From contig JAVLUZ010000521.1 in the NCBI GenBank assembly GCA_036768485.1, forward strand, positions 1 through 64,000: a stretch of 64,000 nucleotides of DNA. Direction: 5' to 3'. Below the pieces are notes generated by a model. It was not told where the DNA came from. It made no database searches and saw nothing but the letters and a program-made list of their open reading frames with translations. This document shows positions 1 through 64,000 of this stretch, piece by piece (within the stretch, counting starts at the first letter, position 1; every line of letters starts with the position of its first letter). Both the position numbers and the translations under genes were made by a program. This stretch comes from Mermis nigrescens. Lineage: Eukaryota; Nematoda; Enoplea; Mermithida; Mermithidae.

Positions 1-2280
1 CTTAGGTAGCGCGTTAGCGCGTACCTATAATATACTTGGGTACCCCCAACACCTGTGCACCCCCCTACAGCTATAACGGGACACTTCTGGAAGGTGCGGT
101 TTTTTTAAAAGAAAGATAATAAAAAAATTCGCTGCCCGTGTTTTTTGTTTTTCTTGAAACTCAAAACTGACTGTGTAAAGAAGGTGTAAAGTTTTTGTGT
201 AACGTTATAACATGGGACAAATTTTGGGACCTTTTTACTGCGGCATGTGGACAACTGAGTATTGATGACTCGAAGGACTGAACAGGATAGGATAATAGAG
301 AGATGAATTCTACAGATGACACTTTTTTTGTTTTTTGAAATTCGCATTAGTTATCGAATGGCAGTGTAAAGAGTGCGAAAATCTGGGGGTGAAAAAACAC
401 TTTTTGGTCGAGTTTTCAACCTGCCTATGTCCGATACTAACTCCGGTTATGAGTTTTTTAAAATGTTTTCTGACAGAAATGTAGAGCGGATCAAGGGCTA
501 CATTCTGCATATAAGCAAAGTCTTCTATGCTCTATGGTGAGTTAGATCCTGGGGTTTAAAGTTTACACTCTAGTGGATGGTGTAAAAAAACGGATTTTAA
601 CTAAGATTTCTCTGCCAAATTTTTCCGCTTATGAGTCAGTGTAAATCAAAGAAAGCATTAATAAAGTGCCTCTCAGGGGCTAAACATCGCAGCAAACCGC
701 ATTTAAGAAAACGCAATATTGAGTTATTTATGGGGGTGTAAAGTTCGAAATCAGAGGTAAAAAATGGGCGAAAAAACACGTTTTTTCCGAAGTTTGATTG
801 ATAAATCATACCAAATAATTTTTGCAACAGAATTTTGGCACACAGGAATGTACTACGATTTAAAAGCTACAAATTGTACCAAACCGAATATCTTTAAACT
901 CAATGGGGAGTTCGGTACGGAATTTTAAAGTTTACAGTGTTCTAAATGATGGAAAATACGTTTTTGTTGCGTTTTTTGTTCGCCACTTTCTCCGTCCAGA
1001 AGTCGGGATAAGTCTAATAGAATAAAAATAAAGTGCTTCACATCGGGTGCATGTCAAAGCAAATTGTCTATACATTAATATTTAGCGAGTGTAAAGTCAA
1101 AAATTTGGAGTTTAAAATGCGTTTCCGTCTTGTTTTTTCTGCCTGCTTCTCCGCTTACGAGTCAGGGACACGTTTATCAAGTCTAGAAATGGACCAGGAA
1201 CCAAATTTGTTATGCCAGTCTGGCGCATATGTTTACACTCTACGGTGTTGTAAAGTAGTTTACACCAATTGTTAGTTTGCCCATAGAACATTATGTAGAC
1301 TTAATTTTTTCATAAATATTAATCGTAATATCGGAACAATATCAAAATTACGAATCTGACTAAAATGTTCTTTACACTAGGTGTTTACATGAAGTTTACA
1401 CTACATATGTATTTATGTTCGTTTTTAAGCATTCCAGAAACCTAATCTTTTCCTGGAGTCTAAAAGTTTTCAAAGGATCAAATGTGAGACGTCACGTAGG
1501 CGCGTTTGTTTACATACAACAGTGATGTAAAGTAGTTTACACTCATTGTTTATATGTCCTCAGACCATTGTAGAGACATAATTTTTTATGAATGTTGATC
1601 ATAATATCCGAGTAATTTTTTACATTGCATGTTAGCCTTTGTTCTAGAGCATTGCAAAAACCGAAATTTTTTCCTGAGATATAAAAATTTACAGGGAATG
1701 AAATATATACGTCAGTTGGACGCGCTTGCTTACACTCAGCAGTATTGCAAAGTGGTTTAAACCTTATGTTTATTGTCTTTAAAACATTATGGAGACTCAT
1801 TTTTCCATAAATGTTGAAAGTAATATCGGAGCAATATCAAAATTACGAATCCGACTAAAATATTCTTCACGCTATGTGTTTGTGTAAAGTTTACATTACG
1901 TGTTAACCTTAATTCGATAGACTTGCAGAGACTTTGTAACTGAAGTCAAGAAATTTTCAAGGATTCATATGTGAGACATCAATTAAGTGAGTTTGTTTAC
2001 CCTCAAAAGTAATCTAAAGTGATTTAAAAATTATGTTCAAGTGTCCTTAGATCATTGAAGAGATGTAATTTTGTCTTAAATGGGTTGCATTAAAGTTAAA
2101 TCCTTCTTAGCCGTGTTTATAATATGTTTCACAAAATCTTGCACATGGAGAGCTATCGTTTAATTGATGTAAATTGCCTGCAAAAGTGGTTTAAAATGAA
2201 CCAGCAATCACACTACTGTGAACAGAAGTCGACAAAGATATGCAGCTTTATTGTAATCATGTACATTAATAAGCCGTAAA
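1..2280. repeat. GTGTAAA-rich dispersed repeat, copy 1 (runs off left edge or starts here)
   Basis: This 2.3-kb block is almost identical to 6655-8883, base for base over most of its length, apart from small indels and a missing stretch equivalent to about 1133-1190 in the second copy. It opens with a palindromic hairpin around positions 4-26 (AGGTAGCGCG, spacer, GCGCGTACCT). It then carries about fifteen exact copies of the 7-mer GTGTAAA or its complement TTTACAC, often paired as GTAAAGTTTAC. No reading frame in it is long or conserved enough to be a gene. I do not recognise the family; it could be the body of a large non-autonomous DNA transposon. Confidence 0.8.
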
Positions 2281-3055
2281 CTGTTAGTATTCTCTACACC
2301 TAGTAGTTGTGTAAAGTTTGCACTATTCATTTGTTGTTAATATGTAGTCTATACTACAAATTTATTTTACTACCAAATCAAAGCGTTAGTGTTCCTTACA
2401 TTTGATATTTGCGTGAAGTTTTTGAATTTTTGCCGAAAAACTTTGTCTTCTAATTTACCAACATCCCGCCTTTTCCATTTTCTTAAAGTTTAAAATCTTT
2501 TATAATTCTCTTAATAATTTAATGGTAGGTTTTAACTTTAAGTTTCTCTTGGTTTACAACTCTCGCTTAGCAAGCTCATTTTTCAAAACTTTTTCATAGT
2601 GATCAGATTAGTCGCGTTTAGTTTGGAATTGGTGGACGGTCGTTATTTTATTACTCGGCTTAAATAAACCAAGTGACTATCTTTTGATTATTTTCTTTAT
2701 CGCAAATTCAAACACCCAATTTTCAATTTGAAAATTGAAAATTAGGGTGTTTTCAATTTCAAAAGTCACAACACATTGTGCTTGTGTATTGATTGAGTGA
2801 GGATTTGCAATGTGAATTCGTTGGTTAAATATTTGTGCTTGATTATAAGTGAACTGCACATTAAGAAGAAATAACTTAATGGAGTTTTAATTTGAAAATG
2901 GATGGTGTCAATAAGGTTGTCTTGTTTAAAAAGGATAATGCTGATGTTAAGAACAATATTGTTTTCCGCGTTCTTGGACTGTTGTCATTATTGTGGCATA
3001 TTACTGATTGTGTTTACTGACTGATGTACTGAAATCACGCTAATTAAAAGTAGTG
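2281..3055. repeat. AT-rich continuation related to the repeat family
   Basis: Similar to parts of 5490-6010 and 57200-57510, for example the conserved stretch around 2917-3055 that recurs near 5873-6012 and 57371-57510. It contains a short inverted repeat of AATTTTCAATTTG type near 2718-2745. No coding potential is visible. Confidence 0.5.
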
Positions 3056-3057
3056 TA

Positions 3058-3820
3058 CTAGCAAAGAAAAATGCTCCGATGGAACAAAAAAGATGAATAT
3101 ACTTGGAATTGTGGATTGTTGATGGATGTAAAAGGAGGGGACAATGAAAAAGCTACCTAAAGTCGCAAAATCTGATAAAAATCACACTTTCTCGAAGCAA
3201 CGCGAAAAATCGAAGTATATTCTGCGGCCTCTAAAAAAGTGTCTTTTTTAAATAATGTTCGAAGTTTCAGATAAGAGTGTATAAACGAAATCTATCAAGG
3301 TTACTTTTTTTAATTGCTGGCACCTGATTGATAGAAAACTAAGAGGTATTGTATTTAAAGTTGTTTTATTTTATGAGCATTATAGCAAGCAAAGCAGGAG
3401 CCGATTGATTAGTGCACACAATCGTTTCGGGCATGCTAGTGTATATACATTTAGTCTGTTTCAAGTCAACTTACGCGTTTCCTACTGTTTTAAACCAACC
3501 ATGTCTTCAATTGTCTTCGATGTTTGCTATTTCATTCAATTGGCTTGGAAGACTGTTAGTTTACTTAATATCATTTCCCATAGCTACTGCATAGCTAACG
3601 TGCTGCTGTTTCAATCATTGTTATGGTTGAATATTTATTTTAATCTGTTGGCCGCAGAATATACATCGATTTTTTGCGTTGCTTAGAGAAAGTGTGATTT
3701 TTAGCAGATTTTCCGACTTTAGGTAGATTTTTCCTACTCCCCTCCTTTTACATCCATAATAATCCACAATTCCAAGTATATTCATCTTTTTTGTTCCATC
3801 GGAGCATTTTTCTTTGCTAG
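3058..3820. mobile_element. Fold-back / TIR element with ~180-bp arms, copy 1
   Basis: The left arm begins CTAGCAAAGA at 3058 and runs to about 3240. Its reverse complement occupies about 3640-3820, ending TCTTTGCTAG. A TA dinucleotide lies just outside each end (3056-3057 and 3821-3822), as expected for Tc1/mariner-type target duplication. About 400 bp of unique DNA forms the loop and has no convincing ORF. A second copy lies at 57511-58310 and a single arm at 6446-6640. The arms are long enough to form a strong hairpin when transcribed. Confidence 0.7.
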
Positions 3821-3901
3821 TAATATATATTTCATGCTACCTACAGTGTTCCGAATAAATTTGGCGATTACAATGAGATTAAATTAATGCTTTGGGAAAG
3901 C

Positions 3902-5850
3902 GTAGGTTAGGCAGCGCGTACCTATAATATACTTGGGTACCCCAACGTATTATCTCCCTTACAGCAATTTCGAGACACGTCTGGGAGGTACAGTTTTTTC
4001 AAAAGATGGTAAAAAACTTTGTTCCACATCTTTTTTTCCTTTACAATCAATTCCCAGTGTCTAACAAGCGTGTAAAGTTTAGGCGTAACGTTATAACAGC
4101 CAATTTTGGTGCTTTTTCTACAGATTGCACACAACTCTGTAAACGTCTCATACAATTTAATAGTACAGAATTGTGGAGGATAGAATTCTCTAAGGGAACT
4201 TTTTTTGTCTTTTGAATTTCTCATTACTTTTTGAAGGAGAGTGTGAAAATCAGCGGGTGTAAAGACAGATTTTGGTTGCGTTTTCGCCTTCTTGATGTCT
4301 GCCAACAACTCCGGTAATGAATGCCAGGAAATTTTTTCTGATGGAAATGTACTACGGCTCAAGCTTTACTTTTTGCTTACCAGCTAATTTTTTTACACTC
4401 AATGCGGAGTTATAGTCTGCTTCACATAACTGCGCGCATAAATTTTAAGAATTTTCATTGACAGTAAGCCGAGGGTTAAGATAATTATATATTAGATCAA
4501 TGCTATAATCGCAATCTGTCAGCTTATTGTCGGAGATGGCTTTAAAATTTACGACAGAAGTTGTATGAAACAGACTATAGATCTAGGGGCTTGAAGTTTA
4601 CACTCTAATGGATGGTGGAAAAAACAGATTTTGTATAAGATTTGTCAGCCCTCTTTTTCGCTCATAAGTCGGGATAAACTGAATAACGTTGAAATAAACT
4701 ACCTACCTACTTTTAAGAGCTACACGTCGCAGCAAACAGCGTTTAAAAAACGCAATATTGAGTTATTTACGGGGGTGTAAAATTTGAAATAATGGGTGTA
4801 AAACTGACGGAAAACACTGTTTTCCCTATTTTGTTTACTAAATACCCCAAATATTTTGCGGAACAAAACTTTTCCACGTAAAACGTACTACGATATAAAG
4901 GCTACAAGCTGGCCCAAACCGAAGTTCTTTACACTCAATAGGGAGTAAGGTTCAGATTTTTACAGTTTACAATGTGGTGGATGGCGGAAAATACGTTTTT
5001 GTTCGTTTTTTGTTCGCATCTTGCTGCTTAAGAGTCGGGGTAGGTCGAATAGAGTAAGAATAAGTATTTTCTTAGGGGTACACGTCACAGCAAATTGCGT
5101 TTATTTACTCCTACATTTAGCTTTTTTCGGGAGGTGTAGAGTCAAAAATTGGGTGTGTTAAACGTGTTTCTGTCTTGTTTTTACTCATAACTCTACTGTT
5201 ATGAGGTGATCTCAAGTCTAAAAATGTAACAGGAATTAAACGTGATACGCCAGTTGGGCGCGTTCGTTTATACTTAACAATGATGCAAAGTGATTAACAT
5301 CCAATATTTATTTGTCTTCAGGCCGTAGAGACTTGATTTTTTCATAAATGTTGATCGTTATATCAGAGTAATATCAGAATTGTGAATCTAACTAAAATCT
5401 TTGCATTCTGTGGTTGTATAAAGTTTAAACTGCAAATTAACTTCAGTTTCAGAGCCCCTCGGAAGCTTAAGTTTTTCAAAATGTTCTGCATAACCTCAGA
5501 ATTACGAATCTGACTGCTAGTTTTCTCTACACCTAGGAGTTGTGTAAAGTTTGCACTATTTATTTGTTGTTAATGTGGAGTTTACACTACAAATTTATTT
5601 TACTTCCACAGCGTTGCAAAACGTAAATTTTTTTGTGAAAAATGTTCCGTAAGGTCAGGATTACGAATCTGACTGTATGTTTTCCTTACACTCAGTAGTT
5701 ATATAAAATTTACACTGAAAATTAAATTTTGTTTCAGAGCGTTGCAGAAGCTTAATTTTTTCAAAATCTCTTATGTAATGTCAGGATCACGAATCTGAGC
5801 GTAAGTATTCTTTACACCCGATATTTGCGTAAAGTTTTTGCTGAAAACCT
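3902..5850. repeat. GTGTAAA-rich repeat, diverged copy 3
   Basis: It starts with a damaged form of the family's opening hairpin (GCAGCGCGTACCTATAATATACTTGGGTACC region) and follows the same order of blocks as copy 1, but with many substitutions and indels. It is interrupted by a palindromic MITE at 4411-4579. The GTGTAAA/TTTACAC words persist, for example near 4068, 4257, 4394 and 4775. No gene is supported. Confidence 0.65.
4411..4579. mobile_element. Palindromic MITE, copy A
   Basis: The ends TATAGTCTGCTTCAC and GAAACAGACTATA are inverted repeats. The interior is itself largely self-complementary: ATAAGCCG-type and CAGCTTAT-type segments face each other around a central ATTAGATCAATGC. The whole 170-bp unit could fold into one hairpin. 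It is related to 6181-6350. Confidence 0.65.
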
Positions 5851-6018
5851 TTGATCTGTTTAAATAAGGTAAGGTTGTCTTGTTTAAAAGAGGAAATGCC
5901 GATGTTCAAAACAAGACTGTTTTCCGCGTTCTTGGACTGCTGTCATTATTGTGGCATATTATCGTATGTGTTTACTGACTGATTTACTCAAATCATGCTA
6001 ATTAAAAGTGAGGTACTA

Positions 6019-6443
6019 CAGTCTGTTCCATTCCGAACAGCTCATTTTTTGCTGATGTCTCATTACTGTAATACATTTTAAGTCCACAAATAGAATCTTC
6101 GGTTATGCTCTTTTTTCAGCTGGCTGCTTTAAATTCTTCTTATTGATGTCAAATTTGCTTCGCTTAACATGTGGCGCATCTATAGTCTGTTTCACACAAG
6201 TTTGGGCATAAAGTTTAAATACTATGCTCGTCAATAAGCCGACAGATTGCGATTATAGTATTGATTTGATATATAATTATCGTAATCCGTCGGCTTACTT
6301 CCGAAAAAATTTATTAAAATTTATGCCCAAATTTATGTGAAGCAGACTCTAACAGACTGCCGCATCAATTTAACCCGTAAAACATTCTGCTACAGTAAAT
6401 AGCCGTAAAGCAAAAAATAGGCCGCTTGGAATGAAACAGGCTA
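6019..6443. mobile_element. TIR element inserted in a fold-back arm, carrying a nested MITE
   Basis: The ends CAGTCTGTTCCATTCC (left) and GGAATGAAACAGGCTA (right) are inverted. The flanks GTACTA on the left and TAGCAAAG on the right rejoin to the CTAGCAAAG arm seen at 3058 and 57511. So the element appears to have inserted at a TA in that arm. A second MITE (6181-6350) is nested inside. Confidence 0.55.
6181..6350. mobile_element. Palindromic MITE, copy B (nested)
   Basis: Inverted ends: TATAGTCTGTTTCACAC against GTGAAGCAGACT, with an inner inverted pair ATAAGCCGACAGATT and ATCCGTCGGCTTA. Same family as 4411-4579, with the same hairpin order. No coding content. Confidence 0.65.
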
Positions 6444-6445
6444 TA

Positions 6446-6640
6446 GCAAAGAAAAATGCTCCGATGGAACAAAAAAGACAAATAAAGTTTGGATTGTGGA
6501 TTATTAAGGTTACAAAAGGAGGGGACTAGGAAAAAGCTACCTATGTATATGCCTAAAGTCAAAAAATCTATTAAAAATCAGACTTTCACTAAGCAACGCA
6601 AAAAATCGAAGTATATACCGCGACCTGTACAAAAATGAAA
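6446..6640. repeat. Single arm of the fold-back element
   Basis: Matches the left arm of the element at 3058-3820 (GCAAAGAAAAATGCTCCGAT onward). No opposing arm follows before repeat copy 2 starts at 6655, so this is a half element left by deletion or recombination. Confidence 0.6.
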
Positions 6641-6654
6641 CTTCTTCAAATAAT

Positions 6655-8883
6655 CTTAGGTAGCGCGTTAGCGCGTACCTATAATATACTTGGGTACCCC
6701 TAACACCTGTGCACCCCCTACAGCTATAACGGGACACTTCTGGAAGGTGAGGTTTTTTTTAGAAAAGATAATAAAAAAATTTGCTGCCCGTGTTTTTTCT
6801 TTTTCTTAAAACTCAAAACTGACTGTGTAAAGAAGGTGTAAAGTTTTTGTGTAACGTTATAACATAGGACAAATTTCGGGACCTTTTTACTGCGGTATGT
6901 GGACAACTGAGTATTGATGACTCGAAGAATTGAACAGCATAGAATAATAGAGGGATGAATTCTACAGATGACACTTTTTTTGTTTTTTGAAATTCGCATT
7001 AGTTATCGAATGGCAGTGTAAAGAGTGCGAAAATCTGGGGGTGAAAAAGCACTTTTTGGTCGAGTTTTCAACCTGCGTATGTCCGATACTAACTCTGGTT
7101 ATGAGTTTTTTAAAATGTTTTCTGACAGAAATGTAGAGCGGATCAAGGGCTACATACTGCATATAAGCAAAGTCTTCTATGCTCTATGGTGAGTTAGATC
7201 CTGGGGTTTAAAGTTTACACTCTAGTGGATGGTGTAAAAAACGGATTTTAACTAAGATTTCTCTGCCAAATTTTCCCGCTTATGAGTCAGGGTGAATTGA
7301 ATACAGCAGCAATAAAGTGCCTCTCAGGGGCTACACATCACAGCAAAGCGCATTTAAAAAAACGCAATATTGAGTTATTTATGGGGGTGTAAAGTTCGAA
7401 ATCAGAGGTAAAAAATGGGCGAAAAAACACGTTTTTTTCGAATTTTGATTAATAAATCATACCAAATAATTTTTGCAAGAGAATTTCGGCACACAGGAAT
7501 GTACTACGATTCAAAAGCTACAAATTGTACCAAACTGAATTTCTTTAAACTCAATGGGGAGTTCGGTACGGAATTTTAAAGTTTACAGTGTTCTAAATGA
7601 TGGAAAATACGTTTTTGTTGCGTTTTTTGATCGCCACTTTCTCCGTCCAGAAGTCGGGATAAGTCTAATAGAATAAAAATAAAGTGCTTCATATCGGGTG
7701 CATGTCAAAGCAAATTGTCTATACATTAATATTTAGCGAGTGTAAAGTCAAAAATTTGGTGTTTAAAATGCGTTTCTGTCTTGTTAAATGGACCAGTAAT
7801 CAAATTTGAAATGCCAGTCTGGCGCATATCTTTACACTCTACAGTTTTGTAAAGTGGTTTACACCAATTGTTAGTTTGCCTATAGAACATTATGGAGACT
7901 TAATTTTTTTCATAAATATTAATCGTAATATCGGAACAATATCAAAATTACGAATCTGACCAAAATTTTCTTTACACTAGGTGTTTACATTAAGTTTACA
8001 CTACATATGTATTTATCTTCGTTTTTGAGCATTCCAGAAACCTAATTTTTTCCTGAAGTCTAAAAATTTTCAAAGGATCAAATGTGAGACGTCACGTAGG
8101 CGCGTTTGTTTACATCCAACAGTGATGTAAAGTAGTTTACACTCATTGTTTATTTGTCCTCAGATCATTGTAGAGACATAATTTTTTCATGAATGTTGAT
8201 CATAATATCCGAGTAATATTTTACACTGCATGTTAGCCTTTGTTCTAGAGCATTGCAAAAACAGATATTTTTTCCTGAGATCTAAAAATTTACAGGGAAT
8301 GAAATATATACGTCAGTTGGGCGCGCTTGCTTACACTCAGCAGTATTGCAAAGTGGTTTAAACCTAATGTTTTATTTGTCTTTAAAACATTATGGAGACT
8401 CATTTTTCCATAAATGTTGAAAGTAATATCGGAGCAATATCAAAATTACGAATCCGACTAAAATGTTCTTTACGCTATGTGTTTGTGTAAAGTTTACATT
8501 ACGTGTTAACCTTAATTCGATAGACTTGCGGAGACTTTGTAACTGAAGTCAAGAAATTTTCAAGGATTCATATGTGAGACATCAATTAAGTGAGTTTGTT
8601 TACCCTCAAAAGTAATCTAAAGTGATTTAAAAATTATGTTCAAGTGTCCTTAGATCATTGAAGAGAAGTAATTTTGTCTTAAATGGGTTGCATTAAAGTT
8701 AAATCCTTCTTAGCCGTGTTTATAATATGTTTCACAAAATCTTGCACATGGAGAGCAATCGTTTAATTGATGTAAATTGCCTGCAAAAGTGGTTTGAAAT
8801 GAACCAGCAATCACACTACTGTGCACAGAAGTCGACAAAGATATACAGCTTTATTGTAATCATGTACATTAATAAGCCGTAAA
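6655..8883. repeat. GTGTAAA-rich dispersed repeat, copy 2
   Basis: Near-identical direct copy of 1-2280, starting at the same CTTAGGTAGCGCG and ending at the same ATTAATAAGCCGTAAA. Sharp shared boundaries at both ends imply a discrete unit of about 2.3 kb rather than random similarity. Both copies have the same orientation and lie about 4.4 kb apart. Confidence 0.8.
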
Positions 8884-8939
8884 TCGGAAATACACCATCT
8901 GGAATGGAGAAGACTGCAGTTAATGAATACGTATGTTAA

Positions 8940-9991
8940 ACTTTATTATCATAGGTAGCGCGATAGCGCTACCTATAATATACTTTGCCATCCTTTTTCT
9001 TATATGTTTATCACAGCGAGTGCGAAATTTGTGTCTCCCCCTCACAGCAACAACGGCACACACCTGGGAGGTGCGGTTTTTTAATCGATGGATAATTAAA
9101 AAATTCGATGCCCGTGTTTTTTCTTTTGTTTACACTCAATACTGAGTTAGCAATGAGCGTGTAAAGTGTGAAGCAAAACATCAAATAATTTGCGGAGGGC
9201 CAACGTTTTTTTAAAAATGTTGCCCCCCAGCTGTAGATTACGAATCTGACCTTAAAATTACTTTACACTCAATGGTTGTTGCACATAAGTGTAAAGTATA
9301 CGTGTTTTTTACTCTTTGCGTGTCCTTCAGCTTATCTAACTCAATTTTGGTTTCTGTGCAGTCCAATCGGTTCTATAATGTAGAGGGTTGCAAAATCTCA
9401 AATCAGTTTTTTTCTTTCTTATAACGCAATATTTCTTGATCTGTGATCGTTTTAGTGTAAAGGGTTCGAGACGAAAAACGATATCTCTTCAACTACTCCG
9501 CTAAGTAGGCGGAACATGCTAATTATGCTTAAAAGGTGCCCTGACCTTAGCGTTACAGATCCCAGTTTATTTTGTTTTATACACCCAATATTGCGGTATT
9601 AGCACAAGTGTAAAGTTTACACCGAGAAGCATTTTTGCGCCCAGAGCGTCGTGGACGATGAATTTTTTTAAAATGTTCTCCGTAAGGTCAGAATAACGAA
9701 TCTGACCTTTAAACTTTTCTACAGCCAGTGTTTGTTGAGGTATAAAGAGGTGAACTTTGAATTATACCTACATTTATTTTCTAATGCCGATAGATAACTC
9801 CGTATTGCATATTTTTGATCAGATTTTTCGTATTTCAGAGGTTTTTGACTCGTCTTTAATAAATAATTATTTTTATCATCAAAAATGCACTATTCTTAAA
9901 CTTCAGTAGAATGATGAATATCTTTTAAAATAGGATAATCAAGCTGAAATCTGCTGATATGTCTAGTTGGCGCAGTGGTTGACAACTCCGT
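8940..9991. repeat. Second repeat subfamily with palindromic start, copy 1
   Basis: Begins with a near-perfect palindrome at about 8952-8975 (AGGTAGCG, CGAT, AGCGCTACCT) and continues with the same order of blocks found at 39838-40975. Both copies lead into a tRNA-like module with an A-box-like GGCGCAGTGG or GGTGCAGTGG. TTTACAC/GTGTAAA words occur here too, near 9128, 9160, 9264 and 9606, linking it to the 2.3-kb family. Short open frames overlying it are not supported. Confidence 0.65.
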
Positions 9992-11461
9992 TCTCGGATA
10001 AAGGGTGTAGCCAGGGGGGGGCATAGGGGGCATATGCCCCCTCCGAAATTTTTCTAAAATTTTGTTGATTTTTCTGGTGCAATAATTGTGATCAGAAAAT
10101 TGAGTTCAAAGAGGCAAAAAACGTCAAAATCTTCTGGCGCTTAGCGCCAGAGTCATTATTATTTATTGTTATATAGATCCGTGAGTTTAGAAGCTTGAAT
10201 AAGCTAAAATAATCCAGCGCTTCAGATCACTTTAGTGATTTAATCCACTATTTGTTCGTTGAATGAAACTGCGCATGCTATTGAGCATAATAGTAAAAGT
10301 GTGAAAATGATTGCGTACTAGTTTGCTTATTCTCTGCTTTGTTTGTCTTTCTTTACAAGGACACATAATTCTATTGTAATCGAAAAGAATATCCGCATTT
10401 TCTTGTGTTTTTAGGCATTTTCTGTTTTCTGAACTACATCCTGTTAATAAGAAGGCTACAAATGGGTCTGAAAACGGTAAGACAAAATTTTCATGGATAC
10501 ATTTTCCAGGGACCCGTTGCTGCATACTTAGCAGAGGTCGAAAATGCATTTCAGCTCAGAAGTCTTGAGTGAGTCGATCAATTTTAGCTGTTTTTGGGCT
10601 TAATTCAGAACTAAGATTTGGCCGATTTTGCAAAAATTTTAACATTAGTATTCAACATTGAAGTGCATTGTTTACAAAATTTTCCGGGGCACGGCAACGG
10701 ACCTCGCTGTGGCCAGCCTTAAAATCTACTTCACGTGTAAAAAAACTTTTGGTAGGACCAAAAGGGGTAAAAGGAGTTAGAAATTTCTTAAAGATTCCGG
10801 CGGCGCTGGAAAGTTTGTCTATTCTGTATGATGTAAAGGTATAAATTAAGTTTGAAGAGCAAAAGCGTCAAAATTTTCTGGTGCATAGCTCCGCCGGTTA
10901 CAGTTGTTTCTCTTTTTAAAGCTTCAGCATTGCGTTTAAAAGCCTGAATCAGTCAAAATATTTTAGTGCTTCATACTAAGTTATTAATGCGCAGTTTTCC
11001 TGTTTGAAAAGCTTGAACTTACGGCATTATGTCAAAATTGTTTTGCACAAATTCGATGATTTTCTGCTCTGTCAGACTGTCAGTATTCACAAAAGGCGGT
11101 AAAAATGATTTAATTTTTGGGCATTTTGAGTCACTCATAATTTCCGATCTGTTTGTCTATAAAAAAGCCGTAAATTCTACACGAAAACGGTAAAAAAATT
11201 AAAAAATTTCGGCGCTTTGCGCCGCTTCACACTTTTAGTATTGTTGATCGTCAGAAACCCATAAATCAGCCAGGCTACACAACTAATGGTCGAAAAACTC
11301 AATTTTACAATACATCGTGCCACTGTACCACATTAAAGTATTCGATGCAAAAGTGGTCTTTAAAATTTTTTGTGCATGCCCCCTCCGAACCAAAATCCTG
11401 GCTACGTCTCTGTCTCGGATGCGGTATTAAACAAAGAATGATGGGTTCGGATCTTCTGAAT
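9960..11461 (+). other. tRNA-like module split by a hAT insertion
   Basis: The A-box-like half (GTTGGCGCAGTGGTTGACAA) lies just left of the hAT element. The B-box-like half (GGGTTCGGATC, near 11443) lies just right of it. The paralogous site at 40976-41060 is uninterrupted and has both halves about 65 bp apart. This looks like a tRNA-derived end (SINE-like) of the surrounding repeat, not a functional tRNA: the stems do not pair well. Confidence 0.5.
10000..11412. mobile_element. Non-autonomous hAT-type DNA transposon
   Basis: Flanked by a perfect 8-bp direct duplication TCTCGGAT (9992-9999 and 11413-11420). Terminal inverted repeats are imperfect: AAAGGGTGTAGCCAGG on the left faces CCTGGCTACGTCTCTG on the right. 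The 8-bp TSD and GTAGCCAGG terminus are typical of the hAT superfamily. The interior is non-coding, with repeated GGCGC...GCGCC palindromes near 10134 and 11210. The empty homologous site at 40976-41060 supports a real insertion. A diverged relative lies at 61211-61835. Confidence 0.8.
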
Positions 11462-11561
11462 NNNNNNNNNNNNNNNNNNNNNNNNNNNNNNNNNNNNNNN
11501 NNNNNNNNNNNNNNNNNNNNNNNNNNNNNNNNNNNNNNNNNNNNNNNNNNNNNNNNNNNNN
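11462..11561. other. Assembly gap (100 N)
   Basis: Exactly 100 undetermined bases, the usual placeholder for a scaffold join of unknown size. The DNA on the two sides need not be adjacent in the genome, and the missing 5' part of the Polinton could lie here. Confidence 1.
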
Positions 11562-13108
11562 GTAGTGTTATTTTGATATACCAAAAATAAATTTTGGTAT
11601 GATTTTGGTAGGCACTTGTTGGACTACCAATATCATATTTTAATTCTGAGAATTTTGGTATATCATATTCTTATCATATTAAAACTCCGGAAAATGTGAA
11701 AATATTTTTGATATAATTTTGGTATAATTTTGGTACAAAGTGGTAGCACTTCTTTCCTTCTTTCGCTCTATACCTTACCTGCAAATTTCGAAGCATGATG
11801 CAGTAGGTATTTTCCAGGTCATATCTTCATAATACATACTTAAGTATGCATACAGTATCGGTACCTACTTAATTATGTATGTACCTATACCCAACCAAGC
11901 CACCTCGCCTATTGTACATATGTATACTGTAGAGTCCGTTAAGGGACACAATTAGCGCAGTGTAGTATGATTGAGTGACATCCTGTCGAAATTGATAAAT
12001 GCATAACTTTTGGCAAGCTCAGCTCATTAAGGGTGGCCTAGATCTGGGAGATTTCAAAATCTCAGTTAGGTCAGTAAGTATGTACCACAACACATGACAT
12101 TGACCCATCAAATTATACTTGTTTTCTCGATTCTTGTTTGCCACCTGTATTGTTTACCGTTGTGATTCGCTAATAGTGATCATAGGTGCACAGCATACGT
12201 GGGCAGCAAGAACATTCTGGGTGAAAGCAAGATTTTTCAAAAGGTGAAAAAATGACCTTAAAAATAGTGGTACGGCGAAAAAATACCATTTTTCAACGTT
12301 CCTCATCGAGCACTATCCATTGGCATCAAGAAATTGCGAAAAAAACAAAAAATTTCAAAAATTGAATTCTGGGGGGGGGGGTATTTTGATTTCTGGGGGG
12401 TATTTTGGTTTCTCGGGGGGTGCATACCCCTAAACCCCCCCACGCTCAGGTGTGGTGCACAGCATGGGCGATTTGGGGCAGGGGTCAAGAATTCAGCTTT
12501 TGGGCCAAAATGACCTCAATAACTTGCATAAGCGCTTAAATAGCCTTAAAACCACAATATTACACTGTTTCTGGTCAATTTGGAACACTTGAAGAAAATT
12601 TTTAATTTGCATCCGGTTTTAGCCTTCATTTTGCCTCATTTTCCCTACAAAATTTTCCATCTTCCTATTCTGGGTGGTCTAGACCCCACATCCCCACGCA
12701 CATGTCTGATCGTTATTCCGAAATCTTGTTATTTGACGAAAAGTGAAAGGAATTTATGTAATTTTGTAACTTAATCTCGTAAATTTTGACAAGTTTTATA
12801 CATATATGAAAATTTTTTAAACAGCGTCTGGAAAATGCTTGTGCCTTTCCTCGAAAAATATTGATTACTTGCATTAGTCGTTTTGACTTTGATATACAAT
12901 AAACGAGTCTTAATTACCTGTATTTTGCTATAGGTATACATACATATGTACTTACCTACCAAAAGTATATTAAATATATACCAAATATCAAAAATATATC
13001 ATATTTTAAATGAAAAATAGCAGAATATCATATTTATATCATATTAAAACTAAGTCAACTATACCAATATCATATTTTAATTATTTTTGGGCTACCAAAA
13101 TAACACTA
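11562..13108. mobile_element. Non-autonomous TIR element inserted in a Polinton capsid gene
   Basis: The left end TAGTGTTATTTTGATA (11563-11578) is the inverse of the right end TACCAAAATAACACTA (13093-13108). Both ends also carry subterminal TATCATATT...ATATTAAAAC blocks. The interior is AT-rich and non-coding and contains a MITE at 12194-12454. Immediately right of it the Polinton capsid reading frame resumes, so the element interrupts or abuts that gene. The left flank is the gap, so the TSD cannot be checked. Confidence 0.55.
12194..12454 (+). mobile_element. G-tract hAT MITE, copy 1
   Basis: Starts CATACGTGGGCAGC and ends CACGCTCAGGTGTG, with an 8-bp target duplication GTGCACAG (12186-12193 and 12455-12462). 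The body has the family's conserved middle (CATTGGCATCAAGAAATTGC region), then poly-G runs separated by TATTTTGATTTCT. Ten members occur in this window; see the other entries. Confidence 0.9.
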
Positions 13109-13369
13109 ATTGCTAAAGAGGACAATAAAGGAAACAATATAACTCGAGAAGGGTTCAACGATGGTCAGTGCTTTTTTGCATTTGATCTCACTCCCGACGA
13201 AGATGACGGCGCCCATTGGGATCTAATTAGGGAAGGTACGACTAGCATTGAAATTTCCTTTGCAGAAAAAATTCCAGATACAGGTATCGAAGTAGTAGTT
13301 TACGCCGAATTTGATAATTTAGTAATGTTAGATAAGCATCGAAATGTAATATTTGATTATACTGCTTAA
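13109..13369 (+). pseudogene. Polinton major capsid protein, C-terminal fragment
   Basis: About 86 residues remain. The block FAFDLTPDEDDGAHWDLI, followed by an IEISFAEKIPDTGIEVVVYAEF stretch, matches the conserved C-terminal part of the double-jelly-roll major capsid protein of insect Polintons, as I know that family. This protein would form the icosahedral shell. The upstream part of the reading frame (13010-13108) belongs to the inserted TIR element, and a full-length family member would be several hundred residues longer. The fragment ends at a TAA three bases before the protease start, consistent with the usual capsid-protease gene packing. It cannot make a complete capsid protein as it stands. 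Confidence 0.7.
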
Positions 13370-13372
13370 AAG

Positions 13373-13881
13373 ATGAATACTATTCAGCTAATTAACGTTT
13401 TAAACAGCGACCAGGCGGTTGGTCGAGTTTTTTGTGGAGTTTTTCCGAACGATAAACTACCACCAATTTTTAGTAAACCATCTGCATTAGTTATGAATAC
13501 AGACCCTAGTAATCTGCCCGGCTCCCACTGGGTATGCTTGTTTTTCGATGCAAATGATAAATGCGAATATTTCGATAGCTACGGACTATCGCCTAGTGAA
13601 AAAACGCGCGAGTACGTACTAAAATATGCATCACAGTTAAAATATAATAAAAAATGTGTGCAGAAACCTCTAACATCTACGTGCGGACAATTGTGCGTAT
13701 ATTTTTTAGTATGGCGCTGCAGAGAAGTGCCTATGAAATTGATTTTACAAAGTTTAGAAAAAGCTTTTCTGATGAATTCGTTACCGGTTTTGTAAATAGT
13801 CTATTTAAGCTCAGCACAACAGTAGTAAATGAAGAATTTCTAGTTAATCAAATTGCTAATCAATGGATCAATTTTATGTAA
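13373..13881 (+). pseudogene. Adenovirus-type maturation protease (Polinton PRO), one frameshift
   Basis: The reading frame from ATG 13373 shows the adenain-family catalytic set: His52 in GSHWVCLFF, Asp68 in EYFDSYG, Gln97 and Cys104 in STCGQLC. Gln to Cys spacing is seven residues, as in adenain. In Polintons this enzyme is thought to process capsid proteins. Near 13735 the frame is broken. The frame reading IDFTKFRKSF (to 13881) carries the natural-looking C-terminus, while the original frame ends early at 13795. A one-base indel is the simplest reason. All catalytic residues lie before the break. The intact C-terminal frame overlaps the next gene's start by 19 bases. Confidence 0.8.
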
Positions 13882-14612
13882 CATTACCCAGTAACACTGT
13901 TAGCGATAAACAAAATACCCCATCTGAATTTACCGTACATTTGCCACAAAAAATTAAATTGACTGGAGATTGGGAATGTGGTCTATGTCAGCTAATCTAC
14001 CCACACAATTGGGAAACGCTAAAAACTGAAAAAACTGATATTCATATAACAGACGCTGATGACGACGATCATGTAATTAAGATACCGCTAGGGTGTTACG
14101 ACTCAATACATGAATTTGTTGAGACGATGCAATTCTGCCTTCTAAATGGGGGCGAAATTGTGAAAAAGGGAATATTTTTTAAATACTTTAGTACGATAAA
14201 GCGAGTACAAACAATAGTGTACAGTGAATTTGTAAAATCAGTAACATTACCACCAGAAATAACCAAAATTTTAGGGTTTCAAGATAAAATAACGAAATCA
14301 GTATGGGGCGTTAATGAACCAAACATGCACGTTGGGGGCATTGAAGTATTGTACATTTACGCAAATATTTTGGAACCACAAATTGTTGGAGATGTGGCGG
14401 CTCCCTTATTACGAATTGTTAACGTAGAAGGGTCCTACCCCAATATTATCGATAAAACCTTCGACTTTCCTCACTACGTACCTGTCCTAGTTAAAGATAT
14501 TTCAAGTATTGAAATTAATATTAAAGACGATTTAGATGAATTTGTTCCATTTATTTCGGGGAAAGTGATTGTCAAATTGCATTTCCGAAAAATTAAACCG
14601 TCCTACTTTTAA
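13863..14612 (+). CDS. Probable Polinton minor capsid (penton-like) protein
   Basis: An uninterrupted 249-residue frame from ATG 13863. The N-terminus (FYVTLPSNT, then EFTVHLPQKI and GDWECGLCQLIYPHNW) matches my recollection of the conserved start of the protein encoded next to PRO in insect Polintons. That protein is predicted to be a single-jelly-roll minor capsid or penton. It has no signal peptide or membrane segment. Its start overlaps the end of the protease frame, and its stop lies 48 bp before the TBP start. The frame is complete, unlike its two upstream neighbours. The functional name is from family knowledge; a profile search would be needed to confirm it. Confidence 0.6.
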   Translation: MDQFYVTLPSNTVSDKQNTPSEFTVHLPQKIKLTGDWECGLCQLIYPHNWETLKTEKTDIHITDADDDDHVIKIPLGCYDSIHEFVETMQFCLLNGGEIVKKGIFFKYFSTIKRVQTIVYSEFVKSVTLPPEITKILGFQDKITKSVWGVNEPNMHVGGIEVLYIYANILEPQIVGDVAAPLLRIVNVEGSYPNIIDKTFDFPHYVPVLVKDISSIEINIKDDLDEFVPFISGKVIVKLHFRKIKPSYF

Positions 14613-14615
14613 GGA

Positions 14616-14650
14616 TATAAATACTCGTGTTTTTCAATTAATTATCATTA
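14616..14650 (+). promoter_or_regulatory. Core promoter of the TBP-like gene (TATA box plus initiator)
   Basis: TATAAATA at 14616-14623 is followed by TCATTA at 14645-14650. Taking the A of TCATT (14647) as the start site, the first T of the TATA box is at -31, the canonical arthropod spacing. The predicted leader is only about 13 nt before ATG 14660. The site sits in the 48-bp gap after the minor capsid stop. It would be bound by TBP, so the gene could respond to its own product. Confidence 0.55.
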
Positions 14651-14659
14651 TTAATCAAA

Positions 14660-15193
14660 ATGGCTACGATTGTGAACGTCGTTTCAACAGCTCGGCTTTC
14701 CACAAAACCCCTAAATTTATACAAAATTAAGAAAAGTTGCGATGGGGTAGAGTTCGATCATAAGCGTTTCAATGCTATGATTATTAGATTAAAAGAACCT
14801 AAAGCAACAGGTTTGTTATTTAATTCGGGAAAATTAGTTTGTGTAGGTGCAAGGAGCGTACAAGAAAATAACATTGCAAACGAGAAAATTTGCAAATTAT
14901 TACAAACTAGTGAATATAAGCTACAACTTACCACTCATAAAATCCATAACGTCGTTGGCTCTGGCAATATCCATAGGCGAATAAACGTACCATCTTTCGC
15001 TAGAGCTTATCGCAAAATTGTTGAGTATGAACCCGAGTTGTTTTGCGCCGCAAAACTTACATTCCCAGATAGCAGAGCTACGGCGCTCATTTTCAGTTCT
15101 GGCAAGATCGTAATCACAGGTCTAAAAACTGAGTCGCAAGTACACCGATTTTATAAAAACGTTATTTTTCTCATAAGCCCTTTCCACATATGA
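14660..15193 (+). CDS. TATA-box-binding protein homologue carried by a Polinton
   Basis: Complete, intronless 177-residue frame covering just the TBP core. Two direct repeats are visible: residues about 4-90 and 94-177. All four DNA-intercalating phenylalanines are kept: Phe37 (KRF), Phe54 (LLFNSGK), Phe128 (YEPELF) and Phe145 (LIFSSGK). The paired asparagines are Asn6 (IVNVVST) and Asn97 (KIHNVVG). It lacks the long N-terminal arm of cellular TBP and ends near the normal TBP C-terminus. TBP bends TATA DNA and nucleates RNA polymerase initiation. Here it follows three Polinton capsid/protease genes on the same strand with its own TATA box, so it reads as part of the element. Divergent stretches (residues 68-93 and 129-138) argue against a recent copy of the host gene. 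A processed host pseudogene is the main alternative. Confidence 0.85.
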   Translation: MATIVNVVSTARLSTKPLNLYKIKKSCDGVEFDHKRFNAMIIRLKEPKATGLLFNSGKLVCVGARSVQENNIANEKICKLLQTSEYKLQLTTHKIHNVVGSGNIHRRINVPSFARAYRKIVEYEPELFCAAKLTFPDSRATALIFSSGKIVITGLKTESQVHRFYKNVIFLISPFHI

Positions 15194-15293
15194 GGTTATG
15201 TGTACATATAGGTTATATGTATCTGAGCAATATGTGATTAATCATACTACCTATACAGCACTTGTTGTGACCTGATCACAGCATTTTTAAATT

Positions 15294-15303
15294 AATAAAT
15301 AAA
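15294..15303 (+). terminator. Candidate polyadenylation signals downstream of the TBP-like gene
   Basis: Overlapping AATAAA hexamers at 15294-15299 and 15298-15303, about 100 bp after the TBP-like stop. They could end its transcript. Another AATAAA is at 15368-15373. Confidence 0.4.
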
Positions 15304-15674
15304 AAGTAGGTATGTAGTCTATAAAAGAAATGTCTATTCAGTGTAAACGCCCTTGGAATGTATAGAGAATAAAGTTTTTCTAGCGACACTTTGTCTAGTC
15401 TAGTGGTAGAACGTGGAACTTACGATTTAAAAACCTGAGGTTCGATTCTTGAAGGCATCAAATTTTATCAAAGACGAAAATGTTCTGAAATGATTAAAAT
15501 TGCTCCTTTATCAGTGAATGGTGTATCAAAAATTATGTGAACCAGATTCTGAAGAGTTTGTGAAGTTGATTAGTTTAGTACGAGTGATGGTGAATCATAC
15601 TTTTGAGTTAAACCCGTGAAAATGATGTTTCAAGTCTCCTTTACATTCGACCGAATTGCAGAGAAAATGCTCAG
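15304..15674 (+). other. Intergenic DNA with a decayed tRNA-like sequence
   Basis: Around 15390-15460 there is an A-box-like TAGTCTAGTGGTAGAAC and a B-box-like GAGGTTCGATTCTTG, the order and spacing of a tRNA. The T arm has one mismatch, the D arm pairs poorly and the acceptor ends do not pair, so it is a tRNA pseudogene or SINE remnant. The rest shows no gene. Confidence 0.35.
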
Positions 15675-15696
15675 GCTGAACAGCCTGGGCCCCCGA

Positions 15697-15796
15697 GCTA
15701 GCTCGCCCCAGCTAGCTCTGGGACTCCAAGGGGTATGGCCCGACCCCCTCCCCCAGGGCTAGCTCGCCCCAGCTTGCCCTGGTACTACAAGGGGTA
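15697..15796. repeat. GC-rich tandem duplication at the element 1 junction
   Basis: Two 39-bp units, 15697-15735 and 15758-15796, share GCTAGCTCGCCCCAGCT and ACAAGGGGTA or CCAAGGGGTA. They are far more GC-rich than the surroundings and lie just before the point where retroelement gag homology starts. They may mark a rearrangement junction. Confidence 0.6.
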
Positions 15797-15914
15797 CAGT
15801 GCACTTGTGCCTTCAAGTACAAGTGTACTGAGCTCGGCGCTTTGCGCCTATGCTTCAACATGTAGTATGTTTCAGCACGGAGACTCCAGAAGGTCCAGCT
15901 GTACTACTCACTTA

Positions 15915-17190
15915 AATCCGCCACCGCTGCAATATTTTCCGCCTACTGGCGAAACAGTTCCGAATAATTATGTACCAAATCCTGCGAATCTCGAAATACC
16001 ACTTATTAATCCTATTTTGCATTCTTCAAATATCGAAGTGCAACCTCTCGAAATAAATTTATCTGGCATAAATAATGAATCTGCTATTGTGCAAAATGAA
16101 TCTGCGCCTTTATCTGAGTCATCTACAAGGAGACGTCACATAAAATTTTCTGACAAAAGCTCGACGAGTAGCTACAATCGTCCATGTAGTCGTCGCTCGC
16201 GTCGCAAAAGTAAATCGCGCCAACGTTGTCATCGTCATAATTCGGACTCTTCATCTGAAGGCTCGTATGGTAAATTGCATCTCACTGATTCTTTAAATCG
16301 CGGACACTTTTTAGCACAAATGCAAATTGCAATTGCAAATAAAAAATTTTTTGATGCCGATAAAACTGATATACGAGGATATCTCGCTGAATTTGAGTCA
16401 CTGGCCGATACCTATGATATCGATAAAGCTGATCGCTTGAAATTTATGACAGCATTTCTCGATTCTTATGCTTCACGTTTATTCCATTCGTTACCTGCTG
16501 AGATAAAACAATCTTATTCCAAAACGAAACAAGCGTTAATAGTTTAATTTTGTCCAATGGACGCCGGAATGCTTTTTAATTGTTTTTTGACACATAAACA
16601 GCAGCCTAACAAATTGGTTAAAGCTTATTACCTCGCGCTTTGCAAAGACTTAATAAAAGCTGATCCTTATCTTGAAGTCGACTTGCATCATTTCAATTAT
16701 TTATTGCGACATCAATTGAAACAAGGTTTATTACTGCACATTTTGAAAGAGGCATATCATAAAAAACCTAGAGCATCACTGGCTGAATTTTTGGATAACG
16801 CGTTAAATGCTGAATTCGCTGAATCAGGAATTTGAGGATGATAAACAAGCAATAACACCGTATGTATTGGTAACAGCCGCTCCTGTAGGAAGCGCAATAA
16901 CTAAAGATACATCTTACGTGTCTAACCAAAATGAGCCAGATTGCTCGCGACAAAAAACGTTTCATTGCTCATCGCGTGCTGAAAAGCCAGAAAATTCTTC
17001 TCATAAATTTTGCACCTTTTGCAAGCGCATAGGTCATATCTATGATGAATGTTTTACGCATCAGCGACAAGAAGCGTCTAATAATAATTATACTCAGTCC
17101 GATCAAAATAATAACAATTCCATGGCTCGCAATCACAGCCAATCGCGTTCTTTTTGCACCAAAATCGTTTGCCATTGCGTTTGAATTCAC
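15915..17190 (+). pseudogene. Element 1 gag remnant (CCHC knuckle)
   Basis: The frame up to 16547 starts with NPPPLQYFPP-like sequence shared with element 2, then an Arg/Ser-rich segment (RRSRRKSKSRQR) and the capsid-like region. A frame change near 16550 leads to YYLALCKDLIKADP, and another near 16810 to the zinc knuckle CTFCKRIGHIYDEC (C-x2-C-x4-H-x4-C). Gag would assemble particles and bind the RNA. Two frameshifts make it non-functional. The stretch upstream of 15915 that is open in the same frame is unrelated junction DNA. Confidence 0.8.
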
Positions 17191-17239
17191 AAAATTGACA
17201 TCGTTCTCAATCGCGATTTTGTAATTCTAGTCAATATCC

Positions 17240-18350
17240 CTCATTCAATTATGCGAATAATGATAATCGCTTTGAATCTAAGCAAGCACAACCAAATTTT
17301 AGGCAAAATCGCAATGATTACCATCAAAATTTGCGTGCTAATTATCAAAATTCAGCATTACGGTAATCGCTATACCAATCAGTTGCAACAAAACGCACCT
17401 TTTGTGCAGTTCCCTAACAAACAGCGTGGAACATATTATAATTCGAACTATCGCAACAACAATGGGTTTAATCGCCCATACGTCACATATACTGTGGATA
17501 ACCAACCCACTGTAAACGCGCCCCCACTGCAGCCAACCCTTACGTCTCCTAATCATACGTGGGCAGCAAGAAATTTCTGGGGGGGTGTGCAAGATTTTTT
17601 GAAGGTCAAAAAATGGCCTTAAAAATGGGGTATGGTGATAAAAACACCATTTTTCGACGTTTCTCATCAAGCACTATCCATTGGCGTCAAAAAATTGCGA
17701 AAAAAGCGAAAAAAATTTTCAAAAATTGAATTCTGGGGGGGGGGGTATTTTGATTTCTGGAGGGGAAGGGGGTATTTTGGTTTCTGGGGGTGCATGCCCC
17801 CAAACCACGCCCAGGTGTGCTCCTAATGATGTAAACACGGTTACTGCAAAAGGGCTAGAAACTAGCACGCGTTCTAATTTATTCACGTCACAAGAATTTC
17901 TCAAAGAGTACGAACGCTTACAGCGTCGTCTCTGCAATTTATGAAAAAATAAATTCGCCTCCAGTTAAAACCATCGATCCAAATATTCCTATCGTAAGCC
18001 ATGCTGGGACAAATTTGCCCACTATTCTCGTTAAAGTATCATGGCATAGACGTACCCGCTCTCATAGATACAGGTTCACAGGTCACCATGATGACCACGT
18101 CTGCATTTTTGCGTCTTGGCTTTAACTTACCACCTAAACAAGTCTCTCAAGTTGTTCATGGCGTAGGTGAAATAACCGCAGTAGTTTGATATAAAGTAAA
18201 TATGACTCTCACTGTCGCTGAACAATCTATCTCTACCACAGTAGCTATCATAGATCATTTGCCGGAAGACATGCTCTTGGGATATGATTTTTGTGAATCC
18301 GCACTCATGTGAGTTAATCCTATCAAACGTTGTGCTTTTATAAATGGCAT
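17240..18350 (+). pseudogene. Element 1 pol N-terminus: Asn/Tyr/Gln-rich linker and aspartic protease
   Basis: The linker (about 17380-17555) corresponds to the Asn/Tyr-rich start of element 2 pol. It is split by the 266-bp MITE at 17554-17819 and resumes as NLFTSQEFLKEYERLQRRL. The retropepsin motif ALIDTGSQVTMM follows near 18058-18093, with the active Asp-Thr-Gly intact. Stops at 17941 (TGA in frame), 18187 and near 18310 break the frame. This enzyme would cleave the Gag-Pol precursor. Confidence 0.8.
17554..17819 (+). mobile_element. G-tract hAT MITE, copy 2, inserted in element 1 pol
   Basis: CATACGTGGGCAGC start, CACGCCCAGGTGTG end, and a perfect 8-bp duplication CTCCTAAT (17546-17553 and 17820-17827). 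Removing it and one TSD copy brings the two halves of the pol linker back together, confirming insertion into the retroelement after that element had arrived. Confidence 0.95.
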
Positions 18351-18363
18351 AAAAATTAATCTG

Positions 18364-19389
18364 TTGTCATCATACAAAAAATTGCAATTTTGCGCGAAAC
18401 TCAACACGACTACCTCTGGTGTTGTGTGTGTGCATGTTTTGTTGCCTGAGCCTGTAATTATACAACCTCGGCATGAATTAATCACACCTGGCTATATCAG
18501 TCATGGTTCTTGTGATTTCAATTTTGCATTATTCGAACCGAATCCCAATTTTATGGAAAAAACTTCACTTTTTGTTGCTCCATCTATAGCCGATGCTTCA
18601 CAACCTGTAATCCCTGTTCGCGTTTGTAACATCTCTAAAGCGCCAATTCGCATCGACTCTGGTGATATAATAGGTTCTTTAACCCCTGATGCCGAAGTCG
18701 TGTCTCATGTCTCAAATTTTGATGATAGGACACCTGAGCTTTTTGCGTCAATAAATAAAGCTTTAAACGGCTCCGCCGTTGATTCTCGACAACAGCAACA
18801 AATTTGTGAACTTTGCTTAAAATACGACTCTATTTTTGCTTTAAAAAATGAGCCTCTCGGACGTACCCCTTTGATGAAACATCATATTGATACAGGGGAC
18901 AATCCACCCATTGTGGGGAAAACTTATCGTGTTGAGCATTCTAGAAGAGAATCTATGCAAAAAATCATAAATGAAATGCTTGCAGATAAAATTATTCGGC
19001 CTACGACAAGTCCATGGGCAAGTCCATTGTTTCTCATAGGAAAAAAGGACGGTTCCCTAAGACCTGTTGTCGATTACCGCCATTTAAATGACGTAACTAA
19101 AACGCAAGTTTACCCTCTTCCTCAACTTGACGATTATTTCGATACCTTAGGCTCTGCCGCGTATTTTAGCACGTTAGATCTAAAATCCGGTTACTGGCAA
19201 ATTCCTCTCGACAATAAATCTCGCAAAAAAACTGCATTTATATGCCCTGTTGGCCATTACAAATTTGAAGTTTTACCTTTTGGTTTAAAAAATGCGCCCA
19301 CAGATTTTCATAGGCTAATGGAGCTTGTGCTCGCCGGTCTCAATTGGAAATCTTGCCTTGTTTATATCAATGATATAATCATTTTTTAG
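18364..19389 (+). pseudogene. Element 1 reverse transcriptase with a damaged active site
   Basis: A 341-residue frame aligned with element 2 RT: SPWASPLFLIGKKDGSLRPV fingers, LDLKSGYWQIPL with the first catalytic Asp, FEVLPFGLKNAP, then the box that should read Tyr-Ile-Asp-Asp. Here it reads VYINDIIIF, so the first Asp of the pair is Asn, and a TAG stop follows at 19387-19389. RT copies the element RNA into DNA. The Asn change and the stop mean this copy cannot do so. Confidence 0.85.
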
Positions 19390-20373
19390 CGCACGTTTAA
19401 AGAACATTTAAAAGATCTTGAAAATGTCTTCATTGCTCTAAAAAACGCAAACTTACGAGTCAAGCCTGATAAATGCCATCTCGCTCATGCTGAAGTAAAA
19501 TTTCTTGGCCATAGTATAAGTTCATTGGGCATTGCTCCTGATATGTCTAAAGTCGCAGACTTAGTCGCGTTTCCTGTACCAAAAACCGTTAAATCTTTGC
19601 AGAAATTCCTTGGTTTAGTCCAATGGTTTAAGAAATTTGTTAAAGATCTCGCTAAAATTGCTAAACCATTATTCCATCTTCTTCGCAAAGATGTCAAATT
19701 TTGCTGGAAGGCCGAACACCAAACCGCTTTTGAGCTTCTTAAAAAAGCATTTACGTCCCCACCAATTTTGCAATTACCAAAATTTGACAACGAGCACCAA
19801 TTTGTCTTAACAACTGATGCAAGTAACTATGCGTTAGGTGCTATTTTGACTCAAAAACACTTACCATCAAAAAGTCGTTTCATTCTTAGCTACGCTAGTC
19901 GCGTGCTAAATTCTGCCAAATGTAATTATGCTACATTGGAGAAAGAAGCGCTAGCAGTAGTGTGGGCCATCAAGCATTATTGACATTATCTATACGGTAA
20001 AAAATTCATTGTCGAAACCGATCATCAAGCATTAACTTGGTTAGTAAATGTAAAAGACCCATTGAGTCGTTTACGCCGTTGGGGTCTCAAATTACAAGAG
20101 TACGAATATAATATCGTGTATGTTCCTGGCGCATATAACTGCGCAGCGGATCTCTTATCACAACATCCTAAGTACGATCATGCAGAACGCAAATATAAAC
20201 TCAAATGTAAAAATGTTGTTAACATTGCAAATTTAGACTCGGAAGACTCTGAATCCGAGGACGAATCGGTTCCACCGGACCAATCACGCAATAATACGCC
20301 TAATGCAACAAATAATAATCCTAATTCACAAACTAATAATCCTACTGCGCCCAATCGATCCAACAAATTCTAA
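19390..20373 (+). pseudogene. Element 1 RT connection and RNase H
   Basis: The frame continues after the stop with the RT thumb (KCHLAHAEVKFLGH region, 19470-19510). RNase H follows: LTTDASNYALGAIL (near 19806), EKEALAVVWAIKHY (near 19940), a TGA at 19981, VETDHQAL (near 20012) and the C-terminal AYNCAADLLSQHPKY. The catalytic acidic residues are present. RNase H removes the RNA strand of the hybrid. The internal stop makes it a pseudogene. Confidence 0.8.
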
Positions 20374-20379
20374 ACCACC

Positions 20380-21887
20380 TATGTTTCGCGGACGCATTCA
20401 AGTGACTGATGCAGAAAAAGCTGAAATGCTAACACCTGCGTGCTTACTCGCAGAGCAACGCACTGATGACGAATTACATAAAATTTGCATCGCGTTGAAT
20501 GATTTAACAACGAAAAAATATTGTGATGAATTTTTTCTTGTAAACAATGTTCTTTTTTGTCGTTTCCAACCTAAGCGTTTGCCAACCATCGTCCATCAAA
20601 TTGTTATACCAAAATCATTGCGTCGTTTTGTATTAACCGAATTTCATGATTCTATATTTGGAGCACATTTTTCATCGCGCAAAATTCTGCCCGCCATACA
20701 AATGCATTATTGGTGGCCGCACGCATGGAAAATGATGTGATCGCGTGGTGTAGGAATTGTGATGTGTGCTTACAGCGTAAGGTCGCATTAAATTCCACAT
20801 CTGTTCCTTTGCAACCAATCAAAGTTTCCACGCCTTTTGAACTTATTGCGTGTGATTGCTTGCATATGCCGCGATCCCCCTCCGGAAATGACCAAATCGT
20901 AGTTTTTATGGATTATTTTACCAAATACGTGGAAGCTTTTGCTGTTTCTGACATAAAAGCAACAACAATTGCAAATCTGTTGCTAAGAGAAATTATCCCG
21001 CATTACGGAGTTCCCAAAAATTTTTGACAGACCAGGGTTCAAATTTTACATCTACCCTAATTTTGGAAGTCTGTAAACTATTAAATGTTCAAAAAATATT
21101 TACGACCCCATATCAACCTCAGTGTGATGGCCTTGTGGAATGCTATAATCGCACCTTAATTGATGGATTGTCTAAATTGAGTGCACAAAACCAGTATGAT
21201 TGGGAGCAATTTTTACCATTTGCATTATTCGCGTATTGCGCAACTCCTCAATCATCAACTAACATCTCTCCTTTCAAAATGCTATATGGTCGCAAACCCG
21301 CGTTTCCTCTCGACACTTTACTTATAAATGACTTTGTGATAAATCCGAATTTACAGCCCATTGCGGAAAAATATGTCATCGATTTAAAGCTGACTTTACA
21401 AGATCTACATGAAATCGCGTCTAAGAATTTAGCGCAAGCGCGTAAGCAGCAAAAATCTCAATATGACAAATCTGTAACCGCAACTAATTTTTCTGTTTCG
21501 GATATCGTCTATCTCAATAATACCTCAGTAATTCAACCCGAAATCGGTAAATTATCGCCTAAACGTGTTGGTCCTTATCGAATTATTGCGTTACCTACAC
21601 CAGAAACTACAAAAATTGCTTATGTCTATAATCCTCTAATCACCCATCATGTTCATTGGAATAGACTTTTACCTGAGCCTAAACTACCATACTCGGATCT
21701 AATTGCCGAGAAGCACGCATATGTTCCTGGCAATTTTGTTTTGGTAAAACTACCACATCGCCCTCTCGCCCCAGCAGTAGTGATAAGTTTTGCAGACTTA
21801 CCGGGCAGGGAGCAAAAAGCAAGGGACTGCGCGCCAGTACGTTTATTAAATGGCTCTAAAACGGCACATGCCAGTACCATTATCTGA
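20380..21887 (+). pseudogene. Element 1 integrase
   Basis: The HHCC finger is recognisable (EFHDSIFGAHF near 20638, then CRNCDVC near 20753). The first catalytic Asp is in IACDCLHMP (20850 region), the second in TDQGSNF (21027 region), and Glu in CDGLVECYNRT (21124 region). A frame change near 20730 splits the finger. Another lies between the first and second Asp at a T5 run (21011-21015), and element 2 also changes frame at the equivalent T5 run. Near 21850 the C-terminal frame shifts again; the natural C-terminus (PLSDVFPFADPWL) continues under the start of the next ORF, as in element 2. Confidence 0.8.
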
Positions 21888-21908
21888 CGTTTTTCCTTTT
21901 GCAGACCC

Positions 21909-22988
21909 ATGGCTGACGAGGGTGCCCCATGCAAAGAGGCGCTCCTGGAGTCAGCTGGTCGCCGATTTACATTTGAAGGACGCGATCCAGCGACCCTAGA
22001 TGAGTTCTGTACGGCGTTGGTGGATATGGCCACCGAACGGGGGTTGGACTATCCAGACCTGTTGCCACAAAATGACGATCAGCGCGTTAATAGTTTAGAG
22101 GCATTAAGCGCAAAACAAATACATTATAAAAATAAAAATGATGCTAAGTACCACCGAAAACGTATAAATGAGCAGGAACTCTGGTGGGACAACACGTTTG
22201 GATGGTATCTGCTGGCGACCCTTCGCGTGCCAAAGCAGAACATTCTCCAAACCGTGTTAGTCACCAATGACCAGGACTCGTATTCTGGCTATTTTAGCTT
22301 TGTTACAGCCGTCAAACCTGATACATGGCAAATTGTTTTTAGGCTATGACTCTGAGTTTGTAAATGACAGAAAAACTCGAAATTATAAAAATTGGGACGA
22401 GCGTTTTAAGCAATTTTGCCCACGTATCAGGACACTAACGGACCATTTGTCCGTTTCATTCAGCTGGCCAGTGCATACGGCCATGTGTTCTGTTGGAATG
22501 TATCTTGCTTTCCCAAACCACCTTTTGGGTTGCACCAATTACTAGCAACGTCTCTCTCGGACGTACGGTTAGTGTGCCACAACCCGTCGCAAGATAAAAT
22601 TGCGTATTTTCACGTTTTTGGACCAACGTTCGAACAAATTATGGCAATTCCTGATGCCAAAATTCGCCGTAATCTGCATTGGAAAAATCCTTTCAAGGCG
22701 ATTTTCATTAACATACTTACCAATGCTTACACGTTCACTCGACGCCAAAAGATTACAGCTTACTCGCATAAGCTAAAACGTTTGGCAGAGTTTTTCTTCG
22801 ATATGTTTATCAATAAAAATGACCCTGACAATTGGGGTCAAGCGTGGAGCTTACCGCTAACACACAATATGCAGGTCTATATGGCCTTAGATCCTTTGAT
22901 CACTATCGACGTCTTCATATTGATGGAGGCATGCTCACAAAATAACCGAATTAACGGAAGATATGAAACCATTGCCCTTTTCCTTTAA
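21909..22988 (+). pseudogene. Element 1 exonuclease-like ORF (extra retrotransposon gene), frameshifted
   Basis: Starts at ATG 21909 in the CCATGGCTGA context also used by element 2, overlapping the integrase C-terminus in a different frame. It is split over three frames (21909-22349, about 22320-22440, 22416-22988). The conserved blocks are LGYDSEFVND with an Asp-x-Glu, GPFVRFIQLASAYGHVFCWN, KIAYFHVFG, LKRLAEFFFDM, and GQAWSLPLT followed by MALDPLITIDVF. These follow the order of DEDDy-type 3'-5' exonuclease motifs (RNase D/EXD-like). The conserved Tyr of motif III appears as Tyr before MALD. It lacks a clear motif II Asp, like element 2. Confidence 0.6.
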
Positions 22989-24711
22989 AGATGACGAATT
23001 ATACATTAAAAAAGGTGAAACAAAATCGAACGTGCAATGCCCATTGTCTCGCACGCCTTTGCAAGGCCAGTCAACCAGCTTGGTGGCTGAGGTCACTGTA
23101 AGTTTGGATGGCAAAGAAGTTGTAACGCCGTTAGACTTCTATACGCCGCTTCCACTGACAGAAGCAGCCATAGCCGCGGCTACTTTGGTTGACACAATGG
23201 CTACCAGCCCGTTGCATGACAATGTTAGGGAAAACCCTAACTTAGCGGTTCATAAGTTGCAGGCCAATGCCAGCCTACAGCTGGGCCTGCCCGTAGCAAC
23301 TGTTTCCCAACCACCAGTTGTCAGTGCAATTTCGCCAGCCTCTGCGACTACCTCGCAAGCTGATATGCAATTTGAATCTCCCATGGTCGGAATAGAACCA
23401 TCTGAACCCACGGATCAGGCAGACTTATCACCCAAACGTCTTCTAATCGCTGTGTCGGATTCTGAAACCGAAGACCAAGCGAATTTATTGCCCTCCAAAA
23501 CTGGACGTATTTTAACTGCTCCAGGAGGTGCCATTCTTGTAACACAAGCGATCCCTTCGCAATCACTCGCAACGCCGTCGCACGCATTTTTGGGTACCGG
23601 GCCATTGCTTCCTTTACCAATGTCGCAGTCAGATTGGGCAGAACGCCACCCTGGGCCTGATATAATAATGACTGAAATTTAGGGTTTGCCTCTGCAACCA
23701 CAACAAACGCTGCCACCCCAAGAGGCGCAGCAGGCTGCGCTGTCAACGCAAATCGCGTCGCAAGACGTGCCACCAGCTGCGTTAAATTTGTCTTTGCAGC
23801 ATACTGGTGCTCGCTTTAATGCACCTATGCCTATGACCAGTATATCAGATACAGTCGTGCGCGCACAGCCACAGGGTATCCAAAATATACCATTGGATGC
23901 GGATGTTGCAATTCCTCCGCACATACAAGCTATGCGTGAACGCGCAGCAGCCGAACAAAACGCACAGGAGCAAAACCGCTCACGTTATATGACACATTTC
24001 TTTCAAATGATGGAAAAGTTGAGCCGTGACGCACCGTGCTATATTGTCCCTGACGTTTTGCACAATTTGCGCACCTATTTGGGCGAAATTGAAGGTTCTC
24101 GTTTGTATGACAAGCTGCTAGAACTTGCTCAAGTGCATTTCAATAACATTTATGCAGCTCCCTTGAGTTATGCGTCCATGGCCAACGCACCCCAACGTCC
24201 TCTAATTTGGACAACCAATGCGCAGCCCACAACAGACTTTGAACGTGGACCATTGCCCCGTTTTATAACATAAATGAGCGTTCTTCAACGCCTGTTTTTC
24301 CCAGATGAGTATTTTGTGCGCAACTGTTTTTTCATCACCACCGGAATGATGCTTTATGAGGTTCCGCTGGAAAACTTGGTCATTCACCAAAACCTCAAAC
24401 CACTGAGTGTTGTGAGTGAAAACCAAGCTTTGAACATCCAACCAGAAATTCTGCCGCACCAAGTGTGCCCGGCACAGGACCATTTAGCACCGTTGCTGAT
24501 CTCTACACGCCAAATGATTGATGTTTTTGATAATTTCCGAGAATTTCAAAAAGAATATGAATCGGAATACCGGTTCATGCCAATCTTTTCATCGATAGAT
24601 GTCATGCACGTGCAAGTGCTATTAGAATTTTTGGACAGAAGGTTTCACTTTTTTGCTTTCGCTTACAGAAGCACCGCTATAGCTTGGCGTATAGTAAAAC
24701 AGCTGCGTTGA
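22963..24711 (+). pseudogene. Element 1 second extra ORF, N-terminal and middle parts
   Basis: One reading frame from 22963 to 24711, interrupted by TAG at 23680-23682 and TAA at 24271-24273. The beginning (LPFSFKDDELYI) aligns with the C-terminal part of the element 2 exonuclease ORF (PGFTFEGDE), so exonuclease and second ORF may once have been one protein. The middle is Pro/Ala/Thr/Gln-rich. The region 23985-24711 is conserved with elements 2 and 3, notably FFITTGMMLYEVPLENLVIHQ and RQMIDVFDNFREFQKEYES, then AYRSTAIAWRI. I recognise no family and see no signal peptide or membrane helix. Confidence 0.6.
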
Positions 24712-26045
24712 ATTTTGCATGTGGCTTTCCTTAGCCCGTCTTACACGCCAACGCCAATTGATGCTTTTCCGGAGTTCCCACAATTGGCTGAATGGATTGA
24801 AAATCTGACAGAGTTGCACAGCATAATCCGAACCATTCGGCTACAAACCAATCCACCAATTGCTGTTCCCGTGCAATTTGATTGATTTAACAATCGCCAA
24901 AAATTGGCTTTTTACTTAAAACACCGTTTGCAACCGGAATTAGAAAAATCCGCAAAGAGAGACAACAGGCCTCTTTGCAAGATCCGCGTGGGTCTACGGC
25001 AAACCTTGTAAGGCCTGAAGTTGATCTGTCCGTACAGGCACAAATTGAAATGCAAAAAGCGCGCATGGTTATTGAACAGCGCGAAAGAGAAAATCTCGCT
25101 ACCGAACTTCCGAGGCATGTGACGCGCTTGCGTTGCGCCGGTTTGCTTACGGTCGCCTCAGGCATTTGTCAAATGCCGGAAGACGAACATCGTAGGCAAA
25201 TAAATGAATTTTACGACACAAAATCTGAACGCACAATCCGTCGTTTGAAAAATCTAGAAAAAGAACGCGTAAAAAGGCTTGTTCACGCGGAAGTCTGCGC
25301 AAAATTGCAAGCACATGCTAGCCAAAGGGGCCACAGGCAGCAAGATCCGCAATTGTCCCGGCAATTGCACACTCAACTGCAATCGTGTTCACAATCACAA
25401 TCAAAATCACAAATAAAACCTTATGCACAGACACAATCGCACCCGCAAACCCAACTGCGGCAACAACAATATTCGGTATCGCGCTCGCATTCCGAGACGT
25501 ATTCAGAGGCAGATGCTGGTCATATGTTGTGCTCGCAACAGCAGCAGCCTCGCGAATACCATCAACAAGCACACCGCGGAACTCATCAGGGTCGGTCGCA
25601 ATCACGCCAACGTCAACAAGTGGATCAATTGTTTTATTCACCGTCGCACCAGGGCCAACCAGCCAATCAGGTCTATTCGCAACCACCACCTCGACAAGAG
25701 CCATTATTGCCACAACCGTGGCCCGCTACTCAACCAAAAGAGCGGTCACGCAATTCTTCTTGCGAACAATCTTATGGATTTAATCTGGAACCATATTTAA
25801 TGCCGGTTCCACCGACACCACGTCGTTACGTGGATGACTATGACGATGACGACAACAAAGATGACCATCGACCAGTTGATCCTCATCGTAGTTTACGTCA
25901 ACACATGTATGGACGTAGGGAATCACCATATTGTGAAAGGGAGCGTTTGAATATGCGTCGCGAAATGGATTCGGATCGCGAATATTTCCAACGCCATCGC
26001 GGTAAACCGCGCGGCTCGAAGGCCAATTATCGAGATCAATATTGA
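24712..26045 (+). pseudogene. Element 1 second extra ORF, C-terminal Gln/Ser/Arg-rich part
   Basis: After the TGA at 24709-24711 the frame continues with SPSYTPTPIDAFPEFPQLAE (conserved with element 2), hits a stop near 24880, and shifts near 24940 into a 356-residue open frame. The conserved VDLSVQAQIEMQKARMVIEQ block opens that frame. The rest is very rich in Gln, Ser, His and Arg (many SQSQ, HPQTQ, RQQQ runs) and ends with Arg/Asp/Tyr-rich repeats. Such a tail suggests RNA binding or condensation, by inference only. No ATG opens the frame near its start. Confidence 0.5.
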
Positions 26046-26764
26046 ACTTTGAAGTTCGAAAGTATAAACTCTGCAATAGGCGTCGACTCGACCAGCAGCT
26101 TCTTTGTTTTTCGTTTTTTCCTGATGTGGATTCCAGGACTGTTTCGCCTTACGTTATTTTTCTTGTTGTTTGACATTTTTTGCATCAAAATATTGCTGTA
26201 ATTTCTTGATTTTTGGTGCATATTTTTCTCGTCAGTATCGCATAATTACATTCCTCGTTTTAACGTTACCTCATATTTTAAATTCGCCTATGTCTTTAAT
26301 TTTTTGCTTGTGCATTATCTTGCCTTTTAATCTCGTGTCTTAAAATTTTTGCTCAAATTGTGGTATTACTATTTACATACCTTAAATCATTAACGGACAA
26401 GGGGTTTTTACACCCAATCTGAAAATCTTTTTAACTCAAAAATTTCCTTCCCCGAGAACTGAAGGGAGGCAAGGCGCCAGAGTGGGTGCAAAATGGTACA
26501 ACTCTGGGCGCAAGAACTTCGTGGAAAAAGAAAAGGAAGAATTGCTCAAACAACTTGATGAGCTGAAGCAAGAATTAGCTTTGTTGAGAGTGTTCCTGAG
26601 TGTGAACGAGGCCATGCGTTGGCGTTATCGTTATTACTATCATTATTTTTATTTTTGTTGTACGTTTGCTCAGGATGAGGCGTTGCAGATGCCAGGCATT
26701 GTTTATTGTAACCCCTGAAAAATTCTCCACTGCGTGTCAAAATTTTTTTCTATACGTGGGGGAG
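26046..26764 (+). other. Element 1 3' untranslated region with polypurine tract
   Basis: About 700 bp without a supported gene. A frame at 26482-26718 has a short heptad-like EELLKQLDELKQELALLR but no ATG. The last eleven bases, ACGTGGGGGAG (26754-26764), are purine-rich and directly abut the LTR start, as expected for the plus-strand primer site. Confidence 0.55.
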
Positions 26765-27814
26765 TGTAACTGCGAGAGTTACACGTGGCAAACTAGTTTT
26801 AGCAGTTTGCGGTAGCCATACCAAAAACAGCTTGGTTCTGTATCGGTTAACATAGCCAAATACGAGTAGCTATTGCGCGATAGTGTACTTGTGGCTATGC
26901 CTTCAGTTTCTCAACTATTCCCAAGTTTTCAATATAAAAATCAACAAGATACTTGTCCGGTAAATCAGAATTAAGTGTATGCTAATAGTAATTGTTTTAC
27001 TCATTACCGCATAATCGTATTCTAGAAGATTCGATGTGAATTAAAAGTAATCTCGTTTAATGTTAGTTTGTCGTAGACTTATGGTTTACTGTAGCAATCC
27101 CCTGATGGGATATTAGTCTAGTTGGTTTTGACGATTTGACTCGTTGGCTTGTTTTATTTGTAGTTAGCTTTATTGTTGTTTTCCCGGCTGTAGGCTGTGT
27201 GTACATATCGAATAAAAGATAAAAACCCACCCAGGGGTCTTCTTATACCGAGGGTGAGGTCGGTGCTCCAGTCGTCGAGGACTTCTTGATATTTGGTGGA
27301 AGGAATAGGTAATTTTTGTGTGATTATTTATTTCGTTCAAAATTCAATATTCCTTTCTCAATCCCAAAATTGGTCAAAAATATTATTTAATCTTTTATGA
27401 TGACTGATCAGCTTAGAGCTCGTTGGTGTTGTTTTCAAATTTCATTGTGCTTCGTACATTAGGAACCAAAAACATTTCTGATTGATTCGAACCTCGAAAA
27501 TAATTTAATTCATCAACTTGAGTGGGATTGAGATAGGTCAACTGACCTTGCGGCAATACCGGGATTAGGTAGGTACTCTAGGACCTAGGGCGTAGCTGCT
27601 GAGACTCCCGACGAAAAGCGGTCAGCAATATTAGGACTGAGGGAGTCAAAGCCGTAGGTCTACAAGGGTCCAGAAGGTCGAAGTTTCTATAACTACGCTG
27701 ATCGGGGCCAGCGCTAAGAGCAGATTTAAGTACTTAGGTACCTAAGTAATCCCAAAGGTGAATACACCCGTGTCCGTGTTGCTTCAGTAAATACGGACCG
27801 GCTCTGTATTTACA
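26765..27814 (+). repeat. Element 1 3' LTR (right end uncertain)
   Basis: Starts TGTAACTGCGAGAGTTACAC at 26765, directly after the polypurine tract. It contains an AATAAA at 27209-27214 suitable for polyadenylation. With no 5' LTR for comparison the end is a guess: the TTTACA at 27809-27814 is the first suitable CA-ending site of plausible length (about 1,050 bp). 27815-27977 shows nothing recognisable. Confidence 0.5.
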
Positions 27815-27977
27815 ATAAATTTTGTTATAATAATTTTATCCACATTCTAAGTAAAAATCTCTTGAACTCTTTAGTTCTTCTCTCCACACAAGGACTCACT
27901 TCTTTTGAATTCTCTCTTTTGTCATAATATTCCACATCAACTCCTGCCGGCTTGTTATAAAAGCATAGCTCTCATTC

Positions 27978-29241
27978 TGTAGAGATTCCTCTACACGCCG
28001 TTTTGCTACGATGGTTCAACGCGAAATTTCGTCTTTTGCGCTACGATATACCTACGCATCCACGACTGATTGCCCCAGATGTACATATTTGTGCTCAATT
28101 TCCATACGCACGTACACAACCATTAAGCGTAACGCTTAAGCGGCTTGCCTGGGACCATCTTCCTCCTAAAAATTATCATATTTTCATTCCTTTCCCACAC
28201 ATAGTTTCAATCAAAATCTAGGATAGAAAAGTGGGCACTCGTGCTTAATGCGGCTTGAGTACAAATTGGTATGTGTGTTATCATATCTTACGTGTACTTA
28301 AAGATCATAAGTGTGTGTCTCATATTTGTGCCTATCTCATTTATATATACCTTTACCGTAAGCTTTTACCCATATGCCTATTGTCCTCATCTGGTATCCA
28401 TTCCATTTTTCTTTGTTCGTGTCTACGCCTCTTTTTGCATCTTGTCTAAAACTGTGTACGAGTGCAGTTTTTGGCACTTATTACGATTTTCAAAAGTCTT
28501 TTTCGACACAGCATTCTCGCCAGCCCATCTGTGCTGTGCCTTTTTCTTTTATGCCTCGCGTTGAGTGAGTCTCCATGAGTGCCGTCTTTTTGCTTGGCTG
28601 CAACATCACATCATTCTCTTTTAACGTAGTGGGCACGCTGTTTTTCCGCCCCTACGTTTTTGTTTTATCATTCGTTTTTGTACGCCAACCGGCGTACTAA
28701 TTGTATGTCCTTTGGCTGGGCTTTGCGCTCCTATTAATTATATTGTTTGATTTTACTTATTAGCGTAACACGACAGACAACAGCATGTATTCTCCATGCT
28801 GTCGCTTTTTCATTGCTTCATAATTTTTCTGTCCAAAAATATTGTAAAAAATATTGATTTATTGAACAATGATTGGGCTCGGTTCGAATTTCCGTGCTGT
28901 TGAATTCTGTCCTTGTGCTACACTACATTAGGAACCTCAAATATTTTCAAGCACCGGAATTCGGTCCCAAAACAAGTTAAATAATAACCCTTTTTAGCCC
29001 TCATTAGGTTACTGGGAAACTTACTTTATTTAGGTAATTAATCTCAAAGGGGTTAAGTAAGTAAGTTTCACTAGGTGCGTGCATAGAGGGCTGGGCTACC
29101 CTGAACAGGCCAGGCCGCTTACCCCCGAGTTGCCGGCTGGTGATTGACCCCTAAAAGGGCGAGAACCCCCGTGTGAGCGCATAAGCATAAGTTTTTGGGG
29201 TTAAGTAGGCAACATAAACGTACCTTTGCTCTACATTTACA
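27978..29241 (+). repeat. Solo LTR of the element 3 family
   Basis: Runs from TGTAGAGATTCCTCTACACG to CTCTACATTTACA and matches, in inverse orientation, the LTRs at 30781-32057 and 38521-39801. There is no internal region on either side. The flanks ATTC and TTTC are a 4-bp duplication with one mismatch. Solo LTRs form by recombination between the two LTRs of an insertion. Confidence 0.8.
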
Positions 29242-29415
29242 TTTCTAAATATGATTTTGTGGGCTTAAGAAAGCGGACAACAGTCTTACTTTCTGTCATA
29301 TGAAGGTAGAAAATTTTTCAAAAATGAAATGAAGATGGTGAAAGTGGACTAGTTGGCAAAGAAACTGATATGCCAGAAATATGTATAAATGTATGTAAAT
29401 ACTTATCTAATTCAG

Positions 29416-29705
29416 AAGTCAGAAAACTTTGTAGGTCCGGAGACCCGCCACTGGCTAGTGTTTGGTTGTTCTAAGCCGAATCAGTGCTCCATTACCTATC
29501 AAATGAGCTGTTTTATCCCAGAGATGAAACTCATCTTGACGAAGTAAAGCGCAAAAAGGCAAATGCTAAAATTAGCAACAATCGAACAACGAAAACGCGC
29601 TTGAATGGGAAAAGCTATGTAAAATAGCAGTGCAAGTGCCACTTCACTTACACCACCCTCTTTGAAAAGAGGCCCTTTGGGGAGCAGCCTTAAGGGATCA
29701 TTGTT
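29416..29705. repeat. Dispersed repeat, diverged copy
   Basis: Shares GACCCGCCACTGG, GAGATGAAAC and AGAGGCCCTTTGGGGAGCA with the two copies at 30100-30683, in the same order. 29242-29415 and 29706-30099 show no gene or recognisable element. Confidence 0.5.
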
Positions 29706-30099
29706 AACATTATTATTATTGTGACAGATAAAACCAGCTTAAGCACACAAGAAATAGCCTATGTACGTGATAAGCCTACCTAATTTTCAACTCAGAATCA
29801 AGAAAGTCAAAGTCCTTGTGCTAATTAACTAAATCTTACTTATATTGACCGTTGATTAATTATAAGTACTTTTTTCCGTCTAATTGCTTTTCCTAATTCA
29901 ACATACTTATTTGACAAATTCCGCTCAGTTGTTACTTTGTCTATGCTCAACTTAGTTACTTCTTATTTTTTCGGCACTTGTCTGCATATCTTATTCACTA
30001 CGCTATTTATTGCTTCGGAAACTTTAAAACTATTTTTAAAAACCTATTATCGCGAAGTGCATCTCCCCATATACTTAAGACAGATTTAAATATCATATG

Positions 30100-30683
30100 T
30101 GTAATTGAGAAGCCTAAAAACTGGACAGATCCGAAAATCCGCCACTGCACAGTGTTCAATCGCTTTCGCAAGTCGAACCAGTGCCCAATTACCCAAAAAA
30201 TTGCGCTATTTAAGCTGGAGATGAAACGTTATCTCGATGGGTTAGAGCGCAAAACAACGCACAAAAGCTATAAATAGCTTACACATCCAAACAGCAAAAC
30301 ATGCTGATATGAAAGCGCTAGAGTTCGATGAGCATGTACGTGCACTGCACTTACACCACTCCCTCTTAACATAGAGGCCCTTTAGGGGAGCAACCCAAAG
30401 GGATCTCCGTGAGACCTCCAATGTAATTGAGAAGCCTAAAAACTGGGCAGATCCAAGAAGATCCGCCACTGCGCAGTGTTCAGTTGCTTTTGCGAGTCGA
30501 ACAAGTGCTCAATTACCCAAAAATTGCACTATTTAAGCCGGAGATGAAACATCATCTCGACGGGTTAGAGCGCAAAAGAATGCGCAAAAGTTATAAATAG
30601 CTTACACATCCGAACAGCAAAACATGCTGATGGGAAAGCGCAAGAGTTCGATGAGCATGCATGTGCACCGCACTTACATATGT
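30100..30683. repeat. Tandem pair of ~320-bp repeats
   Basis: Unit 1 (30100-30421) begins GTAATTGAGAAGCCTAAAAA and ends GTGAGACCTCCA. Unit 2 (30423-30683) begins the same way and is cut short. They carry CAAAACATGCTGAT and GAGTTCGATGAGCATG blocks in the same order. Non-coding; open frames over them are not conserved. The 97 bp up to 30780 show nothing. Confidence 0.7.
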
Positions 30684-30780
30684 TATAACACTAAGCATTC
30701 AGTCATGTTAATTTAGTTAGTGTTAAGTTGTGTGAATTCGGGTTTTTGTTTACAATTGGTTTTTATTCGGCAGTAAATAT

Positions 30781-32057
30781 TGTAAATGTAGCGCAGCGCC
30801 TACATTCACATCTTACTTAACCCGAATCCTAACCTTATGCCCACGTCTGAGGGTTTACGCCCTAGCTTGGGGTCGCTAACCTCCTAGCGGACTCGGGGTT
30901 AAGTGGCCCGGCCTGTTCAGGGTAGCCCAGCCCTCTAAGCACGCGCCTAGTGAAACTTACTTACCTAATCCCTTTGTGATTAAGTACCTAAATAAAGTAA
31001 GTTCCCGGGAAAGCTAATTGAGGGCTATTATTATTTAACTTGTTTTAGACCAAATTCAGGTGCTTGAAAATATTGAGGGTTCCTAAGTATAGTGTAGCAC
31101 AAGGACAAAAATTCAGCAGCATGGAAATTCAACCGAGCCCAACATCGTTAATTAAATAATTAATTTTTAACAATATTTTTGTACAGAAAAGTTATGAAGC
31201 AATGAAAAATCGACAGCATGGAGAATACATGCTGTTGTCCATTGTGTTATGCTAATAAGTAAAATCAAACAATATATTTAACATGGGCGCAAAGCCCAGC
31301 CAAAGGACATACAAATGGTACGCCGGTTGGCGTACAAAAACGAATGATAAAACAAAATGTAGGGGCGAAAGTACGCATACCCACTACATACAAGAAAACT
31401 ATACGTTGATTGCATTCAAGCAAAAAGAAGGCACTCGCGGAGACTCACTCGACGCGAGGCGTTAAAATAAAACTGCACAGCACAGATGGGCTGGCGAAAA
31501 AGCTGAGTCAAATATGACTTTGAAAAATCGTAATAAATGCCGGAATACCATAATGCCATCCAAACTGTGCTTGCATGCAGTTTTAAACAACACACAAAAT
31601 GAGGCGTATTAAGATGAATAAAGAAAGTTGAAATGGATACACGAATATAACAATAGGCCTATGGGCAAAAGTCTATGATAAAAGTATGTAAAAACGAGAC
31701 AGGCACAAATATGAGACACACACATATGATCTTTAAGTACAAGTAAGATATGATAACACATATATCAATTCGTACTCAAGCCGTATTAAGCACGAGTGCC
31801 CATTTTTCTATCCCAGATTTTGATTGAAAATATGTTTGGGAACGAATGAAAATATGATAATTTTTAGGAGGAAAGTGGTCCCAGGCAAGCCACTTAAGCG
31901 TTACGCTTAACGGTCGCGTACGTGCGTATGGAAATTGAGCACAAAAATGTACATCTGGAGCAATCAGTCAAGGATGCATAGGTATATTGTAATACACAAC
32001 AAACGGAAATTCCCATTGATCCAACGCAACGCAACGGTGTGTAGAGGGATCTCTACA
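30781..32057 (-). repeat. Element 3 3' LTR
   Basis: Runs TGTAAATGTAGCGCAGCGCC to GGGATCTCTACA on the + strand, so TG...CA ends, 1,277 bp. It matches 38521-39801 with moderate divergence and many small indels, so the insertion is old compared with element 2. Confidence 0.85.
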
Positions 32058-32447
32058 CTCCCCGGGTATCGAGAAAAAATGGCACGCAGTGTCATTTTTC
32101 AATGCGCAACAAAGTTTGCTGCGCAAACTTTTTGCGCAAAACGGACTCGGCGTGGAGTCAGGCGATGCAAACAAAATACATTTATATGCACAAGTGTATG
32201 CACAAAAACGAATGAAGTGACGTACTGCAACGTCAAACAATTGAGCTACGGGAGACAAAAGACGATGCGTCAATGACGTGTTGGCAATGGAGTGTTGCGC
32301 TACATATGGAATGACAGATTGCCCAGGACCAGGGAGAATTTTGAATGAGAAATAATTTATGATAGAAGGGCAGGTCACTCGGCTCAATTAGTATTGAGTA
32401 AGAATGGATTAAATTATGGACAAATTAAGCACATATAAGGACAAGGA

Positions 32448-32716
32448 CACACCTGGGCGTGGGGAGGTTTGGGGGTATGCACCCCCCAGAAACCAAAATA
32501 CCCCCCCCCAGAAATCAAAATACTCCCCCCAGAATTCAATTTTTGAAAATTTTTTTCGCTTTTTCCGCAATTTTTTGATGCCAATGGATAGTGCTTGATG
32601 AGAAACGTCGAAAAATGGTGTTTTTATCACCATACCACCATTTTTAAGGCCATTTTTTGACCTTCAATAAAATCTTGCACCCCCCCCCCCCAGAAATTTC
32701 TTGCTGCCCACGTATG
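32448..32716 (-). mobile_element. G-tract hAT MITE, copy 3
   Basis: CACACCTGGGCGTG to GCCCACGTATG with perfect TSD GACAAGGA (32440-32447 and 32717-32724). Reverse orientation. Confidence 0.95.
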
Positions 32717-32724
32717 GACAAGGA

Positions 32725-33487
32725 CAATAAATGAATTAAAGACAGACAAATACAATGAAATAACAAAATGTTTTTGGAAAAAGATGGAAAAATATACATG
32801 GTAATAAAAATATACATTGGAATAATATGAACAATGGAGATACGTAAAAAGATTTTAGAAAATGTCCTATAAGAGAGAAAAAGGGTGCTTGGCCACAAAA
32901 AATAACTAGTAGTTACAAGAAAAAGAAAAATTTAAGCGAGAAAAAACGAATTATGTGATATGAAAAACAAATGAACTGCTGACGGACATCGAAGTCGATC
33001 TGTGCTATTGAATTCGGCGAAAATGTCTAGTTTTGACGATCTGATTGATCGTGTGAGGAATAATGTGAATGACTAGTCAAAACGCGGTCATCGCGGCGAT
33101 CCAATCCAGAAATACGACGTTTTTGTGAAACATTAGTAGATGACTGCTGATGAACTATGCGGTTGACAGTCGAACACAGAATAAATGCTGTAGCGCGTCG
33201 GTCAGACTAACACAGCATAGAATAATTTTGCTGGTCACTCCTGGCTCCTTGCGGCGGAATAGTAGACAAAATCGTGGCATAATGATGTGTTGCTGAGCAG
33301 GATGATGGTCCTGCAATTGCATAACCGGTAAACACGGCGCGGACAAAGCAGTTGGCGCAACAAAACGTGGCGCAACAATATTGCCACATCATTGAGAATC
33401 AAGATGCAAAGTACGCAACAGACTAATGCGAGCGGTAATAGACGGGCTAATAGTTTGTTGATCGGTCAATCGCCAAGCAGTGGTGGC
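32725..33487 (-). other. Element 3 internal DNA, no clear gene
   Basis: Corresponds by position to the 3' end of the second extra ORF and 3' UTR. On the - strand around 33000-33120 a short Arg/Ser/Asp-rich stretch resembles the charged tail of the element 2 protein, but it is too short and broken to annotate as a gene. Confidence 0.35.
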
Positions 33488-33733
33488 CATAGGTGGGCAG
33501 CACCAAAATTCTGGGGGAGGGTGAAAAAATTTTTAAAGGTCAAAAAATGGTCTTAAAAGTGGTTATACGGCGAAAAAACACCATTTTTCGACGTTTCTCA
33601 TCGAGCACTATCCAATGGCATCAAAAGATTGCTAAAAAAGCGAAAAAATTTTCTGGGGTATTTTGATTTCTGGGGGGGGGTATTTTAACTTCTGGGGGAT
33701 GCATACCCCCCAACCCCCCCACGCCCATGTGTG
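33488..33733 (+). mobile_element. G-tract hAT MITE, copy 4
   Basis: CATAGGTGGGCAGC to CCCATGTGTG with perfect TSD GTGGTGGC (33480-33487 and 33734-33741). Confidence 0.95.
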
Positions 33734-33819
33734 GTGGTGGCGTGGCGATCTCTACTCATTCATTTTCGATACAAGTGTTATGACGATGACGAGAATCATA
33801 GCGCACAGATGGGCGCAAC

Positions 33820-34387
33820 CATAGGTGGGCAGCACCGAAATTCTGGGAAGGGGTGAAAAAATTTCTGGGGGGGGGGTGAAAAAATTTTTAAAGGTCAAAA
33901 AATGGTCTTAAAAGTGGTCGTATGGCAAAAAAACACCATTTTTCGACGTTTCTCATCAAGCTCTATCCAATGGCATCAAAAAACTGCTAAAAAAGCAAAA
34001 AAAAATTTTCTGGGGGTTATTTTGATTTCTGGGGGGGCATACGTGGGCAGCAAGAAATTTCTGGGGGGGGTGCAAGATTTTTTGAAGGTCAAAAAATGGC
34101 CTTAAAAATGGTGGTATGGTGATAAAAACACCATTTTTCGACGTTTCTCATCAAGCACTATCCATTGGCATCAAAAAATTGCGAAAAAAGCGAAAAAAAA
34201 TTTCAAAAATTGAATTCTGGGGAGTATTTTGATTTCTGGGGGGGGGGGTATTTTGGTCTCTCGGGGGGGGGTGGTTTCTGGGGGGTGCATACCCCCCAAA
34301 CGCCCCCTCCCCACGCCCAGGTGTGGGGGGGGGGTATTTCAACTTCTGGGGGGTGCATACCCCCCAAACCCCCCACGCCCATGTGTG
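33820..34387 (+). mobile_element. G-tract hAT MITE, copy 5, split by copy 6
   Basis: Outer member of a nested pair: CATAGGTGGGCAGC to CCCATGTGTG, TSD GGCGCAAC (33812-33819 and 34388-34395). Copy 6 interrupts it within its poly-G region. Confidence 0.9.
34038..34325 (+). mobile_element. G-tract hAT MITE, copy 6, nested in copy 5
   Basis: CATACGTGGGCAGC to GCCCAGGTGTG, complete, flanked on both sides by runs of G, so its TSD is poly-G and cannot be phased. It shows several TATTTTGATTTCTGGGGG-type units, more than most copies. Confidence 0.85.
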
Positions 34388-34454
34388 GGCGCAACGGGTC
34401 ATGGGGCAAATTAACAATTGATGTAATACTAAAATCGGTTTGGCGGGTGATATG

Positions 34455-34712
34455 CACACCTGGGCGTGGGGGGGGTTTGAGGGGTATGCACCCCCAGAAA
34501 CCAAAATACCCCCAGAAATCAAAAATACCCCCCAGAATTCAATTTTTGAAAATTTTTTTCGTTTTTTTCGCACTTTTTTGATGCCAGTGGATAGTGCTTG
34601 ATGAGAAACGTCAAAAAATGGTGTTTTTATTGCCCTACCACTATTTTTAAGGCCATTTTTTGACTTTCAAAAAATCTTGCACCCCCCAGAATTTTTTTGC
34701 TGCCCACGTATG
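34455..34712 (-). mobile_element. G-tract hAT MITE, copy 7
   Basis: CACACCTGGGCGTG to GCCCACGTATG. TSD GTGATATG (34447-34454) against GTGATAGG (34713-34720), one mismatch. Confidence 0.9.
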
Positions 34713-34739
34713 GTGATAGGATAGCAACTCGGATCGCCG

Positions 34740-35690
34740 GTTGGCGATCAATTTGATGCACGTTGATGTCTTTCTTCTTTCATACAGTGGCAACGCAAAA
34801 TAGTTTGCGTTTTCACAGATAAATTGACATTGAGGCAACGCGATTTTTGGGGCAAGTCGTTTGAAGCCAGTGTTGGCGCTTTACAATCTAGAAAGACATC
34901 GGTGGCTGGAGCCTCGGAAATAGACATGTTGCCAGCGGTTTGTTGGGCGCAAATTTGGGCCAAAGTCTTGGGTAGAGAAACGTCGAGAAAACCTTGAATT
35001 TGTTGACACGACGTGTAGCGAGGGAACTCGATTGAGCAAATGATAGGCGGAGTGGTGCGCACACGAATTGATTGAATTCACTGATGTGCTAAAAATGGAT
35101 CCGGCATATTTGCAACGATTTCTGGAAATTCGACAAAAACTTCGCTTGGAAGTGGAGTGTAGATGCATTCTGTGAACGTACATTCGTCGAAGTTGTTCTA
35201 ACCATGCGCCAAGCGATTTTAGGTTCACGATGCCAGACTAGGAATTGGTCGAACCTGGTATCAAGAAACTCTAGCAGAAATGGCGCAGACATGATACTAG
35301 CTGCTTGGAATGATGGGTTAAATTGGAACATAGACTCATATTCGGAAATCAATTCACTCATACCTTCTGAAATATCGACCATGTGACGTATAGCCAGTGC
35401 CAAAGGGGCATTATGGTCAGGGGAGTCGCTAGACGATGCAGAAGAAATTCTGCTGGAATTTTATAGTATGCACGACGCTCAATTTCTGGCGGTGCTTGTA
35501 GCGTTGGATGATTGGCGACGAATTCTAGGCCTACTTTGTAGACCATGGGGCCAGTTGTGACATAAAATCGGGTGCGACGAAACCTGGAATCATTGCAGAA
35601 TAAACAAATATGATGAGTCATTTTGATGATTTTGGGCATCATTGAAGTGATGCACATCTCCAATGACTCTTGGGACATTGGTGGGGGTTA
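34740..35690 (-). pseudogene. Element 3 remnant of the second extra ORF
   Basis: Read on the - strand from 35690: FYVTTGPMVYKVGLEFVANH, then (in a shifted frame) RHMVDISEGMSELISEYES, LLEFLDTRF and REPKIAWRM, then PLPSEVFVEFPEI and IQSIRVRTTPP. Each block has a counterpart in the same order in elements 1 and 2. At least three frameshifts are present. The survival of this region in a third, independent element shows it belongs to the family. Function unknown. Confidence 0.7.
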
Positions 35691-35769
35691 GAAAAGTGTG
35701 ACCAATGGCAACACTTGTTGCGTTTCCGCACAAACCGGACGCACGACTTGCACATCTGGGTTTACACAC

Positions 35770-36370
35770 GAGCTATAATGGTAGGCAAATTGGTAGATGC
35801 ATGGCTAACTGATGGCGTGTTAGCTACTTCAGTAGGTGTGATGTGCCAATTCAACTTTTTGTAGACAGCTAATCGCTTCTGTAGCCGATGATACTCATCA
35901 AGAAACGCTTGTGATGCAAAAAGCTGTTCGAAGTATTGGAAGTTGAAACAGATGAAGCGACGAAATTGTCGTTATTATGTGACGAATGGGTCGGTTGTGG
36001 TGTGGGAAACATAACGGTGGGGTGGAAGATACCGAGTATGTGACAGGTGGAACATCAGAATGCATAGGTGGCTGCGAAAATTGTTGATATGAGTTGTTTG
36101 GCTGATGATAGTTTGGAGAATGCTCTGCAAAACGGTTGTTTGCATATACATTTCTATTATTATCGTAATACTGTGTATTACTGTAGGAATAACAGTAGTT
36201 GTTTTGGCAATTAGCGTAATCTCGACAAAAAATCATTAATTGGGCGTCGAAAATCTTGATAGGAATCGTAATTTTGAAACGTTGTATATGATGGCCTAGA
36301 TTGGCTATGCTGATGAGACACGTACTTGCTGAAAGTGCGAGCATTGCTGTTATGATTTATGCTATCGTTG
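35770..36370 (-). pseudogene. Element 3 pol linker remnant, cut before the protease
   Basis: The - strand shows an Asn/Tyr/Gln-rich segment (NNRNVYANNRFAEHSPNY region) followed by FASQAFLDEYHRLQKRLAV and THP-like HASTNLPTIIARV, matching element 2 pol residues about 20-172. The frame then runs into a stop. The Asp-Thr-Gly protease site and everything after it are deleted. Confidence 0.7.
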
Positions 36371-36379
36371 TTTTGCAGA

Positions 36380-38018
36380 CACTAAAAACATTCATCTGGA
36401 GTACGTCTCATGTATTTGCAATGAACACAGTAGGGCTGCGTTGACGCATTAGTCGTTTCTGGATGCGATTGTCAAAAAAACGTAGTTTGACGGGGGTATC
36501 AATATGATGATACGTAGAACGACAAAAATTACCTTTTAGCAACACACTACTATGTACTACAGTGGCTGTTGCAGGTAAATACGGAGTAGGCTGCTTAGCT
36601 GAAGCATACTTAGGTTCGCAAATTCTATACAACGCCCAGCATGAAGAAATTCAAGCAATGGCGCTACAGGCGCTCTGTTGTAAGCTTCTTTGGCGATTTC
36701 TTGATTCAAGCCTTTTCTAAGCTGATGACGAAGCATTTTGTCGAAAGCTGGCGAGTCAATCTGGACTTCAGGTTGAGCGCAAATGAGATCTTCGCATAAC
36801 GCCAAAAAATAAGCGTGTACAGACTCCGATTGGAGCTGTTTTCACTCAAGAAATTTGTCATACAACGTATCTGTGTCCATTGAACAAAACTCTGCAATTA
36901 ATGCTTGTTTTGTGTCTTTGTATGATTGACGAATATTGGAGGGAAGGGAACGAAACAGACGGGTCGGGTCGTATACGTGTCGGAAACCATGGCAACAACT
37001 CAAGAGATGAACATTCATCAATTCTATAACCTGCTGCTAGTCTCTCAAATTTATGGAAAAAAATCCATTAATATCCGTTTTTTCACCTCGAAAAAACTTC
37101 TTATTAGCTATCGTGATCTGAATCTGTTGCAAAAATGGACCTCTGTTCATAGAGTCAGCTAGGTAATGGATGCCTGCATTTGATGAGCTATCAGACGAAT
37201 CATCATAATTACGATGATGGCAACATGAACATCAGAAAGCGGGTTTACGACGCGTAGGTCTTTCCAACGGTGAGTCAGAAACTTGGTCTGAATAATGAAC
37301 TCTTCGGTTCTGCTGTTGCTGAGGTGGTATCTGATCTGATCAATGCACCTTGATTTGACGAAAAATTTTGAATTTGCGGAATGTGCATTGCATAGAGTTG
37401 GGGTAATTCAGCATTGACGGGGTTAACTTGGTTAGGGGCCGGCGGAACGGCTGATGATGCAAGCTGTACTCGCAGAGACAGTGTTGCTGCTCAGCGTTTA
37501 CAGTGATGGTGGGGCGCAATGACGACGTTGCAATTTGCTGATTAGGACGCTTGGAGACTGACAAACAATGGACGGGCGTTGACGTTGCAAGCTGCACATG
37601 CGAATCCAAGTCAGCATTTGCAAAACGAGCGAAATGCTGCTGGTCCGCGTTTGCAGTGACAGTTGACGCTGGTTGTGGCATGCTAGGCTGAGCATTTGCA
37701 GAGTTTGCATTTTGCTTTTGTACATGCACATGATCAACGGCGATGCGTTCGAGACAATTTTCCAACTCTTGCATGTGAGCAAACATCACATTCAAAAGAT
37801 TATCTGAATTGTGATTTTCGGCAATCTGAGTCACGTTTAAGTCGGAAGCCGAGCGTTGGCGGTTTGCAATCGTGCATAGCAATATGGTCTGAATCTGAGT
37901 CATTAGATGAAGTTCGAGTGACTTTCTGGTCACTAGCCTGTTTAGGCGACTTATTGGGGGTTTCCTTCCCCACTTTAGCCATTTTTCCGGCTACTTTCTT
38001 GCCTGGCATGGCGGACAA
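36380..38018 (-). pseudogene. Element 3 gag remnant
   Basis: The - strand start near 38018 is basic (PGKKVAGKMAKVGK), like the basic start of element 2 gag. A Gln/Ala-rich middle follows in another frame. The capsid-like block ALCEDLICAQPEVQ, then MLRHQLRKGLNQEI and EFLHAGRCIEFA (36600-36805), aligns with both other elements. A degenerate knuckle with several Cys follows near 36365. Multiple frameshifts. Confidence 0.7.
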
Positions 38019-38242
38019 TCGAGATTAAGATCAGGACAACGAAATTTCGTCACAACCCCATTCTCTGACAATAAAAATATGCACACGAACACAATAGAGT
38101 TAAAAAATACACACGAACACAATTATGTTAAGAATGCACACAAACATAATAACGTTACACAAAGTGGAAGAAATTTTTGAAAATTTTTAGGCAGAAAAAT
38201 GAACGATGTTAGCTCAGCCGGTCATAGTGAATGACCTCCAAT
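38019..38242 (-). other. Element 3 leader and candidate primer-binding site
   Basis: Non-coding leader. Ignoring the MITE at 38243-38512, the first internal bases on the - strand read T then TGGAGGTCATTCAC, a typical TGG start for a tRNA primer site one base after the LTR. Element 2 also begins TGGAG there. The tRNA cannot be named by eye. Confidence 0.4.
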
Positions 38243-38512
38243 CACACCTGGGCGTGGGGGGGGTTTGGGGGGTATGCACCCCCAGAAACCAAAATACCCC
38301 CCCCCAGAAATCAAAATACCCCCCCCCCCAGAATTCAACTTTTGAAAATTTTTTCGTCTTTTTTCGCCATTTTTTGATGCCAATGGATAGTGCTTGATGA
38401 GAAACGTCGAAAAATGATGTTTTTATCGCCATACCACCATTTTCAAGGCCATTTTTCGACCTTCAAAAAATCTTGCACCCCCCCCCAGAATTTTCTTCGC
38501 TGCCCACGTATG
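38243..38512 (-). mobile_element. G-tract hAT MITE, copy 8, at the element 3 LTR junction
   Basis: CACACCTGGGCGTG to GCCCACGTATG. The flanks CCTCCAAT (left) and TCTCCAAT (38514-38521, one base in) show an imperfect duplication that includes the first T of the LTR. So it inserted on the LTR/primer-site boundary. Confidence 0.85.
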
Positions 38513-38520
38513 CTCTCCAA

Positions 38521-39801
38521 TGTAAATGTAGCGCAGCGCCTACATTCACCTCTTACTTGACCCGAATCTTAAGCTTATGCACACGTTGGAGGGTTTACGC
38601 CTAGCTTTGGGTTGCTAACCTGGCGGACTCGGGGGTAAGTGGCCCGGCCTGTTCAGGGTAGCCCGGCCCTCTAAGCACGCACCTAGTGAAACTTACTTAC
38701 TTAACCCCTTTGTGATTAAGTACCTAAATAAAGTAAGTTCCCCGGAAATCTAATTGAGAGCTCAAAAAGATTATTATTTAACTTGTTTTAGACCAAATTC
38801 CGGTGCTTGAAAATATTGAGGGTTCCTAAGTATAGTGAGGCACAAGGACAAAAATTCAGCAGCACGAAAATTCAACTGAGCCCAACATCGTTAATTAAAT
38901 AATTAATTTTTTACAATATTTTTGTACAGAAAAGTTATGAAGCAATGAAAAAGCGACAGCATAGAGAATACATGCTGTCGTCGATCATGTTACGCTAATA
39001 AGTAAAATCAAACAATGTATTTAACATGGGCGCAAAGCCCAGCCAAAGGACATACAATTGGTACGCCGCTTGGCGTACAAAAACGAATGATAAAACAAAA
39101 CGAAACGTAGGGGCGAAAATACGCATACCCACTAAGTACAAGAAAACTATACGTTGATTGCAGCCAAGCAAAAAGAATGCACTCGCGGAGACTCACTCGA
39201 CGTGTGGCGTAAAATGAAAACTGCACAGCACAGATGGGCTGGCGAAAAAGCTGAGTCAAATAAGACTTTGAAAAATCGTAATAAGTGCCGGAATGCCATA
39301 ATGTCGTCCAAACTGTGCTTGCATGCAGTTTTAAACAACACGCAAAAAGAGGCGTATTAAGACAAACAAAGAAAGTTGAAATGGATACACGAATATAACA
39401 ATAGGCCTATGGGCAAAAGCTTACAATAAAAGTATGTACAAACGAGACAGGCACAAATATGAGACACACACATATGATCTTTAATTACACGTAAGATATG
39501 ATAACACCATACCAATTCGTACTCAAGTCGCATTAAGCGCGACTGCCAATTTTTCTATCCCAGATTTTGATTGGAAGTATGTGTGGGAAAGGAATGAAAA
39601 TATGATAAATTTTAGGGGGAAGGTGGTCCCGGGTGAGCCGCTTAAGCATTACGCTTAACGGTCGCATATGCGTGAATATGGAAATTGAGCACAAAAATGT
39701 ACATCTGGAGCAATCAGTCGATGATGTGTATTGTAATGCAAAAGGAACGGAAATTCGCGTTGATCCAACGCCACCTAACGGCGTGTAGAGGGATCTCTAC
39801 A
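38521..39801 (-). repeat. Element 3 5' LTR
   Basis: 1,281 bp, TGTAAATGTAGCGC to GATCTCTACA. Counterpart of 30781-32057; followed on its right by the TSD ATAT. Confidence 0.85.
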
Positions 39802-39837
39802 ATATTACAATGCCAAGAAGGGCAAATTGTGAGTTTT

Positions 39838-41070
39838 TACATTAATCATAGGTAACGCGATAGCGCTACCTATAATATACTTGTCCATCCTTTTTTCTTA
39901 TATGTTTATCACAGCCAGTGCAAAATTCGTGTCCCCCGGCCCTCACAGCAACAACGGCACACACCTGGGAGGCGCAGCGATAATTTAAAAATTCGATACC
40001 CGTCTTTTTTTGTTTACGCTCAATACCGAGTTAGCAATGAGTGTGTAAAGTGTAAACAAAAAAATCAAATAATTTGCGGAGGGCCTTTTTTCAATGTTGC
40101 CCCTGAGCTGTAGATTACGAATCTGACCTTAAAATTTCTTTACACTCAATGGTTGTTGCACAAAAATGTAAAGTATACGGGTTTTTTACTCTTTGCTTGT
40201 TTTCAGCTTATCTAACTCAATTTTGGTTTCTGTGCAGTCCAATTGGTTTTATAATGTAGAGGATAACAAAATCTCGAGGAGAAATTTTTTCTCTTTTAAC
40301 GCAATATTGTGTAAAGTATACGCTTTTTTAATGTTTTCATGTGCAGAAGCATATCTAACTCAGTTTCACATTCGATGCAGTCTGATTGCTTTCAAAAGGT
40401 AGACAGTTACAAAATCTAAGTGAGTGTTTTTTTCGAAAACGTAAAATTTTCAAATTTAGAGGCGGTTTATTGTAAAGAGTCTGAGACAAAAAATTCTCTT
40501 CCTGTCATATTCTCCACTTTGTAGACAGAACGTGGTAATTATCTTTAAAATGTGCTTCGTCCTAAGCGCTACACGTCAAAATTTATTTTGTTTCTTTACA
40601 ATCAATATTGCGTTATTAGTGCAGGTGTAAACTTTACACTGATAAATTTCTTTCCGCCCAGAGCGTCGTGGACGATGAATTTAGAAAAAATGTTCTCCGC
40701 AAGGTCAGAATAATGAATCTGACCTTTAAACTTTTCTACAGTCAGTGTTTGTTGAGGTATAAAGAGGTGAACTTTGAATTATACATCTACATATTTTCTA
40801 TTGCCGGTAGATAACTTCGTATTGCATATTGTTTGATCAGATTTTTCTTATTTCAGAGATTTTTGACTCGTCTTTAATAAATAATTATTCTTATTATCAT
40901 AAATACATTGTTCTTAAACTTTAGTAGAATGATTAATATTTTTTCAAAATAGTATAATCAAGCTGAAATTGGCCGATATGTTGAGTTGGTGCAGTGGCTC
41001 ACGTGTCCGTTCCCGCATGTGGGTTTAAAAAAGAATAATGGGTTCAAATCTTCTGAATAATGACTTTTTT
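39838..41070. repeat. Second repeat subfamily, copy 2, with intact tRNA-like end
   Basis: Begins with the palindrome ATAGGTAACGCGATAGCGCT and follows 8940-9991 block for block. At 40976-41060 the tRNA-like module is uninterrupted: GTTGGTGCAGTGGCTCACG, then about 45 bp, then GGGTTCAAATCTTC. This is the empty-site counterpart of the hAT insertion at 10000. Confidence 0.65.
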
Positions 41071-41398
41071 CATTTTTTTAATTCTTTTGGAAAAACCATG
41101 CATTTCATTTGACTTATTCACATGTTTAGGTTCTGCAGATAACACTTTTTTCTTTTTGAATTTCGCCTTAGTTCTCGAGTGGGAGTGTAAAGAGTGCGAA
41201 AATCTGGGGTGAAAAGACACATTTTGGTCGAGTTTTCGACTTGTTTATGTCTGCCAACAACTCCGGTTATGCGTTTTAAGAAATTTTTTCTGACAAAAAT
41301 GTTTTCCGGATCAAGGGCTATCTTGTGCTTACCAGCAAACTTTTCTACAATCAATACGCAGTTAGTACCAGGTGTCAGCGCAAACGACTTATTATATA
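41071..41398. repeat. Fragment of the GTGTAAA-rich family
   Basis: Aligns in order with about 315-510 of repeat copy 1 (AACACTTTTTT, GAGTGTAAAGAGTGCG, AACTCCGGTTATG). Element 2 is inserted at its right end. Confidence 0.55.
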
Positions 41399-42620
41399 TG
41401 TAACTTCGGGCGGTCGTTGCACTTTGGAGTTGTCTTAGCGCGCGCAAATGAGTTGGCTGATTAAGTACTTGAAGTATGTACGGATAGCTAAACTGACAGC
41501 ACGCCGTCAGGACAGATACCCAACACACAACAACTACCAAAGCAACGAACCCCAATAAGTACCTTCGGGGCTTACCTAAGTACCTATGCTACAACTAGCG
41601 CTGGTCAAGAAGCTGCGGTAAAAACCTGCACTCTTCCAAAATGACCCTGAATACCTACTACCTAAAATCTCCACGGACGTAATTGGTCCGATACCTATGG
41701 AGATTATGGGTTGGAGATGCCGACCGCAGATCTTAACCAGGAGTAATTAGATAACCCCGGAATTTGCCCTAGGTCCTTGGACCTCTTTAGACCAAAAGAA
41801 TAATTTTTCGCGAAAAGAATTGAAAAGGTTTCGCACCAGATTACCTATGGCGAAACAACTTACGAATTTTGGTTCCAATAGCACTCTGTACCTAAAACAC
41901 AACAACAAAGAGCTCTAATCCGGGCTGTCATCCACTATAAAAATTATGTAATAATTTTTATAGATTTTTGGTTTGAAAAAGGAATTGTGAATTTTGCACA
42001 AAACGATAAATAAAGACTTTACCCAACGAAATCCGGCAAGAAATAATATTACGGCCGGCCTAGTCCCAATTCCTGACTGCTTGCGATATAATGCACCCCT
42101 AAGCAGTGGATTTTCGTGTGTTTACCGAATTAAAACAATGTACAATCAATGGCGCTAATAAAGTCGGAGATGACACGCCGCAAAAGCTAAGGCCAAACTG
42201 CCACAAACTAACTAATAATCCTAAGGGGGATTGGCCCACAGTAATAGAAGAAGAAAATATTGTAAAATGTGTTTATGACAAAAATGGTGTGCTTCTTGCG
42301 CATAGATTTTCCAGGTCTCCGCACAGGCTCAACGTGAATAGCGGTCATGTCGCCTATGTTTTAAATGTGAAAAGTGATAGGGGACTTGTGGGGTGTTCCA
42401 CAGTAAACAAGGTCGCATCATAGTATCCCTCGCAACACCTAGCGACAAGAGTCCAACCAATTGACACTGCGTGGTCGGAATGCCTCCGCATGTCATATCG
42501 TCGATCTGAAAATATGGCTGGGTCGCCAAAGTGGAACCAATTGACCGGATGGTCGGAATTGGCGCACTAATGTGCGCAAAGGCCGTACAAGTAACGGCAC
42601 GTGTAGATACACTATCTACA
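41399..42620 (-). repeat. Element 2 3' LTR
   Basis: TGTAACTTCGGGCGG to GATACACTATCTACA. Nearly identical to 54107-55328; differences seen at 41407-41408, 42137, 42187, near 42299, 42426 and 42432. A 105-codon open stretch on the + strand inside it lacks an ATG and is not called. Confidence 0.95.
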
Positions 42621-42634
42621 CTCCTCCCTTCACC
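42621..42634 (-). promoter_or_regulatory. Element 2 polypurine tract
   Basis: On the - strand GGTGAAGGGAGGAG directly precedes the 3' LTR start TGTAGATAG. Expected primer for plus-strand DNA synthesis. Confidence 0.75.
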
Positions 42635-43152
42635 GGGAAAAAATTCGGAACACGGGCCAAATTTTTTAAAGTGAAAAATAAAATTGGAGAAATATGAGAA
42701 AAATTGTTGGGGATCCAACAAATGGAAAATTTTGAGTAATTTATTGAAATTTTGGTTGGGCCCCCTGTGGATGGGAAAAAATTTTGAGTTGAAAAGAATG
42801 GTGGCTGAATTCATGACCGAGCCTCTATCGAGTAGTGCGGAAACCTGAAAAATAAATTTGGATAAAAGAAAATTAGGTAGATTTTAGATAAAGTTAAGAT
42901 AAAATAAGGCCACCCTTGCTCTGAGCAAGGTCGAGAATCAACAAGCTTAAAATGACGAGATTACGTAAAATTTAAAGACAAAAATTTTAAAGGCACAGAA
43001 AATAACGGACCGCGAACTAGTAGTTTTATAATAAAGACGCTTTACAACAAGACGCGAAAAAGACGACGTTGATCCAAACAAATAAAATGCTGCTGGCCAT
43101 CGGCACAAGCGCAGAGTCCAAATAAATGTGGAAAGCGAGCCAAACGTGGCTA
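42635..43152 (-). other. Element 2 3' untranslated region
   Basis: About 520 bp between the stop of the last ORF and the polypurine tract; no gene or motif recognised. Confidence 0.6.
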
Positions 43153-44583
43153 TCAATGGCGTTTATGGTCGGGTTTTGACGTCGGAAAGAAACGAGACGA
43201 TTGAATCGAGCGACGAGACGAGTCGCTCGAGTCTGTAGAGCGACGATGCGACGGACGATCCTCATCCAATAAATTTATGCGCGGTTGCATGCGTTTGCGC
43301 AGGCTACGATGTTCGTCGTACGAAACGGCATCCGGCGATGGTGCCTCGAATCCGTAATAAACTCGTGGTTGACTAGACGGAGTAGCCGGACGGCGGAACT
43401 CCTCGAACCTTTGATCACGGCGCGGTGGAGAAGGAAAGCGCCCAAAACTACCGGTTTTGCGCGAAGGAGAGCGCGAATGGTATGGTTGTGGTTGTGGTTG
43501 ACCCCAAAACTCATTTGACCGGGAGATTGAACGGCGTTCGTGTTGCGGCCGATCGAGACTAACGGTTGACCGCGGCGACCAACGCGTTGGTGATGGGCGA
43601 CGCCCAACACCTTCGCGTTGACGCTGCGGCGAATGCTGCTGCGACGATTCGAGCTGCCGCTGTTGATAACCGCCGACGTTGTCAGCCGACCGCTGCAACC
43701 AATGCGTCGGTAATGAGCCACGCCCAAAACCTTCGCGTTGATGCAACGGCGACCTTTGGCGCTGCACTGCTCGCGGCGGCGGGGTTGAACGCGGCCGATG
43801 TTGCTGCGATGACCGCTGCTGCAATTGCTCACGTGGCGTCGACGTTGCCGGTAACTGGGGCGAATTCTGCCTGAAACGAGACAAAGAAGAGGGTCCGGGT
43901 TTGTTTTCAGATGGCTTCGATAATAACGCCAGTTGGCGATGGATCATTGCTTGCCTCTCGCGTCGCTCTCGTCGTTTTTGGTTGGCACGCATAGCTCGTT
44001 GAGTATGTTCGTATTTATTCCGGACGTATCGGCTGGCCCTTAATAAAGGAATGGCTTTGTGATAGGATCGTAAGCGTTCCATGTACGTGTTCTCATCCTC
44101 ACGTCTTATTTCAGAGGCCACGGCTAAAGAGCCTGGCTTACGTGCAACAGTAACGCGTGGCAATGGTGGCATCGGTTGAGTTTCACGGTCGGCTTTCTCG
44201 ATTATCATTCGGGCCTGGCGCAAATCGATCTGAGCCTGTGAAGAAAGATCTGTCACGTTTCGTCGTTTCTTTGCTTGGGGGCCACTTGGGCCCTCCGAAT
44301 CAGCGGCTCGTTTCTGCAATTGACGTCTCTGCTGGTTTTGGCAAATATTGTTCAATTCGTCAGGCAGTTTTTTCAGAAGATAATGCGAAGAGTGTTGGCG
44401 CGATTTGTGGCGACCAAATTGGGCAGGCACCGTTAAGTCAGGATCTGTGGCTTCGCGAATTAGCTGAATATCATGATGTAGCACAACCGGATCCTCAATT
44501 TCTTCCGCTAACTCAGGAAATTCTACAAAGGCTTCCCTCGGAAATTGAGTATACGTCGGACCAAAGAAGGCGGCACGAAGCAT
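43153..44583 (-). CDS. Element 2 second extra ORF, C-terminal part
   Basis: 476 residues in the same frame as the two upstream pieces, after a TGA at 44587-44589. It opens with GPTYTQFPREAFVEFPELAE, conserved in all three elements, and then VTDLSSQAQIDLRQARMIIE, conserved with element 1 (VDLSVQAQIEMQKARMVIE). A basic RAADSEGPSGPQAKKRR stretch could act as a nuclear signal. From about residue 230 the sequence is dominated by Arg, Ser, Gln and Pro. A duplicated unit of about 30 residues (HSPQRQREGVGRRPSPTRW and its neighbour) and an SDSSRRSIQSSR end resemble RS-type RNA-binding tails. No transmembrane helix or signal peptide. Function unknown; RNA binding is inferred only from composition. Confidence 0.65.
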   Translation of the reverse strand: MLRAAFFGPTYTQFPREAFVEFPELAEEIEDPVVLHHDIQLIREATDPDLTVPAQFGRHKSRQHSSHYLLKKLPDELNNICQNQQRRQLQKRAADSEGPSGPQAKKRRNVTDLSSQAQIDLRQARMIIEKADRETQPMPPLPRVTVARKPGSLAVASEIRREDENTYMERLRSYHKAIPLLRASRYVRNKYEHTQRAMRANQKRRERRERQAMIHRQLALLSKPSENKPGPSSLSRFRQNSPQLPATSTPREQLQQRSSQQHRPRSTPPPRAVQRQRSPLHQREGFGRGSLPTHWLQRSADNVGGYQQRQLESSQQHSPQRQREGVGRRPSPTRWSPRSTVSLDRPQHERRSISRSNEFWGQPQPQPYHSRSPSRKTGSFGRFPSPPRRDQRFEEFRRPATPSSQPRVYYGFEAPSPDAVSYDEHRSLRKRMQPRINLLDEDRPSHRRSTDSSDSSRRSIQSSRFFPTSKPDHKRH

Positions 44584-44586
44584 CCG

Positions 44587-44895
44587 TCAAATTTGTTCAC
44601 ACATTCGCCAGGCGATTCCAGGATCACCATACAATGTCGCGAAGATGAAGAAACGTTGATCCGCAAAGATGAAGAAACGTTGATCCATATAGCGCAACAG
44701 TGATGTAGCTTGCAACACGTGCGCAGTAGCGAACACCGGTTCGCGGCTGAAAGTGGTTTCGTATTCTCTCTCAAATTCACGAAACGCTTCAAAAATGTCA
44801 ACCATTTGCCGCATCGTCAAACACAACGGCGCCGTATGATCAGGCTGAGGCTGGATACGATGCGGAAAGAACTCAGGCTGAATTGTGACACCGAG
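44587..44895 (-). CDS. Element 2 second extra ORF, middle part between two TGA codons
   Basis: Open in the same frame as the pieces before and after, bounded by TGA at 44896-44898 and 44587-44589. It holds RQMVDIFEAFREFEREYET and GDPGIAWRM, both conserved in elements 1 and 3. It includes a 24-bp tandem duplication (about 44643-44690) that repeats DQRFFIFA, absent from the other two elements. Element 1 has no stop at the first site but has a TGA within one codon of the second. Confidence 0.55.
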   Translation of the reverse strand, partial: LGVTIQPEFFPHRIQPQPDHTAPLCLTMRQMVDIFEAFREFEREYETTFSREPVFATAHVLQATSLLRYMDQRFFIFADQRFFIFATLYGDPGIAWRMCEQI

Positions 44896-45825
44896 TCAAA
44901 TGCTCATTTGCGGCGGCGTCGGCTGAAAAGAATGATTTGCGACGTATTGGATGTTTACTTCGTAGACCATATAACCGGTTGTGATGAACATGCGGTTTCG
45001 CGTGAACAATGGATCTGGATAGAACTGGCGGTGGAAGACAGAAGGCTGCGTAATAAAACGCGGCGCAACCTGATTCCTAAACGCCTCGTTCGGATCCGGG
45101 TCCGTGGGTAAGCGTAGCGGAATGATTGGCCTCTCCGGCGGATTAGAAATTTGACAATACTGCAAATAACGGGCGTACATCGAGTTGTAACACAGTTGAA
45201 TATCAGTACGCAGACCTGTGTACAATTCCAAACCTGCTTCTGGCCCAAGCCAATCGCGAAAATTGAGAAAATTATGGATAGACAGGCAAGGTTGACCTGT
45301 TTCCTGCAATTCTTGCATGGTTTCCTGAAAATAATTCGCGTAGGCGGTTGTTCGCCGTTGTTCTTTGTTATCCTGCACCTGCATCGGCTGTTCAGCCGGA
45401 GTTAGGACAACTGGTTCCGTCGGTTTTGGCTGCAAAATTTGAGGAATACGCGTCGACGGCAAAGGCTTGGCGGCAAAAGGCAACGTCATTGAGGCCATGA
45501 TATTTAGGATATCCGTCGGCACTGAGTAAGCAGGCGGAGGAGGAGCCACTGAAGCTGGAGCAGCTTGTAAGGGCTCAAAACGCGATTTCCGAGTACGTGC
45601 CGGTTGAGAAACAAAAGGCAAATTTTTGACATCCAGGGGCCGACCTAGCGGAGCGCTGGTTGCGGCCACAACTGGTACCCTATCTAAAACGTTTGTATCC
45701 ATCGGTTCAGGCACATTACGCGATGTGGATTGCCGATTAGAGAGAATATCGTCGAGAGACCTGCTGCTGCGTCGGCGATGGCGGACGCTGAGAAGGCGGC
45801 AAAAATGGCGGCCTACCCTGGTCAT
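44896..45825 (-). CDS. Element 2 second extra ORF, N-terminal part
   Basis: 309 residues from ATG 45825, overlapping the end of the exonuclease ORF by 89 bases in the +1 frame. The first half is Arg/Ser/Pro-rich and variable. The second half is conserved: an ANYFQETMQELQETGQPCLS helix region, LYTGLRTDIQLCYNSMYARY, then RFITQPSVFHRQFYPDPLF and MFITTGYMVYEVNIQYVANH. Elements 1 and 3 carry the same last block. It ends at a TGA where element 1 reads on. I recognise no known domain. Confidence 0.65.
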   Translation of the reverse strand: MTRVGRHFCRLLSVRHRRRSSRSLDDILSNRQSTSRNVPEPMDTNVLDRVPVVAATSAPLGRPLDVKNLPFVSQPARTRKSRFEPLQAAPASVAPPPPAYSVPTDILNIMASMTLPFAAKPLPSTRIPQILQPKPTEPVVLTPAEQPMQVQDNKEQRRTTAYANYFQETMQELQETGQPCLSIHNFLNFRDWLGPEAGLELYTGLRTDIQLCYNSMYARYLQYCQISNPPERPIIPLRLPTDPDPNEAFRNQVAPRFITQPSVFHRQFYPDPLFTRNRMFITTGYMVYEVNIQYVANHSFQPTPPQMSI

Positions 45826-47071
45826 CTAACTCGTAACCGTCTAGAATAATCATCGTCGGATCTTTGCCATCCGATTCAGCTGCCGTGGATCTGCAAAAAT
45901 GTCGTCGTATGGCTTTTCGCCTTTGTTTCATATTGGGCGGCAATTTCGACAGCTTGATGTATAACGGCTCTGGCGGCGGCGCTGCCTGGACAGCACGTTC
46001 GTCACCCTCAAAGGTAAAACCTGGCGGAACACGACGAGGAGAAATTTGACTCATGTTCGGCGAATACGTATCAATGAGAATGTAGACATCGAGCGAGAAA
46101 ATCGGGTCTAAAACGAGATACCGTAACATAGGACCCGTCAAAGGCATGTTCCATGCCTGGCCAATCCACGTGACTGCCGAAGAATCCGGCTGCATATCGA
46201 AGAAGAAAGCTGCCAACGTTTTTAGGCGATGATTTCCGGCATCGATACGATTTTCGACCATGAAAAAGCGGCTCATCACCAGCGTATCTAAAATATTAGC
46301 CCTGAAAACCGAACGCGATGGAGGAAAGCTATCACGATTTTGTAAATAGGCCACTACATCTGCGCGATGTGGGCCGTAGACGTGAAAATAGGCAATCTTA
46401 TCATTACTAGGGTCGTGGCAGGCTAAAAAGACGTCCCTCAGTGGTGTCTCAAGCAACTCCGCCAGCCCAAACGGGGGCTGTGGAAACCTAGAAATATCCC
46501 AAACAAAAACATGGCCACGAACGTCAGCGATCTGAATGTATCGAACAAAAGGACCATTGGCCTGCATATAATTGGGATCGAGTTGCTGCCAATATCGCTC
46601 CCAAACGCGGTAGGGCATGAACAAATGGTCGTTAACATGCTCGGAGTCGAAGCCAAAAAAGTACTGGCTGTTCAGACGATTAGACGACCTGAAAAGTGTT
46701 CGTATCGCGTTATAAGACTGTTCGTGCGTTTCGACCATTACGGTACGTCGAATGGCGTTTTTGGGCACATATGGTGCTGACAACGGGATACGGTCCATTG
46801 TTGCCAGCCACCACTTACGTTGGGCATAGATACAATCGTAGTGGTGTGGCGTTTCGTGGTGTGATGGTTCGCGAAGATTGGGAGTCACGTGTTCGTCGTT
46901 TTCGAAATAAAGCATCTGTAAAGGAACTACGTCTGCGCGATACTGCTTTGCAGCAGCCGCAGCTTCGAGCGCTACGAGGAAATGGGCGGCATCGTTGTCG
47001 TTCCCGAGGCTAAACGTCGGACAATCTCGGTCCACGACGTCCTCTTCTGTTGGGGCACGCTGCTCAGCCAT
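45737..47071 (-). CDS. Exonuclease-like extra ORF (DEDDy / RNase D-EXD type) of element 2
   Basis: Intact 444-residue frame with a good start context (GCCATGG) at 47071. It starts inside the integrase C-terminus, overlapping it by 100 bases in a different frame. Motif I is Asp142-Ser-Glu144 in FFGFDSEHVND. It is followed by GPFVRYIQIADVRGHVFVWD, typical of the second strand pair in RNase D-like folds. LKTLAAFFFD and GQAWNMPLT resemble the helix that precedes motif III. Motif III is Tyr318-x3-Asp322 in LRYLVLDPIFSLDVYIL. Motif II (DKIAYFHVYG) lacks the expected Asp, so catalysis is uncertain. Such enzymes trim RNA or DNA from 3' ends; relatives act in small-RNA pathways. The C-terminus is Pro/Arg-rich. 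This is not a normal retrotransposon gene. Profile comparison would settle the family. Confidence 0.65.
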   Translation of the reverse strand: MAEQRAPTEEDVVDRDCPTFSLGNDNDAAHFLVALEAAAAAKQYRADVVPLQMLYFENDEHVTPNLREPSHHETPHHYDCIYAQRKWWLATMDRIPLSAPYVPKNAIRRTVMVETHEQSYNAIRTLFRSSNRLNSQYFFGFDSEHVNDHLFMPYRVWERYWQQLDPNYMQANGPFVRYIQIADVRGHVFVWDISRFPQPPFGLAELLETPLRDVFLACHDPSNDKIAYFHVYGPHRADVVAYLQNRDSFPPSRSVFRANILDTLVMSRFFMVENRIDAGNHRLKTLAAFFFDMQPDSSAVTWIGQAWNMPLTGPMLRYLVLDPIFSLDVYILIDTYSPNMSQISPRRVPPGFTFEGDERAVQAAPPPEPLYIKLSKLPPNMKQRRKAIRRHFCRSTAAESDGKDPTMIILDGYELDDQGRPPFLPPSQRPPSPTQQQVSRRYSL

Positions 47072-47955
47072 GGCTCTGCAAAAGGTGTAACGTTAGTTAA
47101 CGGTACGGCATGTGCCGATTTAGCACCAATTAACAAACGAACAGGCGCACACTCCCTCATATTCCTTTCCCGGCCCGCTAATTCCTCAAAACTTATGACT
47201 ACTGCCGGACACACAGGTCGACGCGGTAGCTTAACTAAAACAAAATCACCGGGTACGTATGCGTACTTTTCGGCAATGAGATCGGAATAGGGCAACTTTG
47301 GGGCAGGTAAGAGGCGATTACGGTGCACTACATGTTCGATTAAAGGATTATGCAAATAGATGATGCGAGCAGTTTCAGGCGTTGGCAAAGATTTGATGCG
47401 ATACGGACCTAATTGTTTAGGTGAAAGTTTTCCAATTTCGGGCTGAATTACTGCTTTATTATTGAGATATACAATATCGTCAACTGCAAATTTACTTTCG
47501 CGCGTTGTTTTGTCATACTGCTTTTTCTGATGGTTACGCGCTTTAGCAAGATTTTCGCTAGCGATATCGTGTAAGTTAAGAAGCGTAAGTTTCAGATCAG
47601 CAAGATATTTTTCAGCGATGTTAGGCAGATTAGGATTCAACGCGAGATCGCTTAAGAGCTGTATATCGAGTGGAAAAGAAGGTTCACGACCGTACAGCAT
47701 CTCAAATGGCGAAATATTCGTAGATGACTGCGGCGTTGCGCGATACGCGAATAAAGCAAAGGGCAAAAATTGTTCCCAATCGTATTGATTTCTCGCGCTT
47801 AGTTTAGAAAGTCCATCGATGAGTGTTCGATTATACCGTTCAACTAACCCATCACACTGAGGATGATAAGGGGTTGTGAAAACTTTTTGAACGTTTAACA
47901 ATTTGCAAATTTCTGAAACAAGGGCTGATGTAAAATTTGTACCTTGATCAGTCAA
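46972..47955 (-). CDS. Element 2 integrase, second half
   Basis: Continues the integrase core in another frame: the second catalytic Asp in TDQGTNF and Glu in CDGLVERYNRT with 35 residues between them, the D-35-E spacing. Then comes a C-terminal domain with SPKQLGPYRIKSLPTPE, a GPY/F-type module seen in Ty3/gypsy integrases. The nominal start is TTG, so it is unlikely to be translated alone; it presumably needs a frameshift from pol or is a broken half. The last 100 bases overlap the exonuclease ORF. Confidence 0.75.
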   Translation of the reverse strand: MTDQGTNFTSALVSEICKLLNVQKVFTTPYHPQCDGLVERYNRTLIDGLSKLSARNQYDWEQFLPFALFAYRATPQSSTNISPFEMLYGREPSFPLDIQLLSDLALNPNLPNIAEKYLADLKLTLLNLHDIASENLAKARNHQKKQYDKTTRESKFAVDDIVYLNNKAVIQPEIGKLSPKQLGPYRIKSLPTPETARIIYLHNPLIEHVVHRNRLLPAPKLPYSDLIAEKYAYVPGDFVLVKLPRRPVCPAVVISFEELAGRERNMRECAPVRLLIGAKSAHAVPLTNVTPFAEPWLSSVPQQKRTSWTEIVRRLASGTTTMPPISS

Positions 47956-50900
47956 AAATCGTCTTTGGAACGCCGTGCCTAGGAATAACTTCGCGCAATA
48001 GTAGGTTTGCTATGGTGACCGCTTTTATATCAGACACTGCAAACGCTTCAACATACTTAGTAAAATAATCCATGAAGACAACGATTTGATCATTCCCGGA
48101 CGTCGAGCGTGGCATATGCAGACAATCACACGCGATTAACTCAAACGGTGCTGAAACTTCGATGGGCTGCAGAGGTATGGCGGTGGGATTATTCGCTACC
48201 TTACGCTGCAAACACACCTCACAATTCTTACACCATGCAATCACATCATTCTCCATTCTAGGCCACCAGTAACGAAGCTGAATTGCGGGTAAGATTTTTC
48301 GCGCGGAAAAATGGGCTCCAAAGATGGAATCGTGAAATTCGGTTAAGATGAAGCTATGAAGCGATTTGGGAATGACAAGCTGATGAATGGTATTAGCTGC
48401 GCGCTTAGGCTGAAATCTGCGATAGAGAATTTTATTTAGCAAGAAAAATTCGTCGCGATATTTACGTGTTGTTAAGTCGTTGAGCGATTCACGAATTTTG
48501 TTTAACTCTTCATCTTGACGTTGTTCGGCAAGGAGTTTAGCAGGCGACAGAATTTCTGCTTTTTCAGCTTCAGATAAAGTGATGCGTTCATAAAAAACTG
48601 GCGGATGATCTTTTTGCGCAGCTTGCTGTTTTGGCGCGATGGTTTGTTGTCTTATATCAGGTGGTTCGTTGTCGTCGTCAGACTCAGACGCTTCAGATTC
48701 GAGGTTAGCGACGTTAGCAACGGGTTTACGTTCGAGTTTATAGCGTTGTTCGTCGCGATCGTACTTAGGATGACGCGATAATAAGTCCGCAGCGCAGTTA
48801 TATGCGCCTGGTACATAAACAACCTCATACTCGTATTCCTGTAATTTTAAACCCCAGCGTCTTAAACGACTGGAAGGATCTTTTACATTTACGAGCCAAG
48901 TAAGCGCCTGATGATCTGTTTCTACGATGAATTTTTTGCCATAAAGATAATGCCTATAATGCTTAATTGCCCAGACAACCGCTAAAGCCTCCTTCTCAGA
49001 AGTGGCATAGTTACATTCGGCCGAGTTTAAAACACGGCTAGCATAACCAAGGATGAAACGATTTTTAGATGGAAGATGTTTCTGCGTAAGAATGGCACCT
49101 AGCGCGTAATTGCTTGCGTCGGTTGTCAGGATGAATTGATGGTCATTATCGAACTTAGGCAACTGCAAAATCGGTGGTGAAGTAAAGGCATCTTTTAACG
49201 TTTGAAAAGCTTTTTGATGTTCTTCAGTCCAAAGAAATTCCGTGTCTTTCCTTAATAAACGAAAAAGAGGTTTCGCGATTTTCGCGAGATCTTTTACAAA
49301 TTTTTTGAACCATTGAACGAGACCAAGAAATTTCTGTAAAGCTTTCACCGTTTTTGGCACTGGAAAATTGATCAAATCTGCAATTTTAGTCAAGTCAGGA
49401 GCAATACCTAGCGAACTTATGCGATGACCCAAAAATTGGACTTCTGCATGAGCTAGATGACACTTTTCTGGTTTAACCCTTAAGTTTGCGTTTTGTAGCG
49501 CGCGAAAGACATTTTCTAGATCTTTAAGATGCTCTGAAAACGTGCGCGAAAACACAATTATATCGTCGATATATACGAGACAGGTTTTCCAATTTAAACC
49601 AGCGAGAACAAGCTCCATAAGGCGCTGAAAATCCGCAGGGGCGTTTTTTAAACCAAAAGGTAACACTTCGAATTCGTAGTGACCTACAGGACAGATAAAA
49701 GCGGTTTTTTCACGCGATTTTTCGTCAAGGGGGATCTGCCAATACCCAGATTTTAAGTCTAGCGTACTAAAGTAAGCTGCAGACCCTAGGGCATCAAAAT
49801 AATCGTCAATTTGAGGTAGGGGATAAATCTGAGTTTTTGTCACATCATTTAATCGTCGATAATCCACAACTGGGCGGAGGGAACCATCTTTTTTCCCAAT
49901 TAAAAACAAAGGACTGGCCCAGGGACTAGTTGTTGGTCTGATGACTTTTTCCGCGATCATTTCGTTTATTATTCGTTGCATGACTTGTCGGCGCGCGTGT
50001 TCGACACGATAAGTTTTACCTACAACAGGGGGATTATCCCCTGTGTCGATGTGATGTTTAACGAGCGGAGTGCGACCGAGTGGTTCGCCTTTTAAAGCGA
50101 ATATCGAATTATATTTATGACAAAGATCACGAATTTGCTGCTGTTCCTTAGAATTAGCGATGGAACCCTGTAAAGCCTTATTTATCGAGGAAAAAAGTTC
50201 GGGCGAGCGATCATCTGAAACAGAAACATGGGATACGACATCAACATCAGACGTTAGCGATCCAATTAGCTCTCCAGTGTCGACTTGAACAGGCGATTTT
50301 GAGATGTTACACAATCGCAGAGGAAAAACTGAGACTGAAGTGTCGACGATAGCAGGGGCGACAAAAAGTGAACTTTTGCGCATGAACTCTGGATCGGGCT
50401 CAAAAAGTGCAATATCAGCATCATAGGAACCGTGACTTATATAAGCAGGTGTTATAAATTCGTGGCGTGGCAAAATCGTGATGGGCTCTGAAATTGAAAC
50501 ATGCACGCAGATAGGACATGCGATTTTAGCGTTTGGATTGGTACGAAACTGCAATTTTTCACTCGGTGATAAGAGATTTAATTTTATACCGTTTATGAAC
50601 GCGCAATCTTCGATGGGATTTACCCAGAGTAATGCGGAACGGCAAAAATCAAAACCGAGAAGCATGTCTTCTGGCAATTTATCGATAATAGACACTAACG
50701 TGGGTATAGAATGATCTGCGATAGTTATAGTCATATTAAAATTAAAGCGAACAACTACTGTTGTGTCACCTACACCGTGCACGACTTTAGACGTTTGTTT
50801 CGGAGGTAACCTGAAACCTAGTCTTAAAAATGCTGCGGTAGTCATCATTGTGACTTGCGAGCCAGTGTCAATTAGTGCCGGGATTTTTACACCATGAATT

Positions 50901-51415
50901 TCAGCCAAAATGGTGGGTAGATTTGTACCTGCATGACTAACTATCGGAATTTCAGGATCCTGATTTAAGGTGGGGGATGAAGTCATTTTTTCTAAAACCG
51001 CTAATCTTCGTTGCAATCTATCATATTCTTCCAAAAATGCTTGGGATGCAAAATTTTCTTCCCGCTTAATTTCTTCAGATTGATGAGAAGTAACCATGTT
51101 TGCATTTTTCTTAGGCGAGTAGGGCGGTTGCGGCGGGGGATAATCTACGGCGGGCTGGAAATCCGCTACATATGTGACGTTAGGGGGATAATTTCGCGGC
51201 GCAGAACGATAATTGGAATTATAATACGTATTACGCTGTTCTGCCGGATGAGTCACATAAGGATTATTTTGACGATAGTCATACGATTGCATGCGATTAT
51301 CATAGGGCTGATTTTGATAGTTTTGGCGATAATTCGGCGCGTAATTGTTATAGTTTTGCCTAAAAATTGGACGCGAGCGTCTAGAATCAAAACGTGCGTC
51401 AGAACTTTGCGACAT
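47948..51415 (-). CDS. Element 2 Pol: protease, RT, RNase H, integrase first half
   Basis: 1,155 residues uninterrupted. The Asn/Tyr/Gln-rich linker (1-100) is followed by the retropepsin DTG at 183-185 (LIDTGSQVTMM). RT follows, with Asp553 (LDLKSGYWQIPL) and the Tyr615-Ile-Asp-Asp618 box. RNase H shows Asp766 (TTDASNYALG), EKEAL near 807 and Asp834 (ETDHQAL). The integrase zinc finger has His1028, His1035, Cys1065 and Cys1068, and the first integrase Asp is 1097 (ACDCLHMP). The frame ends at 1155 just after GVPKTIF, where integrase continues in the other frame. Pol lies in the +1 frame relative to gag, with about 65 bp of possible overlap. All RT and protease catalytic residues are intact, unlike element 1. 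Confidence 0.95.
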   Translation of the reverse strand: MSQSSDARFDSRRSRPIFRQNYNNYAPNYRQNYQNQPYDNRMQSYDYRQNNPYVTHPAEQRNTYYNSNYRSAPRNYPPNVTYVADFQPAVDYPPPQPPYSPKKNANMVTSHQSEEIKREENFASQAFLEEYDRLQRRLAVLEKMTSSPTLNQDPEIPIVSHAGTNLPTILAEIHGVKIPALIDTGSQVTMMTTAAFLRLGFRLPPKQTSKVVHGVGDTTVVVRFNFNMTITIADHSIPTLVSIIDKLPEDMLLGFDFCRSALLWVNPIEDCAFINGIKLNLLSPSEKLQFRTNPNAKIACPICVHVSISEPITILPRHEFITPAYISHGSYDADIALFEPDPEFMRKSSLFVAPAIVDTSVSVFPLRLCNISKSPVQVDTGELIGSLTSDVDVVSHVSVSDDRSPELFSSINKALQGSIANSKEQQQIRDLCHKYNSIFALKGEPLGRTPLVKHHIDTGDNPPVVGKTYRVEHARRQVMQRIINEMIAEKVIRPTTSPWASPLFLIGKKDGSLRPVVDYRRLNDVTKTQIYPLPQIDDYFDALGSAAYFSTLDLKSGYWQIPLDEKSREKTAFICPVGHYEFEVLPFGLKNAPADFQRLMELVLAGLNWKTCLVYIDDIIVFSRTFSEHLKDLENVFRALQNANLRVKPEKCHLAHAEVQFLGHRISSLGIAPDLTKIADLINFPVPKTVKALQKFLGLVQWFKKFVKDLAKIAKPLFRLLRKDTEFLWTEEHQKAFQTLKDAFTSPPILQLPKFDNDHQFILTTDASNYALGAILTQKHLPSKNRFILGYASRVLNSAECNYATSEKEALAVVWAIKHYRHYLYGKKFIVETDHQALTWLVNVKDPSSRLRRWGLKLQEYEYEVVYVPGAYNCAADLLSRHPKYDRDEQRYKLERKPVANVANLESEASESDDDNEPPDIRQQTIAPKQQAAQKDHPPVFYERITLSEAEKAEILSPAKLLAEQRQDEELNKIRESLNDLTTRKYRDEFFLLNKILYRRFQPKRAANTIHQLVIPKSLHSFILTEFHDSIFGAHFSARKILPAIQLRYWWPRMENDVIAWCKNCEVCLQRKVANNPTAIPLQPIEVSAPFELIACDCLHMPRSTSGNDQIVVFMDYFTKYVEAFAVSDIKAVTIANLLLREVIPRHGVPKTIFD

Positions 51416-51524
51416 AGGTTGACGATTTTGGCTTTGATCGCGATATCTAGGCTTAGACTGAGGCCGATTATTATAATTTGAGCGCGACGATGAACGATTA
51501 CGATTATTCCAAGAACGCGACTGA

Positions 51525-52559
51525 CTACGATGACGCGCGGCGGGTTCGAATTTCGCTTGCTGTGCATTTTCGTCGAACTTTGCGCTGTCTCATCTTTTTA
51601 AAACATTGTTCTTCAACATGACCCGTGCGCTTACAAAAATCACAAAATTTACGCGCTGTAGATTGCTCATTTTCGAGGGCGTTTTGATCGAGAAACGTCT
51701 TATTGCGCGAACAATCAGAATCAGCATTATTAGAGAAACGCACAGATTCCTTAGGAATTGCACCAGTGGCAGGATTGGCAATGGTCGAGACATAAGGCGT
51801 TGGCGCTTTTTTCGCTACAAGTTGGCGAGCTGCATACTCTGCGCACTTAGCATTATGCAAAAATTCATGTAACTCAGCTTCAGGCGCGCGTTGATAAGCT
51901 GCAGTTGAAATTTCAGGTAGCATACCGCGCTTTAATTGATGGCGAAGCATTTCGTTAAATTGCTCAGAGTCGGTTTCAATATGAGGTCTAGCGCGTCTTA
52001 ATTGTTTGTGAAGCGCGAGATAGTAAGCTTGAACAGACTCATTGGGCTGTTGCTTACGGTCAAGAAAGTGGTCATATAACGTATCGTGATCGAGAGGACG
52101 AAATTCCGCGATCATAGCGTACTTAGTCTTAGTGTAAGAGTTACGCACTTCTTGAGGTAACGCTTCATACAAATTTAACGCATAGTCGTCGAAAAATGAT
52201 GAAACAAATTCAGCTCTATCTTTTTTGTCGATTTTATATATTTTTGCCAGTCTTTCAAATTCACTGAAAAATTTCCGAATATCAGTTTTTTCACCCTGAA
52301 AAGATTTCCTAGCAGCTACAGCTATATGCATTTGCTGTATGAAAGGGCCGCAATTAATAGCTTCAGCAACAGATGATTTATCGCGCGAAGAAGACAAAGA
52401 ATCTGAATTATGGCGCGAGCAATGAGAACTGTGACGCGAACTTTCACTGTGGCGCGAGCGATGCGAATCTTCCTGCTGCGAAGAAGTAGAGTCCTCATCT
52501 GAAAATCTGACGTGGCGCTGGCTGGCTGGCGGCGCGACTATATTGTCCCTGATCGGCAT
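51525..52559 (-). CDS. Element 2 Gag, capsid and nucleocapsid part
   Basis: 344 residues. The N-terminal third is Ser/Arg/His-rich (SRHSESSRHSSHCSRHN). The middle contains the capsid-like helices shared with elements 1 and 3 (YYLALHKQLRRARPH, MLRHQLKRGMLPEI, EFLHNAKCAEYA). The nucleocapsid knuckle CDFCKRTGHVEEQC is at residues 306-319, C-x2-C-x4-H-x4-C. Gag forms the particle and packages RNA. It lies in the +1 frame relative to the upstream ORF. Element 1 reads through the same junction in one frame, so the split here is probably a mutation. Confidence 0.85.
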   Translation of the reverse strand: MPIRDNIVAPPASQRHVRFSDEDSTSSQQEDSHRSRHSESSRHSSHCSRHNSDSLSSSRDKSSVAEAINCGPFIQQMHIAVAARKSFQGEKTDIRKFFSEFERLAKIYKIDKKDRAEFVSSFFDDYALNLYEALPQEVRNSYTKTKYAMIAEFRPLDHDTLYDHFLDRKQQPNESVQAYYLALHKQLRRARPHIETDSEQFNEMLRHQLKRGMLPEISTAAYQRAPEAELHEFLHNAKCAEYAARQLVAKKAPTPYVSTIANPATGAIPKESVRFSNNADSDCSRNKTFLDQNALENEQSTARKFCDFCKRTGHVEEQCFKKMRQRKVRRKCTASEIRTRRASS

Positions 52560-52602
52560 GGAGTCGTCGTTAGGATTTGCTAAATTATCGTGCGCTGAAA
52601 AA

Positions 52603-53634
52603 TTATCGCTCCTGAAATGCGACGCGTAGCTGCATAGGCGCGCTTTCCGCGTTAGGAGGAAAATAATGCAAAGGCGGCGGATTTAAAGAAGGATGTTGCA
52701 TATTATTTACAGCATTAGGCACAAATTCAGGCGCTAGCTGATTTAAAGGCCGCTGCAAAAATTCTGAAAAAGTAGGCGCGTTTTCAACACTTTGCTGATT
52801 AAACGCGTGCTGCGAAGAATGCGCAGAATTAGATAAATTATCCGCAGAAAGAGGGTTTTGCACACGCTGCTCACGCATACGCGACGATCTAAAATCAACA
52901 GGCATACGATCACTCATAGGTAAAATAGGCACAGGTGTCCTTTCAGACGCGAGTATAACCTTAGGCTTAGGATTATTGATCGTAGGCCGAATGACAGGTG
53001 ATGAATTATCAAACTCGGTTTCGTGATTTACCATCTGTTCGACACGCCGTTTCGGTAACTCGATAGGCACATCATTAATCACGTTTTCGTCGTTATGTAC
53101 TCGCAAAGACTGATTAGCCTCAGGGCGAGCAGAAAACGTAGCCGTAGACCGGTTATTAAGTTCCTCACGTATTTGGCGCAATTCTTGCGCATGCTGAAAC
53201 TGCATTTTCTGAATATTCTCAAGAATAGCCGAAAGAATTCGTTCAGAATTTGACGAATTAGGACGAGTTTCATCCTCATTTTGCTTTTCAGATGCATTAC
53301 TTTCTACATCAAATGTTCGACCAGGTAAAACGGCTTCGTTTTCCGTCTGGTTATCATCATTATTCGCGCGCAAGTTAAGATCATTATTAACGATTGCTGC
53401 GTCAGAATTTACTTCAATTTGTGTATCAGCAGAATTACCGGTTCCGGAATGCACACTGCCAGTAGTAGACTCGTTATCAGAAGGGATAACAGAGGTATTA
53501 TTTGCCGAAGGGGGTAAAGTAGTATTATCAATCGCCGAAGAACTGGTTTGATCAGGCTGTAATTGACGCGCAGGACGGGCTAGAGGCGGCACCTTTTTAG
53601 CTGGAGGGGTATGTAAAATTTTCTTACCACCCAT
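52603..53634 (-). CDS. Element 2 Gag N-terminal ORF
   Basis: 343 residues from ATG 53634 (TATAATGG context). A basic start (MGGKKILHTPPAKKVPP) is followed by a low-complexity, Asn/Ser/Glu-rich body. A likely coiled coil lies around residues 130-170 (ILENIQKMQFQHAQELRQIR). The C-terminal SLNPPPLHYFPPNAES aligns with the retained start of element 1 gag, where it is fused in frame with the capsid region. It is therefore the N-terminal part of Gag, separated here by a frame change near 52580. Confidence 0.75.
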   Translation of the reverse strand: MGGKKILHTPPAKKVPPLARPARQLQPDQTSSSAIDNTTLPPSANNTSVIPSDNESTTGSVHSGTGNSADTQIEVNSDAAIVNNDLNLRANNDDNQTENEAVLPGRTFDVESNASEKQNEDETRPNSSNSERILSAILENIQKMQFQHAQELRQIREELNNRSTATFSARPEANQSLRVHNDENVINDVPIELPKRRVEQMVNHETEFDNSSPVIRPTINNPKPKVILASERTPVPILPMSDRMPVDFRSSRMREQRVQNPLSADNLSNSAHSSQHAFNQQSVENAPTFSEFLQRPLNQLAPEFVPNAVNNMQHPSLNPPPLHYFPPNAESAPMQLRVAFQER

Positions 53635-54088
53635 TATAAAAAATGGAACGTTTGAAATATGAACATTAGGTAAAAGAAAATTTTTTCTCCAAAAAATCCA
53701 CTATCTGAAAATCTGAAAAAATTTTTCCGAATTGGACCCCTCTAGGTATGGGTTTTTCCCGAAAACGTACCTCTATATGCCAAAATAGCAACGAGTACGA
53801 AAGAGAGGCACAAAAGAATGTATAAGCGTGGCGAAAGGCGAAAATATTTCGCTTAGTCGAATAGGTATATAGAGAAAAAATACCAGCGACTTTACCACAA
53901 ATACAGAATTTCTTTGCCGCGAACGCTTAACTTATCTGCGCACTGCCGCGGCGCGGACGATACGATAAAAATATACGGGCGAAACAATACACATTTTTAG
54001 AATGCCGAAATAAATATTTTTGGGTAAAAGAAATATTATGTATTAATTTAAATGATGACAGACACCGGATCGGTTGTCGCGAGCAACC
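53635..54088 (-). other. Element 2 leader (5' UTR)
   Basis: About 450 bp between primer site and gag start. It contains a strong short hairpin on the - strand at about 54071-54087 (GGTTG, CTCGCGA, CAACC). No gene. Confidence 0.6.
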
Positions 54089-54106
54089 TTAAGGGGGAAA
54101 CTCCAG
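54089..54106 (-). promoter_or_regulatory. Element 2 candidate primer-binding site
   Basis: On the - strand the first internal bases are C then TGGAGTTTCCCCCTTAAG, starting with the TGG expected opposite a tRNA CCA end. tRNA not identified. Confidence 0.5.
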
Positions 54107-55328
54107 TGTAACTTAAGGCGGTCGTTGCACTTTGGAGTTGTCTTAGCGCGCGCAAATGAGTTGGCTGATTAAGTACTTGAAGTATGTACGGATAGCTAAA
54201 CTGACAGCACGCCGTCAGGACAGATACCCAACACACAACAACTACCAAAGCAACGAACCCCAATAAGTACCTTCGGGGCTTACCTAAGTACCTATGCTAC
54301 AACTAGCGCTGGTCAAGAAGCTGCGGTAAAAACCTGCACTCTTCCAAAATGACCCTGAATACCTACTACCTAAAATCTCCACGGACGTAATTGGTCCGAT
54401 ACCTATGGAGATTATGGGTTGGAGATGCCGACCGCAGATCTTAACCAGGAGTAATTAGATAACCCCGGAATTTGCCCTAGGTCCTTGGACCTCTTTAGAC
54501 CAAAAGAATAATTTTTCGCGAAAAGAATTGAAAAGGTTTCGCACCAGATTACCTATGGCGAAACAACTTACGAATTTTGGTTCCAATAGCACTCTGTACC
54601 TAAAACACAACAACAAAGAGCTCTAATCCGGGCTGTCATCCACTATAAAAATTATGTAATAATTTTTATAGATTTTTGGTTTGAAAAAGGAATTGTGAAT
54701 TTTGCACAAAACGATAAATAAAGACTTTACCCAACGAAATCCGGCAAGAAATAATATTACGGCCGGCCTAGTCCCAATTCCTGACTGCTTGCGATATAAT
54801 GCACCCCTAAGCAGTGGATTTTCGTGTGTTTACCGAATTAAAACAATGAACAATCAATGGCGCTAATAAAGTCGGAGATGACACGCCGCAAAAGCAAAGG
54901 CCAAACTGCCACAAACTAACTAATAATCCTAAGGGGGATTGGCCCACAGTAATAGAAGAAGAAAATATTGTAAAATGTGTTTATGACAAAAATGGTGTGC
55001 TTCTTGCACATAGATTTTCCAGGTCTCCGCACAGGCTCAACGTGAATAGCGGTCATGTCGCCTATGTTTTAAATGTGAAAAGTGATAGGGGACTTGTGGG
55101 GTGTTCCACAGTAAACAAGGTCGCATCATAGTATCTCTCGCGACACCTAGCGACAAGAGTCCAACCAATTGACACTGCGTGGTCGGAATGCCTCCGCATG
55201 TCATATCGTCGATCTGAAAATATGGCTGGGTCGCCAAAGTGGAACCAATTGACCGGATGGTCGGAATTGGCGCACTAATGTGCGCAAAGGCCGTACAAGT
55301 AACGGCACGTGTAGATACACTATCTACA
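54107..55328 (-). repeat. Element 2 5' LTR
   Basis: TGTAACTTAAGGCGG to GATACACTATCTACA, 1,222 bp, the same length as the 3' LTR. The promoter for the element should lie here, but I could not place a start site with confidence. Confidence 0.95.
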
Positions 55329-55334
55329 TATATA

Positions 55335-56285
55335 TAATCGCTAAATTAATATTAATAATTATATAATTTCGTAATTAAACGCGCTGAATCAGAAGTGTAC
55401 ACCATAATTTTGATGTGACTCGCTTTAAGTCTCAATACGCATACTGTATTTTATGTATATCGCGTTCGCAATGAAGCCGACATGGTAATGTGGAGAAAGA
55501 TGATACGGTAAACGTACAAAGGTTAAGAATAATATGAGTTAAGTTAACTATATGTGAATCGTAGACGTGAAGACGGCAAAAAAGCGGATTAAAACTGAGA
55601 TTTAAGACACAACAATGAAGTTGACCCAACCGATTTGCAAGTCAGACAGAGCGGCTGGGAATTCAGGTGGAAACTCAGTATAAATCCGAGCAATAAACAG
55701 AAATGCAATAAAATAATATATCAATTAGCGTAGTCGATATGTTGAGAGAAAGGAAAAGTTTAGCACACAGGTATGTAATAAATCCCTTTAAACGCAATGA
55801 TACGCTCTATAGTGAAATTGATACAAAAAGCGGTGAGACCAAAAAAGGCATAGAAAGTATGGCTGAAGCGGGAGGTTAAAAGAGGTCAAAAGGACAAAAC
55901 TAAGTTCAAAACAACTTGCGTAAAATACTTGCGGACCTTATACAAAACATAGCAAAAACTAAAGTAAGCAAAGTTGTTTTACTCCAACCCGCTAGACTTA
56001 AGCTCCAGCTTAATTCTCTGACTCGCCAGACCGCGTGACTCCGAAAAACCTATAAAAGTCGGATTAAAATCGCTAAATTACTCAGTTCCTTTTTGCCCTA
56101 CTCCATTCTTATCGTTCTTGCACTAAATTCACACAGCCAGCTCGGCTGCGCGGCGAAATTTACGAATCCATTACGCACGATCAACACTTATTATTTGTAA
56201 GTAATTTTATTTCAACAATAAAATTTAAATCATAAATATTGTTGATTTAAGGACAACGCTACCAGAAAGGGGTTGGTCGTGACAC
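55335..56285. other. Unassigned AT-rich DNA
   Basis: No long ORF, TIR or known repeat recognised. A small hairpin-forming stretch near 56205-56250 (ATTTCAACAATAAA with ATATTGTTGAT) is the only structure noticed. Confidence 0.5.
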
Positions 56286-57510
56286 AGGGGTTTAAACTTT
56301 ACACTCTAGTGGATGAGTAAAAAAACAGATTTTGTCCAGGATTTCTCTGCCAAATTTTTTAGTTATGAGTTGGAATGGATTAATTAAAATAGAAATAAAG
56401 TAACTTCTAAGGGCTACACGTCGAAGCAAGCCGCGTTAACAAAAATGTAATATTGAGTTGGTTTTGGGGTTGTAAAGTTCGAAATCTGAGGTGTGAAATG
56501 GGCGAAAAAACAGGTTTTTTTCGTATTTTAATAGGTAAATCATATCAAATATTTTGCGGAACATAAGTTTGGCACATACAAACGTACTACAATCAAAGGG
56601 CTACAAACTGGCCCGAACCGAATTTATTTACACTCAATGAGGCGTTATGTTCAAATTTTTAAAGTTTACAATGTGGTGGACAGTGGAAAATACGTGTTTG
56701 TCCATTTTTTTGTTCGCCACCTTCTCAGTTCAGAAGTCGGGCGAGGTCTAATAGGATAGAAATAAAGTACTTACTAAGGGGTACGCGTCACAGCAAATAG
56801 CGTTTGTTTACATCAATATTTATCTTTTTTTGGGAGCTGTTAAGTCAAAAAATGGGGGACTTAAACGTGTTTTCTGCCAAGTTCTGGGCTATGAGTCTGG
56901 ACATAATCTCAAGTCTTAAAATGAAACAGAAACCAAATGTGATACGCCAGTTTGTTTGCACTCAACAGTGGTGTAAAGTGGTTTACATCTAATATTTATT
57001 TGTCCTCGGGCCATTGTGTAGACTTAATTTTTTAATAAATGTTAATCGTAATATCAGAGTAATATCAGAATTACGAATCCGACTGAAATTTTCTTAAAAC
57101 TGTGTGGTTGTGTAAAGTTTACACTGCATATTAACTTTAGTTCTAGAGCTTTGCGGGAGCTTAATTTTTGCAAAGTGTTCTATGTAAAATCAGAATTGGG
57201 AATCCGACTGTTAGTTTTCTCAACACCTAGTAGTAGTGTAAAGTTTGCACTATTCATTTGTTGTTAATATATAGTTTATACTACAAATTTATTTTACTTC
57301 AAAATCTGAGCGTTAGTGTGCCTTAAACTTGATATTTGCGTAAAGTTTATGCTGAAAAACTTTGATCTGTTGTATTGTTTAAAAAGGATAATGCTGATGT
57401 TCAGTACAATATTGTTTCCCGCGTTCTTGAACTGCTGTCATTATTGTGGCATGTGACCATATGTGTTTACTGACTGATGTACTCAAATCATGCTAATTAA
57501 AAGTAGTGTA
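56286..57510. repeat. GTGTAAA-rich repeat, diverged copy 4
   Basis: Follows copy 1 from its position about 550 onward (GGGTTTAAAGTTTACACTCTAGTGG-type start) with many substitutions. It leads into the same flank that precedes the fold-back element at 3058. TTTACAC/GTGTAAA recurs near 56300, 56628, 57111 and 57236. Confidence 0.65.
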
Positions 57511-58310
57511 CTAGCAAAGAAAAATGCTCCGATGGAACAAAAAAGATGAATATACTTGGAATTGTGGATTATTAAGGATGTAAAAGGAGAGGACTAGGAA
57601 AAAGCTACCGAAAGTCGCAAAATCTGATGAAAATCACACTTTCACTGAGCAACGCGAAAAATCGAAGTATATTCTGCGGCCTCTAAACAAGTGTCTTTTT
57701 TAAATAATTTTCAAAGTTTCAGATAAGAGTGTATAAACGAAATCTATAATGTTTACTTTTTTAAATTGCTGATAAGTAGCAAAGCTGACTAGCTTCGTAT
57801 CCTGATTGATAGAAAACTAAGTGGTATTGTATTTAGAGTTGTTTTATTTTGTTATGAGCAATATAGCAAGCAAAGCAGGGGCCGATTGATTAGTGCACAC
57901 AATCGTTACGGGCATGCTAGTCTACCTACATTTAGTCTGTTTCAAGTCAACTTACGCGTTTCCTACTGTTTTAAACCAACAATTTCCTCAATTGTCTTGG
58001 ATGCATCAATGTTTGCTATTTCATTAAATTGGCTTAGAAAGACTGTTAGTTTACTCAATATCATTTCCCATAGCTACTGCACTAGCTAACGTGCTGCTTT
58101 TTCAATCATTTTTATGGTTAAATATTTATTTTAATCTGTTGGCCGCTGAATATACTTCGATTTTTTGCGTTGCTTAGAGAAAGTGGGATTTTTATCAGAT
58201 TTTGCGACTTTAGGTAGCTTTTTCCTAGTCCCCTCCTTTTACATCCTTGATAATCCACAATTCCAAGTATATTCATCTTTTTTGTTCCATCGGAGCATTT
58301 CTCTTTGCTA
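57511..58310. mobile_element. Fold-back / TIR element, copy 2
   Basis: Left arm from CTAGCAAAGA (57511) to about 57690; right arm about 58136-58310, its reverse complement. Same loop contents as 3058-3820, with small indels. The flanking repeat is also shared, so this may be a copy of the whole larger block rather than an independent insertion. Confidence 0.7.
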
Positions 58311-58337
58311 CTTAGTAATATGCGTTGTCCCTTACGT

Positions 58338-59675
<1,338 letters not shown>

Positions 59676-59880
59676 CATTCGTGAGCGTTAGGGGCTTGGG
59701 GGCATGCACCTCCCAGAAGGCCGCATATTCTCTGAGAAAAAAACCAAAATAACTTCCAGAAGTCAATTTTTGATTTTTTTTTGCTTTTTTCGCGATTTTT
59801 TAATGCCAATGGATAGTTTACGATGAGAAACGTTAAAAAATCGTATCTCTACCCCAGAATTTCGGAGCTGCCCACCTGTG
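59676..59880 (-). mobile_element. G-tract hAT MITE, copy 9, degenerate
   Basis: Left end CATTCGTGAGCGTTAGGGG is a damaged terminus; right end GGAGCTGCCCACCTGTG. TSD CTCGTGTC (59668-59675) against CTCGTATC (59881-59888), one mismatch. Most poly-G has decayed, so this is an older copy. Confidence 0.8.
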
Positions 59881-59888
59881 CTCGTATC

Positions 59889-60663
59889 TCTATCCAACGA
59901 CTTAATGTGATTGTGTAATATGCAGATATCTATGTAGCTCTTTTTCTTGTCAACTGTGCTTGATCATAATATAATTTGGCTTTAATAGTTCATATGTTTT
60001 TGGACTCAGCAGATTAATTGGCGTTCGTATCTCTCATGCAAACATAAATTAATCAGCGTGGCTTATTCCCAGCTGCGTATTATGTGCGCTATCACCTTTG
60101 ACAATTTATTCACTTTTTCAAAGCCGCAGCGCAGCGCACTCGTGCGCGTATGTCCATTATTTCCGTCGCTGAAGTTGTATTAATCCCATGATTCTCTCTG
60201 CCTAAAAACTTCTTATCACTGTGTCCTAACGCGTAAAACTGTGTCGCTGCATGCAATATGGCTGCTTCTAACTGAGCTTACGTATAAAATAAGAATACAA
60301 TGCGTGCCCCGGAGGCCTTTGCGGATATACATGACATCCTCGGGAATAACCTCCCGCGGATAATTGATGCCTTTGCTTTGTAAACACGAACACAATTTTA
60401 TGAGCTTTTAGTAGTGTGCCTCTTTTATTTCAAACGAATCTCACACGGATCTAATCTTTGTATTTTATATATCTCTCTGAAAGATTTATTCGAAATAAGC
60501 AAAAAGTGATCAGCGTTAGGTCTATACAAGCGAAGCAAATTTTAATAGCACAGTGCTCGGGACGAGCGGCGCACTACGATCGATTGCGGATTCTCGGTGT
60601 GATACGAAAGTTTGAATTCTTGGAACTCTCATTCTAATTTTGTATTAAGAACAAATTTCAGCC
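59889..60663 (+). other. Unassigned DNA, possible upstream region of a host gene
   Basis: No mobile element seen. 60120-60150 and 60555-60600 are richer in CpG than most of the window, which fits a promoter-proximal region, but no TATA box or other core element is clear. Confidence 0.3.
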
Positions 60664-60729
60664 ATGTCGCAGAAAACAACGCGCCTAAAGTCGCGTGGAG
60701 CACCCTCACATTCGTTCAAGACTAAGCAG
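60664..60729 (+). CDS. Possible first coding exon of a host gene
   Basis: ATG at 60664 in a good context (GCCATGT), 22 codons with a basic composition, then CAG|GTACGA, a good splice donor at 60730. The short coding stretch is polar and Lys/Arg/Ser-rich with no recognisable domain. A pyrimidine tract and TAG at 63931-63943 could be an acceptor 3.2 kb downstream. Joined in phase 0, however, the next stretch meets a stop after about 17 codons, so that pairing is doubtful. Codon evidence is weak because the exon is so short. Confidence 0.25.
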
Positions 60730-60731
60730 GT

Positions 60732-61210
60732 ACGACTTTATTTCCATCTAATGCCTCATTTGTTAGCACTTTTGAACATTATCATATCAAAATGAAACGC
60801 ACCTACATACTTTTGAAACGGTTCTACATAATCATAGTTATTATGGGTGTGTCTTTTTTGATAGACATAGTGTTATGCGTCGGTTAATTATGTCTTATAT
60901 TGATCTGTTTGGTCAACTTGAGCTTTTGATAATTAATTCTTATTATGCACCTTGTTTCTTTTTTTGCGTTGAAGTTGAACGCGTGCATTTAAGAGCTGTG
61001 AACAAAATTCTGTAAATGAATTCAAACTACAAGGTATCTAATTTGGCAAAGGTGATTATGTAAAAAATACGTTAATTATGTATAAGACGGATAGTAATCA
61101 TCATTATCGTTTGTCAAACTTTTGAGCAGCAGAATATACCAGACACTTTGAAGTAAAACCACGCATTTTGAAGTGTGCACTTTCAAGTGTTTGAGCGAAA
61201 GGGCCCGGAT
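60732..61210. other. Unassigned DNA (intron if the exon is real)
   Basis: AT-rich, no ORF or repeat recognised. Confidence 0.4.
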
Positions 61211-61835
61211 ACTTTGATGAGGCTAGGGTGTAACCAGGGGGTATTGGGGCACGCGCCTCTCGAAATGTTTCCAAAATATTTCGGATTTTTATGGTACAAT
61301 AGTATGTGCCCTAAATTGGTCAAAATTTTTCGGCACAAGCGCCGAATTATTCTTATTTAATGTTTAGAATTCTAATATTCAGTATAGAAGCTCAAATCAG
61401 CTAAAACATGTCGGCGCTTAACGCCAATTTACAGATTTAATATACTAATATACTATTTGTTCGTTGAAGGAACTTCTAAATGCCTATTAAACATCATGGC
61501 AAAATTGTAAAAATAATTTTGTGCTAGTCAGGCAATTTTCCGTTTCCTTTAATTTTCTTTAAAAAGACACCTAATTATATTTTGATTTGTAAGAATGACC
61601 AAATTTTCTTGTTTTTTTTCACATATCCTGCTTTCTGAACTACATACTCGTTAATGAAAAGGCCACAACTTTGACCTGAAAACGATAAGAACAAAACTTT
61701 TATTGATAAATATGTTATTGACAGCGATCCGTTGCTGCAGTATGTACACAGCAGTCGTCGAAAAACGTATTTCAGCTCAGCACACATACATCTATTACGG
61801 TAGTCACTCAAAACGTTCTGCGCAAATGAATGAAT
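61211..61835. mobile_element. Decayed, truncated relative of the hAT element at 10000
   Basis: Left end AGGGTGTAACCAGGGGG resembles the 10004 terminus. CGGCACAAGCGCCGAATTATT, CTATTTGTTCGTTGAA and GATCCGTTGCTGCAGTATG follow in the same order as at 10130-10560. It stops near 61835 with no right TIR. Confidence 0.65.
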
Positions 61836-61934
61836 TAAAAAATTTTTAAACTTGGAAAAATATTTGAAACTGTTTTTAGCTTAAATACAGGAGCTCTGTC
61901 TCGGACCCGCTGGGAGGAGGGGTCGCTTGAGCGT

Positions 61935-62200
61935 GTCACCCAGGGCCCAGTTGCAATAAACGTACTTAAGTACGAGCTGGTGCTTAAGTACCAGTTTAAG
62001 CAACAGACAGTTGCTCAGACAGTTGCAATAAAATTGGAGCTGCTGCTTATCTTAAGCACGTGCTTTTAAGCACATACTTAAGCTTGTGCTTAATTTTGGA
62101 CTGTTGCAATAAAGTAAGCACATGCTTATCTTGGTCCGAGCTGATGCTTAACTTTATGAGTGGTCGGAGGCACTCATAAGTACCAGCTTGGCCGCGTTGA
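61935..62200. repeat. Palindrome-rich repeat with CTTAAG/AAGCAC words
   Basis: GTTGCAATAAA occurs three times (near 61948, 62022 and 62103). Between them lie many self-complementary words: GTACTTAAGTAC, GTGCTTAAG, CTTAAGCACGTGCTTTTAAG, GAGCTGNTGCTTA. It resembles a MITE or satellite cluster; no coding. Confidence 0.5.
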
Positions 62201-62729
62201 CTAATATTTTCCATGAATTCGCAGACACATTCATTAGATATTCTTGCTGAAAAATCATTTAAAATATGCGAGAAAAAGTTAATCTATTGAAATCGACATA
62301 CTTGTGCATATACAGAACGGAAATTCTGGGAGGTTTGACCTAAAAATTTTTAATAAGGGCTTTTTTGGCTCACGATAGATACGTCTCAAAAACGTTTCAA
62401 TTTTTCACAGCATGTTTTTTTCTTGCTAGAAAGTAATCAAGAAAAATTTAATACGATTTAATAAAATTCAGTCAAAATTGACTACAAAAATCAACACTTT
62501 CGGACTGAATAAAAGATCGCTAAAAACGTAAAACAAGTCGTTTTCGACGAGAGTCTGATAACAAACATTCTACGAGGTGAAAAATTTTTGCGGGGGTAGA
62601 GGGGGCTAGGCAAACCCCAAGATTGTGTACGGCGGTGTCTTAATTTTGTTCATTAAAGATATAAATTTTTTGTTGGGGGATTTTTTAGTTTTTAAGTTCA
62701 TTTTTGAGCTTAATTTGGAAAGTAAATTC

Positions 62730-63080
62730 GACATTAAGAATATTTTTTCAGAAAGTGTTCAAATGTTATATAGAAAAACGTTCGCTATTTCGTACAAAAT
62801 TATTTAATTGGGGATTATTTTCGATTTAATTGGGAAGCTAGCTCTTGTTTTTCTCGCCAGCATGAGTACTTTACGGGCGGGAAGTAATAAACTAATCATT
62901 TGTATATTACGAAAATTTTTGTCAGAAGTTGCTTAAATGCAGTATAAATAGGAAAGCGTTAGTATGCGTTATTTCGTGCAAAATTGTTTTATTGGAATTG
63001 TTTTCGATTTTATTGGGGAGGGGTTAGTTCTTGTTCTTCTTACCAGCATCAGTGCACAATAAACTAATCATTTGCATTAG
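62730..63080. repeat. Diverged tandem duplication, unit about 180 bp
   Basis: TCAGAAAGTGTTCAAATG, then CGCTATTTCGTACAAAATT and AATAAACTAATCATTTG (62748-62905) recur in the same order at about 62930-63080 as TCAGAAGTTGCTTAAATG, CGTTATTTCGTGCAAAATT and AATAAACTAATCATTTG. Non-coding. 62201-62729 has no feature I can name. Confidence 0.6.
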
Positions 63081-63199
63081 AAAAAACAGCATTTATCATT
63101 CAGCTTTTATTCTATTAGAAATTTGGAATATTGCTGTTAAAAATATCGATGTTACATGGCGGCATTAGGTAAACAGTTTGAATAATGAGGTTTCAGTAC

Positions 63200-63441
63200 C
63201 AGAGGTGGGCAGCACCAAAGTTCTGGGGAGGGGTGTGCAAGATTTTTTCAAAGGTCAAAAAATGGCCCTAAAAATGGTGGTATGGCCGAAAACACCACTT
63301 TTCAACGTTTATCATCGAGCACTAACCATTGGCATCAAAAAATTGCAGAAAAAACAAAAAATTTTCAAAAATTGAATTCTGGGGGGTATTTTGGTTTCTG
63401 AGAGAGGTGCATACCATCCAAACCTTCCACGCCCAGGTATG
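63200..63441 (+). mobile_element. G-tract hAT MITE, copy 10
   Basis: CAGAGGTGGGCAGC to GCCCAGGTATG with perfect TSD TTCAGTAC (63192-63199 and 63442-63449). Confidence 0.95.
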
Positions 63442-63449
63442 TTCAGTAC

Positions 63450-64000
63450 CAGCTATCTGGGGTCAGTTGATGGGCAAGAAAGATGCGAAATTCTTTGCTT
63501 TACTAAGCCGCAATAATACGCAAGGTGTAATTTAAGCGAGAGTATATTAGACAATCTTATTTCACTGCTGAAGTGTTCAGCTACGAGAAAATGCGTTTTT
63601 GACTGTAAATTTGATTTCCGTTCGGCCCAAGTTTTGCCCTGTTTCTCATAAAAATATTGTTTTTGACATGCTCAATTCATTTTAGTCGAGCCATTAGTAG
63701 GGTCATATGCAGTTTCCTTTTTATCAGGAGGAAGGGTCAGTCAGTATTTTTTAAATTAAAATGCTTTTAAAGATGCTAATTCACAGTTTCTGGTAAATCA
63801 AATGTTTTTTGCAAATAGGTTATGATTTTTTCCTTGTCGTTTGCTAGGCTCCATCTTTCACAGAAAATTTACCATTTTTTCATTCTTGGAGGTCTTAATC
63901 CCCAAACTTTAACGTTTACGTCTGACGGCATTTTCTCTTTTAGGAAAAACAATTTGCAAGTCATTATCAAATCCTCAACATACGACCAGAATGAAAAGGA
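63450..64000. other. Unassigned DNA to the window edge
   Basis: No gene supported. A possible splice acceptor (TTTTCTCTTTTAG, ending 63943) precedes 57 bases that are open in one of three frames; too little is visible to call an exon. Confidence 0.3.

What the first reader, a model, noticed from the sequence alone, without database searches (positions are those of the whole stretch)
14660..15193. A TATA-binding protein homologue encoded by a Polinton/Maverick element
Seen: an intact, intronless 177-codon TBP core with all four intercalating phenylalanines (37, 54, 128, 145) and both symmetry-related asparagines (6, 97). It starts 48 bp after a probable minor capsid gene on the same strand. 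Known: Polintons encode capsid, protease, polymerase and integrase; TBP is not among their standard genes as I know them, though some large DNA viruses carry TBP-like proteins. Inference: the element supplies its own promoter-recognition factor to redirect host transcription or work where host TBP is limiting.
Basis: partly seen in the sequence, partly recalled or inferred. Interest (0 to 1): 0.92.

Follow-up and report, generated by a model that had tools for sequence, protein, structure and literature searches.

The report
Polinton elements carrying their own TBP
Virus-like mobile elements called Polintons, present in many copies in an animal genome, carry their own intact-looking copy of the TATA-binding protein that starts gene transcription, so they may switch on their own genes with their own promoter-recognition factor.

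The parts
14660..15193 (+). TATA-binding protein core, 177 aa, last gene of the element
13863..14612 (+). penton (minor capsid) protein, 249 aa
13373..13795 (+). adenain-like maturation protease, 140 aa
   Evidence: PF00770 Peptidase_C5 3.7e-8
13120..13369 (+). 3' remnant of the major capsid protein gene (frame 13010-13369); the rest is missing in this copy
   Evidence: nucleotide homology with the complete C44 copy starts at 13120; 99% over 83 aa to the 441-aa MCP frame of C44, 40% over 80 aa to the L024 MCP
14616..14623 (+). TATA box (TATAAATA) between penton stop and TBP ATG
   Evidence: a TATA box at this place in 29 of 29 loci shown, in all four TBP subfamilies
15217..15908 (+). 3' terminal inverted repeat of the element, ending ...ACTACT; contains TATAAAAG (15320) and a tRNA-like stretch
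   Evidence: homology to the window stops at 15908-15911 in 16 of 30 loci; same sequence inverted at the 5' end of the C44 copy, 98.9% over 706 bp

Best explanation
This is the promoter-recognition gene of a Polinton/Maverick lineage. The window holds a 5'-truncated copy (13120-15908) of a roughly 14-kb element whose last gene, just inside the 3' terminal repeat, is an intronless TBP. Shown: the gene is a standard part of this element family, TBPs also sit beside ATPase-like genes in further element families of the same genome, the TBP subfamilies are much more diverged than their present copies, they have kept the TBP fold and the DNA-intercalating and TFIIB-facing residues, they evolve under purifying selection, and about half of the element genes tested, TBP included, are preceded by a strong TATA box. 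Inferred: during element expression this TBP replaces host TBP on the element's TATA promoters, recruits host TFIIB and Pol II, and through its altered convex surface depends less on TFIID TAFs and on regulators such as TFIIA, NC2 or Mot1; it feeds back on its own promoter. This would let the element make its proteins in tissues or at times when host TBP is limiting or repressed.
For: Element gene: 150 scored matches in G000 (lower bound; 1856 first-look candidates), 91 without internal stop by hand count of the table. Penton directly 5' in 46 of 48 loci examined. 24 of 150 copies have a PF03175 PolB match within 20 kb, 23 of them upstream on the same strand and 20 at 9.6-13.8 kb; 0.9 expected by uniform placement (80 PolB loci taken from the capped list). 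Complete C44 copy: TSD CCTGGG, TIRs, AGTAGT/ACTACT ends, PolB, rve plus chromodomain, protease, penton, TBP. Selection: dN/dS 0.18-0.25 in the five pairs with dS 0.2-0.6. Kinship: genome A-D plus four short TBPs from public assemblies are one clade, 100/98 and 98/96, apart from cellular and IMG/VR virus TBPs. Host TBP is separate. Binding residues: in 41 near-complete copies F37 41, F54 40, F128 40, F145 40, N97 41, N6 39. Promoters: TATAWAWR in 11 of 21 upstream windows of two elements, shuffled mean 1.24, maximum 5 in 500 shuffles.
Against: No expression, binding or transcription data. The TATA motif was chosen after I had seen the spacers, the 21 windows come from two related elements and are not independent, and start codons are guessed (first ATG of the frame). 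Ten of 21 windows have no box: integrase, ATPase, protease and penton, one unnamed frame in each element, and the MCP of the B-type element; PolB was not tested. Strong TATA boxes would also serve host TBP. PolB loci with a TBP of the searched kind within 20 kb are only 23 of 80, so many Polintons may do without, or carry a more divergent TBP. Loss of TFIIA/NC2/Mot1/TAF contacts is read from sequence with recalled contact lists.
Confidence: 0.6

Rival explanations
1. Host-shutoff decoy: the naked TBP core occupies host TATA boxes, TFIIB or TFIID surfaces and lowers host transcription, rather than activating element promoters.
For: No N-terminal domain; part of the conserved surface of cellular TBPs is changed. 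That it could compete with host TBP is inference.
Against: Residues facing TFIIB (E124, E126, L127; role recalled) are kept in 39, 39 and 41 of 41 copies, which a pure decoy would hardly need; element genes have TATA boxes themselves. An integrated element gains little from harming its host (inference).
Confidence: 0.15
2. Pol III or TIR role: the protein serves a Pol III-type or terminal-repeat promoter, or bends terminal DNA in replication or packaging.
For: The TIR holds TATAAAAG and a tRNA-like A/B-box stretch (about 15390-15461, seen; the box consensus is recalled). TBP serves all three polymerases (recalled).
Against: ARAGORN and Rfam call no tRNA there; TATA boxes are in front of protein genes.
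Confidence: 0.12
3. Retrocopied host TBP that landed beside a Polinton fragment and hitch-hiked.
For: Intronless; on one copy alone this would be the default.
Against: Same place in 46 of 48 loci, a complete element, four diverged subfamilies under purifying selection, 35% to host TBP.
Confidence: 0.01
4. Passenger gene kept for another purpose (for example transcription of a co-infecting virus).
For: Only 23 of 80 PolB loci have a TBP of this kind within 20 kb; a giant virus with virophages encodes a TBP (passage), so shared transcription with a larger virus is conceivable.
Against: dN/dS about 0.2 and TBPs in several element lineages and in L024.
Confidence: 0.1

Closest known systems
Polintons/Mavericks (Polintoviricetes; animal members also called adintoviruses)
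   Same: PolB, rve integrase with chromodomain, adenain protease, penton, capsid gene, TIRs, 6-bp target duplication, AGTAGT/ACTACT ends as described for vertebrate Mavericks (PMC8097293, section 7 read)
   Different: Carries a TBP gene; in the two A- and B-type elements read the recognised genes lie on one strand with TBP last, while vertebrate Mavericks have two convergent modules with no TBP among the listed core genes
TBPs of giant viruses and mirusviruses
   Same: Virus-encoded TBP; mirusvirus TBP cluster in 59% of genomes (PMC10132985, passages); giant-virus TBPs reported (PMC11464507, PMC12085832, passages)
   Different: Those genomes are large and the cited ones also encode RNA polymerase subunits or TFIIB. 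The IMG/VR TBPs form separate clades. Here a 14-kb element with no other transcription gene that I could recognise
Heliorhodopsin-bearing mobile elements of the alga Cymbomonas (putative mirusvirus kin)
   Same: Integrated repeat elements that sporadically hold a TBP gene, in a genome that also has Polinton-like viruses (PMC10675990, passages)
   Different: [quoted passage not shown] linked to HK97-type capsids (same passages)
TBP-related factors (TRF1, TBPL1, TBPL2)
   Same: Paralogous TBP cores used on a subset of promoters (recalled)
   Different: Host genes; the insect TBP rows in the tree do not group with the element clade; TBPL1 and TBPL2 were not included

Membership tests
Polinton/Maverick | protein-primed-type family B DNA polymerase | tested here: met
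   PF03175 2.5e-42 in the C44 copy; absent from the truncated window copy; protein priming itself not tested
Polinton/Maverick | retrovirus-like rve integrase (with chromodomain) | tested here: met
   PF00665 2.4e-12, PF00385 6.4e-10 in C44
Polinton/Maverick | adenain-type protease | tested here: met
   PF00770 3.7e-8 in the window, 3.4e-8 in C44
Polinton/Maverick | single jelly-roll penton | tested here: met
   [not shown]
Polinton/Maverick | double jelly-roll major capsid protein | tested here: inconclusive
   PF21738 only 0.064 in C44 and 0.028 in L024; position and 38% kinship to the L024 frame fit; no model made
Polinton/Maverick | packaging ATPase | tested here: inconclusive
   Pox_A32 2.3e-4, below its cut-off
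Polinton/Maverick | terminal inverted repeats and 6-bp target-site duplication | tested here: met
   TIR 98.9% over 706 bp, TSD CCTGGG in C44; one copy only
TATA-binding protein | two TBP repeats, saddle fold | tested here: met
TATA-binding protein | four intercalating Phe and the two symmetry Asn | tested here: met
   window: all six; near-complete copies: 39-41 of 41 each
TATA-binding protein | TATA DNA binding and PIC assembly | not testable with these tools
   needs protein biochemistry
giant-virus TBP clade | groups with virus TBPs of IMG/VR | tested here: not met
   20 of 21 IMG/VR loci in the tree (L018, split frame, left out); the eukaryote-type virus rows form their own clade (100/99), the five short TBPs another (100/99)
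[quoted passage not shown]
   definition from PMC11071296 passages

The most novel reading that the evidence does not exclude
Polintons acquired a eukaryotic TBP early and have kept it across lineages and habitats as an element-specific promoter-recognition factor with its own TATA-promoter set: a private general transcription factor in a virus-like transposon without its own RNA polymerase. Its rapid divergence and mosaic exchange between elements would reflect competition between elements, or with the host, over promoter control.
Probability: 0.4. Interest if true: 0.9.

Novelty: new variant of a known kind. Interest (0 to 1): 0.82.

Why it matters
No transposon or small virus that relies on host Pol II is known to me to bring its own TBP. 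If it works, it is a natural orthogonal TBP/promoter pair in an animal nucleus and a way to ask which TBP surfaces are needed for a minimal Pol II start. It also adds a transcription gene to the Polinton set and a further point of comparison with TBP-bearing large DNA viruses.

Tried and rejected
Retrocopy of host TBP: rejected. IMG/VR for relatives: seven scans with TBP, penton, MCP, protease and alignments gave no locus; the broad TBP alignment gave 21 virus loci, none with a penton in the stretch held. Phage collection with the penton: none. PHROGs: none. Rfam and ARAGORN on the window: none. Of the three MAG contigs holding a penton, L022 looks by eye like an assembly chimera with bacterial genes, L023 has penton, MCP and protease but no TBP in the 8.4 kb held, L024 has a TBP. 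A single origin of all Polinton TBPs tested (A-D, E-H, L024, four short ones) is not the best tree but not rejected (p-AU 0.32; 0.39 for the five short TBPs plus L024). E and H TBP families: no penton or ATPase match in the 3.1 kb held (a weak protease match, 27%, in H), so their place in Polintons is not shown. The penton query against the own genome did not complete, so I cannot say how many pentons lack a TBP. A stricter adjacency count, with only the longest penton frame, gave 43 of 48. 'Not reported' rests on ten searches of an open-licence library and on term look-ups, not full reading, in PMC10675990, PMC10132985, PMC7786948, PMC11071308, PMC12220804, PMC10120064, PMC4028283, PMC8097293, PMC11071296, PMC11464507, PMC12085832; the 2021 adintovirus paper is not held.

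Full report

Is it part of the element? The own-genome search, unreachable thirteen times, answered: the host genome has 524 Mb in 860 contigs and at least 150 matches to this TBP (150 scored of 1856 first-look candidates), mostly in groups at 100-97%, about 70%, 65-61% and 59% identity, with a tail below; 91 of 150 have no stop inside (hand count). I read 48 loci: the 30 best (window copy included) and 18 stop-free ones that I chose from the more divergent groups. In 46 of 48 a penton piece ends less than 400 nt 5' of TBP on the same strand; the two exceptions (L079, L082) have an altered TBP start and no penton match in the stretch held. A stricter count with only the longest penton frame gave 43 of 48. 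PolB (PF03175) matches lie within 20 kb of 24 of 150 TBP copies, 23 upstream on the same strand, 20 of them at 9.6-13.8 kb; uniform placement predicts 0.9 (80 PolB loci from a capped list). Some of these are probably assembly duplicates, so they are not all independent. The other way round, 23 of 80 PolB loci have such a TBP within 20 kb.

A complete copy. On contig C44 (TBP 98%) three stretches read apart show: start at 2918471, end at 2932670, target duplication CCTGGG on both sides, inverted repeats 98.9% over 706 bp, ends AGTAGT/ACTACT; on one strand PolB (2.5e-42), integrase with chromodomain (2.4e-12, 6.4e-10), an ATPase-like frame (2.3e-4, below cut-off), further frames, a capsid frame (441 aa), protease (3.4e-8), penton and TBP as the last gene, about 23 bp before the repeat. 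(AGT)2/(ACT)2 ends are the commonest vertebrate Maverick ends (PMC8097293, section read). Homology to the window stops at 15908-15911 in 16 of 30 loci and starts at 13120 in the C44 copy: the window copy is the 3' 2.8 kb of such an element, followed directly by sequence that belongs to a Gypsy-type element. The C730 copy is identical to the window past the element end as far as it is held (16690) and is probably the same insertion assembled twice.

Where does it come from? Four of the five best hits in 5.8 billion proteins are short sequences from 1.1-1.4 kb contigs of public assemblies, 173-177 aa, that likewise start at the core (42-49% for three, 38% for the fourth); the fifth, P0244, is a three-repeat protein that groups with archaeal rows. 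With the four genome subfamilies they form one clade, 100/98 and 98/96. Shared traits include a one-residue insertion before the LNL motif (window and three of the four) and Phe at the place of human A324 (all five). The clade lies inside eukaryotic TBPs with a long stem, apart from the insect, plant, algal and IMG/VR virus rows. The host's own TBP matches in two pieces 2.7 kb apart on contig C73 (69-70% to Trichoplax); together they are 86% identical to human TBP over 162 residues and 35% to the window TBP, and group with animal TBPs. So no recent retrocopy.

More than one Polinton lineage has a TBP. brought further TBP families. Two (F: L097, L098; G: L102) sit head-to-head with an ATPase-like frame, with short integrase matches near by in the F loci. 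An 11.6-kb contig filed under a Planctomycetota MAG (L024, isolate 'Dive96_bin10.66'; deep sea by its name only) has the same TBP-ATPase head-to-head arrangement in an element with an rve integrase match (3.7e-7, under its cut-off), penton, capsid frame and protease, and a 172-aa TBP (frame 2.2e-45). The tree does not join L024 with F/G, nor all Polinton TBPs in one clade, but one clade is not rejected (p-AU 0.32). Either one old gain with fast divergence, or several gains. That L024 is eukaryotic contamination of the MAG is inference; its source organism is unknown.

Selection. Nei-Gojobori dN/dS for 19 TBP pairs: 0.249, 0.185, 0.184, 0.241, 0.195 in the five pairs with dS 0.2-0.6; 0.49, 0.38, 0.16, 0.47 in four pairs with dS under 0.1 (few changes); 0.15, 0.08 and 0.10 in three pairs at or near saturation; seven pairs have no finite dS. 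Subfamily identities run from 70% (A-B) to 51% (C-D). In 41 near-complete copies, many of them near-identical, each of the six DNA-contact residues is kept in 39 to 41, and E124, E126, L127 (TFIIB side, recalled) in 39, 39 and 41. Of 57 columns that are at least 90% conserved in 44 TBPs taken as cellular eukaryotic, the window keeps 33; losses include human R188, N189 and N193, and in helix 2 human R235 and K243 are E75 and T83 in the window. I recall these surfaces as TFIIA, NC2, Mot1 and TAF contacts.

Promoters. A TATA box precedes TBP in 29 of 29 loci shown, in all four subfamilies, although the rest of the spacer differs between them. In the C44 and C47 elements TATAWAWR occurs in 11 of 21 windows 15-110 nt before start codons; 500 dinucleotide shuffles gave a mean of 1.24 and at most 5. 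The motif was chosen. Five of the boxes share an extended GTCTATAWAAGA. The ten windows without a box are those of integrase, ATPase, protease, penton, one unnamed frame per element, and the B-type MCP.

How it most likely works. Shown: gene, position, divergence, selection, predicted fold, kept residues, TATA boxes. Inferred: the protein binds the element's TATA boxes, recruits host TFIIB and Pol II, and bypasses part of the host's control of TBP; it also drives its own gene. Rivals are host shutoff, a Pol III or TIR role, and a passenger role. No activity has been tested.

Novelty. Virus TBPs are known in mirusviruses and giant viruses, and a TBP turns up sporadically in mirusvirus-like mobile elements of an alga (passages). 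I found no report of a TBP in a Polinton in the searches listed under Tried and rejected. I call it a new variant of a known kind: a Polinton with a new functional class of gene.

Noticed in passing
window 13863-15193 and L049-L054, L083-L085: Mosaic evolution: between subfamilies A and B or D the penton differs little (dS 0.35-0.41, 94-96% identity) while TBP in the same elements is at or near synonymous saturation (59-70% identity); A-B identities run PolB 80, integrase 76, ATPase-like 75, MCP 85, protease 72, penton 96, TBP 69%. This suggests exchange of the penton or of TBP between element lineages.
   Followed up: partly
window 15390-15461: tRNA-like stretch with A-box- and B-box-like motifs (recalled consensus) inside the Polinton terminal repeat; ARAGORN and Rfam do not call it.
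   Followed up: no
L024 (JAJRVU010000309.1): A Polinton-like contig with integrase, capsid genes, protease and TBP filed in a Planctomycetota MAG; GAGTGTC..GACACTC palindromes near both ends.
   Followed up: partly
G000 C502, C326, C584, C59, C51, C44 (L097-L102): Further TBP families in the host genome: F and G opposite an ATPase-like gene, E (186-aa frame) and H (175-aa frame) of unknown context.
   Followed up: partly
window 11462-11561: Assembly gap of 100 N, 1.5 kb upstream of the element remnant.
   Followed up: no
window 15909-26045, 35-38 kb, 43153-53634: Gypsy-type LTR elements around the Polinton remnant: reverse transcriptase match in one frame, a second copy 71% alike on the other strand, and by eye a third; extra 3' ORFs of unknown function.
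   Followed up: no
G000 C51:9200613- and C51:9212943+: Two TBP copies, each 100% identical to the query, in opposite orientation 11.8 kb apart; eight other neighbouring pairs lie within 20 kb.
   Followed up: no
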